From the NCBI RefSeq assembly GCF_025264665.1, contig NZ_CP073697.1, positions 4,135,501 through 4,199,500 on the forward strand: 64,000 nucleotides of DNA, given 5' to 3'. Below the pieces are notes generated by a model. It searched no databases, was not told where the DNA came from, and saw only the letters and a program-made list of their open reading frames with translations. This DNA comes from Edaphobacter flagellatus (GTDB lineage Bacteria; Acidobacteriota; Terriglobia; Terriglobales; Acidobacteriaceae). The translations under genes were made by a program, and so were the position numbers. The stretch's first letter is position 1; every line of letters begins with the position of its first letter. Shown piece by piece: positions 1-64,000 of the stretch.

Positions 1-125
1 TCCAGCGCCTCGGCCATGTTGTGATCGGCGGGGATAAGCGTGTCGGCGAGATAACGATCGACGGTGACCCAGAGACCTTGATCCATAACCTCAAGATAGA
101 TTCATCCGGCGCGGTGAGCAAGTGA
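1..125 (+). CDS. C-terminal fragment of an unrecognised protein
   Basis: An open frame enters from the left edge (first full codon at base 3) and ends at TGA 123-125. It encodes about 40 residues ending in NLKIDSSGAVSK. The fragment is hydrophilic with no motif I can assign. The next gene starts about 46 bases downstream on the same strand, so the two may be co-transcribed. Nothing can be said about its function from this piece. Confidence 0.5.
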   Translation, partial: QRLGHVVIGGDKRVGEITIDGDPETLIHNLKIDSSGAVSK

Positions 126-171
126 CTCCGGGATGCTAGCGTGGTGTGAAGAGCTTTCTGTGAGGAACATG

Positions 172-2052
172 ATGCGGATCGGATTCGGTTTGCTGGTTGC
201 AACAGTATTGGGTTCGGCGATGTATGGGCAGACCGTGGCTTCGCCGCAGTTGATAGATGCTCCAAAGGTAGCGCGAGACTGCGCCACAGGCGGAGAGTGG
301 GCGACTCCGGCGGAGAGGGAGTGTTATGCCATCACGCCAGACTATACGGCTACGATGAGCTATCTCCAGCGTGTAGAGGCTGCGACCCCGGGGCAGGTGA
401 AGATTGAGTCATTCGGGAAGACAGGCGAAGGACGCGATCTGGATATCGTGATTGTCTCGCGAGATGGCGTCTTCGACCCGGTAGCGATTCATGCTGCGAA
501 GCGTCCGGTCGTGCTGGTGCAGAACTCCATCCACGCAGGCGAAATGGATGGCAAGGATGCGTGTCTGGCCCTGCTGCGCGATATGGTGATTACGAAGTCG
601 AAAGCGGCCTTACTGGAGCGGGCGGTGTTCATCTTCATCCCCATGTACAACGCCGATGGGCACGAGCGTCGCAGTCGGTATAACCGTATCAATCAGGATG
701 GTCCAGCGGAGATGGGGTTCCGCGGCAATGGGACGAATCTGAATCTGAACCGCGATTATCTGAAGGACGATGCTCCCGAGACGAGGGCGTTCATGGCGAT
801 GTTTCACCGCTGGCTACCGGACTTCTTTGTCGACGATCATGTGACGGACGGTGCGGACTATCAGTACGACGTAACGTTCACGATCGACGATGGGCCGAAC
901 ATGCCATCGGCGACAGCAAAATGGGTGGACGATGTCGTAACGCCGGGGCTGGAGAAGTATGTCGATGCGCACGGGCATCTGGCTGCACCGACTTATATCA
1001 ATCTTGTGAACGACAACGATCCGGCGCAAGGGCTTGGCTTCAACGACGATCCACCGCGCTTTTCGACGGGGTACATGATTCTTGAAGGGCGTCCGTCAAT
1101 GCTGGTGGAGCTGCACATGCTGAAGGATTACAAGACGCGTGTGATAGGGAACTACGAGATTCTTGCGGGTCTGCTGGATCTGGTAAATCGTGATGCTGAC
1201 AAGCTGATTGCGATGAACGCGGCTGCGGATAAAGAAGCCGAAGCGATGGGCGCGCATCCGCTGAGTAATGTGAAGTATCCGCTGGCGCTCGGCTGGGGCG
1301 GGCAGACGACTCCGTTTTTGTTTCGCGGATATAAGTACACGCGTGAGCTGAGTGCGGTTTCCGGCGCGATGTGGGTGAAGTACACGCATGAACCGTGGAA
1401 TGTTTCGCTGCCATTCCAGACCGGGTTTAAGGTGACGGCGGAAGCAACGCTTCCGGCGGCCTACATCATTCCGGCGCAGTGGACGAAGGTGATCGATGTG
1501 CTGTCTGCGCATCAGGTGGAGATGGCGCGCACGACGGCTGCGTGGTCTGGCGATGTGGAGACGTATCGCTGCGCGGGAATGATGTGGCAGGAGCCTCCGT
1601 TTGAAGGGAGGCATCCGACGTTTAACGGTGAGGCACTTCACGATCCGGGTAAGTTCGGAAGCTGTGCTCTGGTGCGTGAGCGGATGAGTTTTCCGGCTGG
1701 CTCGGCGGTGGTGCGCCTGAATCAGCGATTGTCGAAGGTTGCGGTTGAGTGGCTGGAGCCTGCGGCTCCTGATTCGGCGATGCAGTGGGGCTTCTTCGAC
1801 GCAATTTTCGAGCAGAAGGAGTATGGCGAAGCCTACGTACTGGAGGATCTGGCGCGGGAGATGATGGCCAGGGACCCAAAGCTGAAGGCTGAGTTTGAGA
1901 AGAAGGTGGCCAGCGATCCGGTGTTTGCCGGTAGCCCTTCCGCGAGGCTGGAGTTCTTCTACGAGCGATCGCCTTGGTATGCGGCGAATCGCGTGGGGTT
2001 GTATCCAGTGGGACGGCTTGGAAGCCTGGATGGGATTCCAGTAGGACGATGA
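172..2052 (+). CDS. secreted M14-family zinc carboxypeptidase
   Basis: Zinc metallopeptidase predicted to remove C-terminal residues from peptides outside the cytoplasm. Counting from the chosen ATG at 172, the zinc-site HxGE motif (H121, E124, in NSIHAGEMDG), a substrate-binding NLNRD motif near residue 191, the third zinc ligand H223 (in VDDHV) and a probable catalytic glutamate E313 (in MLVELH) are all present. The N terminus MRIGFGLLVATVLGSAMYGQ is a signal peptide. The frame is open from ATG 133, but GAGGA at 162-166 favours ATG 172 (ATG 169 is too close). It is followed 68 bases later by another secreted hydrolase gene. The family call is firm; substrate preference is unknown. Confidence 0.88.
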   Translation: MRIGFGLLVATVLGSAMYGQTVASPQLIDAPKVARDCATGGEWATPAERECYAITPDYTATMSYLQRVEAATPGQVKIESFGKTGEGRDLDIVIVSRDGVFDPVAIHAAKRPVVLVQNSIHAGEMDGKDACLALLRDMVITKSKAALLERAVFIFIPMYNADGHERRSRYNRINQDGPAEMGFRGNGTNLNLNRDYLKDDAPETRAFMAMFHRWLPDFFVDDHVTDGADYQYDVTFTIDDGPNMPSATAKWVDDVVTPGLEKYVDAHGHLAAPTYINLVNDNDPAQGLGFNDDPPRFSTGYMILEGRPSMLVELHMLKDYKTRVIGNYEILAGLLDLVNRDADKLIAMNAAADKEAEAMGAHPLSNVKYPLALGWGGQTTPFLFRGYKYTRELSAVSGAMWVKYTHEPWNVSLPFQTGFKVTAEATLPAAYIIPAQWTKVIDVLSAHQVEMARTTAAWSGDVETYRCAGMMWQEPPFEGRHPTFNGEALHDPGKFGSCALVRERMSFPAGSAVVRLNQRLSKVAVEWLEPAAPDSAMQWGFFDAIFEQKEYGEAYVLEDLAREMMARDPKLKAEFEKKVASDPVFAGSPSARLEFFYERSPWYAANRVGLYPVGRLGSLDGIPVGR

Positions 2053-2120
2053 AAATTTTTTGAGGAGAAAGTGCTGTAGACTTCGGTTCATCCCGAATCT
2101 CGGTGTACAAGGATGAATCA

Positions 2121-4052
2121 ATGAAGGCAGTACTTTCTTTTGCGATAGCTTTACTTGTCTCCTCCTGCGTCGGCTGGTCGCAGGCTCCGGCTGCTCCGTC
2201 TGATGATTTTGTCAGGACGCATTATACGAAATATGAGTATCGGATTCCGATGCGCGATGGGGCGAAGATGTTTGTTGCGGTGTATGTGCCGAAGCTGGGC
2301 GCGTTCAAGGATGCGGGGCCGTATCCGTTCCTGGTGACGAAGACGCCGTATAGCTGCGGGCCGTATGGCGTGGACAAATATCCGGCTCGCGTGGGGCCTA
2401 GCCAGCTGTTGATGGAGTCGGGCTACATCTTCGTGTGTGAAGATGCTCGTGGGCGCTATGGAAGCGAAGGCGTCTTTCAGGAGATGAATCCGCATATCGA
2501 CGACAAGAAATCGTCGAAGGATGTGGATGAGTCGAGCGATATGTACGACACGGTGGAGTTTCTGCTGAAGACGGTGGCGAATAACAATGGCAAGGTGGGC
2601 ATTACCGGCATCAGCTATCCGGGTTTCTACACCTCGGCGAGCATCATCGATTCGCATCCGGCGATCAAGGCTGCAAGTCCGCAGGCTCCGATGACGGACC
2701 TGTTCTTCAACGACGATGGCTATCACGGCGGCGCGTTTATGCTGGGCGCGAACTATGGGTTCTATCGCTTCTTCCTGCCTCAGAAGAATCCGCTGATTCC
2801 GACGGGTGGTGGCGCAGGGCGCGGCGGCGCTTCGAGTACGGAGAATCCAGATACCTACGCGACGCTGCTGGAAGCGGGGCCGACGGGAAATCTGGATACA
2901 GGCAAGGTGTATCTGGACGGCAAGAACTGGCTGTTTCGCGACCAGCTGATGCATACAACCTACGACGACTACTGGCAGAAGCGCGATCTTTCGCGGCATA
3001 TGAAGAATGTTCATGCGGCGACGATGGAGGTCGGCGGCTGGTTTGATGCTGAGGACCTGTCGGGGCCGTTCAAGACATTTCATGCGATCGATCAGTTCAA
3101 TCCAGGCAATACGAACACGCTGGTGGTCGGGCCGTGGACGCATGGTGGTTGGTCGCGCGGGGATGGCGATCATCTGGGCGATGTGGAGTTCAATGCAAAG
3201 ACGTCGCTGTTCTATCGCGAGAAGATCGAGCTGCCTTTCTTCGAGCATTATTTAAAGGACAAGCCTGAGCCTGCGCTGCCGAAGGCTTATGTGTTTGAGA
3301 CGGGCACGAATGTGTGGAAGACATACGATGCGTGGCCTCCGAAGCCTGCGGTTGTGAAGACGCTCTACTTCCGCGCGAATGGAGGGTTGAGCTTCGATCC
3401 TCCGGCGGAGAAGGCGGGCGTTGATGAATACGTCAGCGACCCGGCGCATCCGGTGCCATTTGTCGGGTATCCGACGGATACGGTGCCGCAGCGATATATG
3501 GCGGACGATCAGCGGTTCGCGACGACGCGATCGGATGTGCTGGTGTATATGTCGGAGCCGTTGACGCAGGATGTGACGATCGTCGGGCCGGTGAAGCCGA
3601 AGCTGAAGATTGCTTCGACGAGCACGGATGCGGATTTTGTGGTGAAGCTGATTGATGTGTATCCATATGACGCCGCGAATCCTCCGGGGATGGAGTCGGG
3701 GAACAAGCGCATTCTTGGAGCGGCTCCGCTGGTGATGGGTGGCTATCAACAGCTTGTGCGCGGCGAGCCGATGCGGGCGAAGTTCCGCGACAGCTGGGAG
3801 AAGCCGACGCCTCTCACTCCGGGGAAGGTAACTGCCGTCAACGGCGAGATGCCGGATGTGAACCACACCTTCCGCGCTGGGCACCGGATCATGGTGCAGG
3901 TGCAGAGCTCGTGGTTCCCGCTGGTGGATCGCAATCCGCAGACGTTTGTCGATATTCCGCAGGCGAAGCCGGAACAGTTTGTGAAGGCTACTGAGAGTGT
4001 GTATCGGAATGCTGGCGCTGCCAGTGGAGTCGAGGTGCTGGTGCTGCCGTGA
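2121..4052 (+). CDS. CocE/NonD-family (S15-type) secreted hydrolase
   Basis: Alpha/beta hydrolase of the X-Pro dipeptidyl-peptidase (S15)/cocaine esterase family, acting on acyl or peptide bonds. The nucleophile motif GISYPG (S165 from the chosen start) is followed by the family region around DARGRYGSEG, a probable acid Asp in GGWFDAEDLSGP and the catalytic His in GPWTHGGW. The C-terminal half is the jelly-roll typical of this family. A signal peptide (MKAVLSFAIALLVSSCVGWSQ) supports ATG 2121 rather than the in-frame ATG 2103; an AAGGAT sequence lies just upstream. About 643 residues, a normal length. The specific substrate cannot be read from sequence. Confidence 0.88.
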   Translation: MKAVLSFAIALLVSSCVGWSQAPAAPSDDFVRTHYTKYEYRIPMRDGAKMFVAVYVPKLGAFKDAGPYPFLVTKTPYSCGPYGVDKYPARVGPSQLLMESGYIFVCEDARGRYGSEGVFQEMNPHIDDKKSSKDVDESSDMYDTVEFLLKTVANNNGKVGITGISYPGFYTSASIIDSHPAIKAASPQAPMTDLFFNDDGYHGGAFMLGANYGFYRFFLPQKNPLIPTGGGAGRGGASSTENPDTYATLLEAGPTGNLDTGKVYLDGKNWLFRDQLMHTTYDDYWQKRDLSRHMKNVHAATMEVGGWFDAEDLSGPFKTFHAIDQFNPGNTNTLVVGPWTHGGWSRGDGDHLGDVEFNAKTSLFYREKIELPFFEHYLKDKPEPALPKAYVFETGTNVWKTYDAWPPKPAVVKTLYFRANGGLSFDPPAEKAGVDEYVSDPAHPVPFVGYPTDTVPQRYMADDQRFATTRSDVLVYMSEPLTQDVTIVGPVKPKLKIASTSTDADFVVKLIDVYPYDAANPPGMESGNKRILGAAPLVMGGYQQLVRGEPMRAKFRDSWEKPTPLTPGKVTAVNGEMPDVNHTFRAGHRIMVQVQSSWFPLVDRNPQTFVDIPQAKPEQFVKATESVYRNAGAASGVEVLVLP

Positions 4053-4325
4053 CCCCCTCCCCCCTTATTTTCGCAAAATATTCATGAATAAGGACTTGCG
4101 GTCGTACTATTTCGGCAAAATATTCAAAACAGTAGACTTATGCGTAAAATATAGATAATAAAAGAGAAATCCAGGATCAACGCCTGGATTTCTCTTTTTG
4201 TCTACTGGTTTTATTGTAGCTACCTGGATGGAATTAATCGGCACTTTGGGTTGTGGCTGGAAGTGATTGTTTTTGATTGGGTTGTGCAAATTTTTCAATG
4301 CGTGGGGGCTTGACAGGTGTTTTGC
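4053..4325. repeat. intergenic repeat, copy A
   Basis: This AT-rich stretch between convergent genes shares ordered modules with 38385-38580. The modules are a GCAAA-[AG]-TATTC-[AC]-AAACAG block (here twice in variant form, near 4073 and 4113), an AATCGGCACTT-GGG block near 4234 and GGGGGCTTGACAGGT near 4305. Order and orientation are the same in both copies while the spacer sequence differs. I see no gene in it. It behaves like a short interspersed element or a conserved non-coding unit. Confidence 0.55.
4161..4199. terminator. bidirectional rho-independent terminator
   Basis: A 15-bp perfect inverted repeat (4161-4175 with 4183-4197, loop of 7) is preceded by A-rich and followed by T-rich sequence. 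It can therefore terminate transcription from either side, and it lies between the convergent S15 and M13 genes. Confidence 0.8.
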
Positions 4326-4338
4326 TCAAGCTGGCGGT

Positions 4339-4483
4339 TGGTCGTTCCGCCCTTCGGGCTTCACTCCGGCCTTCGGCAGAGCGGTTGCCGCTTCGCGGCG
4401 ACTTGTTTTCGGCACGGCTGAAGCCGTGGCCCTTTTATTAAGGCAGAGAGAGCCAAGCCTGAAGGCTTGGCGTACCTATAGGT
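4339..4483. repeat. cluster of short hairpins with TGAA loops
   Basis: Successive small palindromes occur here: GTTGCCGC/GCGGCGAC at 4384-4402, CACGGC-TGAA-GCCGTG at 4413-4428 and GCCAAGCC-TGAA-GGCTTGGC at 4452-4471. The last two share the same TGAA loop. The remaining sequence to 4664 has no convincing gene; it includes CTTCGCTCGGAATGAC near 4620, which looks like common intergenic filler in this group. Function unknown (REP-like or transcription-stopping). Confidence 0.5.
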
Positions 4484-4664
4484 AATTCGAGTATTCGCTC
4501 GAATGGCCCACCCATGTCGCGATAAGGTCGCGCCATGAATGGGGCACCCGGCTGAACCAACTCTCGTGGGGAGGCAATACTCGCCGAGGACCCGATTTCG
4601 AAATGCGGGGGTTCCTCGGCTTCGCTCGGAATGACACCTTGTTGGACAGCGGGTGCTGCTGTGG

Positions 4665-6710
4665 TCACCAGATGCGGACTCGGTCGTTGGGGGCGAGGTA
4701 GAGTTTTTCGTTGGGTTTGACGTCGAAGGAGGTGTACCAGCCGTCGATGTTGCGGACGGTGGCGGCGCGGTACATGCCTGGCGCGTGCGGGTCGGTGAGG
4801 ATCTGTTGGCGGAGTGCGTTGTCGCGGATCTTGAGGCCCCAGTTCTGTCCGAAGGCGATGAAGAACTGCTGGTCGCCGTTGTAGGAGCCTGCGGCCGGTG
4901 GTGCCGAGCCTTTGAGGGATGTGTGGTAGGCGTCGTAGGCGGCGGCGAGTCCCGCTACGTCGGCGATGTTTTCGCCGAGGGTCTGGTGGCCGTTGACGGA
5001 GACATCGGGGAAGGGTTTGTAAGCGTCGTACTGGGCGGCGAGAGCTTCGGTCGCGGTTTTGAAGTGCGCGAAGTCTTCGGGGGTCCACCAGTTGCGGACG
5101 CGTCCCTGGGAGTCGAAGGCAGCTCCTTCGGAGTCGAAGGTGTGGGAGATCTCGTGGCCGATGACGGTGCCGATGGCTCCGTAGTTAGCGGCGGCGGGAG
5201 CCTTGGGATCGAAGAACGGCGGCTCGAGGATGGCGGCAGGGAAGTTGAGGGCGTTGTGGAGTGGCAGATTGACGGCGTTGACGGTCTGCGGTTCCATGGT
5301 CCACTCTTTGCGGTCGACGGGTTGACCGATGCGGGAGATCTCGTAGCGTGTTTCAAAGATATTGCTACGCCAGAGGTTGCCGAAGATGTCGTCGGGTTTG
5401 ACTTCGTAGCCTGCGTAGCTGCGCCAGTGGTCGGGGTAGCCGACGGAGACCTGGAGGGTGCCGAGTTTTTTGATGGCTTCGGCTTTGGTGGCGGGCGCCA
5501 TCCAAGAGAGGTTTTCGAGGCGCTGGTGGAAGGCTACGAGTAGATTGGCGACGAGTGCCTGGGCCTGGGCTTTAGCTTCGGGGCTGAAGTACTGCTTGGC
5601 GTAGAGCTGGCCGACGGCGTCGCCGAGGAGTCCGTTGACAAAGGTGATGCCGCGGATGTCGCGCGGGCGCTGCTGAGAGACGCCGGTGAGTGTGGTGCCG
5701 ACGAAGGCGAAGCGCTCGTCGGCGATGGCTTTGGGCAGGGTGGTGCCGTAGGCCTCGAGCATGTGGAAGGTGAGGAGGTCTTTCCATGCATCAATGGATT
5801 CAGACTGAACGAGCGCAGCTTCGGCGGTAAAGGCGGAGGGCTGCCAGACGATGAAGCTAGTCTGCTTGTCGAGCGAGGCGGCGCGGAAGAATTCGGGCCA
5901 GTCGAGGCCGGGGGCTTTGGCGGAGAAGTCGGCGACGGTCCAGACGTTATTGGCTTTGTGGATGTCTTCGGATTCAGCGAGGGAGACGTGCTTTTCGGCG
6001 ATGGCGTGCTCGAGGGCGAGGACGCGGGTGGCGCGGGCTTCGGGCTCGGAGAGTCCGGCGAGCGAGAACATCTTTGCGATGTGGGCCTGGTACTTCGCGC
6101 GGACTTCCTTCATGTGTGGGGTGTCGGCGAGGTAGTAGTCGCGGTTCGGGAGCTGGAGTCCGCCCTGGAGGAGATATGGGGCGTAGTGGTCGGGGTCGTT
6201 GAAGCCGGGTGCGACCCAGAGGCCGAAGATGTTTGCAGTATGGAAGTTGGTGTTGTTGAGCGCGTCGACGTCGGCGCGGAGAGAGAGGCCGAGGGCGTGG
6301 GCGAGCTGCTGCGGTGTCTTGATCGCAGCGATGGCGTCGAGGTGAGGCTTGATGGGAGCGAGTCCGTGGGCCTCGATGGTGGCCTCGTCCATGTAGGAGT
6401 GGTAGAGGTCGGCGATGCGGCGGGTGTCGGTGCCGGGTGCGGCGTTGGATTTGGCGGCCTGCTCGATGAGGGCGGCGACGCGCTTGTTGCTGCGGTCAGC
6501 GAGGATGTTGAAGGTACTGAGGGCGGCACGGTCGGCGGGGAGCTCGGTGTGCGCGATCCAATTGCCGTTGGCGAAGAGGTAGAAGTCGTCGCCGGGACGG
6601 ACGGCGGAGTCGATGCGGGAGAGATCGATGCCGCGAGAGGTGGTTTGTGCGGAGGCGGAGAGGGGAAGTGCGAGAGTGAGAGCGAGGAGGGTTTTAGTGG
6701 TGAGGTGCAT
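4665..6710 (-). CDS. M13-family (neprilysin-like) secreted metallopeptidase
   Basis: Zinc endopeptidase of the neprilysin/PepO family that cleaves oligopeptides. The HExxH motif is present as IGHEISHTFD, with the family ENIADVAG motif (third zinc ligand) downstream and the typical large N-terminal helical domain from about residue 35. ATG 6710 gives a clean signal peptide (MHLTTKTLLALTLALPLSASAQ) and has GGAG 7-10 bases upstream; an in-frame ATG at 6842 would add 44 non-signal residues and is rejected. About 681 residues, normal for the family. It ends IW, close to the usual conserved C terminus. It is encoded opposite the two upstream hydrolase genes and faces them across the repeat. Confidence 0.92.
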   Translation of the reverse strand: MHLTTKTLLALTLALPLSASAQTTSRGIDLSRIDSAVRPGDDFYLFANGNWIAHTELPADRAALSTFNILADRSNKRVAALIEQAAKSNAAPGTDTRRIADLYHSYMDEATIEAHGLAPIKPHLDAIAAIKTPQQLAHALGLSLRADVDALNNTNFHTANIFGLWVAPGFNDPDHYAPYLLQGGLQLPNRDYYLADTPHMKEVRAKYQAHIAKMFSLAGLSEPEARATRVLALEHAIAEKHVSLAESEDIHKANNVWTVADFSAKAPGLDWPEFFRAASLDKQTSFIVWQPSAFTAEAALVQSESIDAWKDLLTFHMLEAYGTTLPKAIADERFAFVGTTLTGVSQQRPRDIRGITFVNGLLGDAVGQLYAKQYFSPEAKAQAQALVANLLVAFHQRLENLSWMAPATKAEAIKKLGTLQVSVGYPDHWRSYAGYEVKPDDIFGNLWRSNIFETRYEISRIGQPVDRKEWTMEPQTVNAVNLPLHNALNFPAAILEPPFFDPKAPAAANYGAIGTVIGHEISHTFDSEGAAFDSQGRVRNWWTPEDFAHFKTATEALAAQYDAYKPFPDVSVNGHQTLGENIADVAGLAAAYDAYHTSLKGSAPPAAGSYNGDQQFFIAFGQNWGLKIRDNALRQQILTDPHAPGMYRAATVRNIDGWYTSFDVKPNEKLYLAPNDRVRIW

Positions 6711-6856
6711 GCGTGCTCCGATGAAGATTGTGCGATGCGCTGGCAGTGATGATGCGCACAATCCATGAGAGTACATGAAATGAAGGGTTAGAGGGGAGGA
6801 GTTGGGACGATTGAGCGCCGAGGTGTGACCGATCGCGCGCAATTTGAGTTATGAAG

Positions 6857-7918
6857 CTATGCAGGTTTTACCTTTTGCCACATTTGCCATACCTGACGTG
6901 CCAGTTCATCATCGTGCTTATTGCCGCTCATCAAAGCCCAGTCGGCAAAGGTGCGGACGGCCCACGTGTAGTTCACGCCTTTTGGCGTTCCATCACGGTT
7001 CTTTTCTTCACCGCCGCTGCGCGTATTGCCTGCAGACGATATGGTGCCGTCCGGTTGGACACGGCTGGATAGCCAACGCACTCCGTTCTCGAGATGCGGT
7101 TTCATCTCTGACTGGAGCTCGGGAGTTGCTACGAGCCGGTAATAGCGCAGGGCATAGCTAAGGCCAACTGCCTGGTAGTTGCTGTCGAAGCCGTCCTTTT
7201 CGGGGTTGACTCCATTGGGCAACTGGAGAGCGAGACCCTCGCGGATATATTCTTCGGACTTTTGTTGAAGCTGTCTGTCTTTCAGGACGACGGATGCTTC
7301 ACCCAGTGCCGCGCCTACGAGAAACCGGCGATGCGTGAAGGGGCGATTGCGGGCCTTACCTGCGGCTTCTATGTCGGGGCGCGTCATCCACTGTGCGGTG
7401 AGGGCAAGCTTCTTTTGGATTGCGTTCAGACGTGGAGCGAACGGCTCTCCCATGGGATCTGTGCGGAGAAGGATGAGGCTATGCGCGGCGGCTTCAAGAA
7501 AAAATGAAGTGCTGTGGAAGGCATCCTGGCAGGAGAAGGAGCCATCGGGGTTTTGCTGGCGGAATCCCCACTCAAGCACTCGGATTCCGCGGTCGACCAC
7601 AGTGGTGTCGTGGAAGGCGAGACCGATGGCGATGATATCGAATGCATCCCGTTGCTGCTCGATGAACCAGCTTCCGGTGTGGTTTTTATCCCACTCGATA
7701 TTCACGCTGGAGTGCGCGCCGTTGGCTGCGGTGTCTCGTTCGCCCCAGGAACGATTGGCGTGGATGGTCTCGCGCAGGGTGCCCGTTGTTTCAAAGAACA
7801 GGTCTTTCTGTTCCCGATTTGAAGAGAGTTGAGCGAACGCAGGTGAAAGGAGTGACGCGAGAAGAACAAGGCCGATACATGGATGGCAAAGGATGAATTT
7901 TAGCCGCAAGAAAACCAC
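6857..7918 (-). CDS. secreted alpha/alpha-toroid-like protein, function unknown
   Basis: A 353-residue protein starting at GTG 7918 (no ATG is available before the signal peptide). Residues 1-29 form a signal sequence ending SPAFA. The rest is helical with repeated W/G/D patterns such as WGFRQQNPDGSF and RWLSSRVQPDGTI, which resemble the helix-turn repeats of toroidal glycosidase or lyase folds. I do not recognise a catalytic signature. It lies 117 bases downstream of the M24 peptidase gene on the same strand. Could be a polysaccharide-active enzyme, but that is inference from fold-like repeats only. Confidence 0.7.
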   Translation of the reverse strand: MVFLRLKFILCHPCIGLVLLASLLSPAFAQLSSNREQKDLFFETTGTLRETIHANRSWGERDTAANGAHSSVNIEWDKNHTGSWFIEQQRDAFDIIAIGLAFHDTTVVDRGIRVLEWGFRQQNPDGSFSCQDAFHSTSFFLEAAAHSLILLRTDPMGEPFAPRLNAIQKKLALTAQWMTRPDIEAAGKARNRPFTHRRFLVGAALGEASVVLKDRQLQQKSEEYIREGLALQLPNGVNPEKDGFDSNYQAVGLSYALRYYRLVATPELQSEMKPHLENGVRWLSSRVQPDGTISSAGNTRSGGEEKNRDGTPKGVNYTWAVRTFADWALMSGNKHDDELARQVWQMWQKVKPA

Positions 7919-8035
7919 CGATCGATTGCGATATGTGTCTGCACCATAACGAACACAGGCCTGCGCGCAATGTTGCGGCTGCGGTACGTTACCGGTTTAT
8001 GAAAAATGTGTTCGGTTAGCAGGATGAAAGGGTGG

Positions 8036-9343
8036 TCAGGATTTGGCGAAGGGGTCTTCGAGCGAGTGGCTTTGCGGAGTGAACATGTCGCCTCCGTCGG
8101 GGGTGACGACCCAGTCGTCTTCGAGGCGGATGCCGAACTCGCCAGGGATGTAGATGCCGGGCTCGTCGGAGAAGGTCATGCCGGATTCGAGGAGAGTGTT
8201 GTTGCCACGGACGAGATAGGGCCACTCGTGGCCGTCCATGCCGATGCCGTGACCGAGGCGGTGGGTGAAGTGCTTGTAGTCGGGGCCGTAGCCGGCGTCG
8301 GTGATGACTTTGCGTGCGGCGTCGTCGACGGCATGGCAGGGGGCTCCTGCGCGGCCTGCGGCGAGTGCGGCGGACTGGGCGCGATGGACGATATCGAAGA
8401 CTTGCTTCTGCTTGTCGGTGGCTTTGCCGAGGACGAAGGAGCGTGTGATATCGGACTGATAGCCTTCGACGGTGCAGCCGTCGTCGAGCATGATGATCTG
8501 GCTTTCTTTAATGACCTGTGGCTGGAGCGAGCCGTGAGGGAGAGCGGAGTATTCGCCGACCTGGCAGGAGGCTTCGCCGGGGAAGCTGGTGCGGGCGTAG
8601 GCGGCAGAGATGAGCTCGGAGACCTGGCGGTTGGTCATGCCGGGTTCGATGGACTTGAAGGTGGCCTCGTAGACCTTGAGCGTGTTGTCGTTGGCGAGAC
8701 GCATGAGGGCGAGCTCGGCTGCGGATTTGACGGCGCGGCAGCCTGCGGTGATGGTGGTTCCGCTGACGGCGGTGATGGTGGGACTGGCGTGGGCGATGCC
8801 GTCGGAGAAGGCGAACTGCGTGCGTTCTTCCACACCGACGCGGCCGGTGGAGATACCAGCGTCTTTGAGTGCGCGGGCTAGCAAAGCGTAGGGATTCTCG
8901 TCTTCGTTCCAGGTGTAGATCTTTGTCGTGGAGGCTTGCGGAAGTGTGGCTGGTCGGGCGTCGATGCGCTCGCGAACACGGCCTTCTTCGAAGACGGGGC
9001 AGACGATGAAGGGGTTCCCTTTGGCGGGGAGGACCCAGGCGAAGAAGCGTTCGGACTGGCCCCAGCGGAGGCCGGTGAAGTAGTTGAGCGAGGTGCCGGT
9101 GCAGATGACGAGCGCGTCGATTTTATTTTTGGTGAGAAGCTGGCGGGCGCGTTCGATGCGCTGTTCGCGTTCTTCGAGCGTGATGGGGATGGCTTCTTTG
9201 CGTCTGCTGGCGAGGGCAGCGATGGCGGGAGGAAGTTTGATATCGGAGGGAGGTGTGGCGGTGGGGCGTTGTGCCTGAAGTTCGATGGACGGGGCTACAG
9301 CTGCTGCGGAGGCGGCGAGTAGGAAACTTCTTCTAGAGGGCAT
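8036..9343 (-). CDS. M24-family Xaa-Pro aminopeptidase-like enzyme with Tat signal
   Basis: Metallopeptidase of the pita-bread fold (Xaa-Pro aminopeptidase/prolidase group). The N terminus MPSRRSFLLAASAAA has the twin-arginine consensus SRRSFL, so export as a folded protein is likely. A creatinase-type N-terminal domain is followed by the catalytic domain: metal-ligand regions appear as MLDDGC...SDITRS, HRLGHGIGMDGHE and SDEPGIY, ending with GIRLEDDWVV. About 435 residues. It is divergent from the next gene (9424), with an 80-base shared upstream region. Dipeptidase versus aminopeptidase activity cannot be separated here. Confidence 0.9.
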   Translation of the reverse strand: MPSRRSFLLAASAAAVAPSIELQAQRPTATPPSDIKLPPAIAALASRRKEAIPITLEEREQRIERARQLLTKNKIDALVICTGTSLNYFTGLRWGQSERFFAWVLPAKGNPFIVCPVFEEGRVRERIDARPATLPQASTTKIYTWNEDENPYALLARALKDAGISTGRVGVEERTQFAFSDGIAHASPTITAVSGTTITAGCRAVKSAAELALMRLANDNTLKVYEATFKSIEPGMTNRQVSELISAAYARTSFPGEASCQVGEYSALPHGSLQPQVIKESQIIMLDDGCTVEGYQSDITRSFVLGKATDKQKQVFDIVHRAQSAALAAGRAGAPCHAVDDAARKVITDAGYGPDYKHFTHRLGHGIGMDGHEWPYLVRGNNTLLESGMTFSDEPGIYIPGEFGIRLEDDWVVTPDGGDMFTPQSHSLEDPFAKS

Positions 9344-9423
9344 GAGGGGATTGTAATGAATCGCCGCGGGATGCGCGGATGGTGTTTCAACTTGTTTTCG
9401 GAGGGCTGCGATAGGCTACGTAC

Positions 9424-10518
9424 ATGGTGAGATGGCTTGTTGCGGTAATGATTGCCGGCTTAGTGGCGACGACCGGGCTTCGTGCGCAGGAAGAGGTGCT
9501 GCGGCCGAAGGTGGTTGTAGTGAGCTACTTTGAGGTGGGAGCAGACACGGGGGATCGTCCGGGAGAAGCGCAGTTCTGGATCGAACGTGATCATCTGGAT
9601 CGAGTGATTGAAGTGCCGGGAATGACGCACGTGGTGCGAGCGAACGCGGATGGATCGGAGATTGCCGTGGTTGTGGGGCCGGGACAGATTCGGCCAGCAG
9701 TAAATTTGATGGCGCTTGGTTTCGACAACCGATTCGATCTGAGAAAAAGCTATTGGCTGATCAATGGAATCGCAGGAGTTTCGCCGGAGGATGGCTCGCT
9801 CGGCATGGCTTTCTGGACAGACTATGTGGTGAATGGAGATTTGCTGCACTTTATTGATCCGCGCGAGATGCCGAAGGAATGGGAAGACGGGTACTATGCG
9901 ATCGACAAGAGCAGGCCGGAGGAGCAGCCGCGCGTGGATGCGGGGTCCGCAGAGGATGTGAGGACGTGGTCGAAGGATGCGGCGCAGATCAACTGGCGCG
10001 GCACGGTGGTGCAGATGAATCCACAGTTGCTGGATTGGGCCTATGGCCTGACGCGAGAGATGAAGCTACCGCAGACAGAGCCGATGCGGGCATTGGGTGC
10101 GCGCTATAAGGGGTTTCCGAAGGCGCAGGCGGTGCCTGGAGTAAGTGTTGGCGCGAACATTGCAACGGAGACCTTCTGGCATGGCGCGAAGATGGATGCG
10201 TGGGCTCACCGGTGGGTGAGCTATGCGACGGATGGGCGTGCGCGTATGGGAACGACATCGATGAATGACTCGGGCGCCATGGTCGCGTTGTATTCGCTGA
10301 CGAAGGCGGGCCGCGCGAATTGGAACCGCGCTCTGCTGTTGAGGACAGCGAGTAACTTTGACAGGCAGCCGGATGGCATGACGGCGGAGCAGAGCGCGAA
10401 CGGCGAAAAGCATGCCGCGTTTACAGGGTATGCGATGTCGTTGGAGGCCGCATATCGCGTGGGCAGTAAAGTCACGAAGGCAATTCTGGCTGGAAATGAA
10501 CCTGCGTTGAATCCATAG
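9424..10518 (+). CDS. purine nucleoside permease (NUP)-family protein
   Basis: Matches the NUP family, first described as a fungal nucleoside permease: the start of the mature part reads KVVVVSYFEVGADTGDRPG, followed by motifs such as GPGQIRPAVNLMALG and WLINGIAGVSPEDGS. It has a signal peptide (residues 1-21, ending LRAQ) and no clear multi-pass membrane region. The protein is therefore more likely a secreted or periplasmic nucleoside-binding or phosphorylase-like enzyme than a true permease. 364 residues. The family name is reasonably sure; the biochemical role is not. Confidence 0.75.
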   Translation: MVRWLVAVMIAGLVATTGLRAQEEVLRPKVVVVSYFEVGADTGDRPGEAQFWIERDHLDRVIEVPGMTHVVRANADGSEIAVVVGPGQIRPAVNLMALGFDNRFDLRKSYWLINGIAGVSPEDGSLGMAFWTDYVVNGDLLHFIDPREMPKEWEDGYYAIDKSRPEEQPRVDAGSAEDVRTWSKDAAQINWRGTVVQMNPQLLDWAYGLTREMKLPQTEPMRALGARYKGFPKAQAVPGVSVGANIATETFWHGAKMDAWAHRWVSYATDGRARMGTTSMNDSGAMVALYSLTKAGRANWNRALLLRTASNFDRQPDGMTAEQSANGEKHAAFTGYAMSLEAAYRVGSKVTKAILAGNEPALNP

Positions 10519-10617
10519 GAGATGCGCGGTTATCGCCGGAGTGGTGAGAATCGCCTATGTTCTGATAGGTTCAAGGTCTGGATTGGCTTTAGAAAGAATT
10601 TCAGGCGGATACGACCC

Positions 10618-11634
10618 ATGGCAATGATTACGACCGTTCAGCAGCATATTCTGCAGCAGCAACAGGCGCTTTTGAAGTCGACCGGACGCGAGGCGACGGG
10701 AACGTTCAGTTGGCTGCTGAGCGGTATTACGCTTGCGACGAAGATGATTGAGGCAAAGATTCGTTCGGCTGCGCTAAGCGATGTGCTGGGTGCTGCCGGC
10801 GCGGAGAATGTGCAGGGAGAGCAGCAGCAGAAGCTGGACGTATATGCCAATCAGGCTATGCTGCACTGTCTCGGTCTGCGCGATAGTGTTGCGGCCCTGG
10901 TGAGCGAAGAAGATGAGCAGCCGGTGACGTTCAACCGCGATGCGGAGACAGGGAAGTACATCCTTGTTTTTGATCCGCTGGATGGGTCCAGCAATATTGA
11001 CGTGAATGTGAATGTAGGGACGATTTTCAGTGTGTTGCGGCGATTGCCCGCTGAGCTGGGAACACTGGAGGAGTCGATTCTGCAACCGGGGTTCAGGCAG
11101 GTTGCCGCGGGATACGTCGTATACGGACCTTCGACGGTCTTGGTTTATACGACGGGCAATGGCGTGCACGGATTCACGCTTGATCCTACGATTGGCGCGT
11201 TTGTACTGAGCAACGAGCGGATGATGATGCCGGAGCAGGGAAGCTACTATTCGGTGAACGAGGCGAATGCTGCGGGATGGCCGGAGGAGTACCGGCGCTA
11301 TGTCACGATGTTGCGTGAAGGTGGTTTGGGGAAGACGTATAGCTCGCGCTATATCGGTAGTCTGGTGGCGGACTTTCATCGAACGCTTTTGAAGGGTGGC
11401 GTGTTTTTGTATCCTCCGACGGAGAAGCAGGCGAAGGGCAAGTTGAGACTGCTGTATGAGGCGAATCCGTTGGCATTTATCGCTGAGCAGGCAGGAGGCG
11501 CGGCGACGAATGGCGCGGGGAGAATTCTGGAGATCAAGCCAGAAGGAATACATCAGCGCACGCCCTTCTGTGTAGGCAGCAAGCGCGAGATGGAAGCTTT
11601 GACGGGGATGTTGACAGGGGCATTGGCAAATTGA
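10618..11634 (+). CDS. fbp: fructose-1,6-bisphosphatase class I
   Basis: Hydrolyses fructose-1,6-bisphosphate to fructose-6-phosphate in gluconeogenesis. The metal-binding signature FDPLDGSSNIDVNVNVGTIF is intact, preceded by the SEEDEQP segment, and YSSRYIGSLVADFHR and LRLLYEANPLAFIAEQAGG follow as in class I enzymes. ATG 10618 (MAMITTVQQHILQQQQ) is preferred to the far-upstream in-frame ATG 10522, which would add a 32-residue Arg-rich stretch; AGGCGGA lies about 10 bases before 10618. 338 residues, a typical length. Its stop codon overlaps the start of the following small ORF. Confidence 0.95.
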   Translation: MAMITTVQQHILQQQQALLKSTGREATGTFSWLLSGITLATKMIEAKIRSAALSDVLGAAGAENVQGEQQQKLDVYANQAMLHCLGLRDSVAALVSEEDEQPVTFNRDAETGKYILVFDPLDGSSNIDVNVNVGTIFSVLRRLPAELGTLEESILQPGFRQVAAGYVVYGPSTVLVYTTGNGVHGFTLDPTIGAFVLSNERMMMPEQGSYYSVNEANAAGWPEEYRRYVTMLREGGLGKTYSSRYIGSLVADFHRTLLKGGVFLYPPTEKQAKGKLRLLYEANPLAFIAEQAGGAATNGAGRILEIKPEGIHQRTPFCVGSKREMEALTGMLTGALAN

Positions 11635-11894
11635 GCTTTTCAGCGGTAGTTGTCGACATACTGGAAGAGAGCCGTGTCGCTGGACTTCAGCGATGGCAGA
11701 TTCTGTTGGACCATACGGAGTTTGGTGTTGGCGATACGGGCGAGCTTGAGGCTGTGGCGAAGAGTGGTGCCCGGTTGGTGATTCCTGTACTTGAGGTCGT
11801 GCGCGATGGGAGCCAGATGTGGCATCTGGTAGAGAAGCCGATTACCGTGGGTACGGTGATCCGTGCAGAGGTCTCAGGCGCGGGAGAAGAATAG
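11631..11894 (+). CDS. small hypothetical protein coupled to fbp
   Basis: An 87-residue frame beginning with TTG at 11631, which overlaps the fbp stop by four bases (TTGA). This is a common arrangement for translational coupling. The composition is protein-like (VVVDILEESRVAGLQRWQIL and a C-terminal beta-rich part), with no known motif. No better start is available. The non-ATG start and small size leave real doubt, but the overlap and amino-acid composition favour a true gene. Confidence 0.5.
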   Translation: MSFSAVVVDILEESRVAGLQRWQILLDHTEFGVGDTGELEAVAKSGARLVIPVLEVVRDGSQMWHLVEKPITVGTVIRAEVSGAGEE

Positions 11895-11905
11895 GCAGCA
11901 GAGGT

Positions 11906-11934
11906 TTGAGGCGAAACAGTCTTCCTGATACACT
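11906..11934 (+). promoter_or_regulatory. candidate sigma-70 promoter of tRNA-Ala
   Basis: TTGAGG (11906-11911) and TACACT (11929-11934) with a 17-base spacer lie about 60 bases before the tRNA. Positions and spacing fit a housekeeping promoter. Confidence 0.5.
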
Positions 11935-11993
11935 CGCTAGAGTGATTTCGATGCGATGTGCCGGGGTGGCGGTCGCGAGTTCGAAGCATGTTT

Positions 11994-12069
11994 GGGGCTG
12001 TAGCTCAGTTGGGAGAGCGCCTCGTTCGCAACGAGGAGGTCAGCGGTTCGATCCCGCTCAGCTCCACCA
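11994..12069 (+). tRNA. tRNA-Ala (anticodon CGC)
   Basis: A complete cloverleaf. The acceptor stem GGGGCTG pairs with CAGCTCC (one G-U), the D arm contains GCTCAGTTGGGAGAGC, the anticodon stem is CCTCG/CGAGG with loop TTCGCAA (anticodon CGC at 12027-12029), and the T arm is AGCGG-TTCGATC-CCGCT. The 3' ACCA is encoded. It reads alanine codon GCG. Confidence 0.97.
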
Positions 12070-12303
12070 AAGAATTCATCTCTTACAGTAAAATCCGAGG
12101 TCAATTTAGAGGCCAGAAAGTGATTGGGTCCAATCACGGTCGGTTTCTCCCTGCACCTACATCTCGCGGCTTGGCCTTCGCTCGTCGGCTGCGCTCGACT
12201 GGCGACTATGGTGTTTATCGGGCGACTCGAATGCAACCATTGACGATGCGCTGACTTTCTCATGATTCATCAAATGAGATCAATGATCGGCATCAACTTA
12301 CAC

Positions 12304-13542
12304 TCATCGAGCCAAATCGGCATCGTTAAGTCCGGTTCGCCGCGTCAGAACATATATCGCAACCAGGGCAGCGGCAAACCCCGATGACGCGCCTACCCCC
12401 AGTGCCCACCGGGGACCGAAACGGTTTGCCACCCACCCCACGATCGGAGCTCCTATCGGCGTACCTCCTAGCGCGACGGCGAGCCGAAGGGCCATGACCC
12501 GGCCTCGCATGGCAGGCTCCGTCGTGAGCTGCATCATGCTGTTGGTTGCGTTGGTGAGTGTCAGGGCCGCAACACCAATGACCATCAGAGCCGCGGCGAA
12601 CCACCAGTAACCGGGGGCCAGCGCAGCGAGAGTGCATCCAATCCCGAAGACTGTTGAGCCGACAAATAACGACCCGAACTTCGGCTTGTCGCGACCTGCG
12701 GCAAGCAGCGCTCCGGAGATGGTGCCAATCGCCATGATGGAGGATAGAAGTCCGAAGCCGCGCGCATCGGTATGGAAGACGTTGACAGCCATTGTCGAAG
12801 TAAAGATCGGGAAGTTAAGCCCGAAGGTCCCAATTAGAAACAGCATGACCAGGATGGCCCGGAGATCCTGGCGGCTCCAGACATAGCGGAATCCTTCCAG
12901 AAATCCTCCGGCGGTATGGCGAGCTCTCATGTTCGGATACAGTTCGGACACGCGGAACAGCGACATCGAAATCAAAACTGCAGCGAATGATATGCCGTTG
13001 ATCGCAAACGCCCAACCAGTTCCCACCTTCGCAATGACCAGACCAGCAATTGCGGGGCCGACCATACGGCCGGCATTGAATGATGTCGAATTGAGCGCGA
13101 CTGCATTATGCAGATGGTCGTCACCCACCAGCTCGGCCACGAACGTCTGGCGCACGGGAGCATCCAATGCAGCCGCCGAGCCAAACAACAATGCAAATAC
13201 GTAGACCTGCCAAAGACGGATGTTCCCCATGATCGTAAGGATTCCCAAAGCCAGCGCCAACACTCCCATCGTCGCTTGGGTCACCATCAGGAGCTTGCGT
13301 TGGTTGAGATGATCTGCAGCAAATCCGGTCCAGGGCAACAAAAGAAGCTGTGGTGCAAACTGCAGCGCCATGACGATTCCCATAGCGGAGGCATCATGAT
13401 GAGTGAGCTGCGTAAGGACGAGCCAGTCCTGAGCAACACGTTGCATCCATGTACCGATATTGGAAACCAGAGCACCCGCTGACCACACCCGAAAATTAAA
13501 GATGCTCAAAGCGCGGAAAGCACCCGCCACCGGATTCTTCAT
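12304..13542 (-). CDS. MFS transporter (multidrug/enterobactin-exporter type)
   Basis: A 412-residue, roughly twelve-helix major facilitator. The N terminus (FNFRVWSAGALVSNIGTWMQ) and the loop after the second helix (AADHLNQRKLL) are typical of the MFS_3/EntS-like exporters. Its ATG overlaps the stop of the upstream gene (ATGA at 13539-13542), so it is the last gene of the MarR-isochorismatase operon. MarR-controlled MFS pumps usually export small aromatic or toxic compounds; the substrate here is inferred only from context. Confidence 0.88.
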   Translation of the reverse strand: MKNPVAGAFRALSIFNFRVWSAGALVSNIGTWMQRVAQDWLVLTQLTHHDASAMGIVMALQFAPQLLLLPWTGFAADHLNQRKLLMVTQATMGVLALALGILTIMGNIRLWQVYVFALLFGSAAALDAPVRQTFVAELVGDDHLHNAVALNSTSFNAGRMVGPAIAGLVIAKVGTGWAFAINGISFAAVLISMSLFRVSELYPNMRARHTAGGFLEGFRYVWSRQDLRAILVMLFLIGTFGLNFPIFTSTMAVNVFHTDARGFGLLSSIMAIGTISGALLAAGRDKPKFGSLFVGSTVFGIGCTLAALAPGYWWFAAALMVIGVAALTLTNATNSMMQLTTEPAMRGRVMALRLAVALGGTPIGAPIVGWVANRFGPRWALGVGASSGFAAALVAIYVLTRRTGLNDADLAR

Positions 13543-13868
13543 GAACGCTCCGGCGCGTTGCCCCCATGAAACTGGCCGAAATGCCGCGCTGAGAACAAGC
13601 TGATCAGTAGTACGCCAGCCGCTAGAGCAAGGACGTCTCTTGTCGATCTGATATCAAAGTTGCCAACGCGTACTACGAGAAGGTAGGCGGCCACGGTGTT
13701 GAAGAAGCTCCATACAACGTTCACCGTAGATGAGGAGAGTCCCTGGCCTGGAGGCTTCGCGAAAGGGCTCTGAAAAGGCCGTCCCATGATGCCGCTGACA
13801 AGATGGGGAACGGCGTTGGCCAGGAACATTCCTCCGAAAAAATACGATGCAAGATAAAGCCAGTTCAT
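13539..13868 (-). CDS. small inner-membrane protein, unknown function
   Basis: 109 residues with about three predicted membrane helices: YLASYFFGGMFLANAVPHLV, then VVWSFFNTVAAYLLVV and LALAAGVLLISLFSARHFG. Located between the isochorismatase-like gene (2-base gap upstream) and the MFS gene (4-base overlap downstream), so it is clearly operonic. No domain recognised. It could assist the exporter or act alone. Confidence 0.75.
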   Translation of the reverse strand: MNWLYLASYFFGGMFLANAVPHLVSGIMGRPFQSPFAKPPGQGLSSSTVNVVWSFFNTVAAYLLVVRVGNFDIRSTRDVLALAAGVLLISLFSARHFGQFHGGNAPERS

Positions 13869-13870
13869 GG

Positions 13871-14434
13871 TTATGCGCTCCTAGTCGCCAGTAGGTTAAG
13901 GATGTCCTGGGTTGAGCCCGTTTCCCCGAGACGGGGAAAGACGCTCGCAAGGCTGTATTCGTGCGCTTCGGGACGCGCATCGGTCATGGCGTCGAGGGCA
14001 AGCGTGACGTTGAAGCCTGCTTCATACGCTTGGCGAGCCGTTGCTTCGACGCCAGTACCAGTGGCCACTCCTGTGATAACAACCTGCGTTACCCCGATGG
14101 CCTTCAGTTGCGCCTCTAGATCCGTACTCGCTAACGCGCCCCATGTGCGCTTCGTTACTACGATATCGCTGGCTTGGCGATCCAGCTCCGGAATCAGATC
14201 ACTGAACCCTTCGGTGAGCGTCGAGAAACGGCGCGGCTGCTCCGTCCGGCCAGTTGCGCCTCCAGCAACATTGACCAGAACGACCGGGAGATCACGTTGA
14301 CGAAAAGCATCAAGCAAAGCGCAGGTTCGCTCAATGACTCCGGCGATCGGATGGATAAACGGTGCATTGATAAGGCCTTTCTGAAGATCAACGACAATAA
14401 GAGCGGTCTTCGGATCAAGCGTTGTAAGGGGCAT
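13871..14434 (-). CDS. isochorismatase-like hydrolase lacking the cysteine nucleophile
   Basis: Cysteine-hydrolase/isochorismatase fold (187 residues). The catalytic Asp is D16 (IVVDLQKG) and the catalytic Lys is K95 (VTKRTWGAL). At the usual Cys position the sequence is GVATGTGVEATAR, so residue 128 is Gly. PhzD/EntB-type isochorismatases also have Gly there and hydrolyse a vinyl ether without a thiol, whereas nicotinamidases need the Cys. ATG 14434 is preceded by GGAG (in GAGGAGAAGAACCG); longer in-frame starts add unrelated sequence. Second gene of the MarR operon. A hydrolase acting on an isochorismate-like ether is the best guess. Confidence 0.82.
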   Translation of the reverse strand: MPLTTLDPKTALIVVDLQKGLINAPFIHPIAGVIERTCALLDAFRQRDLPVVLVNVAGGATGRTEQPRRFSTLTEGFSDLIPELDRQASDIVVTKRTWGALASTDLEAQLKAIGVTQVVITGVATGTGVEATARQAYEAGFNVTLALDAMTDARPEAHEYSLASVFPRLGETGSTQDILNLLATRSA

Positions 14435-14490
14435 TCGGTTCTTCTCCTCGACAGGATTGAATGAGAGTTGAGTGGCCATACTTGAAGGCA

Positions 14491-14943
14491 TCAATCTTCG
14501 ATGAGGCGTGCGAGCAGATTGACGGCAACAGCAAGCTTTTCCTGTTCCTGGGTGGAAAGCTTCTTTTGGATTGTTGTTGTGAGCCAATCCTGTCTTGCGG
14601 CACGGCCGTCACGGAGCAATTTCTGGCATTTCCGGGAGAGCGACATCAAGGTCTGCCGTCTATCGTTCGGGTCTGGCGAGCCGCTCACCAATCCGGCTTC
14701 CAGCAACGATGTGATGATGGCGCTCATCGACTGAGGACGCATGCCCTCAGCTCGGGCGAGTGTCGATACGGCTGCAGGACCGTCATTCTCAATGCGAAGC
14801 AGAACGGAGACTTGCGAAGGCGTCAAATCGTTCTGTCCACCCTGTTCGCGCAGCTTCCTCTTGAGTTTGCCAAAGACTGCCCGAAGCTCTGCCGCAAGTG
14901 CGGAGGACCGTTCGACTTGAGAAGAACTTACCCGATCATTCAT
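14491..14943 (-). CDS. MarR-family transcriptional regulator
   Basis: A 150-residue winged-helix repressor. The DNA-binding core LTPSQVSVLLRIENDGPA...STLARAEGMRPQSMSAII is followed by the wing motif DPNDRRQTLMSLS, which is diagnostic of MarR proteins. First gene of a four-gene minus-strand operon. A 32-bp palindrome overlaps its own promoter, so autoregulation is likely. ATG 14943 is chosen because an upstream ATG (14991) would lie inside the operator. There is no clear Shine-Dalgarno, and the predicted mRNA leader is only a few bases long. Confidence 0.9.
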   Translation of the reverse strand: MNDRVSSSQVERSSALAAELRAVFGKLKRKLREQGGQNDLTPSQVSVLLRIENDGPAAVSTLARAEGMRPQSMSAIITSLLEAGLVSGSPDPNDRRQTLMSLSRKCQKLLRDGRAARQDWLTTTIQKKLSTQEQEKLAVAVNLLARLIED

Positions 14944-14956
14944 GAAACAAGTATGG

Positions 14957-14992
14957 CATATATGCAGTTTATCTGTACAGGTAAACTGCATA
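14957..14992 (-). promoter_or_regulatory. MarR operon promoter and palindromic operator
   Basis: The operator is an 11-bp perfect inverted repeat, TATGCAGTTTA (14961-14971) and TAAACTGCATA (14982-14992), enclosing the inner palindrome CTGTACAG. On the minus strand, TTTACC (14985-14980) and TATATG (14962-14957) are separated by 17 bases and act as candidate -35/-10 boxes. The palindrome covers the -35 box and the spacer, so bound protein would block RNA polymerase. Confidence 0.7.
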
Positions 14993-15181
14993 CAATAAAC
15001 ATGCCTGCTGTCTGATACTACGAATCAGTCGGTCACCACGAAGGGGTATCTCAAAGAGGAATGCGGTCCTGTGCGTCACCGTTTTTCGATGAGCGCGAAA
15101 TCGCCAATGTACTCATCTACACCGATTCCTAACGATAGATCGGCTTATCGTCTGCAACGGCCAACCGACGAGAAGTGCGTT

Positions 15182-16162
15182 TTACAGGGACCGATCGAGG
15201 CCTGCCTCTCTACGCTTGAGGTATTCCCCAGGATTTGCTCCAACCACTCGCTTGAACGCCTTACTGAAGGCGGCATCAGATTCGTAACCGACAGCCCGAG
15301 CCACGTCGATGAGCTTCTTGTCACGCTTCTCGAGTAAGTGCATCGCCTTTTGCATACGCCACTCGGTCACATATTCCAGCGGTGTCTGTCCGAGCAGTTC
15401 CTTGAATCGCACTGCAAACAGGGAGCGGGACACGCCCGCCGCTTCCGATAGGGATTCGACCGTCCATGGCGCACCGACATGATCGTGAAACGCAGTCAAT
15501 GCAGTGCCGATTTGAGGATCGAAAACAGCACGAAGCCAACCACGGTTGCGTTCCGGTTCTGATGCGATGTATGCCCGGAGTATCTGGATAAACAGAACCT
15601 CCGCCAGTCGACTGGCGACGACCCCAGATCCCGGCGCCTGTTCTGCCATCTCCGAGGCCAGCGCCTGCATGGTTGTGTGAAGTGCAAGCGTGCGTGCCTG
15701 ATCGGCCTTGATCAGAATGAACTTCGGCAAGAACTGAGTGATCGGCTTAAGACCGCCGCGATCAAAGCTCAAGGACCCACAGACGATGGTCGTCGGCGCG
15801 CCACCTTCTCCACAATGAGTGATATTGCCGTTGGCGCCGGCACCGATCTCGCGGAAAGTCCACCGCGGACGTGTTCGAGGGCTATCGCGCATGACGATTG
15901 AAGTACCCGGAGCAAGCAGGAAACAGTCGCCACCAGTGAGGGGAATTGGCTCTGAAATCCCTTCCACGCTGAGCCAGCAGTTGCCACGCGAAAGCATGGC
16001 GAAGTGCGCCGCATCTATGGTGGTCTTTTTGCCGGAAAGCGTGACGGTTTCTTCGGTCTGATTTTCCTGCCTTACACCCCAAGGAGCCGTTGCTTCGAGC
16101 CTGTGGAGGCCGAAGGCATTGACGTGCATTGTACGGAATATGTCTGTTATCGGATCCAACAT
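15182..16162 (-). CDS. AraC-family transcriptional regulator (cupin_6 type)
   Basis: About 326 residues. The N-terminal cupin-like sensor (residues about 10-190) is followed by two helix-turn-helix units: WTVESLSEAAGVSRSLFAVR, then LIDVARAVGYESDAAFSKAF, ending with the canonical GANPGEYLKRR. ATG 16162 is preferred over 16222 because the conserved domain begins just after it. It is transcribed away from the tandem SDR genes with a 118-base shared region, which makes those genes its probable targets. The effector is unknown; related regulators commonly control oxidoreductase genes. Confidence 0.88.
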   Translation of the reverse strand: MLDPITDIFRTMHVNAFGLHRLEATAPWGVRQENQTEETVTLSGKKTTIDAAHFAMLSRGNCWLSVEGISEPIPLTGGDCFLLAPGTSIVMRDSPRTRPRWTFREIGAGANGNITHCGEGGAPTTIVCGSLSFDRGGLKPITQFLPKFILIKADQARTLALHTTMQALASEMAEQAPGSGVVASRLAEVLFIQILRAYIASEPERNRGWLRAVFDPQIGTALTAFHDHVGAPWTVESLSEAAGVSRSLFAVRFKELLGQTPLEYVTEWRMQKAMHLLEKRDKKLIDVARAVGYESDAAFSKAFKRVVGANPGEYLKRREAGLDRSL

Positions 16163-16280
16163 TGCCTCTCTGTTCTGGACGAATAGACAAAATTCTTGGA
16201 CGTCCGAGCAGTTCTCATCCACCGCGACGGCTATCTACTCTCCTGTAATGGATGCTACACACATTCGGAAGGAGTCATTT

Positions 16281-17012
16281 ATGGGAAAGCTGGAAGGTAA
16301 AGTTGCGGTCATCACGGGCGGATCGAGCGGCCTCGCGCTGGCTAGCGCCAAACGGTTCGTCGAAGAGGGCGCCTATGTCTTCATCACGGGCCGCAGACAA
16401 GATGCGCTCGATGATGCCGTCAAACTGATCGGCCGGAACGTAACCGGCGTGCGGGGCGACGCGGCGAATCTCGACGACCTCGATCATCTGTTCGACACGG
16501 TCAAGCGCGAAAAAGGCAAGATCGACATCCTGTTCGCGAGCGCAGGCAAGGGCAAACCCGCCGTGTTAGGCGAGATCACGGAACAGCATTTCGATAGTGA
16601 GTTCGGCCTTATCGTGCGAGGAACGCTCTTCACAGCTCAGAAGGCGCTGCCGCTGATCAACGATGGCGGGTCGGTCATCATGACCGGATCCGTAGCTTCA
16701 TTGAAAGGCTTCCCTGGCTTTGGTGTGTATGCGGCGAGCAAGGCCGCATTGCGCTCGTTTGCACGCACGTGGCTTAACGAATTGAAGGGCAGAAATATTC
16801 GGGTGAATGTGCTGAGCCCGGGTCAGGTCGACACGCCGGACTCCCAGCGACTCGACAAGGCAACGAGGGAGATGTTCGAGTCGCTGATTCCTCGCGGAAA
16901 GATGGGCCGTCCTGAGGAGATTGCAGCGGCAGCACTATTTCTTGCTTCCGATGATTCGAGCTACGTGAATGGAATGGATTTCGCTGTCGACGGCGGCTTC
17001 TCGGCTATCTGA
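16281..17012 (+). CDS. SDR-family oxidoreductase (tandem copy 1)
   Basis: A 243-residue classical short-chain dehydrogenase. It has the cofactor region TGGSSGLAL (the third glycine of the usual TGxxxGxG is Ala), the FASAGKG segment in place of NNAG, Ser in MTGSVAS and the catalytic YAASK. AAGGAG at 16268-16273 fixes the start at ATG 16281. Copy 2 immediately downstream is closely similar over the full length, so this is a tandem duplication. The AraC gene upstream is divergent. An NAD(P)-dependent alcohol/ketone oxidoreductase; substrate unknown. Confidence 0.93.
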   Translation: MGKLEGKVAVITGGSSGLALASAKRFVEEGAYVFITGRRQDALDDAVKLIGRNVTGVRGDAANLDDLDHLFDTVKREKGKIDILFASAGKGKPAVLGEITEQHFDSEFGLIVRGTLFTAQKALPLINDGGSVIMTGSVASLKGFPGFGVYAASKAALRSFARTWLNELKGRNIRVNVLSPGQVDTPDSQRLDKATREMFESLIPRGKMGRPEEIAAAALFLASDDSSYVNGMDFAVDGGFSAI

Positions 17013-17100
17013 GTTTGCCTGTTCGACAGAGGAGGCTGATCTCCGGCCATCACCAATGCCTTTTTGCACTGAAGATCACACATCGATCAAAGGAAAAATC

Positions 17101-17835
17101 ATGGGAAAGCTTGAAGGAAAAGTTGCAGTCATCACGGGCGGATCGAGCGGCATGGCGTTGGCGAGCGCCAAGCGGTTCGTGGAAGAAGGGGCTTATGCGT
17201 TCATCACAGGTCGCCGGCAAGAGCAGCTCGATGAAGCCGTCAAGGCGATAGGGCGGAACGTAACCGGCGTGCGCGGAGACGCAGCCAAACTTGACGATCT
17301 GGACCGCCTATTCGAGACGGTGAAGCGCGAGAAAGGCAAGATCGACATCCTCTTTGCGAGCGCCGGCAAGGGGGAGCCGCTGCCGCTAGGCCAGATCACC
17401 GAGGCGCACTTCGATGCGGCATTCGACCTGAACGTGCGTGGCACACTGTTCACCGTTCAGAAAGCGTTGCCGCTGCTCAGCGATGGTGGATCGATCATCA
17501 TGACCGGATCCAATGCTTCGGCGAAGGGCTTCCCGGGTTTCGGCGTGTACGCCGCGAGCAAGCTGGCGTTGCGCTCCTTCGCACGCACCTGGGTCAACGA
17601 ACTGAAAGGTAGAAATATTCGAGTGAACCTGCTGGTGCCGGGGGCTGTCACCTCGCCGATGCAGGAAGAAGTTCTCACCAAGGAAGCGCGGGAGTTCTTC
17701 GAGTCGCTCATTCCGCGCGGCAAGATGGGCCAACCTGACGAAATCGCCACGGTTGCATTGTTCCTTGCTTCCGACGACTCCAGTTACGTGAACGGGGTGG
17801 AGTTGTTCGTCGATGGCGGCATGACGACCGTCTGA
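17101..17835 (+). CDS. SDR-family oxidoreductase (tandem copy 2)
   Basis: A 244-residue paralogue of the preceding gene with the same start context, MGKLEGKVAVITGG. The cofactor motif is TGGSSGMAL (again Ala at the third glycine), the active-site segment MTGSNAS and the catalytic YAASK. Divergence is concentrated in the substrate region (LVPGAVTSPMQEEVL versus LSPGQVDTPDSQRLD), which suggests the two copies act on different substrates. A 20-bp stem-loop begins at its stop codon. Likely co-transcribed with copy 1 (88-base gap). Confidence 0.93.
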   Translation: MGKLEGKVAVITGGSSGMALASAKRFVEEGAYAFITGRRQEQLDEAVKAIGRNVTGVRGDAAKLDDLDRLFETVKREKGKIDILFASAGKGEPLPLGQITEAHFDAAFDLNVRGTLFTVQKALPLLSDGGSIIMTGSNASAKGFPGFGVYAASKLALRSFARTWVNELKGRNIRVNLLVPGAVTSPMQEEVLTKEAREFFESLIPRGKMGQPDEIATVALFLASDDSSYVNGVELFVDGGMTTV

Positions 17836-17884
17836 TCCGGCGCCCGTTGAGTGAGGTCACTACGCACTCAACGGGCGCCGGATC
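17834..17884. terminator. long perfect inverted repeat after the second SDR gene
   Basis: A 20-bp perfect stem (17834-17853 with 17865-17884) with an 11-base loop begins at the TGA stop codon. It lacks a T-run, so it is either a rho-independent-like stabiliser of the SDR mRNA or an operator/attenuator before the next gene, 36 bases away. Confidence 0.6.
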
Positions 17885-17919
17885 AGCGCAGTGCAACTGC
17901 AATAGATATTGGAGAACTT

Positions 17920-18522
17920 ATGAGCTACGCAATTGTTGGATTCGGCAAGATAGGTCAGGCCCTCGCCCACGCGTTCGCCCGTAAAAACATCAACGTGACC
18001 GTCGCGAGTCGTAGGCGACCCGAAGAGCTGGCCCCGCAGGCTCGGGCGATCGGTCCCACTGTCGTTGCTGGGTCGCTGCAGGAGGCACTCAAGGCCGACA
18101 CCATCTTTCTGGCAGTCCCGTTCGGCGAACATCGGAGTGTTGCGCAGGTGCTGCCGAGCTGGAATGGTAAAACGATCATCGACGCGATGAACTCGTCTCC
18201 TATCCCGCCTGAGGAACTCGACGGTCTTCCGTCGTCCGCCTTCTTGGCGAAGTCATTTACTGCTGCCAAGCTGGTAAAGGGCTTCAACCACCTGGGCGCG
18301 GCCAAGCTGGCTACCGACCCGATCGTAGAAGGTGGCCATCGCGTCGTCTTTCTTTCGAGCGACGACGAAGACGCAGTCGCTCCCGTGGCAGACCTGGCCA
18401 AACAACTCGGGTTCGCACCCGTCAATCTGGGAAAGCTGAACGAGGGTGGATGGCTGGTGCACGCACGCGGGCGCTCTTGGGGCCATCTCATATTCCAGGA
18501 TGTGTTTAAGAAGCAGCAATAA
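17920..18522 (+). CDS. NADPH-dependent F420 reductase-like protein
   Basis: About 200 residues with an N-terminal Rossmann motif (YAIVGFGKIGQALAHAF) and arginines after the second strand (VASRRRPEEL) that suggest NADP binding. The conserved IIDAMNS segment and the C-terminal helices match the F420-reductase/NAD-binding (YqfC/Npd) family. ATG 17920 has GGAG 6-9 bases upstream. Genes of this type often sit beside SDRs and are regulated with them. Whether it uses F420 is unknown. Confidence 0.85.
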   Translation: MSYAIVGFGKIGQALAHAFARKNINVTVASRRRPEELAPQARAIGPTVVAGSLQEALKADTIFLAVPFGEHRSVAQVLPSWNGKTIIDAMNSSPIPPEELDGLPSSAFLAKSFTAAKLVKGFNHLGAAKLATDPIVEGGHRVVFLSSDDEDAVAPVADLAKQLGFAPVNLGKLNEGGWLVHARGRSWGHLIFQDVFKKQQ

Positions 18523-18715
18523 TTGGTTTGTAGCCGTGTAATTCAGGCCGAGAAGGATGGGACCGAAACGTTCCATGCAATCGGACGCACTTGACAAGAA
18601 AAGGAAAGATGCGAGGTTCTCATTGGGAACGTTCGGTGTATTATAAGCCCTTCAACCATTCGGATTTGCGTAGATACTGCGTTAGGGAGAAGCGGAACCA
18701 AGAAACGGCGGTGAT

Positions 18716-19058
18716 CTACCAATAGACGGCGGCCACAACTTGCGGCGCATAATCCACCGATAGTGCGTGATGGAATCGGATCACGAGTTGCAAATTTTTC
18801 TGTGGCCAATCATTTGGCGCTTCTTTGAGAAGATTGTTGAGCGATTCAGATGATAACAGTGCAACTCCACTAGCTCCTTTAAGGAGTCTTCATTCCCTCG
18901 ATAAAACGCTTCGACGATGTGACGTAAAAATGCCTGAGAGCATTGGCTTCTCCAAACTCCTCGCTGGACAGAATTGCCTCAATTTCTTCGAGTACGTCAG
19001 TTGGAACGAGCGTTTCCTCTGAATAAACTTTAGGTAGATTCCGTACTACAGTCGACAT
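18716..19058 (-). pseudogene. frameshifted remnant of an acidobacterial regulator-like gene
   Basis: From ATG 19058 a 59-residue frame reads MSTVVRNLPKVYSE...LEEIEAILSSEEFGEA and stops at TAA 18879-18881. One added T in the T5 run at about 18926-18930 restores the continuation FLRHIVEAFYRGNEDSLKEL, which resembles the winged-helix-type domain found at the start of many acidobacterial regulators. A third frame then reads LLKEAPNDWPQKNLQLVIRF...PQVVAAVYW before TAG 18716-18718, which looks like a conserved protein C terminus. Three frames holding consecutive protein-like pieces, with the middle missing, indicate a decayed gene. The family match is from memory. Confidence 0.6.
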
Positions 19059-19709
19059 GCCAACCTCTGGCTGCTTTTACCCATTACCGTAATAAAACTA
19101 GCATTCTCCGAAACCGGCTAAGTTTGCGGCCAGCAGAGTCAAGGAGAAGCTGCCTGATGAGCTTATTCCTACATTATGAAAACTGTCGCTACCGGAATTC
19201 ATGAGCAAGAGACGAAATGAGCGGAATGCCTTTGATGAAAATTCGGTGACAAGCCGACGTTAGAGGTGTTCCCAATACGGTATTTGACCGTGCGAGTATT
19301 GGCTCTAGTACATCTTTTCTACTAGTCCGTCCACTTCTTTGGGCAATGCTGCCACTCTGCTGCAGTATCCCGCCATTCAGGTTACAGGCTGCAATAAGAT
19401 ATCGGCCACCTTTGCCTATCTGTTCACCCCTAGCCACACCGCACAGTTCCAGTGGACAGAGAGTAATCAGCGCTCTCGGTTTACGGTTTTTGTGTCACGA
19501 GATCCTCGGCTCATCCAATTGACCAGTAGAGCGATCTTTGAGAAGGGCTGGCATCGCTCATTCTTTCGACATTCATACCTGGAACATTCCAAGTGTCTTA
19601 GAAGTTCGCTCATAACTCAAAAGAAGAACACACGACCAATACGGGACCGCCGAAGTGGCGAAACGCCTTCCGTTCAAATGTTGATTTGAAGTCGCGCCAG
19701 AAACGCTGT
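19059..19709. other. intergenic region without a convincing gene
   Basis: About 650 bases with short frames of low protein-like character on both strands and lower GC content than the neighbours. I see no tRNA, promoter pair or repeat that I can defend. It adjoins the pseudogene and is probably decayed coding DNA. Confidence 0.5.
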
Positions 19710-20183
19710 CTAGCCACTAATAATGTCTATGATCGAACCCCCTTCTAGCTGAGGAGAGAGGGTTTTACCTAGAGGGCGTTCCATGTAGCGTTCGGGCTGC
19801 AGAAGGGGAGCGAAGCCAAGGGGCTTGTAGAATGTTTGGGCATCGTGGGTAAGCAGCGATATTCGACGCAGACCTTGCAACTCGGGGTGTTCAAGAACGC
19901 ATTGGATTAGCCATGAGCCGAGTCCCTGTCCTCGAAACTCCTCGAGGATGTAAACGTCGCAAAGATAGGCGTACGTAGTGTAATCGGTAATCACTCGAGC
20001 AAGCCCAATCTGGACGTGATTCTCTAACAAGCTGAAGCACAGGGAGTGGCGCAGGGCTTTTTTTAGTTTGCTCAGGGGAAGGCCGTAGGACCAGGGAGCA
20101 TTGTTGAGAAAGCTTTGAATTGCAGTAAGGTCCAATGCATTTTGGTCGGTAAGGATGTGAAAAGTCCCTCGGCTCCATTGCAT
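19710..20183 (-). CDS. GNAT-family N-acetyltransferase
   Basis: About 157 residues. The acetyl-CoA-binding motif A is clear (CDVYILEEFRGQGLGSWL, with R-G-Q-G-L-G), and motif B around FYKPLGFAPL matches small-molecule or protein N-acetyltransferases. ATG 20183 is taken as the start; an in-frame ATG at 20297 would overlap the upstream EamA gene and adds a poorly conserved N terminus. No strong ribosome-binding site is visible, so the start is uncertain. Confidence 0.85.
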   Translation of the reverse strand: MQWSRGTFHILTDQNALDLTAIQSFLNNAPWSYGLPLSKLKKALRHSLCFSLLENHVQIGLARVITDYTTYAYLCDVYILEEFRGQGLGSWLIQCVLEHPELQGLRRISLLTHDAQTFYKPLGFAPLLQPERYMERPLGKTLSPQLEGGSIIDIISG

Positions 20184-20286
20184 AGCTTCTCGCACGGTGA
20201 TCAACCCAGCTCCTTCCAATTGCGAGTTGATTCTAGCGTCGCGCCATGATTGCTGTGTGAAAAAATCACAGAATGTGAGGCTGCAC

Positions 20287-21216
20287 CTAGACCGCATAGT
20301 CGTTGCGGAGGACGACGCACATTCCGAGGAGGACTACTCCGAAACCAAGGAAGGCTTGTGAGGAGATTCGCTCTCCGAGCATGACCACAGCTAAAAAGAC
20401 GCCAAAGATGGGGACCAGATAGAGAGAGGCGGAAGCCACGACAATATTGACGTAGCGAAGGGCATGAAGGAATAACAGCATGGAGATGCCGTACATAAAG
20501 ATGGCCAGAAAGGTAAAAGCAGCCCATTGACGAGGCATGAGAGTGCTGAAGTCGTGGAGACAGTGGGGATCGAGCGTGATAAGCAGAGGGATGCTGAAGA
20601 TGGCTGCGGCGAGGTAGCTGAAGAAGAGGATGTCTACCTCGGAGAAATCGGTGAGGAGGCGTTTGGAATAAACGTTATAGAAGGCCGACCCCAGACAGCC
20701 GCAGGTAATGAGAAGGTTGCCGGTAAGGCCTCGTACGAGGCTGATACCGGTGGTGGACCAGTGCATGGGGGAGAGAAGGACGACGCCGGAGAGACCGAGG
20801 AGGAGCGCACCGATGCGTAGGAGAGTCAATCGCTCGCGCAGGAAAAGAGAGGCAAAGAGAACGCTCAAGATGGGGATGAGGAGGTTGAGGATCGCTCCGT
20901 TAGCTGCAAGTGAACGCGAGATTCCAAGCGTCATTCCAGCCTGAGCGACGAGTTGGCCTCCCACTCCGGTGATAAGGAACTGATTGCGATGACGCCACGC
21001 GGCACTGAGTTTGCCGCGATGGCTTTGACGTCTTATCAGGACGAAGGGGACGAGGAGAAGCGTGACGAGATAGAGCGGGAGAAGAGCAATCGCGATGGGA
21101 GTCATCTCGCCGTTGAGTATTTTGATCGCCACTCCCTGTCCCGCCCAAAGCAGATTGGCAAGGATGAGAAGAGCGACGGCGCGGATCGACTGAAGACGCG
21201 AATTGGCTCCCTGCAT
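20287..21216 (-). CDS. EamA/DMT-family transporter
   Basis: About 309 residues with ten predicted helices in two EamA repeats. Repeat 1 opens with LLILANLLWAGQGVAIKIL and repeat 2 with LITCGCLGSAFYNVYSKRLL. Members export amino acids, sugars or metabolites. ATG 21216 lies one base after the stop of the GHMP kinase gene (TGACATG), so the two are translationally coupled; the longer start at 21309 would overlap the kinase by about 90 bases and is rejected. Confidence 0.88.
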   Translation of the reverse strand: MQGANSRLQSIRAVALLILANLLWAGQGVAIKILNGEMTPIAIALLPLYLVTLLLVPFVLIRRQSHRGKLSAAWRHRNQFLITGVGGQLVAQAGMTLGISRSLAANGAILNLLIPILSVLFASLFLRERLTLLRIGALLLGLSGVVLLSPMHWSTTGISLVRGLTGNLLITCGCLGSAFYNVYSKRLLTDFSEVDILFFSYLAAAIFSIPLLITLDPHCLHDFSTLMPRQWAAFTFLAIFMYGISMLLFLHALRYVNIVVASASLYLVPIFGVFLAVVMLGERISSQAFLGFGVVLLGMCVVLRNDYAV

Positions 21217-21217
21217 G

Positions 21218-22621
21218 TCAGCTTGCCTGTACGACGGATCGATGGAGGTTCGTGGGGCAAAATATATCTGCTCCGGCGGAGCTGCCTTCAAAGACGTGTG
21301 GTGTCGCACCGTGGCGGCGAGTAAACTCCCCGACGATTGATCTCAGGGCATAGGCGCCGTCTGGAGTGCCAAAGACTGCGACGGTTCCACCGGCTCCTCC
21401 CCCAGTCATCTTGGCTCCATGAAGTCCGCTGCCAGGGCCGCCCTGACGGACCATCTCGACAAGCTCGTCACAACGATCAGAGCCAAGCCCGCACTCCCGA
21501 TAGGCATGATGGGACTGGTAGAGGAGCTCGCCGAGCCGGGGTAGTTCTGTTGGGCGTTCTCGAATGATAGAGGCGAACTGACGAATGCGCTCGTTTTCTT
21601 CGATGGCATATCTCGCAGCGGCTCGGACTGGGTAGTCGAGATTTTCTTTGACGGTAGTGAAAGGGTCAGCGTGATGGGTGTGGGCCTGGAGGAAGGCCGC
21701 TCCGGAGAGTGTTTCGGGAAGATATGCGGCGTATTCCGCGCGGAAGATAGAGGGCTCGATATTGGAAAGGTATCCGTTCCAGAGAGAGTCTTTCCAGCGG
21801 GGTATACCACTGGAGGTATCGAGAGCAAACGGGAGTTTGAGCTGATCGCAGAGCAAGGTGTATGCGATGAAGGCTGCGGCACGGGCCCGCTCGTATTCGG
21901 TGCCGATGGTTGAGCGGGGCGCCATCGAGTCGACCCCCCAGATACGAACTCCTGGCGGCAGGGGGAGGGGAGGATAGATCTGGAGCGGCTGGCAGAGGAT
22001 AGGGAGCAAGGTATCCTGCTGGCCAAACACAATGGCTGCCTGATCCATAATTCCGCAGGCAGCTTGAGCGATCTCGTTTTCGACCCATTGGCCGGCCACG
22101 GCTAATTCGGCTCCTGTGAGAGGTGTTCCGCAGGCGATGGAGGCGGCCTTGAGGACGGCGATTTCGAGTGCTGCGGAGGAGCTGACACCTTTGTTGGGAG
22201 GGAGGTTGGAGTGAATAAAGATATCCGCTCCATGATGGGTGAATCCAAGCCCTCTTTGCTGGAGGAGATGAAGTCCGCCGACCACGTAAGCAGTCCATCG
22301 CGTGGCTTCGGAGCGATGACAAAGTTCACGGAGAGAGCTGGCGTGGTTGAGATCGTCGGGGCTTAACTCAAACTCCGGCTGCCAGCCGAACAGGGCTGCC
22401 TGGGGGTTATGGAGGCGGATGCGATGGTCCTGCCGGAGTTGGACTGCGACCCAGGTAGCCTCACGGATAGTGCTTTGAAGAACGAAGCCACCGGTATAGT
22501 CGACATTGCCTCCCATGAGATCGAGGCGCCCAGGGGCCCGCGCGACGATCAACTTGCGCGCGCAATCAAAGAAAGTCTGCTCGGCCAGATGGTCGGCGAA
22601 CTCGAGCTCGTTTGGAGTCAT
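21218..22621 (-). CDS. GHMP sugar kinase, L-arabinokinase/galactokinase-like
   Basis: A 467-residue sugar-1-kinase of the GHMP superfamily. The sugar-binding motif near residues 29-47 reads ARAPGRLDLMGGNVDYTGG, which resembles plant L-arabinokinase (GRLDVMGG-ADYSG) more than classical galactokinase (GRVNLIGEHTDYNGG). The phosphate loop GVSSSAALE (about 145-153), CGIMDQ (about 189-194) and the third motif GAKMTGGGAGG are intact. ATG 22621 is preceded in frame by TTG 22627; ATG is preferred. It lies between a DeoR regulator and a transporter, fitting a sugar-use locus. The exact sugar is uncertain. Confidence 0.85.
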   Translation of the reverse strand: MTPNELEFADHLAEQTFFDCARKLIVARAPGRLDLMGGNVDYTGGFVLQSTIREATWVAVQLRQDHRIRLHNPQAALFGWQPEFELSPDDLNHASSLRELCHRSEATRWTAYVVGGLHLLQQRGLGFTHHGADIFIHSNLPPNKGVSSSAALEIAVLKAASIACGTPLTGAELAVAGQWVENEIAQAACGIMDQAAIVFGQQDTLLPILCQPLQIYPPLPLPPGVRIWGVDSMAPRSTIGTEYERARAAAFIAYTLLCDQLKLPFALDTSSGIPRWKDSLWNGYLSNIEPSIFRAEYAAYLPETLSGAAFLQAHTHHADPFTTVKENLDYPVRAAARYAIEENERIRQFASIIRERPTELPRLGELLYQSHHAYRECGLGSDRCDELVEMVRQGGPGSGLHGAKMTGGGAGGTVAVFGTPDGAYALRSIVGEFTRRHGATPHVFEGSSAGADIFCPTNLHRSVVQAS

Positions 22622-22684
22622 GGGCAAGGAAAGATGGTGGTTTGCCGATAACTCTACATACCGGATTGAAAGAGAAGATGAATT

Positions 22685-23452
22685 TCAGGGGGCATTAACG
22701 ATCTGGACGGTGGTTTTCTGGCGGAGCCTGGTGAGATCGTCAGGTTTGATGCCGTTATCGGTGAGGATGAGGTCACACTCTTCGATGCCGCAGAGGCGAT
22801 AGGTGGCCTCGATACCAATTTTGCTGCTGTCGACTACGAGGACACGTTGTTTGCCGGAGTGCAGGAGCTCGCGCTGAGCGTCGGGATCGTGGACCATGAC
22901 ACCACGGGTAAGAGAGACAGCGGCGGCTCCGAAGATGACATGATCGGCACAGATGGAGGAGAGATATTCTCCGACGGCGTGGCCGACTAGGTCATGACTG
23001 CTGGCGCGATAGACCCCGCCGGTCAACTCGACGCGAACCGAGTCGGCGGAGGCGAGCTCTTCAAGCGCGGCGAGAGAGAAGGTGAAGACTGTGATGTTCT
23101 GGCGGGCGCGCAACTGGCGGGCGACGTAGAGGGTTGTGGTGCCGGAGTCGAGTACGACGGATTCTCCATCGCGAACAAGAGCAGCCGCGGCTTCTCCAAT
23201 GTTGCTTTTGGTGGGAGACATCTTCTGGAGGCGTTCTACAAATGTGCGCTCCATGCCGCGCCAGCGTTCGATGCGAACGCCTCCTGGGATACGGATCACC
23301 TGTCCGGTTTCGGCTAATTTCTGGATGTCACGCCGGATCGTCATCTCGGATACGGCGAATTTTTCAGCGATCTCCCCGATGGAGGCAGTCGTGTGCTCCT
23401 TGAGGAGTTGCAGGATCTCATTTATTCGAGAGTGCTCGGTTGTATCGGGCAT
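22685..23452 (-). CDS. DeoR-family transcriptional regulator
   Basis: A 255-residue sugar-phosphate-sensing repressor. The N-terminal helix-turn-helix ASIGEIAEKFAVSEMTIRRD is followed by the DeoR signature GGVRIERW, then an isomerase-like sensor domain with DSGTTTLYVARQL, ELTGGVYR and VVDSSKIG. It lies 63 bases before the GHMP kinase gene (same strand) and is divergent from the TonB receptor gene, so it may control both sides. The 238-base region 23453-23690 is AT-rich with several short inverted repeats (for example AAATAGTTATTT near 23529), but I cannot name an operator. Confidence 0.92.
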   Translation of the reverse strand: MPDTTEHSRINEILQLLKEHTTASIGEIAEKFAVSEMTIRRDIQKLAETGQVIRIPGGVRIERWRGMERTFVERLQKMSPTKSNIGEAAAALVRDGESVVLDSGTTTLYVARQLRARQNITVFTFSLAALEELASADSVRVELTGGVYRASSHDLVGHAVGEYLSSICADHVIFGAAAVSLTRGVMVHDPDAQRELLHSGKQRVLVVDSSKIGIEATYRLCGIEECDLILTDNGIKPDDLTRLRQKTTVQIVNAP

Positions 23453-23690
23453 GAAAGTGATCTTTAACGTTACGAAATAACATCGGCTACTTCAGGGAAA
23501 TATTAGCAAAACATTTGTTTTCCTCGCTAAATAGTTATTTATCTATGGAGTGTGGTCGTTAGAAGTCCAAGTCATCACTCTTATTTGTTAAAAATGAACT
23601 ATTTGGCGTGATATTTTTGTTCCTTATTAACATTGCTTAGCTATGGTGAATTTCGTGGCTCATTTATGAGGTTCGATTCGGAGTTCATCC

Positions 23691-26600
23691 ATGTGTAAAA
23701 AGATTTACCCCCTTTTCTCTCTGATCCTGATTTTGTTGCTTGCAACAACCACACAAGGTTTTGCGCAAACTTACAGCGGCTCGATTCGCGGGCGTGTTAC
23801 CGACACGACAGGAGGCGCCGTGGTCGGAGCCGACGTTATGGCCAGCAGCCTCACTACGAACTCTGTGGAGAGAACGAAGACGAACCAGTCCGGTGATTAC
23901 ACACTTTCTTTCCTAAACGAAGGAAGGTACAGGATCGAAGTATCCTTTGCCGGTTTCAAATCGCACATGGAAGACAACATCAAGCTGGACCTGAATCAGC
24001 ATGCGACGATCGACATCGTGCTCCAGACCGGGGCGATCTCTGAGTTGATAAGCGTCAATTCAGAATCGTCTCAGTTGAACGAGGTTTCGTCCGAGATTGG
24101 GGACGTGATCGATAAGGAAAGACTCTCCGAGCTTCCAGTGCAGACCGGATCGAATGGGCGCTCGCCATTGCTATTAGCGAAGCTCTCGCCGGGTGTAAGT
24201 TCGACCAGCAGCAACAACAGCAATATTAATGCTTTCAGCCTGGGCGGAGGGCGAGCTGTCACAAACGAGATTCTCGTAGATGGCCTGCCTACGACCAATC
24301 CTTCGGACGAGACCTATACTTTGACGCCTGCCCCAGAGGCGTTGAGTGAGATGAAGGTGATTACCACACCCTTTTCGGCGCAGTATGGGCACACAGGCGG
24401 GGGGGTGCTGCTGCTTACGACAAATGCAGGAACCTCGCAGATGCATGGTTCCATCTTCAATTTCAACCGTAACCGCGTGTTGAATGGGCGTAACTACTTT
24501 GTTCCGACACAGAGCACGGTGAAATATATTCTCAATGATCCGGGCGGCACGTTTGGTGCACCGATTTCATTACCGTGGGAGCGGAACAATCCAAGGACAT
24601 TCTTCTTTGGCGCTTACAATATTACGTTGCTCTCGCAGGGCAATACATATAGCACTCTGGTTCCTACCGACGCGCAGAAGACTGGAAACTTCTCTTCGTC
24701 ACTGAACACGGCGGTGAGCTATGGAACGAATCCTTGCGACGGCAGCCAAATCTACCAGGGGCAAATCTTCGATCCCTCTACGGCAACGACGATCGGCAAA
24801 GTAACCTGCCGCAAGGCGTTTCCCGGAAACATCATTCCCGCCAGCAGTATTGACAAAGTGGGAACGAAGATGATGGGCTACTTTCCCTCGCCGAATGGAT
24901 CGTTCGCGAGCGGCAATAACTACCAGGTGTATCCCAGCAAGTTTCACTCAACCGGACAGTGGATTGCGCGTATCGATCACAACTTCAGTGATCGCGATAA
25001 AGGATTCTTTCGCGTGGGAGGCTTTCACCCTGCGGGAAACGCGCCACAGAATATTCCAAATGCAGCGAACAATACGACTGCCGGTGGATGGGTGGATACG
25101 CAGGCGGTCGTAACCGAGACGCATGTGTTCGCTTCAAATCTTTTCAATGACTTCCGGGTGGGCTTCGTGCAGGAACATAACTTCAGCAATGAAGGAGACG
25201 GATCGGGCACGGAGCTGGGATTGCAGGGCGTTCCGCTTACATATTTTCCGGTGATTACAACAACGAACTACGCGAACCTTGGATCATCCGCTCTCTCCCG
25301 TGATCGTGACCGGAGCTGGATCTTCTCGGATGCATTGAATTGGCAGCTCGGCAAGCATGCGCTGACGATCGGTGGCGAGTATCGCAGACAGATGTACAAC
25401 ACCTATAGCCCGGGAAAGACGGCTGGTAACTATGCTTTCAGCCCGACGTTCTCTGGCTATCCGGGGAACGCAAACACAGGTACTGCACTGGCCGATATGC
25501 TTCTTGGTTTTCCTGCAACGACACAGATCAACGTTGCTGACTATACCTATCATCTGAATATCAATAGTGCGTCGCTCTACTACCAGGACGACTGGAAGCT
25601 GCGTTCCAATCTGACGGTGAATCTTGGGTTGCGCTGGGAGTATGACGGCCCCTACTCCGAGGCAAACAACCAGTTTTACAGCTTCAGCCCTAACTTGATC
25701 GATCCGACGACGGCGGTTCGGGGAGCTACGCAGTTTGCCGGTTACAACGGAGCTCCAAAGCACTTTACACCAAATATCTACTACAACTTTCTTCCCCGAA
25801 TTGGCTTTTCGTGGAAGGCGTTGCCCAAGACGGTTGTCCGTGGTGGATATGGGATCTATCGGCTTCCGAGTATTGGTTTTTCCGGTAGCGGTTTGATTAC
25901 GAAGTATGGGATCAGTACGACCTTCTCCAGCAACAACAGCGGTATTACGCCGTTCTATCAGCTACAGAACGGAGTGCCGGCTTACTATTACAACGTTGAT
26001 GCGCAGGGGAACCCAAGTATTCCTACGAGTCTTACGAACCCGACGCAAACCGTGACTCAGCTCGAGCTCAGGAGCCGTACGCCGTATGACCAGAACTTTC
26101 AGATCGGAATTCAGCAGGAGTTCGGGCATGGATGGTTCACTGAAATAAATTATCAATCAGCACTGGGGCGGAAGCTTCCAGCGAACTTCAATCTGAATCA
26201 GTTATTGCCGAGCCAGTTTTCTACGTCGGCGCTCCAGTCGAGCCGCCCTTATCCTCAGTACAAGGGAGTAAGCGGTTTGCTGAACGGGGCGGGATCAAAC
26301 TATCAGGCATTACAGACCAAGCTGGTGCATCGGTATAACAATGGCCTGGTTGTAGAGGTTGCATATACCTTCAGCAAGACAATGGATGATGTCGATGCGC
26401 CTTCACGGTCCAATGGCGCCAGTACGCAGAATGTCTATAACCTCCGTGGAGAATATGGAATCGCCGGCTCTGATGTTCCGCAGCGAGCCGTGGGCAGCTA
26501 CTACTGGATTCTTCCTGTTGGGCGAGGAGGAAGATTTCTCAACAATGTCCCGATTCTTAAGGATGTAATTGGAGGATGGTCTACTTCAGGGATCGTGGAG

Positions 26601-27011
26601 TTTCAAGTCGGGTTGCCAGTGACGGTGACGCAGTCTGCGAATGCCCTGGGCGGCTTCACAGATGTTCAGCGCCCCACCATGAGGGGTAATCCGACGCTGG
26701 ATCGGGGGCAGAGAACGATCGCGAAGTGGTTCAATACAGCGGCGTTCGTCAACTCCGGCGCTCTGCAGTTGGGTAATGCTCCACGGTTTCCGTTCCATGG
26801 ACCCGGACTCGAAAATTGGGACCAGGCTGTGATGCGAACCTTTCCGGTGTATGAACGCGTGAGTCTCCAATTTCGCGCGGAGTTCTTCAATTCGCTGAAT
26901 CATACGAACCTCAGCGCTCCGAATAGTCAGCTTGGAAATAAGAATTTCGGCGTGGTTACTGGTGCACTGGATCCACGCATCACAGAGTTCGCCGCCAAGC
27001 TGCAGTTCTAG
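23691..27011 (+). CDS. TonB-dependent receptor with carboxypeptidase-regulatory-like N domain
   Basis: A 1106-residue outer-membrane protein. The signal peptide covers residues 1-25, a CarboxypepD_reg domain follows (GSIRGRVTDTTGGAVVGADV...GRYRIEVSFAGF), then a plug domain near residues 130-260 (LVDGLPTTNPSD...TPFSAQYGHTGGG), then a long beta-barrel with alternating aromatic strands. The C terminus ends EFAAKLQF, with the terminal Phe typical of outer-membrane barrels. This Oar-like subtype is abundant in Acidobacteria. It is followed after 25 bases by a glycerophosphodiesterase gene, so uptake of a phosphodiester or glycan-linked substrate is plausible but inferred. Confidence 0.93.
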   Translation: MCKKIYPLFSLILILLLATTTQGFAQTYSGSIRGRVTDTTGGAVVGADVMASSLTTNSVERTKTNQSGDYTLSFLNEGRYRIEVSFAGFKSHMEDNIKLDLNQHATIDIVLQTGAISELISVNSESSQLNEVSSEIGDVIDKERLSELPVQTGSNGRSPLLLAKLSPGVSSTSSNNSNINAFSLGGGRAVTNEILVDGLPTTNPSDETYTLTPAPEALSEMKVITTPFSAQYGHTGGGVLLLTTNAGTSQMHGSIFNFNRNRVLNGRNYFVPTQSTVKYILNDPGGTFGAPISLPWERNNPRTFFFGAYNITLLSQGNTYSTLVPTDAQKTGNFSSSLNTAVSYGTNPCDGSQIYQGQIFDPSTATTIGKVTCRKAFPGNIIPASSIDKVGTKMMGYFPSPNGSFASGNNYQVYPSKFHSTGQWIARIDHNFSDRDKGFFRVGGFHPAGNAPQNIPNAANNTTAGGWVDTQAVVTETHVFASNLFNDFRVGFVQEHNFSNEGDGSGTELGLQGVPLTYFPVITTTNYANLGSSALSRDRDRSWIFSDALNWQLGKHALTIGGEYRRQMYNTYSPGKTAGNYAFSPTFSGYPGNANTGTALADMLLGFPATTQINVADYTYHLNINSASLYYQDDWKLRSNLTVNLGLRWEYDGPYSEANNQFYSFSPNLIDPTTAVRGATQFAGYNGAPKHFTPNIYYNFLPRIGFSWKALPKTVVRGGYGIYRLPSIGFSGSGLITKYGISTTFSSNNSGITPFYQLQNGVPAYYYNVDAQGNPSIPTSLTNPTQTVTQLELRSRTPYDQNFQIGIQQEFGHGWFTEINYQSALGRKLPANFNLNQLLPSQFSTSALQSSRPYPQYKGVSGLLNGAGSNYQALQTKLVHRYNNGLVVEVAYTFSKTMDDVDAPSRSNGASTQNVYNLRGEYGIAGSDVPQRAVGSYYWILPVGRGGRFLNNVPILKDVIGGWSTSGIVEFQVGLPVTVTQSANALGGFTDVQRPTMRGNPTLDRGQRTIAKWFNTAAFVNSGALQLGNAPRFPFHGPGLENWDQAVMRTFPVYERVSLQFRAEFFNSLNHTNLSAPNSQLGNKNFGVVTGALDPRITEFAAKLQF

Positions 27012-27036
27012 CAAACAAGATAAGGAATGGAAGAGT

Positions 27037-27852
27037 ATGAATAAGCTGATCGTTTTAGGCTGCCTTCTAAGTGCGGCAATCGAGGTTCAGGCGCAAAATC
27101 GTCCTGTCCAGGCTGGTATTGCTATTCCAGGTAAGATCATGGCGATCTCCCACCGAGGCGAGCACCTTCATCATCCGGAGAACACGCTTCTCGCGTTCCA
27201 GGCGGCGATTGATGCCGGAGCAGATTTCTTTGAGGGAGACATTCGCACCACGTCGGATGGCAAGCTTGTCCTGATGCATGACAGCACGGTGAACCGCACG
27301 ACCAACGGTACCGGGACTGTCCAGGATATGACCTTCGGCCAGATCCGCTCTCTCGATGCTGGAGCGAGGTTTCCGGAGTTCAAAGGGACCAAGGTTCCAA
27401 CGTTTGATGAAGTGCTCGATCTGGCGCATGGCAAAATCAACATGTACGTCGACACGAAGAATGCAGATGCAAAGCAGCTGATCGATACGATCGTCCGCCA
27501 TGATATGCAGGATCATGTCGTGATCTATGGCAATCCGTTTTTTCTCTACGAAGTGCACAAGATTCGACCAGATCTGAAGATTATGCCGGAGGCCGGTTCT
27601 GCCGACGTCTGCAAGCTGCTTATTCGGGCCTTGCAGTTACAGGTCATCGCCTTCAGTGAGGACGATTTTAAAGAGGATGTGATTCAGTTGGCGAAGCAGG
27701 CAAACGCTCAGATTTATGTGGACCGACTGGGACGCCAGGACAATGTGGAGGCTTGGCAGAAAGCAATCGACATGGGTGCGACCGGAATTCAAACCGATCA
27801 TCCGGCCGAACTTGTGAACTATCTGAAGGAGCATCAGATGTCGTCACGGTAA
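27037..27852 (+). CDS. secreted glycerophosphodiester phosphodiesterase
   Basis: A 271-residue TIM-barrel enzyme releasing glycerol-3-phosphate from glycerophosphodiesters. The catalytic motifs are present: ISHRGEHLHHPENT (His and Glu), EGDIRTTSDGKLVLMHD (metal ligands and the second His) and the TVNRTTNGTG loop. A signal peptide (MNKLIVLGCLLSAAIEVQAQ) places it in the periplasm or outside. ATG 27037 has AAGGA about 10 bases upstream; the frame is open back into the receptor gene but those codons overlap it. Likely co-transcribed with the receptor. Confidence 0.93.
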   Translation: MNKLIVLGCLLSAAIEVQAQNRPVQAGIAIPGKIMAISHRGEHLHHPENTLLAFQAAIDAGADFFEGDIRTTSDGKLVLMHDSTVNRTTNGTGTVQDMTFGQIRSLDAGARFPEFKGTKVPTFDEVLDLAHGKINMYVDTKNADAKQLIDTIVRHDMQDHVVIYGNPFFLYEVHKIRPDLKIMPEAGSADVCKLLIRALQLQVIAFSEDDFKEDVIQLAKQANAQIYVDRLGRQDNVEAWQKAIDMGATGIQTDHPAELVNYLKEHQMSSR

Positions 27853-28022
27853 GGCTTCGTCCGTGATGCCGGTCGATGGTCTGCCTGCAATTCCAGCATT
27901 TGACCAAGACAATGTTGGGCTTGCCGAAATCTTGGTAGTGTCTCAGTTTGGATTCAAACAATCCCTAATGGTTGGCATATGGCATCGGTCATAACTCTCA
28001 AGTATGCGTATGTGACCGTGAA

Positions 28023-29375
28023 TTAGTGGGGTGTTGACTTCGATCCCCATAATGCGCGGCGAAAGGGTAAGCCAACGGAAAACTGCAGATTCGGTGTGTC
28101 TGGGGTTAGACCAACTCCGAAACTGAGATCGATGGTGCGGCCCGGTGCATACATATAGGAGGCCCCCAATCTCAGAGACCCCTCAACAAGATATGAGGCG
28201 GGGATGACCTGTCCGTTCAGTGTGGTCGAACGCGTAAACCTCTGATCCCACCCAATCGTCATAGAAGTTTCCGGATTAAGCGCAAGAATCGATCCGAGCT
28301 GAAAGCCGATGGCATCCCCTGGCTCAAAGTGGCCTGGGATCATTTGCCCTACATTCTGCGGATCGGGAATCTGATGTGTGCCGTTCAGATTGGCTGTGTA
28401 GGAAAGATTACCGAAAAAGACAACCGGGTCATTGGATTTTGCGGCTGTCAGATTGCCCTGGACGGCATAGAACCCTGTACCGAGAGCTGTCTGACTACTG
28501 TTGAGGTTGAAGCTGTCGATTCCAGTTGTAGTTTTGAACCGAACATTGGCGAGCAGGTCCGGTACGCGGCCGTGTTCGAAGGTCAGTTGACGAGAGAGGC
28601 CGAAGGTGATGTCCCCCATACCGAATGTGCCTTGTGATGTCTGTACATTATTCGTGTCGACTGTGCGGTTGAGTTCGTATCCATATGGGATGTAGGCTTC
28701 AAACTGAAGCTTGTGAGGCAAGCCAAGGCGAGCGGTGAAGGTGGGGAGCAGGAGATCTTTGCGCGTTCGCTGCGAAGTGATATCGCCAACTACCAGTACA
28801 GGCAAAAGCGCGAATCCGTTGATGCTGAGGTGGTCTGCGGAAGAGCTGAAGTAAGAGGTCGAGTGATCGATCTCGATCGTTCCTGGCGGCAACAGCAGGC
28901 CGCCGCGAACAATAAGTGCCTGGTCGAGCGCCTGACTCGCCTGACGTTCTTCAGCATCGTAACCTGCATTCGTAACGACAGCATTGATGGAGGAGGCAGT
29001 GCCTGAGTGTGCTGCGGTGGGCTTTAATGCAACATCCTTTGGAGCGGTCGTGAAGCCTCCATTGACTCTCCATTCAAGCTCCTGCACGCGTTCCAACAGA
29101 TTGCGAATGATCGCATCTCTTTCGCGCAAGGCATCCTGCAATCGTTGATTGATGGCAGCATTCATGGGATCCTGCAGCAGTGCCGGTACCTGCTGTGGGG
29201 AAGCTGTCTGTGCCGCATCGCGTGATTGTAGCTGCGTTTGTTGAGGAGCTCCTTCCTCCCCGAAGGCCCCGGCTGTCATCTGGAAAGCCGTAGCGAGCAG
29301 GGCCATGCGAAGTAAATAGATCGTCAAGTTTTTTGTCTGTCGTAAAGCTGTCGGTTCAAATCGCACATATCTCAT
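28023..29375 (-). CDS. FapF-like outer-membrane barrel with N-terminal coiled coil
   Basis: About 450 residues. After a signal/anchor region (residues about 17-38) comes a helical heptad segment at 71-104 (INQRLQDALRERDAIIRNLL, then ERVQELEWRV), a linker, and from about 155 a beta-barrel with alternating strands of the 'transporter'/MetA-pathway barrel type, ending in a mature barrel strand. FapF, the Pseudomonas amyloid secretion pore, has this order: trimeric coiled coil, linker, barrel. A TTG at 29399 overlapping the peptidase stop is an alternative start. Last gene of the four-gene cluster. The barrel call is firm; FapF identity is inferred from architecture plus neighbours. Confidence 0.75.
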   Translation of the reverse strand: MRYVRFEPTALRQTKNLTIYLLRMALLATAFQMTAGAFGEEGAPQQTQLQSRDAAQTASPQQVPALLQDPMNAAINQRLQDALRERDAIIRNLLERVQELEWRVNGGFTTAPKDVALKPTAAHSGTASSINAVVTNAGYDAEERQASQALDQALIVRGGLLLPPGTIEIDHSTSYFSSSADHLSINGFALLPVLVVGDITSQRTRKDLLLPTFTARLGLPHKLQFEAYIPYGYELNRTVDTNNVQTSQGTFGMGDITFGLSRQLTFEHGRVPDLLANVRFKTTTGIDSFNLNSSQTALGTGFYAVQGNLTAAKSNDPVVFFGNLSYTANLNGTHQIPDPQNVGQMIPGHFEPGDAIGFQLGSILALNPETSMTIGWDQRFTRSTTLNGQVIPASYLVEGSLRLGASYMYAPGRTIDLSFGVGLTPDTPNLQFSVGLPFRRALWGSKSTPH

Positions 29376-29395
29376 GGCGACACCCAAGGCTTGCG

Positions 29396-30100
29396 TCAAT
29401 AAAGAGGATTGGACGGAGCGGTAATATCGATTCTCCGTTGAATGATGGTTTCGTCCGGAACAAGACGGGAGGCCATTACAGACCGTTTCTCAGTGAGCAT
29501 CAGCTCCGTGGGCGGATGCACAATAAAGACGATGCCTTCTTTCCAAAGAGTCTGAAAGCGGTCGACCTTCATGGTGAGATTGCCGAATCCAGGGTCCGCA
29601 ACGATGACGCGACCACCGGTAATCTGGCGGACCACGATGAAGTGGTCGAATCCTTTCAAGCGAATGGGCACGATGACGGATGTCTTTTCGAGAGCCAGTT
29701 CCTCAATGGACATTCCTGTAAACCCCTCTGCGCTGTATCCGCGCGCCTGCGCGAATCGTTTAAGATCAAGCAATGAAAACCCCCCACGGGCGCGGACGCG
29801 CACCGGATCGACGCGGTGCAGTATCCATACCACGATGGCGCTTTCGGGGGTGTTGTCCTTAAAGTCGTAAGTAAGAAGCGTGCTCAGTGCGGCTGCTCCA
29901 CAACTCATATCCCACTTCTGCCGCACCACGCCTTCACCGCGAATTTCCTTCAAGCTCCGGATGCTCTTGCTTGCTCCCTGAACGCCTTCGTTCTCCCATG
30001 TCTGGCAAAAAGATGTTTCTGAAATAAGAGAGACGCTCGCCATCGCTAGCGCGAGCGTCCAAGGCCGTATCCAGAACCATTGAGAAGAGCAGTACATCAT
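29396..30100 (-). CDS. secreted C39-family cysteine peptidase (FapD-like)
   Basis: A 234-residue protein with an N-terminal signal segment (residues about 11-32) and a stand-alone peptidase C39 domain. Oxyanion Gln Q61 and nucleophile C67 are seen in RQKWDMSCGAAAL, the catalytic His H153 in GFDHFIVV and the acidic residue D169 in ADPGFGN. C39 enzymes cut after leader peptides of the L-x-x-E/D-L-x-x-V-x-G-G/A kind. Two neighbouring secreted proteins carry such a sequence. No ABC transporter is fused, unlike bacteriocin exporters, which is the FapD arrangement. The gap to the upstream small gene is 4 bases. Confidence 0.82.
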   Translation of the reverse strand: MMYCSSQWFWIRPWTLALAMASVSLISETSFCQTWENEGVQGASKSIRSLKEIRGEGVVRQKWDMSCGAAALSTLLTYDFKDNTPESAIVVWILHRVDPVRVRARGGFSLLDLKRFAQARGYSAEGFTGMSIEELALEKTSVIVPIRLKGFDHFIVVRQITGGRVIVADPGFGNLTMKVDRFQTLWKEGIVFIVHPPTELMLTEKRSVMASRLVPDETIIQRRIDITAPSNPLY

Positions 30101-30104
30101 CCAC

Positions 30105-30500
30105 TCATTTCAGGTTTGTCTGCGTCAGCGTCCCCACAGACGAGTTGATGTTGACGTTCAGGTTCAACAGAACATTGATCTTCGAGTTCACGGCATTGAT
30201 ATTTACCAGAGAACTCAGATTCTGCTGCGCATTGCCATTGATGCTGAGAGTTCCCGTTGTGCTTGACAGCGGAGAACTATCCAAGGCAAGCGATCCTGAA
30301 CTCGATACCAAGCCATTGGGTGTCGGCGTCTGCCCCTGAAATTTGATGACGCCATCGGAGACGCTGGCCGTAACCGTACCGGCCGTCACGCGATCGAGTG
30401 CCGCATCGTTGAGGGGCTTGGCGTGTCTCTGAACCCTGGCTTGGCAAAGGCCGGCAGAAGTCCATAGCATCATGGTCGCTATTACAAGAATTCGTCGCAT
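30105..30500 (-). CDS. small secreted repeat protein, candidate amyloid nucleator
   Basis: 131 residues: a signal peptide (1-20), the leader-like motif LNDAALDRVTAG at 30-41, then an Asn/Ser/Gly-rich body. The C-terminal part (SINGNAQQNLSSLVNIN at 86-102, then NLNVNINSSVGTLTQTN) has the alternating N-V-N pattern also found in the larger subunit next door. It contains no cysteines after the signal region. GGAG upstream supports ATG 30500 over 30530. Its position and composition fit a minor amyloid subunit (FapA/FapB role); the role is inferred. Confidence 0.72.
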   Translation of the reverse strand: MRRILVIATMMLWTSAGLCQARVQRHAKPLNDAALDRVTAGTVTASVSDGVIKFQGQTPTPNGLVSSSGSLALDSSPLSSTTGTLSINGNAQQNLSSLVNINAVNSKINVLLNLNVNINSSVGTLTQTNLK

Positions 30501-30570
30501 AGACCACTCCTTGTGGAGAAGTATGCGCAACGCCGCAATTACTATTCATTGCAGCGCTGCGCAACTCTGT

Positions 30571-31941
30571 TTAGCGGGCCTGGCTGATGCTGTTGGACTG
30601 CGTCAGGCTTGGTGTCGAGTTCATGTTCGACGTCCGCGCCACGTTGACTCCGTTTGCAACCATGCCGCCGGCTGCGTTGACGATGTTCATCGCCGTCGCG
30701 TTCTGCATTGCCGATCCAGCCAGGGTTACGGAGTAGTTGTTGGTTGCTGTTACGTGCGATCCATCGACTGCGACATTCTGCGCGCTCGCTGAATCGAGAC
30801 TAACCGCTCCTTGCACGTCATACGTTTTGTGGTAGGCCTTGACGGAGTGCGAGGCATCCGCCTTAGCGTTCTTCGTCGACAGGCTGGAGGAATCGCTCTT
30901 CGCGGTCGTCTCCGTTTCGCTTGTCGCATGGGTAGAAGAATCGCTCTTTGCTGACATTGTTGCATTTGTGCTCGCGCTGCTATTCGACGACGCGCTCTGC
31001 GAAGCATCCTTCGTGCTCTTCGACGAGGCATCCTGCGCGGCATTGTTCGAGGCGGAAGCATCTGCATCGGTACTGGAATGACCGCTGGTGGAGTTGCTTG
31101 CCGATCCAATGCCGGAGGTGGTTAGAGCATTGGTCTGGTTGCCCGCTGTCGACGATGTCGCTCCGCCGCCAGCACCACTATTGGTGTGGGTTGAGCTGCC
31201 GCCGGATGAGGAACTGCCGCCGCTTCCACTGGAAGCGGTAGCACTCGTTGCGTTGGAAGAAGAAGTATCGTTCGAGGAAGACGTCTTGCTTGCACTATTT
31301 GAGGCCGACGCTGTTGTGTCGGTCGAAGAGGACTTGCTGGCACTTTCCATTGAGCTGGCATTCTTCGTGGAGCTTGCGCTATTTGAAGAAGTGCTGTTGC
31401 TCGTTCTATTGTCAGTCTCGGTCTCTGTATGGTTCCACGATTTGGTCGAGGATGAGTCGAGACTTGAGGAACTGCTGCTGCTCGTGGTGACATCCGATGA
31501 ACTCGTTACATCCAGTTGTGAGTTCGTGCCACGTTTATAGCCAGTAAGTGTGGCCTGACGCGCGCTTGACTGGTCGATATCGTTGCTCTGATCGACATCG
31601 GCGCTGCCTGAGTTGGCAACTGTCGTTAGACTGCCGTTGTAGACGTTGACTCCGTTAGCTACCAGGGCATCTGTTGAGTTCACAATATTGATGCCTTTGG
31701 CTCCATTAAGTACGCTGCCGGAGATATTGACTGCTCCAGTGTTAGATTCTGTGACCGTGGAGTTATTCGCAGCAAGTGCTGAGCTTTCCTCGCCTGCCGC
31801 AGTAACACGATCCATTTGGTTGTCACGCAATTCCCGCGTCTTGGTTTGCTTCTTGTCGTGGGAAGCGTTCGATGCGCTCTGACCATATGCTGAGCCAGAG
31901 ACGACTAAGGCTGCAACTAGAGTAATAACAAGTTTCTTCAT
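30571..31941 (-). CDS. serine-rich secreted protein with two amyloid-like repeats (FapC-like)
   Basis: 456 residues. The signal peptide covers 1-20 and the leader-like motif LRDNQMDRVTAAG is at 38-50. Repeat 1 (about 57-128) contains GINIVNSTDALVANGVNV and ends QSNDIDQSSAR; repeat 2 (about 391-456) contains MNIVNAAGGMVANGVNV and ends QSNSISQAR. Between them lies a linker of about 260 residues, over 40 percent Ser with Thr, Asn, Ala and Asp. Conserved hydrophobic/Asn repeats separated by a variable low-complexity linker is the FapC design. GGAGG lies before ATG 31941; longer in-frame starts are not supported. Probably the main fibril subunit and first gene of the operon. Confidence 0.75.
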   Translation of the reverse strand: MKKLVITLVAALVVSGSAYGQSASNASHDKKQTKTRELRDNQMDRVTAAGEESSALAANNSTVTESNTGAVNISGSVLNGAKGINIVNSTDALVANGVNVYNGSLTTVANSGSADVDQSNDIDQSSARQATLTGYKRGTNSQLDVTSSSDVTTSSSSSSSLDSSSTKSWNHTETETDNRTSNSTSSNSASSTKNASSMESASKSSSTDTTASASNSASKTSSSNDTSSSNATSATASSGSGGSSSSGGSSTHTNSGAGGGATSSTAGNQTNALTTSGIGSASNSTSGHSSTDADASASNNAAQDASSKSTKDASQSASSNSSASTNATMSAKSDSSTHATSETETTAKSDSSSLSTKNAKADASHSVKAYHKTYDVQGAVSLDSASAQNVAVDGSHVTATNNYSVTLAGSAMQNATAMNIVNAAGGMVANGVNVARTSNMNSTPSLTQSNSISQAR

Positions 31942-32404
31942 ATTCGCCTCCAAGGCGTTTGTTGATAAAACTCCGCCGCTTACGCAGCTGTCGCTGCATA
32001 TTGGGCAATTCGATGACAGTCCGTGCCCACAGGCGCGGGAAACAGACTGCATCAACCTGTTCGGGTAGGCTTCAGAGCGAAAGAAGAGAGAGAAAAACGC
32101 AAAATGAGTGCGAGGCAAAAAGAATTGTGTTCACTCGCCGCAGGGAATCAAGGTCGTATTCGGAGCCCATCCGAAGATTTCGCTGATGTCATTTCCACAT
32201 CGCATTCAGCCCAATGCCTAAGTGGATAAGGCCCGTACAACACGCGTAGCTAAGAGCAACTGGGGTGCCAAACTCTGTCTCTTTCGAATCTGTTACATCC
32301 ACGTGCTTGGATTTTTCCATTGCAGTATTTTGCAGAAATAATGGAAATCTTAGGGCAAACGATGTCAATTTGAAGGCCTGCCAATCACACAACTGAAGTG
32401 ATTG
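31942..32404. other. intergenic region upstream of the amyloid-like operon
   Basis: It lies between two minus-strand genes and should hold the operon promoter, but I cannot assign -35/-10 boxes with confidence. A nested inverted-repeat structure is present at 32012-32061: GATGACAGTC with GACTGCATC, inner CGTGCC with GGCGCG, and an overlapping AACAG/CTGTT stem. A short frame at about 32189-32320 on the minus strand (43 residues from MEKSKHVD) has no ribosome-binding site and is not called. Confidence 0.45.
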
Positions 32405-34393
32405 CTAGCTGAACAGGAACTCCTTGGTGCGTAGCTCTTTGACTGTATCGCGCAGCCTGGCAGCCTTTTCGAACTCAAATTTCTTGGCGGCTTCGCGCAT
32501 CTCGATTTCAAGTTTGGCGATGTATGTGTCGAGCTCCTGTTGTGTGGTGAAGTCCGGCATGTCGCTGGTTTCTTCAGTAAGATCGGCATAGTCGGCTTTG
32601 AGAATACCTGCCAATGCCATCTCGGTGGGACGGCTGATCGATTGTGGCGTAATGCCGTTCTCCTCGTTATATGCCTGTTGAATCTCGCGACGACGATTCG
32701 TCTCGTCGATAGCGCGTTGCATCGATTCGGTCATTGTGTCGGCATAGAGAATCGCTCGGCCTTCAAGATGTCGTGCCGCTCGACCGATTGTCTGGATGAG
32801 CGATCCCTGGGAACGCAGGAAACCCTCTTTATCAGCATCGAGGATAGCGACGAGTGAGACCTCAGGCAGATCGAGCCCTTCACGAAGCAGGTTGATGCCG
32901 ATAAGTACATCGTACTCACCTTTACGTAGATCGCGGAGAAGCTTGATTCGTTCGAGGGTTTCGATTTCAGAGTGCATGTAACGGCAGCGAACGCCAACCT
33001 CGGTGTAATAGCCTGCGAGATCTTCTGCCATGCGCTTTGTCAGTGTTGTGACCAGCACGCGCTGATTTTTCGCAGATCGTTCACGGATTTCAGCGAGCAG
33101 ATCGTCGATCTGACCTTTAACAGGGCGGATCTCCACTTCGGGGTCGGTCAGGCCAGTCGGGCGGATGATCTGTTCGACAACCACTCCTGCCGACTTAGTC
33201 AATTCGTAAGGTCCTGGCGTTGCAGAAACGTACACGATCTGTCCGGTGCGCGACTCGAACTCCTCGAAGCGCAATGGCCGGTTGTCGAGTGCTGAGGGCA
33301 GACGGAATCCGTAGTCAATAAGATTCTGCTTGCGCGAACGGTCGCCGTGCCACATGCCATGCAGCTGTGGAACGGTAACATGCGACTCATCAATAAATAT
33401 GAGGAAGTCACGAGGGAAGTAATCGAGCAATGTCGGCGGGGGCTCGCCCGGCAGTCGGCCAGAAAAGTGCCGGGAGTAGTTTTCGATGCCGTGGCAGTAG
33501 CCCACCGATTTGATCATCTCCAGATCAAATCGTGTGCGTTGATGGATACGCTGCGACTCGACGAGTCTGCCTTCTTTTTCTAGCTGAGCCTCCCAGTCGA
33601 AGAGTTCCGCCAGGATGGAATCCATGGCCGAAGTCTTACGCTCCGGCTGCACGACATAGTGTGACTTTGGATAGATGGGCAGACGCGAGTAGCGCTGTTT
33701 GACAGTGCCGAAGAGCGGGTCGATCTGTGAAAGCGAGTCTATTTCATCGCCAAAGAGTTCGATGCGATAAGCTGATTCGTCGTAGGTTGGATAAACCTCA
33801 ATGATGTCTCCACGAACGCGGAAGGTTCCGCGACGGAAGTCGACATCGTTGCGATCGTACAGAATTTCAACCAGCCGGCGTGTGATGTCTTCGCGCTTGA
33901 TGCGCTGGCCTTTTTCCAGCAGAAGCAGCATGCCGTAGTAGGCTTCCGGCGACCCGAGGCCGTAGATGCAAGAGACCGAGGAGACAATGATGCAGTCCCG
34001 CCGCTCAAAGAGCGAGCGTGTTGCCGAAAGCCGCAGCTTGTCGAGCTCTTCATTGATGGTGGCTTCCTTCTCAATGTAGAGATCTCCGGAGGGTATATAG
34101 GCCTCGGGCTGGTAGTAGTCGTAGTACGAGACGAAGTATTCGACTGCGTTATTCGGGAAGAACTGCTTGAACTCATGGTAAAGCTGCGCGGCCAGCGTTT
34201 TGTTGTGTGCGAGCACCAACGCCGGGCGGTTGACCTCGGAGATGATCTTCGCCATGGTGAAGGTCTTGCCTGATCCGGTTACGCCGAGCAGAACCTGGTC
34301 TTTTTCGCCGGCGTTAAGTCCGGCGACGAGTTCGGTAATGGCGCGCGGTTGATCGCCCTGTGGCTTGTAGGCTGTTGTTAATTGAAAGTCCAT
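32405..34393 (-). CDS. uvrB: excinuclease ABC subunit B
   Basis: A 662-residue DNA-repair helicase that verifies damage handed over by UvrA and recruits UvrC. The Walker A is [10 protein letters not shown], the beta-hairpin region contains [12 protein letters not shown], the later helicase motifs include [20 protein letters not shown] and QTIGRAARH, and a C-terminal UvrC-binding (UVR) helix pair spans the last 40 residues (LRDTVKELR). ATG 34393 ([16 protein letters not shown]) matches the family start; the frame is open far upstream but that part is not UvrB-like. Divergent from the histidine phosphatase gene with a 39-base gap. Confidence 0.97.
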
Positions 34394-34432
34394 CACCACA
34401 TAAGATATTAGAAGTGAGGCGGAGGATGCTGA

Positions 34433-35023
34433 ATGAGTGAAGGAACCCAATTGTGGCTGGTGCGGCACGGCGAGACGGAGTGGAGCAAGAGCGGGCAGCA
34501 CACCAGCCGGACGGATATCCCCTTGACAGAACAGGGGCGCAAGCGAGCAGAGGCTTTGCGGGAGTACTTGAAGGGAACGAAGTTCGATGCGGTCTTCGTC
34601 AGCCCGATGCAGCGCGCCCGCGAGACGTGCGCCATCGCAGGTTTTGCTGGCCAGGCGCAGGTTGACGACAACCTGAAGGAATGGGATTACGGCATCTATG
34701 AGGGTAAGACGACGGCGCAGATTCGGGCTGAGGTATCGGGATGGAGTGTATGGAAGGACCCAATTATTGGCGGTGAGACGGCTGAGCACGTAGGCGAGCG
34801 CGCGGACGCCGTGATTACCAGAGCGCTTGCCTCGGCGCCTGCCGGCGGCAATATCGCTTTGTTTGCCCATGCGCACATTCTTCGCATTTTGGCTGCACGT
34901 TGGCTGCTGTTAGCCGCGACAGGAGGCAGTCTGTTTGCGTTGGGCACGGGAAGCGTCAGCGTGTTGGGTTGGGAGCGCGAGACCCGTGTGATTCAGAGCT
35001 GGAATCGTGTGTTCGATGAGTAA
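34433..35023 (+). CDS. histidine phosphatase family protein
   Basis: A 196-residue phosphoglycerate-mutase-like phosphatase. The phosphohistidine motif LVRHGETEW is at the N terminus, followed by the second Arg region ([13 protein letters not shown]), EWDYGIYEG and the C-terminal His in [22 protein letters not shown] just upstream supports ATG 34433. The length and residues fit small-molecule phosphatases such as those acting on sugar phosphates. Its last 68 bases overlap the 3' end of the convergent CLC gene. Confidence 0.92.
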
Positions 35024-36287
35024 CATGTTTACGCGCTCCTAGTTTCTGGGAGCGATAGATGCCATTGTGTCCGCTGAACAGGTAGCTGACCACACAGGCG
35101 ATGGCGGCAAAGGCTCCGGCCTCGGGTCCAAACAGCTCGAGGGCCATGAGGCCGCCTGCGATGGGTGTGTTGGCTGCCCCGGCAAAGACGGCGACGAAAC
35201 CCATCGCGGCCAGGAGGGAAGCCGGCAGCGGAAAGATTCCTGAGAGGGAGTTACCTAGAGTGGCGCCGATAAAGAAGAGCGGCGTGACTTCGCCTCCTTT
35301 GAAGCCGGAGCCGAGAGTAAGGGCGGTGAAGGCAAACTTGGCGGCGAAATCATAGCGCGGCAGATGTTCAGAAAATGCGGCGACAATGGTTGGTATGCCG
35401 AGGCCGATGTATTTCGTTGTGTGTATAGCGAAAACGGCGAATACAACGACAATGCCTCCAAGGAATGGCCGCAGTGGGGCATAGCGGATGTTCTTCTTGA
35501 AGAAGGCGGTAATGGCATGTGTCGTTCTGGCAAAGAGCAGTGCGGTAAGGCCGAAAATAATTCCAGCTGCGATGGCTGAAAGGATCGACTTCAGATTGAT
35601 TGGCGCAGTCTGGGTGACGGTGTAGACCGTGTGGTGAATACGCCAGAGGCGTGTGGTGTAGTCTCCGATGAATGCGGCGACGAAGCAGGGGAAGATGGCG
35701 TCGTAGCCAACATTTCCAATAGTGAGGACTTCGAGGCCGAAGACTGCACCTGCGAGAGGTGTTCCGAAGACGGACCCAAAGCCGGCGCTGATTCCGGCCA
35801 TCAATAGGGTCCGCCGATCATGATCGGGGAAGTGGATGCCAAGGCGGCGAAGGATGCGTGTGACCTGGTCGGCGAGTGAAGCGCCGGTTTGGATGGCTGT
35901 GCCTTCTCGGCCGGCGGACCCTCCGAAGAGATGCGTGACGATGGTACCCACCAGAATAAGCGGAGTCATGCGCGCCGGTATGGTGCGTGGGGCATCGGGC
36001 GTGTTTGGAATCTCGGTATGAATCTCGTCGAGGATGAGGTTGTTTCCACCCTCGACGGATTTGCCGAAATAGTAGTAAAGCGCGCCAATGGCGAGCCCAG
36101 CGAATGGAAGGAAGACTATGAGCCATCGATGCGACTCTCGCGTATCAGTCGCCCAGTTCAAGCTAGCAAGAAGAAGTGCAGAAGCCGATCCAGCAAGGAT
36201 GCCTGCAAGTGTTGCGAGTACAAACCAGCGCAGAGTGTGGCGGAGCAGGCGATATTGGCGATGAAACGCGGCAAGAATAAAGGACAT
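34956..36287 (-). CDS. eriC: CLC-type fluoride/proton antiporter (CLC-F)
   Basis: A 443-residue CLC-fold membrane transporter. The gating motif reads GGSAGREGTAIQTG (E128) where chloride-type CLCs have GREGP, and the first pore motif is EGGNNLILDE, with the Asn typical of the fluoride-exporting CLC-F branch, instead of GSGIP. The third pore region is GGEVTPLFFIGATLGN. CLC-F proteins expel fluoride in exchange for protons. The fluoride riboswitch directly upstream supports this function independently. ATG 36287 follows an AGGAGG held in the riboswitch hairpin. Its 3' end overlaps the convergent phosphatase gene. Confidence 0.92.
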   Translation of the reverse strand: MSFILAAFHRQYRLLRHTLRWFVLATLAGILAGSASALLLASLNWATDTRESHRWLIVFLPFAGLAIGALYYYFGKSVEGGNNLILDEIHTEIPNTPDAPRTIPARMTPLILVGTIVTHLFGGSAGREGTAIQTGASLADQVTRILRRLGIHFPDHDRRTLLMAGISAGFGSVFGTPLAGAVFGLEVLTIGNVGYDAIFPCFVAAFIGDYTTRLWRIHHTVYTVTQTAPINLKSILSAIAAGIIFGLTALLFARTTHAITAFFKKNIRYAPLRPFLGGIVVVFAVFAIHTTKYIGLGIPTIVAAFSEHLPRYDFAAKFAFTALTLGSGFKGGEVTPLFFIGATLGNSLSGIFPLPASLLAAMGFVAVFAGAANTPIAGGLMALELFGPEAGAFAAIACVVSYLFSGHNGIYRSQKLGARKHVTHRTHDSSSESHGSRAPNPTR

Positions 36288-36288
36288 G

Positions 36289-36362
36289 GGCCTCCTACAG
36301 AGATCGTAGGAGTCATCAGCAGCTCAAAATGCCTGCGGTTAGAGGCGGTACCCCATCGCCTT
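36289..36362 (-). promoter_or_regulatory. fluoride riboswitch (crcB motif) controlling the CLC-F gene
   Basis: On the minus strand the leader contains the crcB consensus: GGCGATGGGG (36360-36351), the CCGCC and AACCGC elements, then GCTGATGACTCCTAC (36320-36306). The last seven bases, CTCCTAC (36312-36306), can instead pair perfectly with GTAGGAG (36298-36292), which includes the ribosome-binding site three bases before ATG. GGGGT (36354-36350) can compete for ACTCC as aptamer stem P1. Fluoride binding would therefore free the ribosome-binding site, a translational ON switch. Confidence 0.92.
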
Positions 36363-36376
36363 TGGAATGTGATTTT

Positions 36377-36405
36377 AAGTTAACAATCCTATGGGTTAAG
36401 GTCAA
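36377..36405 (-). promoter_or_regulatory. candidate promoter of the riboswitch-CLC transcript
   Basis: On the minus strand, TTGACC (36405-36400) and TAACTT (36382-36377) with a 17-base spacer place the transcript start near 36370, about 10 bases before the aptamer. The -35 box overlaps the 3' end of the FAD oxidoreductase gene. Confidence 0.6.
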
Positions 36406-37622
36406 AGAGTTTCTGCATGTTGTGCGATGTGCTGTGGTTGAAGACCCATTCCGATAAAACGCGCCGTGAGGTATTTGAAGCCCGGAATATTCACGACGAA
36501 GCGAAAGATGAGCGGTGCGTGAAACGGCTCTGGGTTCTGCAGAATCCGGTTGAGGATGCGATGCGCGAAGATTTGGAATGCCTGCGTCCGTCGAACCGCT
36601 TTCTCGCGATAGTGCTGCACCTGTACCAGGTGATGGGGAGTGAGCGAGTTGGAGCGTAGAGCTTCTGACAACATATTTGCGGTGGCGACTGCGTCCTGAA
36701 GCGCGATATTGATGCCAATGCCTCCGACTGGCGACATGGCGTGGGCTGCGTCGCCGATACACAACAGGCCGGGAGACGACCATTGTGAAAGATGATTGAT
36801 CTGCACAGTGAGCAGCTTGACCTTGTCCCACGAGTCAATCTCGGCAACGCGGTCGGAGAGAAATGGGACGATACGCGCCAGACTCTGCTGGAATGCAGGG
36901 AGCCCAGCTTCTTGCAACTGTGGAAATGTACCTTTGGCGATCAGGTATGCCACCTGAAAATAGTCGATTCGATTGATCAACACCACAAGGCGTCCATAGT
37001 TGACGTATCCCAATCCATTCTCGGGATCGGAGTCATGGCGGGGAAGGCGCAGCCATAGAACATCGATCGGTACACCCTCTTCGATAACGGGCAGATGGGC
37101 AGCCATTCGGGAGATGGCATGGCGTCCGTCACAGCCAACTGTGAGCGTGGCGGGAATGGTAGCAGGACCGTCGGGCGAGTTGGCCATGACTCCCGTGATG
37201 ACGCCATCGTGCTGTGTCAGCCCAGTTGCTTCCCATCCCATCCGAAGAGTGAAGGTGGGAAGCTTTGTGGCTTCGGATGCGAGAAAGTTCAGGAAATCCC
37301 ACTGCGGCATCAAGGCAACATATTTTGCGTGGGTTGGCAGGTGAGAGAGGTCGGCCATGACGGCGCTGCAGTCGCCAGCCTGCACGGACATTTTTGCGAT
37401 CTTCGAATGGCGAATCTGCAACAGGCGCTCGAGAATGCCGAGCTCGTACATCAGTTCCAGCGTTGAGGGATGAATCGTGTCTCCGCGAAAGTCGCGAAAG
37501 AAGTCCTGATGTTTTTCAAGTACAGTGACCTCGACTCCGGCACGGGCCAGGAGGAAGCCAAGCATGATTCCGGCTGGTCCACCGCCGATGATGCAGACGG
37601 TTGTTTTGGGAAACGTGATCAT
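36402..37622 (-). CDS. FAD-dependent aromatic-type monooxygenase (PHBH/UbiH fold)
   Basis: About 406 residues. The dinucleotide motif CIIGGGPAGIMLGFLLARAG is at the N terminus, the DG motif appears as TVGCDGRHA and the second FAD motif as LLCIGDAAHAMSPVGGIGIN. These define the group A flavin monooxygenases acting on aromatic or quinone-like substrates. ATG 37622 is preferred because GAGG lies upstream; ATG 37661 in the same frame adds 13 residues (MSSASSQPNEASS) and is possible. Divergent from the HAD phosphatase gene. Substrate unknown. Confidence 0.88.
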   Translation of the reverse strand: MITFPKTTVCIIGGGPAGIMLGFLLARAGVEVTVLEKHQDFFRDFRGDTIHPSTLELMYELGILERLLQIRHSKIAKMSVQAGDCSAVMADLSHLPTHAKYVALMPQWDFLNFLASEATKLPTFTLRMGWEATGLTQHDGVITGVMANSPDGPATIPATLTVGCDGRHAISRMAAHLPVIEEGVPIDVLWLRLPRHDSDPENGLGYVNYGRLVVLINRIDYFQVAYLIAKGTFPQLQEAGLPAFQQSLARIVPFLSDRVAEIDSWDKVKLLTVQINHLSQWSSPGLLCIGDAAHAMSPVGGIGINIALQDAVATANMLSEALRSNSLTPHHLVQVQHYREKAVRRTQAFQIFAHRILNRILQNPEPFHAPLIFRFVVNIPGFKYLTARFIGMGLQPQHIAQHAETL

Positions 37623-37672
37623 GGACGATGCCTCGTTGGGTTGAGAGGAGGCTGACGACATACACTTGAGAT

Positions 37673-38377
37673 ATGTCTCCGGTTTCTCCTCGACTGATTG
37701 TCTTCGATCTGGATGGTACGCTGATCGATTCGCGACAGGATCTTTGTAACTCAGTGAACGCGATGCTGGTGCATCTCGGCAAGCCGGAGCTGCCGGAGAA
37801 GGTGATTGCCAGCTATATCGGCGATGGTGCTTCGATGCTGGTGCGGCGGGCGCTGGGCGATCCAGAGGGCGACGTTCATGATGCGGAGTATGTGAACGAG
37901 GCGCTCGAGTTCTTTCTGGACTACTACCGCGAGCACAAGCTGGATTTCACGTATGTGTATCCGGGCGTGATGGAGTCGCTGGAGGCGATTCGTACGGCGT
38001 GGCCGGAGACGTTGATGGCGGTGCTGACGAACAAGCCGGTGAATCCGTCGCGGGCGATCTGCGATCACTTTGGGCTGACGCCGTTCTTCTTCCAGAATTA
38101 CGGCGGCAACAGCTTTCATACGAAGAAGCCCGACCCGCATGGGTTGAAGACCCTGATCGCTGAGGCGAGCGCGATTGCCGGTTTAGCGATTGCGTCGGGG
38201 GAGACGCTGATGATCGGCGACTCGGACGTCGATGTGTTGACAGCGCGCAACTGCGGAGCGCAGTCCATCGGCTGCACCTTCGGGCTTGCGCCCCATTCGC
38301 TGGAGGCGGCTGAGCCGGATCACCTGGCGGCGGCGCCTGTGGACTGGCTGAGGATTCTGGGTATTTCGGGGCTGTAG
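37673..38377 (+). CDS. gph: HAD-family phosphatase, phosphoglycolate phosphatase-like
   Basis: A 234-residue HAD hydrolase. Motif I is IVFDLDGTLIDS (nucleophile Asp), motif II lies in MAVLTNKP, motif III Lys in FHTKKPDPHG and motif IV is MIGDSDVDVLTARNCG, with a helical C1 cap between motifs I and II. This matches phosphoglycolate phosphatases that clear 2-phosphoglycolate made during DNA repair or photorespiration-like damage. Other HAD phosphatases of the same subfamily cannot be excluded. Copy B of the intergenic repeat begins 8 bases after the stop. Confidence 0.88.
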   Translation: MSPVSPRLIVFDLDGTLIDSRQDLCNSVNAMLVHLGKPELPEKVIASYIGDGASMLVRRALGDPEGDVHDAEYVNEALEFFLDYYREHKLDFTYVYPGVMESLEAIRTAWPETLMAVLTNKPVNPSRAICDHFGLTPFFFQNYGGNSFHTKKPDPHGLKTLIAEASAIAGLAIASGETLMIGDSDVDVLTARNCGAQSIGCTFGLAPHSLEAAEPDHLAAAPVDWLRILGISGL

Positions 38378-38384
38378 GCCCTCC

Positions 38385-38580
38385 GTACCAATTTGCGCAA
38401 AGTATTCCAAACAGATGGGTTATTGCGACACCCCTGTCAATTCCAGTGGGAAGCATCTGCCTGTATCTATTTCTGAACCCTATATCTATTTTAGTGAGTA
38501 TCGAGGGGTAAATCGGCACTTGGGAAGTGCTTTGGATTGATCAGGTTAGGCAGAATGGGGGCTTGACAGGTTTTGTTCGG
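38385..38580. repeat. intergenic repeat, copy B
   Basis: Second copy of the element at 4053-4325, same order and orientation: TTTGCGCAAAGTATTCCAAA near 38391, AATCGGCACTTGGG near 38510 and GGGGGCTTGACAGGTTTTG near 38557. The spacers differ from copy A. Its right end runs into a small minus-strand ORF. Confidence 0.55.
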
Positions 38581-38713
38581 GATCATCCAGAACCGGAGGG
38601 GGTTCGGAGGAGGAGCCGGAGTTGCCGGGCTCCTCCTCCGAGAGGGGATCGGTTCGCAGCTCATCGGGACGTTCCCGATGGAGGCGCGAGAGCAGTTCTG
38701 ACCAAAAATCCAT
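38546..38713 (-). CDS. small hypothetical protein, 55 residues
   Basis: Starts at ATG 38713 with GGGAGA about 9 bases upstream and ends at TAA 38546. It reads MDFWSELLSRLHRERPDELR and continues acidic and proline/serine-rich to LSSPHSA. It lies 33 bases downstream of the DUF4097-like gene on the same strand, so it may be the second gene of that unit. Its 3' end overlaps the repeat module GGGGGCTTGACAGG, which is odd for a conserved gene. Moderate support only. Confidence 0.45.
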   Translation of the reverse strand: MDFWSELLSRLHRERPDELRTDPLSEEEPGNSGSSSEPPPVLDDPEQNLSSPHSA

Positions 38714-38746
38714 ATTGACGATCTCCCGGTCGTGATCTGCTCATGG

Positions 38747-39598
38747 TTAGCGGATGGAGATGTCTCCGGAGCCAGTGTTCGCGCGAATGGTGGGTCCGCC
38801 TCCGTTGACCGTTCCGCTGATGTGGTGCCGGTTGAGCGTGCCCTGCATGGAGATGGGCTGCGCGACGTTGACCGAACCCGAACCGGTATCGGCGACGAGA
38901 TTGAATTTGGCGCTGCCGCCGAGGTCCATGCGGATGGAGCCGGAGCCGGTGGAGAGCTTCCAGTCGGTGGCGGGGTTGCCTTCGACCTGAATGTCACCCG
39001 AGCCGGTGGAGGCTTTGAGAGCACCGTTGACTCCGTGGAGGCGAACAGAGCCGGAGCCGGTTTCGGCGCGCACATCGCCGGGGCCAGCTTCGTGCAGCTC
39101 GACATCGCCGGAGCCGGTGCCGAGAGTGGCCTGTCCCTGGATGCCGGTGGCGCGGACGGAGCCGGAGCCGCTCTGTGCCTTGAGCGTGGCGCCGACGTTA
39201 TCGATGGTCATGTCGCCGGAACCGGTGGCGGCGTTGATGTTGGAGGCGCGGGGAAGGGTGACGTCGTAGTCGATGGAGATGTTGCGGAAGAGGTCGTCGT
39301 CGTGGGTTTTGCCGATGATGACGTCGTTGCCGTTCTGGGTGATGGGCGGGTTGTTAACGATCTGCTGGACGCGGGAATCGGCGTCGCCGTTCATCCAGCC
39401 GTGATTGGCGTGGACGTGGCCGACGACGTGAACCTGATTGTCGGAGCCGGGCTTGAGGCGGATGTATCCGGAGCCGGTGGCGACAGATACATTGGGCGAG
39501 CCTGAGACCGAGAGGGTCCGTTCGAAGTTGCCGTCGGCTGCATAGGCCGCGGTAGTGAGGGCGAGGCTGGCTATGGCCAGGAAAAGCTTTGTGTTCAT
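38747..39598 (-). CDS. secreted DUF4097-like beta-repeat protein
   Basis: 283 residues with signal peptide MNTKLFLAIASLALTTAAYA. The body is made of about nine repeats of 18-22 residues, each containing TGSG or SGSG followed by S/D-[IV]-x-[VIL] (for example ATGSGYIRL, NAATGSGDMTI, LGTGSGDVEL, ASTGSGDIQV, NTGSGDISI). This gives a right-handed beta-helix-like solenoid typical of DUF4097 adhesin-like proteins. Function in this family is poorly known; related proteins sit near cell-envelope stress regulators. Confidence 0.85.
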   Translation of the reverse strand: MNTKLFLAIASLALTTAAYAADGNFERTLSVSGSPNVSVATGSGYIRLKPGSDNQVHVVGHVHANHGWMNGDADSRVQQIVNNPPITQNGNDVIIGKTHDDDLFRNISIDYDVTLPRASNINAATGSGDMTIDNVGATLKAQSGSGSVRATGIQGQATLGTGSGDVELHEAGPGDVRAETGSGSVRLHGVNGALKASTGSGDIQVEGNPATDWKLSTGSGSIRMDLGGSAKFNLVADTGSGSVNVAQPISMQGTLNRHHISGTVNGGGPTIRANTGSGDISIR

Positions 39599-39745
39599 AA
39601 GTGAGCCTCCGTACGGATGGGATTACGCTGAAGGGCTGGGGTTTGTTCCGTTATTTGTGACGAATGGTTTTTGTGGTTGGAATGATAAACCGCGAGGCCC
39701 TGGACTGCTTGTCCGTGGGGTTTCTGTCAGGCATTGCACGGATGC

Positions 39746-39776
39746 GAGAAGGCCCGACCTTTGGCCGGGCCTTCTC
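39746..39776. terminator. hairpin terminator downstream of the adaptor gene
   Basis: GAGAAGGCCCG (39746-39756) pairs with CGGGCCTTCTC (39766-39776), an 11-bp perfect stem 20 bases beyond the stop of the adaptor gene. It lacks a long T-run on the minus strand. Confidence 0.65.
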
Positions 39777-39796
39777 GTTATTATTGGGCTGTATCG

Positions 39797-41005
39797 TTAC
39801 TGCTGAAGGATGACGGTATCGCCTGCGTTGAGCCCGGAAAGGACTTCGGTACGGGTTCCGTTGGAGATGCCAGCTTTGATGGAGACCTTGCGGCGGCCTT
39901 TTTTCTCCTTGGGATCGGGAACTTCGACAGAGGCGTTGCGGTCCTTGTCGTAGATGACGGCCTGCTCGGGAACGGTGAGGACGCCCTTGTGTTCTTCAAG
40001 GAGGATCTCAGCGTTGGCGGTCATATTGGCCTTGAGCTCGCCGCCGGGGTTGTCGATGGAGACGCGAACCTCGAAGGTGGTGACGTTGTCCTTCTCGACG
40101 CCGAGGGGAGCGATCTTGGTGACTTTGCCCTGGAAGGTCTTGTCCTTGAAGGATTCGACCTTGATGCGCGCGGGCTGGCCGAGATAGACCTTGCCGATGT
40201 CGGACTCGTCGACCTTGCCCTGCACATAGACCTGGTTGATATCGCCGAGGGTCATGACGAGAGTGGCTGTGGAACCCATGACGAGGATGGAGGAGACGGC
40301 GTCGCCGAGTTCGACATCGCGGGACAGGACGACTCCATCCATGGGCGAGGTGATGGTGGTGTAGCTGAGCTGCTCTTCCAGCTGCTTGAGGGAGGCTTCG
40401 GCCTGCTGGACCTGCGCCTGTGCCTGATGGAGCTTGGAGGTGTCGACAGTGATCTGGGCGACGGCCTTGTCGCGGGTGTTGGCAGCGGCAAGATATTTCT
40501 GCTGCGCGTCGTCAAGGGCCTGCTGGGAGACGACTCCGTCCCTGGACATGGAGAGTGCGCGATCGTAGGTGTTCTTGAACATGGGCAGGTCGGGCGCTTC
40601 GGCGTTGACCTTGTCGTACTGGATAGCAGCCTGGGCGGCGCGAGCGTTGGACTCGGCAGCGGCGAGCTGGGCCTTCTGCGCGTTGACCTGCGCGAGAATT
40701 TCGACCTGGTCGAGCTGAGCGAGGAGCTGACCCTGCTTCACGTGAGCATTGATGTCGGTATAAAGCTTGGTGACGATGCCGGAGGCCTTGGATTTAACCT
40801 CGACCTTGGTGATGGGCTGGACCTTGCCGGTGGCCACGACGGAGCGGGCGATGTCGCCTTTTTCCACCTTGGCAAGCTGCGAGGGTTCGATCTTGGCATT
40901 GTTGCCGCGCGCCGCTACGGCGACCCCCAGAACGACGGCGACGACGAGGGCGATAAGGCCGCCCCAGATCCAGAGTTTGCGCTTTTGCTTTCGCTGTGTG
41001 GCCAA
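39797..41005 (-). CDS. RND/ABC efflux periplasmic adaptor (HlyD/MFP family)
   Basis: About 402 residues: a short cytoplasmic basic start (ATQRKQKRK), one membrane anchor (WIWGGLIALVVAVVLGVAVA), then a lipoyl-like half (VVATGKVQPITKVEVKSKAS), a long coiled-coil hairpin, the second lipoyl half (TITSPMDGVVLSRDVELGDA) and beta-barrel plus proximal domains. TTG 41005 has GGAG eight bases upstream and is preferred; ATG 41074 lacks a ribosome-binding site. Adaptors of this class (MacA-like) link inner-membrane pumps to TolC. No pump gene is adjacent in the window, so the partner is elsewhere. Confidence 0.85.
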   Translation of the reverse strand: MATQRKQKRKLWIWGGLIALVVAVVLGVAVAARGNNAKIEPSQLAKVEKGDIARSVVATGKVQPITKVEVKSKASGIVTKLYTDINAHVKQGQLLAQLDQVEILAQVNAQKAQLAAAESNARAAQAAIQYDKVNAEAPDLPMFKNTYDRALSMSRDGVVSQQALDDAQQKYLAAANTRDKAVAQITVDTSKLHQAQAQVQQAEASLKQLEEQLSYTTITSPMDGVVLSRDVELGDAVSSILVMGSTATLVMTLGDINQVYVQGKVDESDIGKVYLGQPARIKVESFKDKTFQGKVTKIAPLGVEKDNVTTFEVRVSIDNPGGELKANMTANAEILLEEHKGVLTVPEQAVIYDKDRNASVEVPDPKEKKGRRKVSIKAGISNGTRTEVLSGLNAGDTVILQQ

Positions 41006-41211
41006 GGTCGAGCTCCAAATATTTAAATACCGCTTCGGAGGTAGGGTACGCAGGAGGGTGCGACCCGGTTCCATGAAAGTTTCGGGATGAACCGATCTTT
41101 AGACGGATCGGCAGGCAAAGGGAGAGGGACGTGAAACCGCTTATCCGTCTTTATTTATAGCTGAGGGAATTTTAATCTGAATACCCTCTGATGGCGGATT
41201 ACCGGAAGGTG

Positions 41212-41814
41212 TCAGGCGTATTTACGCAGGACGCCGAGGACCTTGCCCTGAATGCTGACGCTGTCGGCAGGGGCGAAGATGGGTGCCATCTCCGTGTTGG
41301 AGGGCTGGAGGCGGATCATGCTGCCCTCGCGGTAGAAGCGCTTGAGGGTGGCGTCGGAGCCGTCAACGAGCGCGACGATGATTTCGCCTTCGCGAGCGGT
41401 GCGGGTGCGTTCGACCAGGACGTAGTCTCCGGAGACGATGTGCTCGTCGCGCATGGAGTCGCCACGGACTTCGAGGGCGAAGACCTCGCGGTTGCCGATG
41501 ATGTCGCCGAGCGAGATGCTTTCAGCGGTTTCGATTGCCTCAACGGGCTTGCCTGCGGCGATGCGTCCGAGCAGGGGAAGGCGCTCTCCGCCACGTTTGG
41601 GGCGAGCGGGGAGGACGTCGATGGAGCGACTGCGATTATGCGCACGTTGCAGCAGGCCTTTGTTCTGCAGGTTGGTGATGTGTTTATGCACGGTGGCGAG
41701 CGAGCTGAGGCCGAGGCCGCTGGCGATCTCTTCGTACGAAGGCGAGTAGCCGTTCTTTTGCGTGAAGCTGGAGAGAAAGTCGATGACCTCTTTTTGCCGC
41801 CGTGTGATAGCCAT
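41212..41814 (-). CDS. lexA: LexA repressor
   Basis: A 200-residue SOS repressor. The N-terminal winged helix spans residues 1-65 (YSPSYEEIASGLGLSSLATV), the self-cleavage site Ala-Gly is in LLGRIAAGKPV, the catalytic Ser in RGDSMRDEHI and the catalytic Lys in DATLKRF. RecA-triggered cleavage inactivates it. Divergent from the response-regulator operon. A direct repeat just upstream may be its own operator. Confidence 0.96.
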   Translation of the reverse strand: MAITRRQKEVIDFLSSFTQKNGYSPSYEEIASGLGLSSLATVHKHITNLQNKGLLQRAHNRSRSIDVLPARPKRGGERLPLLGRIAAGKPVEAIETAESISLGDIIGNREVFALEVRGDSMRDEHIVSGDYVLVERTRTAREGEIIVALVDGSDATLKRFYREGSMIRLQPSNTEMAPIFAPADSVSIQGKVLGVLRKYA

Positions 41815-41825
41815 GCGGGAATTGT

Positions 41826-41843
41826 AGCGAATAAAAAGCGAAT
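41826..41843. promoter_or_regulatory. direct repeat upstream of lexA
   Basis: AGCGAAT occurs twice (41826-41832 and 41837-41843) with an 11-base period, ending 12 bases before the lexA start. LexA genes are normally self-repressed, so this is a candidate operator. It does not match the Escherichia or Bacillus SOS boxes. Confidence 0.4.
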
Positions 41844-42049
41844 TGCAATAGCTAAGTTGATTCCACGAAAAGGAGGGCTCAAGCAGGGTGCGTCATTCCC
41901 GTTTTGAAAACATGTGTCGCAAAAAGATTCACAGGACTCTTGATTGCAAAGGAGCAATCGCACAAGGTAAGAGGACGCCGCGGGGTTGGTCGTACCGGTC
42001 CAAAGAGATCTGCGAGCCTGGCGGTGTTCTGCTGAACCGAGGAGATGCG

Positions 42050-42802
42050 ATGCAGGTTTTGATTGTTGAAGATGATGCTGCTTTGGGTGTGTTTCTTGAG
42101 AAAGGACTGAAGCTTGAGGGACACGAGGTGACACGGGTTGAAGACGGAGAGGCCGCACTGGAGCGGGCACGGCAGGACAGGCCGGACCTGATGGTGTTGG
42201 ATCTAAGTCTTCCTAAAAAAGACGGTGTGGAGGTGCTGGAGGAGCTGCGCGGTGAACTCGACGGTACGGCTGTGCTGGTGCTGACGGGGCGGAGCATGGT
42301 GGAGGAGAGAGTCCGGTGCCTGAACCTGGGTGCGGACGATTGTCTGCTGAAGCCTTTCAGCTTTCATGAGCTGACGGCGCGTTGCCGGGCGCTGCTGCGC
42401 AGGAAGGAACGCTTTGCCGATCCAGTGCTGCGTCAGGCGGGGGTGGAACTGAATCGCATGGAGCGGCGTGTGCTGCACGGTGGCCAGCATGTGGAGCTGA
42501 CGGTCAAGGAGTTCAGCCTGCTGGAGTACCTGATGCGGCGTCCGGGGCGTTGTGTCAGCCGTGCGGAGCTGCTGCGAGAGGTGTGGCAGATGTCCCCGGA
42601 TGCGGGCACGAACGTGGTGGACGTGTATGTGAACTACCTGCGCAGAAAGCTGGGTGCGGTGTCGGTTGCCGAGGATGCGGATGGACACTCGGTGATTGAG
42701 ACGGTGCGCGGCGAAGGCTATCGCGTAAGAGTAACGGCTGCGAAAAAGCCCGTTGCTCGTATCGGCAATTATGCAGCCAGCGCTGCGATGGCTGGTGCAT
42801 AG
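42050..42802 (+). CDS. OmpR-family response regulator
   Basis: A 250-residue two-component regulator. The receiver domain (1-118) has the acidic pair (IVEDDAA), phosphoacceptor Asp in LMVLDLSLPKKDG, Thr in LVLTGRS and Lys in LLKPFSF. A winged-helix effector domain follows (VELTVKEFSLLEYLMRRPG...YVNYLRRKLG...VRGEGYRV). GGAG nine bases upstream fixes ATG 42050. It heads a three-gene operon (one base to the next ORF) that leads into the flagellar genes, so it may set flagellar expression. No complete sensor kinase is adjacent. Confidence 0.92.
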   Translation: MQVLIVEDDAALGVFLEKGLKLEGHEVTRVEDGEAALERARQDRPDLMVLDLSLPKKDGVEVLEELRGELDGTAVLVLTGRSMVEERVRCLNLGADDCLLKPFSFHELTARCRALLRRKERFADPVLRQAGVELNRMERRVLHGGQHVELTVKEFSLLEYLMRRPGRCVSRAELLREVWQMSPDAGTNVVDVYVNYLRRKLGAVSVAEDADGHSVIETVRGEGYRVRVTAAKKPVARIGNYAASAAMAGA

Positions 42803-42803
42803 T

Positions 42804-43049
42804 ATGGCCGCGTCGCATGTGATGGAAGAGGGGCTGACCGAGCGAATCGATGAGATGCTGCATAGTCTTTGCCAGCCATTGACGGTGCTGCAGTGCAGGC
42901 TCGCGTTGGGTGAACTGAATGGGGAGCCTGCTGCGATGCGTTCGGCGATTGGCGAGGCGCTGAACCAGTGTGCGCGCATAAACCGTATGGTTGGCGCGAT
43001 GCGCGAGATGCTGCTCGAGGCCGGCGATCGAGAACAACAGACGAAGTAG
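42804..43049 (+). CDS. small protein resembling a histidine-kinase dimerisation helix pair
   Basis: 81 residues from ATG 42804, one base after the response-regulator stop. The helix containing IDEMLHSLCQPLTVLQCRLA resembles an H-box (H-x-L-x-x-P-L) and is followed by a second long helix, AIGEALNQCARINRMVGAMR. There is no ATP-binding domain, so it cannot phosphorylate itself. It may be a phosphotransfer or phosphatase-like partner of one of the flanking response regulators. The H-box match is by eye and the role is inferred. Confidence 0.65.
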   Translation: MAASHVMEEGLTERIDEMLHSLCQPLTVLQCRLALGELNGEPAAMRSAIGEALNQCARINRMVGAMREMLLEAGDREQQTK

Positions 43050-43056
43050 AGAGTTG

Positions 43057-44304
43057 ATGGGGGCCATGATGAACGGGACAGGTGCGTTGTTGGAAGAAAC
43101 GCTGGGGTTAGAGGCGATGTCGGCGCGTACGGTGGTACTGGCGAGTGCGGATGCTGCGATCCGTTCGCGTCTGCGAATCTCGCTGACAGAACTGCGATGG
43201 GAGGTGCATGAGGCTGCGGGTGGAGCAGAAGCGATCGCGCAACTGGAGTTGTTGCGCCCAGAAGCGCTGCTGGTGGATAGCTGGTTGCCCGATCTGGAAG
43301 CGAGCGAGTTTGCCGGACAGATACGCATGATGTATCCGGGTGTGGACTTGATGCGGATGGATGGGGGAGAGGCAGGAGAAGCACGCAGCCCGAGGAGGAA
43401 TGAACTTCTTCACGCACTGCGCGAAGTGCAGGGCGGTGCGGCGAACGATACGGCGGCATGGAATGCGGCCCCTGCGGCTGTGCCGCTGTCCTCAGTGCGC
43501 GTTCCGGGGCAGGCTCCTGTGGACGAGGTGCGGGTGACGGCCCTGTTGCCGGAGATGGTAGGGGCGAGTGAGCCGATGCGCGAGCTGTCGGAATTGATCC
43601 GGCTGGTGGCTCCGCGATCTTCGACCGTACTGATCGAAGGTGAGACGGGAACGGGCAAAGAGATTGTGGCAAAGGCGATTCATCGGCTGAGTGATCGCGC
43701 GTCGAAGCCGTTTGTTGTGTTGAACTGCGCGGCGATTCCAGAGTCTTTGCTGGAGGCCGAGCTGTTTGGACATACGCGGGGTGCATTTACCGGAGCGGTG
43801 CAGTCGCGGACGGGGCGCATTGAGGCAGCGCATGGAGGGACGCTGTTTCTCGACGAGATTGGAGAGATGCCGCTGGCGCTGCAGGCGAAGATGCTGCGCT
43901 TCCTGGAGTATGGCGAGCTGCAGCGTGTCGGCGACAACGAGACGATGCGCGTGGATGTGAGAGTGGTGGCGGCGACGCATCAGCCGCTGGAGCTGAGAGC
44001 TGCGGAGGGAAGTTTTCGACTGGACTTGTATCACCGGCTGGCGGTGTTTCCGGTTGAGGTCCCTTCGCTGCGTGCGCGGATGGAAGATATACCGCTGCTG
44101 GCAGAGCACATTCTTTCGATGCTGGGACAGAAGGCTCCGCGCAAGCGACTGAGTAGTGAGGCTCTGGAAAGATTGAAGGGGCATTACTGGCCGGGCAATG
44201 TGCGTGAATTGATGCATGTGCTGGAGCGCGCTGCGATTCTTGCGGCGGACAAGATGGAGATTGGCCCGGATGAGATACGGTATCGACGGGCTTCACGGGG
44301 ATAG
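43057..44304 (+). CDS. sigma-54-dependent flagellar activator lacking a DNA-binding domain
   Basis: 415 residues. A receiver-like domain (about 24-105) keeps Asp D74 (LLVDSWLPD), but the acidic pocket is eroded (VLASADAA instead of VDDD). The AAA+ domain is intact: Walker A GETGTGKE at 195-202, the sigma-54 contact loop GAFTGA at 242-247, Walker B FLDEIGE, and arginine-finger region RLDLYHRL. The protein ends at YRRASRG right after the AAA+ lid, with no Fis-type helix-turn-helix. Helicobacter FlgR is a known activator without one. Downstream flagellar operons carry sigma-54 promoters. ATG 43057, 43066 or 43069 could start it. Confidence 0.9.
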   Translation: MGAMMNGTGALLEETLGLEAMSARTVVLASADAAIRSRLRISLTELRWEVHEAAGGAEAIAQLELLRPEALLVDSWLPDLEASEFAGQIRMMYPGVDLMRMDGGEAGEARSPRRNELLHALREVQGGAANDTAAWNAAPAAVPLSSVRVPGQAPVDEVRVTALLPEMVGASEPMRELSELIRLVAPRSSTVLIEGETGTGKEIVAKAIHRLSDRASKPFVVLNCAAIPESLLEAELFGHTRGAFTGAVQSRTGRIEAAHGGTLFLDEIGEMPLALQAKMLRFLEYGELQRVGDNETMRVDVRVVAATHQPLELRAAEGSFRLDLYHRLAVFPVEVPSLRARMEDIPLLAEHILSMLGQKAPRKRLSSEALERLKGHYWPGNVRELMHVLERAAILAADKMEIGPDEIRYRRASRG

Positions 44305-44332
44305 TTTCAGACAAGGTTGTCCATTCGCTTAG

Positions 44333-44361
44333 AGCGCTCTCATTCGAGGGCGCTTTTTTTT
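44333..44361 (+). terminator. rho-independent terminator after the activator gene
   Basis: AGCGCTCTC and GAGGGCGCT form a 9-bp stem (one G-U) with an ATTC loop, followed by eight T. It separates the regulatory operon from flgB, and its T-run abuts the flgB promoter. Confidence 0.8.
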
Positions 44362-44376
44362 GGCGCGCGAAGTGCA
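44361..44376 (+). promoter_or_regulatory. sigma-54 promoter of flgB
   Basis: TGGCGCGCGAAGTGCA fits the -24/-12 consensus TGGCACG-N4-TTGCA with two mismatches, and the GG and GC dinucleotides are correctly spaced. The transcript would start near 44387, close to the GGAGGAG ribosome-binding site. Confidence 0.7.
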
Positions 44377-44399
44377 TAGAGACAGGCGGAGGAGTTTCT

Positions 44400-44759
44400 A
44401 TGCAGGTGACGACGGCTTTGAGCGATGCGTTAGGGCGGTATCTAGACCTGACGGGGGAACAGATGAAGCTGACGGCAAGCAATATGGCCAATGTGGACAC
44501 GCCTGGGTACAAGACGCAGGGGTTCGATTTTGAGCAGGAGTTTGCGCGGCAGCTTACGGGGGCAGGCTCGACGGGCTTCGCGCAGCCTGCGGCCCAGGAT
44601 GTGGATGGGTTGGTGACGCGGCCGGATGGCAACAATGTGTCGATGGATCGCGAGGGGATTCAGCTGGCGAAGTCGCAGCTGCAGTTTCGGCTTGGCGTAG
44701 AGCTATTGAAGCATGAGTATTCGACGGTGATGAGCGCGATCCATGCGGAGGCGAAATAA
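44400..44759 (+). CDS. flgB: flagellar basal-body rod protein FlgB
   Basis: A 119-residue proximal rod subunit. The N-terminal rod motif LTASNMANVDTPGYKTQGFDF is nearly canonical (S-N-[MI]-A-N-x-[DN]-T-P-G-Y). GGAGGAG ends seven bases before ATG 44400. First gene of the large flagellar structural operon and three bases from flgC. Confidence 0.95.
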   Translation: MQVTTALSDALGRYLDLTGEQMKLTASNMANVDTPGYKTQGFDFEQEFARQLTGAGSTGFAQPAAQDVDGLVTRPDGNNVSMDREGIQLAKSQLQFRLGVELLKHEYSTVMSAIHAEAK

Positions 44760-44762
44760 GCG

Positions 44763-45248
44763 ATGAATCTTTTTGGCGTGATGGACGTGAGTGCGTCGGC
44801 GTTGAAGGCTGAGCGTGTGCGCGCTGAGGTGGTCGCCGCGAATATGGCGAATGCGGAAACGACGCGAACGGCGGACGGCGACCCGTATCAGAGGCATCAT
44901 GTGGTCTTTGAAGCAGAGGGCGCTGAGAGTTTCAAGCACTCGCTGGTGAACCATCTGGGTGGGTCAGGGGTGGGCTCGATGCGGTTGGGCAGATCGGTGA
45001 CGGCGGATACGTCGGTGGACGGAGGCGTTGCGGTGACGGGAGTGATCAGCGATGCAAGCGCGCCGCTGCGCCGCTATGACCCGCAGCACCCGGATGCAGG
45101 GCCAGATGGCTATGTGTCGTATCCGGATATCAATCCGCTGACAGAGATGGTGGATCTGATGGGAGCGCAGCGCTCGTATGGAGCGAATGCGTCGGCGATA
45201 CAGGCGGAGAAGAACATGGTGGCTTCTTCGCTGGACATTCTGAAGTGA
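44763..45248 (+). CDS. flgC: flagellar basal-body rod protein FlgC
   Basis: A 161-residue rod protein. The N-terminal motif EVVAANMANAETTRTADG and the C-terminal coil LTEMVDLMGAQRSYGANASA are standard, and the middle YVSYPDINP segment is diagnostic for FlgC. It exports through the flagellar type III apparatus and assembles with FlgB and FliE. Confidence 0.95.
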   Translation: MNLFGVMDVSASALKAERVRAEVVAANMANAETTRTADGDPYQRHHVVFEAEGAESFKHSLVNHLGGSGVGSMRLGRSVTADTSVDGGVAVTGVISDASAPLRRYDPQHPDAGPDGYVSYPDINPLTEMVDLMGAQRSYGANASAIQAEKNMVASSLDILK

Positions 45249-45279
45249 TACAGCGTGAGCAGAGAGACGGAGGCAAGCG

Positions 45280-45588
45280 ATGAGTGGAGCGAGTGTGTTT
45301 TCTAGTGTTGCGCAGCAGGTGAGCTCGATTGCCAGCGGAGTGAAGAGTGAGCAGAAGCGTACGCCGGATGCTCCGTTTGCCGGAGTGCTGAAGACGATGG
45401 TGGACACGACGAACGAGCTGGATCGCAAGGCGTCGGAGACGGTGACCGGACTGCTGAACGGGAAGGGCGTGGAGATTCACGATGCAATGATTGCGACGCA
45501 GAAGGCGGACATGGCCTTTGAGCTTGCATTGCAGGTGAGGAACAAGGCGGTCGCGGTCTATCAGCAGATGATGACGATGCAGTTTTAG
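45280..45588 (+). CDS. fliE: flagellar hook-basal body complex protein FliE
   Basis: A 102-residue junction protein between MS ring and rod. The C-terminal region (EIHDAMIATQKADMAFELAL and QVRNKAVAVYQQMMTMQF) is strongly conserved in FliE. The order flgB-flgC-fliE-fliF is the usual one. Confidence 0.95.
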   Translation: MSGASVFSSVAQQVSSIASGVKSEQKRTPDAPFAGVLKTMVDTTNELDRKASETVTGLLNGKGVEIHDAMIATQKADMAFELALQVRNKAVAVYQQMMTMQF

Positions 45589-45628
45589 TTTTGTGCGAAC
45601 AGAACTCCTTCGAATGTGAGCGAGGCAG

Positions 45629-47428
45629 ATGGCAGAGACGGAACAGCAGCAGAGCGCGGGACTCGAAAGAGCGGAGCGGGCTGGTATAGGCGTTCAGGCG
45701 GGCGCAGCAGGAAAAGTGATGGCAGCCGTTACGGTTCTGCGTGAACGGCTGATGGCACTGCCTGCGGCAAAGCGGACGTGGCTTTTGGCCGCTGCCGCAT
45801 TTGTTGCTGCGGTGGGAGCTGCGATGGCGTGGTATGCGGGGCGCACGGATTGGCGGCCGCTGTTCAGTGGCCTGGATGCCAAAGACATGCAGCAGGTTTC
45901 GCAGGAGTTGTCTGCGGCAGGGATTCAGTACCGCATGACAGCGGATGGCGGCGGAATCGAGGTGCCTGCCGAATCGGTGGACAAGGCGCGCATGGAAGTT
46001 GCGACGAAGGGAATGCCGCAGACGGGAAGGCTGGGGTTCGAGCTGTTCGACAAGCCGAACTGGGTAGGTAGTGAGTTTGACGAGAAGGTGAACTATCAAC
46101 GGGCGCTTGAGGGCGAGCTGGAGCACACGATTGCAGCGCTGGGTGCGGTGCGTTCGGCGAGAGTACATCTGGTGCTGCCGCAGCAGTCGTTGTTTACGTC
46201 GGAGGAGCGGGCAGCGAAGGCTTCGGTGGTGCTGAAGCTGAAACGTGCATCGCTGAGCGAAGAACAGGTGGAGGCGATTCGCAGCCTGGTGGCGGGCGCG
46301 GTAGAGAACCTGAGCCCGGAGAATGTGGCTTTGGTGGATGCAGATGGGCGGGCGAATTTTCGTCCTCGATCGAAGAGTGGTATGGAGGCGGATGTTGAGC
46401 AGGCGATGGAGGCGAAGCTGGTGGCAATGCTGGAGCCATTGGCAGGCCGTGACAATGTCCGCGCAACGGTGAATGTGAGCTATGAAGAAGGATTGGAAGA
46501 GCGAACGGATGAGGTTTACGATCCGAACCAGTCGGCGACGCTGAGTCTACAGAAGAGCGAGCAGACACAGACGCAACCAGTGAAGGCGACAGGGGTGCCA
46601 GGTACGGCGAGCAACTCGCCTGCGGGTGCGCCTGCGGGTGCGGTGCAGGGTTCGGCGGCTGCGGCTGCTCCGGGGACGCCGCCGCTGCTACAGAAGGAGG
46701 CACTGCCGGTGTATCCGCAACAGGGATATGGTGCGGGGCAGAGTATTCATGAAGAGAACGGAACATATGGTGTGAGCAAACATGTTGTTCACACAGAGCA
46801 GGCTCCGGGGCGAGTGCGACGCGTGACGGCTGCAGTGGTTGTGAATGATCGCGCGATGGCTGAGGGGACAGGTAAGGCTGAGCACACGGTATGGAAGCCA
46901 CGTAACGCGGATGAGATGCGCAGGCTGGAACAGTTGGCGGAGGCCGCCGTGGGATATGACGTCAAGCGTGGCGACCAGGTCGTGGTGGAGAACGTAAGCT
47001 TCAGTTCGAACGCGCCTGACGTGAAGCCGCCAGTCATGACACAGGTGATGGAGCAGGCGCGAGCGCTGGCTCGCACGCAGCCAGGTTTGGCACGTACAGC
47101 AGTTCTTGGTGCACTTGGAGTGTTGCTGGTGCTGTTTGTTTTGCGGCCGATCGCAGGGCAGGTGACCGCGACGTTGCGTGAGCCGATGTTGCTGGAGAAG
47201 GGAAGAGAGACGGCAGAGCTTGGTGCTGGAGCATCTGAGCCGGAGTTGCTGGAGCCTACGGTTCCGATTCATGCGAGTTTGCCGGTAGCGACACGCGCCG
47301 GAATGAAAGAACAGTTGCAGCAGAAGGGGATCTTTGAGCAGGTGGCGGAGCATATCCGTCGCGAACCGGCGCAGAGCACGAGGCTGCTTGAGGCGTGGAT
47401 CGGGTCGGGAGAGGAGACGGAGGCATGA
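45629..47428 (+). CDS. fliF: flagellar MS-ring protein FliF
   Basis: A 599-residue inner-membrane ring protein. First membrane helix about residues 51-70, then the YscJ-like ring-building domain (FSGLDAKDMQQVSQELSAAG and LPQQSLFTSEERAAKASVVL), a Gly/Ala/Pro-rich periplasmic section around 330-360, and a second helix near 495-510 (LGVLLVLFVLRPIAGQ). The cytoplasmic C terminus that binds FliG ends LLEAWIGSGEETEA. It overlaps fliG by ATGA. Confidence 0.95.
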   Translation: MAETEQQQSAGLERAERAGIGVQAGAAGKVMAAVTVLRERLMALPAAKRTWLLAAAAFVAAVGAAMAWYAGRTDWRPLFSGLDAKDMQQVSQELSAAGIQYRMTADGGGIEVPAESVDKARMEVATKGMPQTGRLGFELFDKPNWVGSEFDEKVNYQRALEGELEHTIAALGAVRSARVHLVLPQQSLFTSEERAAKASVVLKLKRASLSEEQVEAIRSLVAGAVENLSPENVALVDADGRANFRPRSKSGMEADVEQAMEAKLVAMLEPLAGRDNVRATVNVSYEEGLEERTDEVYDPNQSATLSLQKSEQTQTQPVKATGVPGTASNSPAGAPAGAVQGSAAAAAPGTPPLLQKEALPVYPQQGYGAGQSIHEENGTYGVSKHVVHTEQAPGRVRRVTAAVVVNDRAMAEGTGKAEHTVWKPRNADEMRRLEQLAEAAVGYDVKRGDQVVVENVSFSSNAPDVKPPVMTQVMEQARALARTQPGLARTAVLGALGVLLVLFVLRPIAGQVTATLREPMLLEKGRETAELGAGASEPELLEPTVPIHASLPVATRAGMKEQLQQKGIFEQVAEHIRREPAQSTRLLEAWIGSGEETEA

Positions 47429-48501
47429 TGGCAGGGATGCAGAGCGCAACAACGCAGCGTATGCCGCTGATGCTGCCCGAGGATGCCGGTTTTGCTCCGG
47501 CAGAGATACCTGGGCTGCGTAAGGCCGCGATTCTTCTGGTAGCAGTTGGCGATGAGCTGGCCAAGACATTGCTGCAAAGCTTGTCGGAGGGTGATGTGCA
47601 TCGCGTGACGGAAGAGATCACGCGGCTGGGTGAGATTCCGGCGCAGCAGCTGACACAGGTGATGACGGAGTTCTACGGCCTGCTGGAGACGCAGCAATAC
47701 ATGGTGCGCGGCGGTCCGGAGTTTGCTTTGCGCGTGCTGACGGAGGCCTTCGGTGCGACGAAGGCAGAGAGCATGCTGGCACAGGTGAAACGGATTCGCG
47801 AGCGCGCCAACAGCGATATGGCGGTTCTGCAGAGGATGGATCCGCAGCAGCTAAGTAAGTTTCTTGAGACGGAGCATCCGCAGACAATTGCACTGGTGCT
47901 GGCGCATGTCGATGCCAAGCGTGGCTCGATGATCTTGATGCAGTTGGCGCCAGCGTTGCGTGTGGATGTGGTGAAGCGATTGGCGGAGATGCGGCAGTTC
48001 TCGTCGGAGATGGCGCAGAAGGTGGCGTTCGTACTGCATCGCAGGCTGGAAGGGGCCGGCTCGGGCCGCAAGTCGTACTCGGGATTCAAAGCCGTTGCCG
48101 AATTGTTGAATCGTGTGGAGCAAACGGCGAGCAAAGGAATTCTGGAAGAGATTGAACAACAGGAGCCGCAGCTGGCCATTGGCATCAGGAATCTGATGTT
48201 CACCTTTGAAGATTTGTTGACTGTTCCGCCGGAGAGTATTCGCGAGTTTGTTGCGGCTGCGGATAAGCGGGTGATCGCCATGGCCTTGAAGGGGAGCCGG
48301 GAGAATCTGCGGGCGCATCTGTTTAAGGCTATGAGCTCGCGTGCGGTGGAGATGCTGAAGGAAGACATGGAGGTGATGGGCCCGGTGCGGATGAAGGACG
48401 TCGGACTGGCTCAGCAGGAGCTGCTGGCTTTGGCGCGGCAACTGGAGGCCGAGGGCAAGATGATCTTGAAGATGGGGGCCGACGATGACCTTGCAGTATG
48501 A
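47425..48501 (+). CDS. fliG: flagellar motor switch protein FliG
   Basis: A 358-residue rotor protein that couples the C ring to the stators. It has the N domain (GLRKAAILLVAVGDELAKTL), middle domain EHPQTIALVLAHVD and C-terminal torque-helix region (SSRAVEMLKEDMEVMGPVRM), which carries the charged residues that face MotA. ATG 47425 overlaps the fliF stop; an alternative ATG follows immediately. It overlaps fliH by 17 bases. Confidence 0.95.
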   Translation: MMAGMQSATTQRMPLMLPEDAGFAPAEIPGLRKAAILLVAVGDELAKTLLQSLSEGDVHRVTEEITRLGEIPAQQLTQVMTEFYGLLETQQYMVRGGPEFALRVLTEAFGATKAESMLAQVKRIRERANSDMAVLQRMDPQQLSKFLETEHPQTIALVLAHVDAKRGSMILMQLAPALRVDVVKRLAEMRQFSSEMAQKVAFVLHRRLEGAGSGRKSYSGFKAVAELLNRVEQTASKGILEEIEQQEPQLAIGIRNLMFTFEDLLTVPPESIREFVAAADKRVIAMALKGSRENLRAHLFKAMSSRAVEMLKEDMEVMGPVRMKDVGLAQQELLALARQLEAEGKMILKMGADDDLAV

Positions 48502-49189
48502 AGCTGCTCCGATGCTTGAGTGCGTGGACGAAAGAGTAGTGTCGCCACTTGAGTTTGAGCTATTGGAGGAGGCAGCCGCGCTGGCGGAGGTTTCGGTCTC
48601 TACCGGAGTGGTCGATGCCGAGGCGGGGTGGAAGGCTCAGATCGAAGCACTTGAAGCAAAGCTTGAGGCCGTCATCGAAACGGCAACGCGTGATGTCGAA
48701 ATCGCACGGCACGAGGCAGAGATGCGAACGCGTGAGGACCTGCGCTCCGAAATGGAGCAGCAGGTTGCGGCGAAGCGCACCGAAGTTGTCAGGTTGATGG
48801 AGCAATTTGGTCGCGAACGAAAACAATATTTTGCTGCGGTTGAGAGTGAAGTGGTAAGTCTGGCGCTAACGATTGCAGGGCGGGTATTGCATCGTGAGGC
48901 AACGCTCGATCCGATGCTGCTGCGTGGAGTGGTGCATGTTGCTTTGAGCAAGGTTGAGGGAGAGAGCCGCGTAACGCTTCGCGTACCGGAAGGGCAGGCA
49001 GAAGAGTGGCGCGAGATATTTGCAGCCGAGCGGAGCGATGTAGTTGTGTCGGTGATGTCAGACGGCCAGCTCGTGACCGGAGATGCTGTGCTTGAGACGG
49101 CCGTGGGAAGAGTGCAGATGGGAATACGTGATCAGCTGAAGGAGATCGAGCGCGGGTTCTTCGATCTGCTGGAGAAGAGGCCGTCATGA
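48485..49189 (+). CDS. fliH: flagellar assembly protein FliH
   Basis: A 234-residue regulator of the FliI ATPase. It has a helical, charged middle segment (about 60-115, EALEAKLEAVIETATRDVEI) and a C-terminal V-ATPase-E-like domain (VESEVVSLALTIAGRVLHRE). Assignment rests on weak sequence but exact position between fliG and fliI. It overlaps fliI by ATGA. Confidence 0.88.
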   Translation: MTLQYEAAPMLECVDERVVSPLEFELLEEAAALAEVSVSTGVVDAEAGWKAQIEALEAKLEAVIETATRDVEIARHEAEMRTREDLRSEMEQQVAAKRTEVVRLMEQFGRERKQYFAAVESEVVSLALTIAGRVLHREATLDPMLLRGVVHVALSKVEGESRVTLRVPEGQAEEWREIFAAERSDVVVSVMSDGQLVTGDAVLETAVGRVQMGIRDQLKEIERGFFDLLEKRPS

Positions 49190-50517
49190 CAGGTGTTATG
49201 GGGCAGAGCGCGCTAGGAGGAATGCTGGCGCCATATTTCGTGATGCTTGGGCAAAGGCCAGCCTGGCGGTGGCAAGGACGCGTTGTCGAGGCGAACGGAC
49301 AGGCGGTGGAGTCCGAGGGGCCACTCTGCTCGGTGGGTGAGTGTTGCGGAATCGTGGATGCGGAAGGCGTGCGGCATGAGGCCGAGGTCATCGGCTTTCG
49401 CGGGAGAAATGTGTTGGCGATGCCGTTGAATGCCACACACGGTATTCGCTATGGCGATGCGCTGGAGGCGATGGGGAAATTTCCGTCGATCGCTGTTGGT
49501 GAGATGGAAGGAAGAATTCTGAACGCACTGGGTATGCCATTGGATGGCAAGGGAGCGCTGCGCACGGTGGAGATGCGAAGGCTCGATGGGGAGATACCGC
49601 ATCCGATGGAGCGGCTTCCTATCTGCGAGCCGCTGGGTACGGGTGTTCGCGTGATTGATGGATTGCTCACAGTGGGACGTGGTCAGAGGATTGGTGTATT
49701 CGGCGGGTCGGGTGTGGGAAAGAGTACGTTGATCGGGATGATGACGCGAAGCACCCAGGCGGATCTGACGGTTGTTGGGTTGGTGGGGGAGCGTGGCCGA
49801 GAGGTGCGCGAGTTTGTAGAAGAGTCATTGGGCGAAGAAGGGTTGCGACGCTCGGTGGTGGTCGTGTCCACTTCAGATCAGAGTCCCCTGCTGCGCATGC
49901 GGGCAGCGCAAACGGCGACGGCGATAGCTGAGTTTTATGCTGCGCAGGGGAAACATGTTTTGCTGGTACTGGATTCGCTAACGCGCTATGCAATGGCCGC
50001 ACGCGAGATTGGACTGACGGCAGGGGAGCCTCCAACGAATAAGGGATATACACCCTCCGTGTTCACACGCCTAGCTCGATTGGTGGAGCGGGCAGGAAAT
50101 TTTGAGCGGGGAAGCATCACAGCCTTTTATACGGTGCTGATGGAGGGAGACGATCAGCAGGATCCGGTGGTGGATGCGGTGCGGTCATTTGTCGACGGGC
50201 ATATTGTTTTGTCGCGCGCTTTAGCCTCTGGGGGAAGATATCCGCCCGTGAATGTACTGGATTCGCTGAGTCGCTTGATGCCGGCAGTTGCAACAGGCGA
50301 GCAAGTGAAACAGGCTGTGACCGTGCGGAGCCTGCTGGCGGCGTATGCGCGATCGGAAGATCTGATGAGGATCGGCGCATACAAGGCAGGGATGGATAGC
50401 GAACTGGATCGTGCAATCCGTGCCATGCCGGTGCTGCGTAGCTATCTTGAGCAGGGTTCGAGCGAGAGAACAACGTTGGAAGATGCCGTTGATCGGCTGT
50501 GCACAATGGAGTTGTAG
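49186..50517 (+). CDS. fliI: flagellum-specific ATPase FliI
   Basis: A 443-residue F1-beta-like ATPase of the flagellar type III export apparatus. Walker A is FGGSGVGKST (about 170-180), Walker B lies in VLLVLDSLTRYAMAAREIGL, the catalytic Glu in GLVGERGREVREF, and the family signature RAIRAMPVLR is near the C terminus. Normal length. Confidence 0.96.
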   Translation: MTGVMGQSALGGMLAPYFVMLGQRPAWRWQGRVVEANGQAVESEGPLCSVGECCGIVDAEGVRHEAEVIGFRGRNVLAMPLNATHGIRYGDALEAMGKFPSIAVGEMEGRILNALGMPLDGKGALRTVEMRRLDGEIPHPMERLPICEPLGTGVRVIDGLLTVGRGQRIGVFGGSGVGKSTLIGMMTRSTQADLTVVGLVGERGREVREFVEESLGEEGLRRSVVVVSTSDQSPLLRMRAAQTATAIAEFYAAQGKHVLLVLDSLTRYAMAAREIGLTAGEPPTNKGYTPSVFTRLARLVERAGNFERGSITAFYTVLMEGDDQQDPVVDAVRSFVDGHIVLSRALASGGRYPPVNVLDSLSRLMPAVATGEQVKQAVTVRSLLAAYARSEDLMRIGAYKAGMDSELDRAIRAMPVLRSYLEQGSSERTTLEDAVDRLCTMEL

Positions 50518-50519
50518 CC

Positions 50520-50987
50520 ATGCGCGAGCGATTGGGATCAATGCGTCGTTTGCTTCGCGTTTATGAAGCAGTCGAGAAGATGCATGAAGCCGATGCTTCA
50601 CGAGCTGCGTCAGAGGTACGCGAGGTAGAGGAGGCCATCGCTGTGGAGAGTAGAAGCTCCCGTATCGCGTTTGAATGCGAGATGCAGGCGATGGCAGCAG
50701 GAGATTGCTTCGGCAGGTCCGTTGCAGCCGTTCAGCAGAAGGCTGGGGGATGGCGGCGGACGCGACTTGCTGGTGTGTTGCACGAACGGGAAGAACGAAG
50801 CTTTGTCGCCCGCCAGCGACATATGGATAGCAGGCAGTGGAGCGAGAGAGTGCAGCGGTTAGCCGACCAAGCCACGGAAGATGCAGAAAAAGTAGAGGCG
50901 AAGCGAGAGCAGATGGCTGCGGATGACAGGTTCCTCTCAAGAAGCCGATGGAAGCGTCTCAGTTTGAAAGACAGAGTAAGCGAATAA
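50520..50987 (+). CDS. fliJ: flagellar FliJ-like coiled-coil protein
   Basis: 155 residues, almost wholly helical and charged, with coiled-coil stretches (ASEVREVEEAIAVESRSS and VQRLADQATEDAEKVEAKRE). FliJ proteins share little sequence but always follow fliI and help the export gate and ATPase. ATG 50520 is two bases after the fliI stop. The call is by position and architecture. Confidence 0.78.
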   Translation: MRERLGSMRRLLRVYEAVEKMHEADASRAASEVREVEEAIAVESRSSRIAFECEMQAMAAGDCFGRSVAAVQQKAGGWRRTRLAGVLHEREERSFVARQRHMDSRQWSERVQRLADQATEDAEKVEAKREQMAADDRFLSRSRWKRLSLKDRVSE

Positions 50988-51016
50988 AGGTTTCCTAATG
51001 CAGTTCCAGATGGCTT

Positions 51017-51032
51017 TGGCACGGTAGGTGCA
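51017..51032 (+). promoter_or_regulatory. sigma-54 promoter of fliK
   Basis: TGGCACGGTAGGTGCA has a perfect -24 half (TGGCACG) and the -12 GTGCA element with correct spacing. It predicts a start near 51043 and lies downstream of fliJ, so it begins a new transcription unit. Confidence 0.8.
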
Positions 51033-51067
51033 ACTTAGCGAGCTAACAGGCAGGAGGGGTGATTGTG

Positions 51068-52678
51068 ATGGTGAACTCGGCAAGCGTGAAGTCGCTCCTG
51101 GCCAGACTGAGTGATGAGCTCCAGGCGAAGCAGGGAAGTAGTGGAACGACGCTCCCTTCATTTGCTGTGAGCCTGGACGAGAGCTTGCTGGAGATTCCGG
51201 CGCCTGGAGGTTCAACGCTACCTAAGAGCAAAGATTCTGTGGGACGTAGTGATCTTCCCCGTATGAGTGTTCCCGGAAAAGTGGAGCGAAAGAATGATGG
51301 TAGCTCGGAGCGCTTGTCGGAAAACAATCTGCCGCAGGGCGGCCTGAATCATCCCGTGAGCGTACTCTCTTCTGCTCCGATAAAGACGGGTAATGAGGCA
51401 GGCGATCAAATGCCGAGTGATCTAGTAATGCCGGTGACGAAGGCGGGCGGCGATGTAAGTCTTATCGCAATTGCGAAACCCGTTCTTGTTGACGAAAACA
51501 CAAAAATGGATGCGCCTGCGATTGAGCTTCCGCTTGAGCCTCCTGCGGCAAAACCCAGGGATAACAAGGAAGCAACGATATCTGCGCCGAGTGGAAAGGC
51601 GAAGACGATTGGAGAGAAAGCGCACAAGACACGCGAGATCGGGAAGGCGGAGAAGCATGTAGAGGTACAAGGGCACGGCGAGCTGAAAGCTCCGTCTGAA
51701 GGGCAGGCTATTATTGCGCGGAACCAGCAGACCTTCGTGATGGATATTTCAGCGCAGCAAGCCTGCGTCACTGACGATGGTGAGAAGCCCAAAAGCGATG
51801 TGACAAGCAGCATGAAAATCGCAGACGGAACTTTGATGATGCCGCGTAAAGCAGTCGATTCTCCTGCTTCGAACGGTTCCGGCAAGCCAGCAATTCCAAG
51901 GAATGCAGTGGAGATCGTAGCGACTGCGGGAGATGTAGCAAAGGGTGAGAGTGTTGGCGGGCAGCGGCCGAAGCCAGCCATTGAACATGTCGAGGCCAAT
52001 ACCGTGCCGAAAGCCGGCATGCAGATTGAGGGGCCAGATGCTGTCCAAAATGCGCCAGTTATCAATCTGAACGACAGATTGCCGTTTCATATAGTGGCAA
52101 CTGGCGATGGCATTCACAGTGCTACGCAGGCGACGGCGAAAGAGGCATCTACGAACGGGATGCAACAGACGAGTGTGGATGCCAGTTCAGCGCCCCTCGC
52201 GGAGAGAAATACAGGAGCCGTTGAGCATAGAACTCTTTCGGCTACACCTTCGATGCTTGAGGTTGGTGTGGCAAATGGGAGCAATGGCTGGTTGAAGATC
52301 CGGGCGGAGCTGACTGAGTCGGGAGCGGTGAAGGCGGCGTTGTCGTCGAGCTCTGCGAGTGGCCAGGAGATGCTGCATCGTGAGCTGCCGGCACTCTCCG
52401 GATTTCTGGACCAAGAGAGAGTGCCGGTAAGCTCCCTGGTCGTTCATGCGAATGCAATGCCAATGTACGATGCTACGGGGCCGAGCACCTTTGATGGAGC
52501 AGCAGGGCAGCAGGCACCGGGAAATCATGCTGGCGGTAATCATCAGGATCGGCCAAGGGAACTCGGAAGCTTCGATGAGATTCCATTGCCGAAGGATGTA
52601 GGCGAGCTACAGCCGATTGACTTTGTGCAAAGCAGCAACGGCCTGTCGGGCGGGAGCTGGGTGAGTGTAAGGGCTTAA
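51068..52678 (+). CDS. fliK: flagellar hook-length control protein FliK-like
   Basis: About 536 residues. The N-terminal two thirds are low-complexity and Pro/Ser/Lys/Ala-rich, like the molecular-ruler part of FliK. The C-terminal part (LEVGVANGSNGWLKIRAELT, then LHRELPALSGFLDQERVPVS) matches the Flg_hook domain, with the L-x-x-x-L-x-x-[FY]-L-x-x pattern. AGGAGG at 51052-51057 fits ATG 51068; GTG 51059 or 51065 are alternatives. Position just before flgD and flgE supports the call. Confidence 0.82.
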   Translation: MVNSASVKSLLARLSDELQAKQGSSGTTLPSFAVSLDESLLEIPAPGGSTLPKSKDSVGRSDLPRMSVPGKVERKNDGSSERLSENNLPQGGLNHPVSVLSSAPIKTGNEAGDQMPSDLVMPVTKAGGDVSLIAIAKPVLVDENTKMDAPAIELPLEPPAAKPRDNKEATISAPSGKAKTIGEKAHKTREIGKAEKHVEVQGHGELKAPSEGQAIIARNQQTFVMDISAQQACVTDDGEKPKSDVTSSMKIADGTLMMPRKAVDSPASNGSGKPAIPRNAVEIVATAGDVAKGESVGGQRPKPAIEHVEANTVPKAGMQIEGPDAVQNAPVINLNDRLPFHIVATGDGIHSATQATAKEASTNGMQQTSVDASSAPLAERNTGAVEHRTLSATPSMLEVGVANGSNGWLKIRAELTESGAVKAALSSSSASGQEMLHRELPALSGFLDQERVPVSSLVVHANAMPMYDATGPSTFDGAAGQQAPGNHAGGNHQDRPRELGSFDEIPLPKDVGELQPIDFVQSSNGLSGGSWVSVRA

Positions 52679-52717
52679 GCGAATCAGAACAATTTTGTAT
52701 TCAGAGGAAGGATAGAG

Positions 52718-53056
52718 ATGGATTTATCACAGTTGAATTCGATAGCAGGTGCAGGCACATCTGCTGAGCGCGTTGCTTCTGCCCTGGCTCCGCATGCCAG
52801 AGCTTCTACTACAGCGAAGAGTGCGTCTGGCAGTGATAGCTCGTCGAGTAGTTCATCCAGCACGGCAACTGACAACACGACCGTAACGGCGAATGATTTT
52901 TTGACGCTGTTAGTGAGTGAGTTGAAAAACCAGGATCCAACACAGCCTACGGACCCCACGACCTACATTCAGCAGCTTGTTGGCGTGAACAGCCTGCAGC
53001 AGTTGATCCAGATCAATCAGGGCCTGACGAACTTTGAGAAGGCTGTTACAGGGTGA
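52718..53056 (+). CDS. flgD: short hook-capping protein FlgD
   Basis: 112 residues. The conserved FlgD N-terminal block (NDFLTLLVSELKNQDPTQPT, then YIQQLVGVNSLQQLIQIN) is present after a Ser-rich stretch. The gene stops directly after it, so the FlgD_ig and Tudor-like domains of full-length FlgD (about 220 residues) are missing. The downstream sequence is a hairpin and then flgE, so no second half is hidden in frame. Hook capping may be done by this short form or with another protein. Confidence 0.88.
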   Translation: MDLSQLNSIAGAGTSAERVASALAPHARASTTAKSASGSDSSSSSSSSTATDNTTVTANDFLTLLVSELKNQDPTQPTDPTTYIQQLVGVNSLQQLIQINQGLTNFEKAVTG

Positions 53057-53090
53057 AAGCGCCTCCTGATCCATATTCAGGAGACGCTTT
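53056..53090 (+). terminator. hairpin between flgD and flgE
   Basis: AAAGCG-C-CTCCTGA pairs with TCAGGAG-A-CGCTTT around a short loop, starting at the flgD stop. There is no T-run, so partial termination or mRNA protection is more likely than a full stop. Confidence 0.6.
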
Positions 53091-53132
53091 ACGAGATATC
53101 GATTATTTGCAGGAGAACAAGGAGAGAACAGG

Positions 53133-54359
53133 ATGCCATCTTTTTCGATAGCACTTAGCGGTTTGCAGGCCGATTCCGTGTCGCTGAACACCATCGGTAA
53201 TAACCTGGCAAATCTAAATACAACGGCGTTCAAGAAGCAGGGAACGACGTTTGAGGATCTGTTTTATCAGCAGATCGGTACATCGGGCTCGAACAATCCA
53301 CTGCAGGTGGGAGCAGGTACGCGCGTTTCGGGGACAGCTACGAATTTCCTGCAGGGCACGCTGTTGCCAACGGGGAACTCAACGGATATGGCGCTGAGCG
53401 GCGATGGCTTCTTTGTCGTTCAACAGGGCGGACAACAGTCGCTGACACGAGCCGGCGATTTTCAGCTGAGCCAGTCTGGTCAACTGATTACAGGGGATGG
53501 TGCCAGTGTGATGGGATATCCGGTTCAGAACGGCGCGGTAAATGTGAATGCCGGACTGACCCCGATGAACCTTCCGGTTGGTGTGACGCAGGCAGCGCAG
53601 GCAACGCAGAATATCTCAATTACGGCGAACCTGAATGCAGGCGCGACGGTCGGTACGCAGTTCACGACGCCGGTCAAGATCTACGATTCACTTGGACAGA
53701 GTCATGCAATGACGGTGACCTATACCAAGACAGGGTTGAACACGTGGGACTATAGCATTGCTTTGCCTGCGGGTGATGCGACCGGAGCTCCTGTCAATAA
53801 CACAGGAACGATGACCTTCGATTCGAATGGAAATCTGGTGTCGCCGACGGGTTCGATCAACGGTATCAGTTTTCCTTCGTTGACGAACGGTTCCAGCAAT
53901 CTAACCTTTGACTGGAATCTGACAAGCGGCGGTAATCCGACTATTACGCAAACGACGGCGGCTTCGACGACAGGAGCTACCCAGCAGGATGGCTATGCCA
54001 GCGGCAACTACCAGGGCTTCACGGTGGATTCGAGTGGTGTGGTTACGGCTACCTTTGACAACGGACATAAAGCTGTTGTCGGCCAGATCGCCGTCGCTCG
54101 CGTCACCAACACGCAGGGCCTGGTAATGACAGGGCACAACAATTATGCGACGACATCCGCCTCAGGCGATGCGGTGATTGGCGTAGCAGGTACCGGTGGG
54201 CGCGCTTCGATTGAAGACGCAACCTTAGAGCAGTCTAATGTGGACATCGCTCAGGAGTTTTCGGATCTGATCGTGGCACAGCGATCCTTTGAAGCCAACT
54301 CAAAGACGATTACTGCCTTCGATTCAATCACGCAGACGACGCTGGGAATGATCCGGTAG
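53133..54359 (+). CDS. flgE: flagellar hook protein FlgE
   Basis: A 408-residue hook subunit. The N-terminal rod/hook motif is SVSLNTIGNNLANLNTTAFK, hook-domain segments include GDGFFVVQQGG and TPVKIYDSLGQSHAMTVTYT, and the C-terminal coil ends DIAQEFSDLIVAQRSFEANS. The length is normal for a minimal hook. A strong hairpin follows it. Confidence 0.95.
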   Translation: MPSFSIALSGLQADSVSLNTIGNNLANLNTTAFKKQGTTFEDLFYQQIGTSGSNNPLQVGAGTRVSGTATNFLQGTLLPTGNSTDMALSGDGFFVVQQGGQQSLTRAGDFQLSQSGQLITGDGASVMGYPVQNGAVNVNAGLTPMNLPVGVTQAAQATQNISITANLNAGATVGTQFTTPVKIYDSLGQSHAMTVTYTKTGLNTWDYSIALPAGDATGAPVNNTGTMTFDSNGNLVSPTGSINGISFPSLTNGSSNLTFDWNLTSGGNPTITQTTAASTTGATQQDGYASGNYQGFTVDSSGVVTATFDNGHKAVVGQIAVARVTNTQGLVMTGHNNYATTSASGDAVIGVAGTGGRASIEDATLEQSNVDIAQEFSDLIVAQRSFEANSKTITAFDSITQTTLGMIR

Positions 54360-54381
54360 CGCGTTGGGTTGAAGTCGATTG

Positions 54382-54417
54382 ATTGTGGGCGCCGCGCGCA
54401 TATGCGGCGCCCACAAT
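54382..54417 (+). terminator. terminator after flgE
   Basis: ATTGTGGGCGCCGC and GCGGCGCCCACAAT form a 14-bp perfect stem with a short loop, followed by ATTTAAGG. It ends the fliK-flgD-flgE unit. Confidence 0.8.
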
Positions 54418-54479
54418 ATTTAAGGTTTAAGCACACTCCGGAGATCGTAAAAAATCGCTAATCCTTCGTACTCCTAAGA

Positions 54480-54495
54480 TGGCCTGCCAATTGCA
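54480..54495 (+). promoter_or_regulatory. sigma-54 promoter of fliL
   Basis: TGGCCTGCCAATTGCA has the -24 GG and a perfect -12 TTGCA with correct spacing. It predicts a start near 54506, ahead of GAGG at 54511 and the fliL ATG at 54525. The operon that follows runs at least to flhA with overlapping genes. Confidence 0.8.
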
Positions 54496-54524
54496 CTGTC
54501 CAATGGCATTGAGGTCAGGCAAAG

Positions 54525-55064
54525 ATGGCGACGACTCCTACTGTTGTGCAGGAAACCCCAGTCGGGCAGATTAAGCTCCCAGTTCTTTCACTTGTGATCG
54601 CAGTGGTGCTAGGCGTACTTCTCTCCGTTGCAGTTGTCGGAGGAGCGGGGTACTACTTGGTTCATTCTGGGAAACTAAAACTGCAGACTGCCACGCAGCA
54701 GGCTGAGGCTGCCCCAAAGGCTCCTGAGAAGACGCATGCCGTTGTATTGGAGCCGCTAGTGGTGAATCTCGCCGACAGCGCGGGCGGAGCCTATCTGCGT
54801 GCATCCATCACGCTGAATATTGCCGATGCCAAAGGCGGTCCGAAGGACGAGAAGAAGGCAGAAGACGCGAAGGCAGGCAAAGAGACGGACGCAGCTGTGC
54901 GCGATACGGCGCTGACTGTTATGGCGCAGCAGACCTCGGATAGTCTGCTTGCCGCAGATGGGAAAGACCGTTTGAAGCGTGAGCTCAAGGCTGCTCTTGC
55001 TGCACGTAACCCGGATGTCAAAGTGACCGATCTGTTCTTCACAGAATTTCTGGTTCAGCGATAG
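54525..55064 (+). CDS. fliL: flagellar basal-body-associated protein FliL
   Basis: A 179-residue single-pass membrane protein (helix about 20-45, LSLVIAVVLGVLLSVAVVGG). The periplasmic FliL domain begins at VVLEPLVVNLADSAGGAYLR and ends LFFTEFLVQR, as in most FliL. It works at the stator ring to support torque. Confidence 0.93.
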   Translation: MATTPTVVQETPVGQIKLPVLSLVIAVVLGVLLSVAVVGGAGYYLVHSGKLKLQTATQQAEAAPKAPEKTHAVVLEPLVVNLADSAGGAYLRASITLNIADAKGGPKDEKKAEDAKAGKETDAAVRDTALTVMAQQTSDSLLAADGKDRLKRELKAALAARNPDVKVTDLFFTEFLVQR

Positions 55065-55088
55065 GCATTTGGACGGAACGGAGAGGCT

Positions 55089-55421
55089 ATGGCAGAAGCG
55101 GAATTGGTAAGGGTGCCGATGGAAGAGCAGCCAGTGCTGCAGACAACAATTGCACCGGCAGCAAGACCAGGGATAGAGCGCATTGAGCTGCATCCTTCAT
55201 GGCCGGTGCTCGCAGGATTGACGATTCCAATTAGCGCTGAGGTTGTGCTGGCAGATTTTAAGGTACGCCATCTGCTGGCTCTTGAAGCTGGGCAGGTGAT
55301 CGAAAGCAAGTGGCCGGAGACGGAAGATGTGCCGGTCAAGGCAGGCAGTGTCCAGGTGGGGTGGAGCGAGTTTGAAGTTGTAGATCAGCAGCTTCTGGTG
55401 CGGCTGACACGGCTTGCCTAA
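55089..55421 (+). CDS. FliN-like SpoA-domain protein (copy 1)
   Basis: 110 residues. The C-terminal SpoA/FliN domain is clear: ISAEVVLADFKVRHLLALEA, then GQVIESKWPETEDVPVKAGS and the final LLVRLTRLA. FliL is normally followed by fliM, but here a FliN-type protein takes that place, while fliM with a second fliN lies at 61.85-63.15 kb. It may be a switch-complex component or a FliN variant used at the export gate. Confidence 0.85.
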   Translation: MAEAELVRVPMEEQPVLQTTIAPAARPGIERIELHPSWPVLAGLTIPISAEVVLADFKVRHLLALEAGQVIESKWPETEDVPVKAGSVQVGWSEFEVVDQQLLVRLTRLA

Positions 55422-55433
55422 GTGAGATCGACG

Positions 55434-55700
55434 ATGAAAGAGACGGCACAGAGTATGGAGTTGCTGAACGTAGAAGGTGGACTCAAACGGCACGGATTTG
55501 CCGGATGGCTGATTCAGAGATGGAACCTGGGCATAACGTCTCGTCGCGCGAATGTGAAAAAGATGCAATTGCTGGAAACACTGCATGTTGGCAAGAGTCA
55601 GTTGATGTTGCTGCGGTGCGGGGGCGAGCAGTTTCTTGCTGGAGGGGGCGCAGAGGGAATTACAACAATCGTGAAGATTAACGCAGACGAGGTGGAGTGA
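55434..55700 (+). CDS. fliO: FliO-like flagellar protein without an obvious membrane helix
   Basis: 88 residues from ATG 55434 (GTG 55422 and ATG 55455 are alternatives). The C-terminal part, MQLLETLHVGKSQLMLLRCG, then EQFLAGGGAEGITTI, matches the cytoplasmic domain of FliO, and the gene lies directly before fliP. The N-terminal membrane segment present in most FliO proteins is absent in this frame. Its stop overlaps the fliP start. Confidence 0.78.
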   Translation: MKETAQSMELLNVEGGLKRHGFAGWLIQRWNLGITSRRANVKKMQLLETLHVGKSQLMLLRCGGEQFLAGGGAEGITTIVKINADEVE

Positions 55701-56605
55701 TGCGCTTCATGAGGCTGCACCGAACCTGTCTTAGAGTGGCATGCCTGGCTACTCTGCTGGTGGTCGCAGGTGTTTTGCATGCAGAGACGGGTGTTAAAGC
55801 AGCCGAAGGATCGGCCCAGTCGTTCTGGGTGCGACGAAATGCATCTGGCTTACAAGTGGTGCATGCTCGTGCAAAGAAGCTGGCGGGCAAGCCGGTTCGG
55901 CCATCGCGCGAAGCGCAGAATATTACGGAACCACCTGTGCCGAGTCGTGAAAAGCAGTCGATCGAAGACAGCTTGAAAGCGAACAAGAGTACGCCATGGG
56001 CCATCGTCGTGGGACTTACGCTGCTGACGCTTCTGCCTGCACTGCTGCTTTCGATGACTCCGCTGGTGCGCCTGCTTGTGGTCTTTCACTTCCTGCGCCA
56101 GGCGCTTGGAACGCAGACTGCTCCTTCCAACCAGGTGCTGATGGGGCTGGGGTTGATGATGACGTGGTTTTTGATGCAGCCCGTCCTGCTGCAAGTCGAG
56201 CAGCAGGCCGTTGCGCCATATCGCGCAGGCACAATTGCAGGCGAAGACGCGATCACCCGCGGCATTGAGCCGGTGAAGCAGTACATGCTGCGTTATACGC
56301 GCGAAAAGGACTTGTCGGTATTTGCTGCTGCGGGTATGACGGCACGTCCTGCGACGAAAAACGATCTGCCAATTCAAGTGGTTGTTCCCGCTTACATCTT
56401 GAGCGAACTGAAGGCGGGTTTCCAGATCGGCGCCATTCTCTTTCTGCCGTTTTTGCTGGTGGATCTGGTCGTGGCCAGTGTAACGACGTCGATCGGCATG
56501 ATGCAGCTTCCGCCTGTTGTCATCTCTACGCCGCTGAAGATTCTTCTGTTTGTGATGGTGGATGGCTGGAACCTACTGGCAGATCAGCTGATCAAGAGTT
56601 TTTAA
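55700..56605 (+). CDS. fliP: flagellar export gate protein FliP
   Basis: 301 residues: signal peptide (about 8-28), then a soluble N-terminal region of about 65 residues, then four membrane helices with FliP signatures (LSMTPLVRLLVVFHFLRQAL, NQVLMGLGLMMTWFLMQP and PAYILSELKAGFQIGAIL). FliP is the core of the FliPQR secretion pore. The soluble extension after the signal peptide makes it longer than the usual 245 residues. ATG 55700 overlaps the fliO stop by one base. Confidence 0.95.
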   Translation: MRFMRLHRTCLRVACLATLLVVAGVLHAETGVKAAEGSAQSFWVRRNASGLQVVHARAKKLAGKPVRPSREAQNITEPPVPSREKQSIEDSLKANKSTPWAIVVGLTLLTLLPALLLSMTPLVRLLVVFHFLRQALGTQTAPSNQVLMGLGLMMTWFLMQPVLLQVEQQAVAPYRAGTIAGEDAITRGIEPVKQYMLRYTREKDLSVFAAAGMTARPATKNDLPIQVVVPAYILSELKAGFQIGAILFLPFLLVDLVVASVTTSIGMMQLPPVVISTPLKILLFVMVDGWNLLADQLIKSF

Positions 56606-56618
56606 CGAGGGAGTGGCG

Positions 56619-56891
56619 ATGGGTCCTGATCTATCGGTGGAGATTATGCGAAAGGTATTGCTGGAAGCGATGTTATTGAGTGCGCCGCTGTTGATCAGTG
56701 CATGTGTGGTGAGTTTGCTGGTGAGCCTGCTACAGACATTGACCGGAGTGCAGGAACAAACACTGACATCCGTACCACGTTTGGTCACCGTCTTTGTAGT
56801 CACCATGATTTCGATGCCCTGGACCATTCATCGGCTCATCGGATTTACGTTGCGGCTATTCAGCAATGGGTTTCACAAATTTCTAGGATAG
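56619..56891 (+). CDS. fliQ: flagellar export gate protein FliQ
   Basis: 90 residues and two membrane helices. The hallmark is SLLQTLTGVQEQTLTSVPRL followed by TISMPW-type sequence (FVVTMISMPWTIHRL). GAGGGA lies before ATG 56619; GTG 56613 is the longer alternative. Confidence 0.93.
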   Translation: MGPDLSVEIMRKVLLEAMLLSAPLLISACVVSLLVSLLQTLTGVQEQTLTSVPRLVTVFVVTMISMPWTIHRLIGFTLRLFSNGFHKFLG

Positions 56892-56894
56892 AGA

Positions 56895-57677
56895 ATGACT
56901 GCCGATTACGCATCACTTCTTCATGACTGGCCGCAATATATGACGGCGGCGCTGCTGGTGATGATCCGGCTTAGCGGATTGATGGTCTTTGCTCCTGTCT
57001 TCTCGTCGCCGGCCATTGCTCCACGTATTAAAGCCGGATTTGTGTTTGCGATGACGATTTTGCTCGCGCCAGCAGTTGCGGTAATTCCCAATGCGAGAGC
57101 GGAGCTGGATATGACGGCCATATTCGGTGAGATAGGAGTGGGCCTCGTTTTTGGGCTCTCCCTGACGCTGTTGAATGAGGCACTCTTGTTCGCTGGAACG
57201 CTGCTGGGAATAGAGTTCAGCTTCTCGCTGGTGAATCTGATGGATCCCAACTCATCGATTGAGACTCCAGTGCTTGGGCAGATGCTGGGGTGGCTGGGTG
57301 TGTTGGTGATTATCGGTGCTGGATTAGACGGGACGTTACTCACTGCTGTGATGAGAAGTTTTGTAGCGGCACCGGTTGGGCACGCCGTGATGGGGGCAAG
57401 GACAGGGCCTGCGTTGGCTTCGATGGCGAGTGGAATTTTTCTTGCAGGCCTACAGCTTGCAGCACCGGTAATAGCTGCGTCGATGGTTGTCGAGGTGACG
57501 GTGGCAATGGTCTCCAGGCTTTCGCCACAGCTACCGGCGATGGTTGTTGGAATTCCACTGAAGACTCTTGTTTCTTATGTGGTATTGATTGCAAGCCTGG
57601 CGGTATGGCCGTCGTGGATCGAGCGTCACTTCACGGCATTGCTTGATGCGGCGGGAAGGTTGATCGCAACCGCATGA
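56895..57677 (+). CDS. fliR: flagellar export gate protein FliR
   Basis: A 260-residue polytopic protein completing the FliPQR pore. Conserved features include MIRLSGLMVFAPVFSSPAIA, IGVGLVFGLSLTLLNEALLF and LMDPNSSIETPVLGQMLGWL. Its TGA overlaps the flhB ATG. Confidence 0.94.
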   Translation: MTADYASLLHDWPQYMTAALLVMIRLSGLMVFAPVFSSPAIAPRIKAGFVFAMTILLAPAVAVIPNARAELDMTAIFGEIGVGLVFGLSLTLLNEALLFAGTLLGIEFSFSLVNLMDPNSSIETPVLGQMLGWLGVLVIIGAGLDGTLLTAVMRSFVAAPVGHAVMGARTGPALASMASGIFLAGLQLAAPVIAASMVVEVTVAMVSRLSPQLPAMVVGIPLKTLVSYVVLIASLAVWPSWIERHFTALLDAAGRLIATA

Positions 57678-58807
57678 GCGAACAGGGAACAGAGCAGGCA
57701 ACACCACAGCGAAAGAAGAAAGCGCGCGAAAAGGGCGATAGCGTTCGCAGCCGCGAGCTGCTTTCTGCGTTGGCCATGCTGGGAGGAGTATTGGCACTGG
57801 GAGCAATGTCGCCAAGTTTCTTTGCGAACTGGGGCAAAGTCTATCGTGAGAGCCTGCATTCGGCTGCCGTCGGCCAGGTTGCAGGAGAGCGTCAATGGAA
57901 CAGCGCTGTTTTTCAGATGCTTGAGCCGGCTTTGCTACCGATTGGGTTGGTCATGGCAGCCAGTTTTAGTTGCGCACTGTTTGCCGGAGTCGCGCAATCC
58001 GGAGGCATACAGCTGCATCCAAACGCGATTGAGCTGAAGCTGACCCGACTGAATCCGGCGACGAATATTAAGAATATTTTTAGCCTTCGTTCGGCAACCC
58101 GTGTAGTGAAGTCGCTGGTCCCGGCAGCCGTCATGGTGGTTCTGGGATGGGTGGCATTGAAGGCGTTGATGTTGCCGATGCCGGTGATGAGCATGGTTCG
58201 GCTGCCAGCGACGTTTTCGACTGCATACGGACTAGCACTTGATGCGGCCTGGGTGACGCTGGCGTGGTCGGGAATGGACTACGCGATTGAATGGCGAGCC
58301 TGGAATCAGCGCCTGAAGATGACCAAGCAGGAGGTCCGCGAAGAAGCAAAAGAATCCATGGGCAATCCGGAGATCAAGGGCAGAATCCGGCAGATTCAGC
58401 GTGCCATGCGCAGGCGCAAAGTGAAGGCCGATATGTCGCGGGCCAGCGTCGTAATTACGAACCCCACGCATTATGCGGTTGCGCTCGAATTCAGCTTTGA
58501 GAGTATGCAAGCCCCCACCGTGTTGGCGAAGGGACGCGATCTGTGGGCTGCGGAGATTCGTGAAGAAGCCCGATGGGCGGGGGTTCCCATCGTTGAAAAT
58601 CCACCGTTGGCTAGAAGCTTGTATCGCATGGTGGAACCAGGGCAGTCGATCCCATTTGAGCTGTACGCGGCTGTGGCGGGCATTCTGGCATTTCTCTACA
58701 GGCAAAAGGTTGAAGAGAGCATGAGGCGCGAGCGGCAGATGCGACAGAATACTGTGCATCAAGGAACGGCTCAGTTGAGCATGGTTGGATTTGGAGGCGG
58801 TATATGA
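57674..58807 (+). CDS. flhB: flagellar export switch protein FlhB
   Basis: A 377-residue protein with four membrane helices and a cytoplasmic domain. The autocleavage motif NPTH appears in VVITNPTHYAVALEF, after the linker MGNPEIKGRIRQIQRAMRRR. Cleavage between N and P switches export from hook to filament proteins. N terminus EQGTEQATPQRKKKAREKGD is typical. It overlaps flhA by ATGA. Confidence 0.96.
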   Translation: MSEQGTEQATPQRKKKAREKGDSVRSRELLSALAMLGGVLALGAMSPSFFANWGKVYRESLHSAAVGQVAGERQWNSAVFQMLEPALLPIGLVMAASFSCALFAGVAQSGGIQLHPNAIELKLTRLNPATNIKNIFSLRSATRVVKSLVPAAVMVVLGWVALKALMLPMPVMSMVRLPATFSTAYGLALDAAWVTLAWSGMDYAIEWRAWNQRLKMTKQEVREEAKESMGNPEIKGRIRQIQRAMRRRKVKADMSRASVVITNPTHYAVALEFSFESMQAPTVLAKGRDLWAAEIREEARWAGVPIVENPPLARSLYRMVEPGQSIPFELYAAVAGILAFLYRQKVEESMRRERQMRQNTVHQGTAQLSMVGFGGGI

Positions 58808-60903
58808 AAGAAACGAAAGCGCCATCGAGATGGTCGCCGGCCAATTTGCAGGCGTTGTTGCTGCCTGTTGCAGCGATCAGCATGGTCTTCGTTATGTTGA
58901 TACCGGTGCCGGGTGTAGTGTTGGACGTTTTGCTGGCTGCGTCCATTACGGCATCAGTCATTGTTTTTCTGACGGCGGTGCAGGTGAAACGCGCCGTGGA
59001 CTTCTCCGTCTTTCCGACGCTGTTGCTGCTGCTGACCCTGTTTCGTCTGTCGCTCAATCTGGCATCGAGTCGAAGAATTCTGTTGCATGGCCACGAAGGG
59101 ACAGGCGCTGCCGGCTCAATGATTGAATCATTTGGGCAGTTCGTCGTCGGTGGAAATTACGTCGTCGGTTTTGTGCTGTTTCTTGCTCTCATTGCGATTC
59201 AATTTCTCGTTGTCAGCCATGGTGCCGTGCGGACGGCCGAGGTGACGGCACGATTTACGCTCGATGCCTTGCCGGGCAAGCAGATGGCGATTGATGCGGA
59301 CATGAACGCTGGTCTGATTGACGAGCAGGGAGCCCGTAAGCGGCGCGAAGCGATTGCGCGCGAAGCGGAATTCTATGGTGCGATGGATGGCGCTGCGCGA
59401 TTCAACCAGCGCGACGCCATGGCAACCATTCTGATTACGGCAATCAATATTATTGCGGGATTGTTGATTGGGGTCTTTCAGCAGGGCGTCGACCTGGTAA
59501 CGGCAGTGAAGACCTACACGATATTAACGGTTGGCGACGGATTAGTGACGATGATCCCCAGCCTGCTGGTGTCGATTGCCGGTGGTGTGGTGCTGACGCG
59601 TGCTTCAACAGCTGGATCTCTTGACAAGGAGCTTGGGACCCAGCTCTTCCGCGCGCGCAACACATTGTGGATTGCATGCGGCGTGCTTGTTGCTCTTGCA
59701 TTGGTCCCTGGTTTGCCGAAGCTGTCCTTCCTCCTGCTTGCTGCCGGAGTCGCCATGCTTGCGCGTAGGATTCCGGCAAGTCAGGCAGACGCAGCAGAGA
59801 AAGATGTGGCTGGTGGGGCAAAGGCGAAGCAGGCTGAAGCCGCGAAGGTTGAAAACCTGGCATCGCTGCTGAAGATGGATGAGCTGACGCTCGAGATCGG
59901 CTTTCAGTTGATTCCGTCGGTCGATGAGAAGCAGGGCGGCCAGATGCTGAACCGCGTGCGCGCTCTAAGGCGTCACCTTGCGACAGAGTTGGGCTTCATC
60001 GTCCCGCCAGTTCACATTACAGATAACCTGCGGTTGAAGCCAAGAGAGTATGTGGTTAGCCTTCGCGGGGTTGAGATCGCTCGCTGGCAGACCGAGCAGA
60101 ACTGTTTGCTGGCGGTAAATGGCGATCCCAAGGCTCGTCCTCTACCAGGAATCGAGACGAAGGAACCAGCGTTTGGTGTCACCGCGCGATGGATCGATCC
60201 AGGCCTGGAAGAGCAGGCGCTTGCGGCTGGATATTCCGTCGTCGATCAGACGACGGTAATTGGAACGCATCTAGGCGAATTGATTCGACGGCATGCGTAC
60301 GAGCTGCTGAGCCGGCAGGAAGTAAAACGTCTGCTGGACAGTCTGAACGAGAGTCATCCAAAGCTGGTGGAAGAGCTGGTGCCGAAGCTGATGTCGTTGG
60401 GCGAGGTGCAGCGCGTCCTGCAGCAGCTTCTGCGCGAACAGGTCTCGATCCGCGATCTGGGAGCAATTCTTGAGGTTCTCGTCGAAACGTCACAGCAGTC
60501 GAAAAACGTCGTGCACCTTGTGGAGAGTGTGCGCCAATCGCTGGGGCGCGGGCTTGTGCGTCCGCTGCTGGACGCCGATGGAGGGCTTCGTGTGTTGATG
60601 CTTGACCAAGAGATGGAGAGCGAGCTGATTGGAACGTTTGATCCGCAGAGCGCGGGACATCTGCTGGGAGATGGCGCGCATGGAACGGCGATGCCGGGTG
60701 ATTTCCTGCGACGTCTTGTGGAATCTGTGAAACGCCTAACCGGACAGGGAAGCATATCGGCCCTTCCCGTGCTCTTGTGTCCGAGTCCGGCGCGTTATCA
60801 CGTTCGCCGTTGGCTGGAGCCGTTTCTGCCGAAGATAACGGTGTTATCGCCGGTCGAGATACCGCCAGAGGTTCGTGTGCGAAGCATGGGAACAATCGGC
60901 TGA
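58804..60903 (+). CDS. flhA: flagellar export gate protein FlhA
   Basis: A 699-residue export gate subunit. The membrane half includes LFRLSLNLASSRRILLHGHE, the FHIPEP-type region with KQMAIDADMNAGLIDEQGAR and FQQGVDLVTAVKTYTILTVG. The cytoplasmic half ends with PSPARYHVRRWLEPFLPKIT and VLSPVEIPPEV. In many bacteria flhF and flhG follow; here the next gene is fliA, so polar-placement genes are absent from this position. Confidence 0.96.
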   Translation: MKETKAPSRWSPANLQALLLPVAAISMVFVMLIPVPGVVLDVLLAASITASVIVFLTAVQVKRAVDFSVFPTLLLLLTLFRLSLNLASSRRILLHGHEGTGAAGSMIESFGQFVVGGNYVVGFVLFLALIAIQFLVVSHGAVRTAEVTARFTLDALPGKQMAIDADMNAGLIDEQGARKRREAIAREAEFYGAMDGAARFNQRDAMATILITAINIIAGLLIGVFQQGVDLVTAVKTYTILTVGDGLVTMIPSLLVSIAGGVVLTRASTAGSLDKELGTQLFRARNTLWIACGVLVALALVPGLPKLSFLLLAAGVAMLARRIPASQADAAEKDVAGGAKAKQAEAAKVENLASLLKMDELTLEIGFQLIPSVDEKQGGQMLNRVRALRRHLATELGFIVPPVHITDNLRLKPREYVVSLRGVEIARWQTEQNCLLAVNGDPKARPLPGIETKEPAFGVTARWIDPGLEEQALAAGYSVVDQTTVIGTHLGELIRRHAYELLSRQEVKRLLDSLNESHPKLVEELVPKLMSLGEVQRVLQQLLREQVSIRDLGAILEVLVETSQQSKNVVHLVESVRQSLGRGLVRPLLDADGGLRVLMLDQEMESELIGTFDPQSAGHLLGDGAHGTAMPGDFLRRLVESVKRLTGQGSISALPVLLCPSPARYHVRRWLEPFLPKITVLSPVEIPPEVRVRSMGTIG

Positions 60904-60932
60904 TGCAGGACGAGTGAAAGGGGAGTAAGCAG

Positions 60933-61832
60933 ATGGGTGCAGGGAGATCGATACCAGTGAATGTGCTGTCTGGTTTTCCACGATTGGAATGGAGCGGCGA
61001 TTTGGATGTGGAGATCGCAACCGGAAAAGGAGCGGATATGCCGGCCTTTGCCCCGTTTACCGAAGCGGTAGGAGATGGCGCAGCGACGGAGCGCGACGTG
61101 TTGTTGATGGAGCATCTGCCAACAGTGCGTTATATTGCGCGGCGCATTCATGAGAGGCTGCCGCAGCACGTCGATCTCGACGACTTGGTGTCGGCTGGTG
61201 TTGTCGGCCTGATCGATGCCTTCTCGAAGTTCGATCACACGAAGAAGGTGCAGTTCAAGAGCTATGCGCAGTTTCGTATTCGCGGTGCGATTCTGGATTC
61301 TTTGCGCACGTTGGACTGGAGCCCCAGAGAGCTGCGCCGCAAGGGACGCGCGGTAGAAGAAGCCATACGGGCCGTGACGCAGAGAATTGGCCGATCTCCA
61401 TCTGAGCAGGAGATCGCCGCGGAGATGAAGCTCAGCTTGAATGAGTATCAGCAGCTGCTCGGTGATTTGAAGGGACTCGAGATTGGCAGTCTTCATATCG
61501 AGCGCTCGGAGGATTCCGGCGATGAGGAGCTGGCCTATATCCCAGGTTCGCCGGAAGAAGATCCGCTATTCCGTTGTCTGAAAGGTGAGATGAAGCAGAG
61601 GCTCGCCGATGCGATCGATGAGCTTCCGGAGAGAGAGCGGATGGTGCTGACACTCTACTACTACGAAGAGCTGACGATGAAGGAGATTGGCCTGACGCTT
61701 GGAGTGGTGGAATCGCGTGTCTCCCAGATCCACTCATCGGCTGTGTTGCGGCTGCGTGCTGCGCTGGGTGGTTTGAGGGCGACCGATGCAGCTCCAGTGA
61801 AGAACGGTATGAAGCGTAAGTCTACGCGCTAG
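60933..61832 (+). CDS. fliA: flagellar sigma factor FliA (sigma-28)
   Basis: RNA polymerase sigma factor for late flagellar genes. Region 2 reads LPTVRYIARRIHERLPQHVD and FKSYAQFRIRGAILDSLRTL, region 3 ELRRKGRAVEEAIRAVTQRI and region 4 YYEELTMKEIGLTLGVVESR. Two starts have good ribosome-binding sites: ATG 60933 (AGGGGAG, 299 residues) and ATG 61038 (AAAAGGAG, 264 residues). The shorter form matches the usual FliA length; the longer adds a 35-residue tail without known motifs. No anti-sigma factor FlgM is visible. Confidence 0.93.
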   Translation: MGAGRSIPVNVLSGFPRLEWSGDLDVEIATGKGADMPAFAPFTEAVGDGAATERDVLLMEHLPTVRYIARRIHERLPQHVDLDDLVSAGVVGLIDAFSKFDHTKKVQFKSYAQFRIRGAILDSLRTLDWSPRELRRKGRAVEEAIRAVTQRIGRSPSEQEIAAEMKLSLNEYQQLLGDLKGLEIGSLHIERSEDSGDEELAYIPGSPEEDPLFRCLKGEMKQRLADAIDELPERERMVLTLYYYEELTMKEIGLTLGVVESRVSQIHSSAVLRLRAALGGLRATDAAPVKNGMKRKSTR

Positions 61833-61850
61833 ACGGATTGAAGGCCACGA

Positions 61851-62846
61851 ATGGAAAAGAAGCTCGGACAGGAAGATATTGATGCGCTATTTGCTGCGGC
61901 GAATGCTTCAGCCAAGGCAGTGCAGGAAGACAAGAGCGAACAGCTTCCGGAGACCTATGTCTTCAGTCGCGCAGGCAAAATCAGTAACGATCAGATGCGT
62001 GCCATCAGCACGGTAAACGACCTGTTTGCGCGCAACCTGATGCACTCGATGAGTGGATGGTTGAGGACACCGTTTCGCGCCAAGCTGGTTGCGGGTGAGC
62101 AGCTGCCCTTCAGTGAGTTCCTGGAGCGGCTGTCGACTCCGACATATCTCTATTCCGTACGGCTTGAGCCGCTTGGAGCCGTTGGGCTGATCGAGCTGGA
62201 TTTGTCGCTGGCCTCACCGATGGTCGATGTACTGCTTGGCGGGAATGGGCAGACGACACCGCTTCGCGAGTTGACCGAGATCGAAGAGTCCATCATGACA
62301 GCTGTCATCGAGATGGTGGTGCAGGAGCTGACGCTGGCGTGGCAATCCGTCGGCCTGGAGTTCGCTCTTGAGAAGCGTGAGACAGAGGCGCAGGCAGCAC
62401 GCACGATGACGCTTGGCGAGAAGACCCTGTGTGTGAGCTTTGAGTTGAAAATGACAGCTGCCCAGGGTGTGCTGAACCTGTGTTTGCCTGCAGTGGTGCT
62501 GAACGCGATCCTGCGCAGGCTGATTGCAGAGGGAGATCGGCCGCGGCGCCGCTCGCTCGACGCGACATCCCGAATACGCGAACTGATGGCTGGAGCACGC
62601 GCTGGCATAGCGCTGCAGTTGCCTGCAATGCGTCTGCGCGCTTCCGAGATTGCCGCTCTGGAGCCGGGAGCGATATTGCGCCTGCCGATATCGCGGCATG
62701 AGTGCTCGGATCTGTACGTTGGCGGTCTTCAGCTTGCGCAGGCCTACCCGATGAAGAGCGGTGAGCATCGTGCGGCACGTTTGGTTGGTACAGCCGAAAG
62801 CGTGCAGACAATGCAGGTTAGCCCGCAGACTTCGATGGCGAATTGA
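61851..62846 (+). CDS. fliM: flagellar motor switch protein FliM
   Basis: 331 residues. The N-terminal segment KLGQEDIDALFAAANA is the CheY-P-binding peptide (L-x-Q-x-D-I-D-x-L), followed by the CheC-like middle domain (LMHSMSGWLRTPFRAKLVAG, LSLASPMVDVLLGGNGQTTP) and a C-terminal SpoA domain (RASEIAALEPGAILRLPISR). Presence of the EIDALL-type peptide implies chemotactic control of rotation. Confidence 0.95.
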   Translation: MEKKLGQEDIDALFAAANASAKAVQEDKSEQLPETYVFSRAGKISNDQMRAISTVNDLFARNLMHSMSGWLRTPFRAKLVAGEQLPFSEFLERLSTPTYLYSVRLEPLGAVGLIELDLSLASPMVDVLLGGNGQTTPLRELTEIEESIMTAVIEMVVQELTLAWQSVGLEFALEKRETEAQAARTMTLGEKTLCVSFELKMTAAQGVLNLCLPAVVLNAILRRLIAEGDRPRRRSLDATSRIRELMAGARAGIALQLPAMRLRASEIAALEPGAILRLPISRHECSDLYVGGLQLAQAYPMKSGEHRAARLVGTAESVQTMQVSPQTSMAN

Positions 62847-62858
62847 AAGGAGAACGAG

Positions 62859-63149
62859 ATGGAAATGGCTGGAAGCACCGACACGAAGATCAGCCGGCTG
62901 AACGATATTGATCTGGATGCCACGCTCAGATTTGGTTCATGTGAGATGACGCTTGAAGAGGTTCTCGCGCTGGGACCTGGCGCGGTGATCGAGCTGGACC
63001 GTCACGTCAACGAACCAGTGGATCTGGTGGTTGGAGACAGGATCGTGGCCCGCGGAGAGGTAGTTGTCGCCAGCGGAAACTTTGCGCTGCGCGTAACCGA
63101 GGTAGCTGCGCCGCAACTGCGGCTGGAGACAATTCGATGCTTTTTCTAA
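62859..63149 (+). CDS. fliN: flagellar motor switch protein FliN (copy 2)
   Basis: 96 residues with a canonical FliN/SpoA domain (FGSCEMTLEEVLALGPGAVI, ELDRHVNEPVDLVVGDRIVA, then RGEVVVASGNFALRV). It follows fliM by 12 bases and overlaps the next gene by 13. A second FliN-like protein is encoded at 55.1 kb. Confidence 0.94.
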   Translation: MEMAGSTDTKISRLNDIDLDATLRFGSCEMTLEEVLALGPGAVIELDRHVNEPVDLVVGDRIVARGEVVVASGNFALRVTEVAAPQLRLETIRCFF

Positions 63150-64000
63150 ATAGAAGACCAGAACAGCAGGGGCCGGAGCTCTCGCAAGGCATCGAGGGTG
63201 CATTGGCGTGGGCAGGCGATACCTATCGCTCGTCTGCGATGAACACAGCGCAGTCCGTCGTAACAAAGCGTATGTGTGGCAGCCCGGAGTGCAGTGGCTC
63301 GCGCCTGTCTCCATGGAGGAACAGAAAACGTCCCATTTTTGAAGGAGAGTGGGCATGCAGTGGACGTTGTGTGCTGGGGCTGGTCAGCGCCGCCATTCGT
63401 CGAGAGGCGAATGACATGGGCGACACGCTACCGATACAACACAGGCATCGTGTACCTCTTGGACTGGTGTTGCTGTCGCAGGGATGGATCACGCAGGCAC
63501 AACTTCAGCAGGCACTCAGCGCGCAGCGTCAGCAGGGAGGCCGTATCGGCGAGCGCCTTATAGCCGACTGCGGTGTAGAGGCTACGCAGATCATGCGCGG
63601 TCTGAGCATGCAGTGGGGATGCCCGGTCCTTTCGACCAAAGGTTTTACCCCAAGCGCGATGGCTCTGGTGATGCCGAAGCTGTTTATTGAGGAGTTCAGT
63701 CTTCTACCGCTGCGCGTCGCCGGGTCGCGCATTCTGTATCTCGGTTTTGAGGATCACCTGGATGCTTCTGCCGCGCTTGCCCTGGAGCAGATGACAGAGT
63801 TGAAGGTGGAGAGCGGCCTGGTGCCTGCGGAGGATTACTTTACGGCTCGTCAAAATCTGCTGGAGTATGAGGGCGTCTCCGCGAAGATGATGGGTGTCGA
63901 CGAGCAGGACGTTCTCGCGGCGAAGATCACCGCAATTCTCGAACAGAAACAACCGATGGCATCACGACTCGTACGCATGCACAAGTACTATTGGCTGCGG
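63137..64000 (+). CDS. GspE/MshEN N-domain protein with cysteine-rich N terminus (partial)
   Basis: Open from ATG 63137, inside the fliN 3' end, to the window edge (288 codons, no stop). An N-terminal Cys cluster (CGSPECSGS... WACSGRCVLG) has zinc-ribbon-like spacing. Residues about 107-170 (VPLGLVLLSQGWITQAQLQQ, then ALSAQRQQGGRIGERL) fit the first MshEN repeat, R/P-L-G-x-x-L-x-x-x-G-x-I-x-x-x-x-L-x-x-A-L, a fold that binds c-di-GMP in MshE and related type II/IV secretion ATPases. Whether an ATPase domain follows lies outside the window. Confidence 0.75.
   Translation, partial: MLFLNRRPEQQGPELSQGIEGALAWAGDTYRSSAMNTAQSVVTKRMCGSPECSGSRLSPWRNRKRPIFEGEWACSGRCVLGLVSAAIRREANDMGDTLPIQHRHRVPLGLVLLSQGWITQAQLQQALSAQRQQGGRIGERLIADCGVEATQIMRGLSMQWGCPVLSTKGFTPSAMALVMPKLFIEEFSLLPLRVAGSRILYLGFEDHLDASAALALEQMTELKVESGLVPAEDYFTARQNLLEYEGVSAKMMGVDEQDVLAAKITAILEQKQPMASRLVRMHKYYWLR

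Follow-up and report, generated by a model that had tools for sequence, protein, structure and literature searches.

Which proteins are handled by the free C39 peptidases of fibre-exporting bacteria, and to which of the known export systems does a newly found locus of this kind belong? FapD is needed for amyloid secretion in Pseudomonas, and its substrate is called undetermined in the available passages of two reports (PMC5557850, PMC6173800); neighbouring fapD and fapF homologues from five additional phyla outside Proteobacteria are already in print (PMC6173800, in part). The present locus lies in a 64,000-nucleotide stretch (the window) of the genome of the soil acidobacterium Edaphobacter flagellatus and had been described preliminarily, from its letters, as a Fap-like functional amyloid secretion locus. 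The observations of this preliminary description are confirmed, while its interpretation as Fap is partly supported.

Gene order and protein families of the locus

Within positions 28023..31941, the minus strand encodes two secreted subunits, A and B, a C39 peptidase and an outer-membrane barrel protein (Table 1). Intergenic gaps of 70 (A-B), 4 (B-C39) and 20 bases (C39-barrel) match the spacing of the four genes given previously as 70, 4 and about 20 bases. The same four-gene order, suggested earlier as a check in other acidobacteria, is intact in 13 of 13 family-f1 genomes possessing the C39 gene, indicating that the locus is more than a chance assembly. From its predicted proteins, it looks like a compact four-gene fibre-export set resembling the amyloid exporters of other bacteria. 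A Rfam scan of 27500-32700 gave zero matches at E 1, and promoter and terminator patterns at the locus were not more frequent than in shuffled sequences.

Table 1. Positions of the genes and predicted protein segments of the fibre-export locus in the window.
Feature	Position	Strand	Basis
Gene A (456 aa, secreted subunit) with Sec signal, leader and two repeats separated by a Ser-rich linker	30571..31941	-	
Leader behind the Sec signal of A (LRDNQMDRVTAAG, residues 38-50), with C39 cleavage predicted behind its small residues	31792..31830	-	
Repeat 1 of A, about residues 55-126	31564..31779	-	profile comparison
Repeat 2 of A, about residues 384-456	30574..30792	-	profile comparison
Gene B (131 aa), a small subunit, secreted and rich in N-V-N	30105..30500	-	
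Leader behind the Sec signal of B (LNDAALDRVTAG, residues 30-41), 11.3 bits on leader profile	30378..30413	-	
Periplasmic C39 peptidase, FapD/FilB class, 234 aa, Q61 C67 H153 D169	29396..30100	-	
FapF-like outer-membrane barrel, 450 aa	28023..29375	-	
Predicted coiled-coil helix of barrel, residues 70-104	29064..29168	-	low-confidence model; region conserved in genus alignment

The barrel protein is a FapF relative for which a coiled coil and a plug helix are predicted, in line with the earlier claim of a FapF-like barrel with a coiled coil. It matches the NCBIfam model of FapF at 4.8e-28 over positions 12-418 of 420 (98.1 bits, under the curated cut-off of 700), with FapF scoring above FilC, and FapF among the PDB sequences at 5.7e-21. 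Moreover, the top 18 Foldseek matches of the modelled structure, in which helices 70-104 and 142-156 precede the strands at low confidence, are all FapF. Its Pfam family, Phenol_MetA_deg, is common to COG4313-type channels, one of which (4rl8) is the next fold match, and the protein could thus be read as an uptake channel of this type having the secreted proteins as unrelated neighbours. However, the E-values place FapF ahead by roughly five orders of magnitude, and the conserved gene order, the C39 partner and the leaders on the neighbouring proteins make this reading highly improbable.

For the C39 protein, a signal peptide is predicted (here and throughout by a simple, crude script), and Q61, C67, H153 and D169 are invariant among 10 aligned C39 proteins, in agreement with the stand-alone secreted peptidase with residues C67/H153/D169 proposed before. 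Its designation as FapD-like holds in so far as the FapD model matches at 1e-27 (96.9 of 330 bits), but the FilB model scores higher (4.2e-34, 118.2 of 475 bits). In a tree including every third of the C39-barrel loci L022-L101, the enzyme branches as a separate clade next to Fap, Fil and the unnamed group represented by these loci, from which it is separated with support of 70/97. Relatives of the window's C39 were not found on viral contigs.

As previously described, subunit A is a signal-peptide protein with two repeats connected by a Ser-rich linker: the repeats align with each other in profile comparison (98.5 %, E 3e-15), and 83 of 241 linker residues are Ser. The AlphaFold model of A (pLDDT 30) has zero confident residues. 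The further assignments of A as FapC-like and of B as FapA/FapB-like are not borne out, as neither protein reaches the cut-off of any Pfam or NCBIfam family. In addition, the A repeats do not outscore shuffled sequences on a Fap-repeat profile (p 0.61), do not align with Fap repeats in profile comparison, and the strict Fap repeat GX4NX3GX6N has zero matches in 8 A proteins. A relaxed pattern, [GA]x4Nx3[GA]x6N, is present twice in the window's A versus 0.17 occurrences expected, which counts in favour of a FapC-like protein.

With the Fap system of Pseudomonas (fapABCDEF), the locus shares a C39 protein with signal peptide, a FapF-like barrel with predicted coiled coil and plug, and a secreted repeat subunit. 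Together with the C39 match to FapD, the repeat-linker-repeat layout of A and the relaxed Fap-like pattern, which exceeds expectation in 5 of 8 A proteins, this would speak for a Fap system proper with A as FapC and B as FapB or FapA. In contrast, the tests applied do not identify A and B as FapB or FapC, neither fapE nor fapA was noticed adjoining the four genes in the window's ORF list, both subunits bear the leader described below, and the C39 enzyme falls outside the Fap clade. With repeats failing the Fap profile and a C39 clade of its own, we consider the assignment of the locus to the Fap system proper very unlikely.

A common segment behind the Sec signals of A and B

New here, and absent from the preliminary description, is that A and B, otherwise unrelated, have a short segment in common right behind the predicted Sec signal, following the pattern [LM]-x-D-x-x-[LM]-[DS]-x-[VI]-T-A-[AGS]. 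Profiles of the A and B families align over this leader only (18 columns, E 9.2e-5, probability 59 %), and its DNA pattern has a sole match in the genome, the leader site of A. The leader is present in 118 of the 120 B homologues listed from a total of 798 and, by regular expression, in 26 of the 37 A homologues listed (at least 37 exist), while 9 of the 11 misses have a looser form in their N-termini. The segment resembles the double-glycine leader of bacteriocin C39 ABC exporters (PCAT). The enzymes of these exporters are of the same C39 family, whereas the window's enzyme is a separate protein that would act after Sec export, with no ABC transporter noticed adjoining its gene within the window.

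In place of GG, the leader of the acidobacterial proteins has a TAG or TAAG ending. A strict GG expression found 0 of 10 family-f1 leaders, but 12 of 154 control signal-peptide ORFs and 19 of 77 C39 N-termini, and a looser version found 8 of 10 leaders and 25 of 154 controls. For this reason, a leader profile was used. When trained on proteobacterial sequences, this profile assigns at least 7 bits to only 3 of 10 non-redundant family-f1 rows, with the A protein of locus L017 scoring -0.7; the window's A was left out of the scoring, as the script took an upstream start.

Leaders at other C39 loci

Segments corresponding to the leader occupy the equivalent site in FapE-position proteins of Fap operons (LSDDELAGMRGRF), in FilA (LDDATLSDVTGQ) and in neighbours of the unnamed C39 peptidases (ISNEELDSQRGGF). 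At a threshold of 7 bits, the profile detects 81 of 95 non-redundant C39 neighbours in a leave-one-out, not clade-held-out, count versus 3 of the 154 controls; loci L058 and L067 (no C39 ORF), loci without a signal-peptide neighbour and near-identical rows are not part of this survey. A fresh set of 20 loci gave the leader in 18 of 18 downstream proteins, some of which may be relatives of training proteins, versus 0 of 15 controls. Likewise, it is present in the FapE-position proteins of all six further Fap operons, FapE and FapC being assigned by position and repeats. As the protein directly upstream of the peptidase reaches 7 bits in none of 12 Fap operons (L157-L168), Fap fibre proteins seem to be without leader; one FapC-like protein (L244) scores 8.5 bits at a weak match. 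Among barrels, the motif occurs in 3 of 18 fresh and 8 of 68 older loci.

The unnamed loci (L022-L101) are mostly from Proteobacteria, with one from another acidobacterial family. Here, too, the C39 gene is flanked by secreted proteins, most of them with double-glycine leaders, and a barrel is encoded in 68 of 80 loci; different from the window, several barrels lie on the opposite strand. Homology of the A or B bodies to the proteobacterial flanking proteins was not found. At locus L249, two leader-bearing secreted proteins precede a C39 and a barrel 41 % and 32 % identical to those of the window, respectively, and the best cargo match extends over 14 residues of the leader (non-significant E of 0.12).

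The Fil system (FilA-FilB-FilC), a putative pilus named in Acinetobacter, has the order subunit, C39 and barrel in common with the window and a TGQ-ending leader directly behind the signal peptide of FilA-type proteins, found in 10 of 16 Fil loci by an expression composed after seeing Fil examples. The FilA leader is nearest in wording to those of the window and FilB is the best model for its C39, so that A or B might be FilA, the C39 FilB and the barrel FilC. However, neither A nor B gives a Pfam or NCBIfam match to FilA (DUF6160) at E 1, the barrel is nearer to FapF than to FilC, and the C39 lies outside the Fil clade. Moreover, most Fil loci listed have one or two extra secreted proteins after the barrel, whereas behind the window's barrel no long ORF on the same strand was recognised as one. 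A FilA search of the genome gave zero matches, its controls being equally silent. On balance, a Fil-type pilus locus is unlikely.

A proposed two-step export route

From these comparisons, we infer that this C39 family probably cuts off, in the periplasm, a second leader placed behind the Sec signal, in which case FapE would be the target of FapD. According to the available part of PMC5557850, FapD acts in the periplasm and requires its active-site Cys for secretion, which is abolished by C38A, and mass spectrometry gave no peptides from the FapE N-terminus; the FapF linker is named there as possibly processed. Alternatively, the leader might stay uncut and instead dock or direct its protein to the barrel, to a chaperone or to a non-cleaving C39 domain. 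Cleavage is deduced from sequence, TAG ends are non-canonical, and some C39 domains only bind (PMC6173800, PMC5557850, both in part). Against this stand the invariant catalytic Gln, Cys, His and Asp, the C38A and FapE results and the small residue at leader position 12 of B (105 G and 13 A among the 118 leader-bearing rows). Retention of the leader thus appears doubtful.

The window locus is, in our view, probably a four-gene fibre-export operon of the Fap/Fil kind with subunits whose second leader is cut by the C39 peptidase. A and B would be synthesised with a Sec signal peptide that takes them across the inner membrane, each having a second leader of the double-glycine type just behind this signal. 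The periplasmic C39 would then bind this leader and cut at its small-residue end, by which the subunit might be released or licensed, and the FapF-like barrel, with coiled coil and plug helix facing the periplasm, would pass the unfolded subunit to the surface. There, A might form the fibre by its repeat-linker-repeat architecture, while B may cap, nucleate or modify it, and the fibres could play a role in attachment.

Beyond this operon, we lean towards a general two-step route, in which Sec export is followed by a free periplasmic C39 reading a double-glycine-type leader and then by a barrel of the FapF/FilC class. This route would unite Fap (target FapE), Fil (target FilA), the unnamed proteobacterial group and the acidobacterial operon, with a portable leader and cargo recruited by gaining about 14 residues. 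The cargo bodies of the four are taken as unrelated in this reading.

Hence, the comparison with relatives suggests which proteins the C39 peptidase trims during export, a point left open in the accessible parts of the literature (PMC5557850, PMC6173800). If true, cleavage would fall directly behind RGR or RGK in FapE, at the TGQ end of FilA and behind TAG or TAAG in A and B. Fap and Fil would then be branches of one route with cargo recognisable by a short tag, and the search for so far unrecognised fibre proteins adjoining these enzymes could be extended to additional phyla.

Conservation of the locus in acidobacteria

The locus comprises four minus-strand genes for two secreted subunits, here A and B, a stand-alone C39 peptidase and a FapF-like outer-membrane barrel, which are located where the preliminary description had placed them and, as calculated from the coordinates, are separated by gaps of 70, 4 and 20 bases. 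The source genome is one contig of 4,445,627 bases, of which the window represents 4135501–4199500.

Genes of the C39/barrel locus in the window
Gene	Positions	Strand
A	31941–30571	minus
B	30500–30105	minus
C39 peptidase	30100–29396	minus
Barrel	29375–28023	minus

Searching with FapF gave a match in 11 of 247 Acidobacteriota genomes and the C39 alignment in 15 of 396, the latter comprising 12 from the window's genus (22 genus genomes in the search table), one further member of its family and two from another family; the relatives named among the C39 matches are Edaphobacter. The expected conservation of gene order, checked for these four genes, was found in all 13 C39-bearing family members (A-B-C39-barrel). 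At locus L126, A was called without signal peptide by the script and lies 624 bases from B. At L012/L022, a locus of the other family, C39 and barrel genes run in opposite directions, and profile comparison of the flanking proteins with A and B revealed no relationship. The related genome G036 keeps a partial barrel gene (L021, 4788–5390) and no C39 gene, hence loss of the locus is likely.

Subunits, barrel and C39 lineage

The predicted architecture of A, two repeats joined by a Ser-rich linker, is borne out by mutual alignment of the repeats (98.5%, E 3e-15) and by 83 Ser within the 241 linker residues. Its designation as a FapC-like repeat protein is not supported, however, as the strict GX4NX3GX6N pattern is absent from eight A proteins, profile comparison of A with Fap repeats gave no alignment and the window's A, when scored with a profile built from 39 Fap repeats, does no better than its shuffles (p 0.61). 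In favour of the designation, a relaxed Fap-like pattern with Gly or Ala at both Gly positions is above expectation in five of the eight A proteins (2 observed versus 0.17 expected in the window's A), and the A proteins of L013 and L014 reach p values of 0.010 and 0.015 on the Fap-repeat profile, located in the linker outside the repeats. AlphaFold did not provide a usable model of A. Since neither A nor B matches any Pfam or NCBIfam family at its cut-off, the proposed FapA/FapB-like nature of B could likewise not be upheld. At least 37 homologues of A (E 0.001) and 798 of B, 120 of them listed, were obtained. Many A-like proteins outside the genus (P0138–P0160), one named Desulfuromusa, have a common GGAIVGN-type segment after the leader, a short double-glycine-type segment right behind the Sec signal.

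The barrel matches Pfam Phenol_MetA_deg (9.8e-07), NCBIfam FapF (4.8e-28) ahead of FilC (2e-17) and FapF in the PDB (5.7e-21), in agreement with its earlier assignment. The coiled coil likewise claimed is predicted as helix 70–104 in a low-confidence AlphaFold model (mean pLDDT 49), followed by a plug helix (142–156) and strands. In Foldseek, the first 18 matches of this model are FapF entries (best E 4.3e-11), with the COG4313 channel next; at this pLDDT, the predicted fold backs the sequence result rather than being stand-alone evidence.

The C39 protein (Pfam, 6.3e-16) matches FilB (4.2e-34) and FapD (1e-27), both below the curated cut-offs, and the postulated Cys67, His153 and Asp169 are, together with Gln61, indeed invariant across 10 C39 sequences. 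In a tree of 78 author-selected domains, a branch separates each of four groups from the remaining domains: Fil (support 100/100), Fap (95/97), an unnamed group (70/97) and the acidobacterial operon (98/99). A caution is that L127, a long row, meets the acidobacterial clade. Judged from this tree, the window's locus is a separate lineage and no transplant of Fap or Fil. At L127 (4525–7365), another acidobacterium encodes a distant stand-alone C39 in a different context; two genes before it, a secreted protein is encoded whose signal is followed by a segment ending in RGQ.

A leader common to A and B

The segment right behind the signal peptide is LRDNQMDRVTAAG in A and LNDAALDRVTAG in B. Eight aligned proteins of each family show invariant D, V, T and A residues within this leader and a variable spacer before it; two further B proteins have I in place of V. 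Comparison of both family profiles aligned 18 columns, restricted to the leader segment (E 9.2e-5, probability 59%). A leader match is present in 118 of the 120 listed B rows, the window's B included, and the other two have a short N-terminus with the leader visible at their start. The regular expression matches 26 of the 37 listed A homologues, and nine of the 11 missed show a looser form, for example, LSLDALDRITAG. At the DNA level, the leader-core pattern D..[LM]D.[VI]TA[AG] has a single match in its own genome, inside gene A, missing gene B due to a CTC codon, and 16 matches across 31 genomes versus none for the reversed pattern. Nine of these 16 loci were inspected, corresponding to ten motif places: seven fall at residues 28–39 of proteins resembling A or B, the remaining three near residue 150 of a different protein.

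Leader-bearing proteins beyond the operon and proposed export

Among the best 80 of 226 C39-relative loci, with signal peptides called by a crude script, many C39 neighbours carry double-glycine leaders behind the Sec signal, such as ISNEELDSQRGGF and VSAEQLEDQAGG (acidobacterium L022). At a threshold of 7 bits, a leader profile learned from these neighbours detects the leader in 81 of the 95 that are non-redundant (leave-one-out), as opposed to 3 among 154 controls and 0.8% of the shuffled regions. As only three of ten rows from the window's family reach 7 bits, the acidobacterial TAG type is a variant form rather than the identical motif. Two of the three matching controls (L033 and L043) are barrels carrying a leader-like motif. 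In L033, L036, L037, L043 and L045, such a motif lies within the barrel protein at about residues 74–131, and the leader score of the gene that follows C39 is negative; these barrels may represent another type of C39 target. In a fresh set of 20 gammaproteobacterial FapD-model loci, the leader is found in 18/18 downstream proteins, 5/19 upstream proteins (0/12 in L157–L168), 3/18 barrels and 0/15 controls.

In Fap operons, the protein at the FapE position bears the leader (L106, LSDDELAGMRGRF; L107, VSDKALDTLRGRY), with LKDxExAxLRG[RK]YV in six of six further operons, two of these proteins being found only by a second script. Weaker scores were obtained for FapA-position proteins (11.3 bits in L106, 10.1 bits in L107), and one FapC-like protein (L244) reaches 8.5 bits. 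In 10 of 16 Fil loci, [LM]x[DE]xx[LM]xx[VIAT]TGQ follows the signal of one protein; all four of these scanned match DUF6160 and, below cut-off, the FilA model. In L106 (Aidingimonas halophila, 1779–13342), an unnamed C39-barrel locus adjoins a Fap operon, with leader-bearing proteins in each. L249 (4526–7861, reverse complement; order of a Halomonas) encodes two leader-bearing proteins, then C39 and barrel (41 and 32% identical to the window's), a layout equal to the window's, any resemblance of its secreted proteins to A and B being confined to the leader; the best likeness, 14 residues over the leader, is not significant alone (E 0.12). Neighbours resembling sigma-54 activators by eye occur in L022 (3436–4761), L106 (6061–6993) and L172 (8896–9813); none was seen beside the window's operon.

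According to the excerpted text of PMC5557850, FapD works in the periplasm and requires its Cys, and N-terminal peptides of FapE were not recovered; these points are the strongest outside support for the mechanism proposed here. The FapD substrate is described as yet to be determined in the portion of PMC6173800 consulted, and no answer was recognised in later listings of open-access journal articles. Peptide mapping in the PMC5557850 excerpt points to FapE, possibly also to the FapF linker, unlike the excerpt of PMC10638192, where FapD modifies FapC. The Fap fibre protein seems to lack a leader, whereas in the acidobacterial operon both A and B carry one. In the proposed mechanism, A and B, the latter possibly a minor subunit or an accessory, cross the inner membrane by Sec, and we infer that the C39 peptidase would cut both at the TAG/TAAG end of the leader, the barrel would let them out and A would then polymerise.
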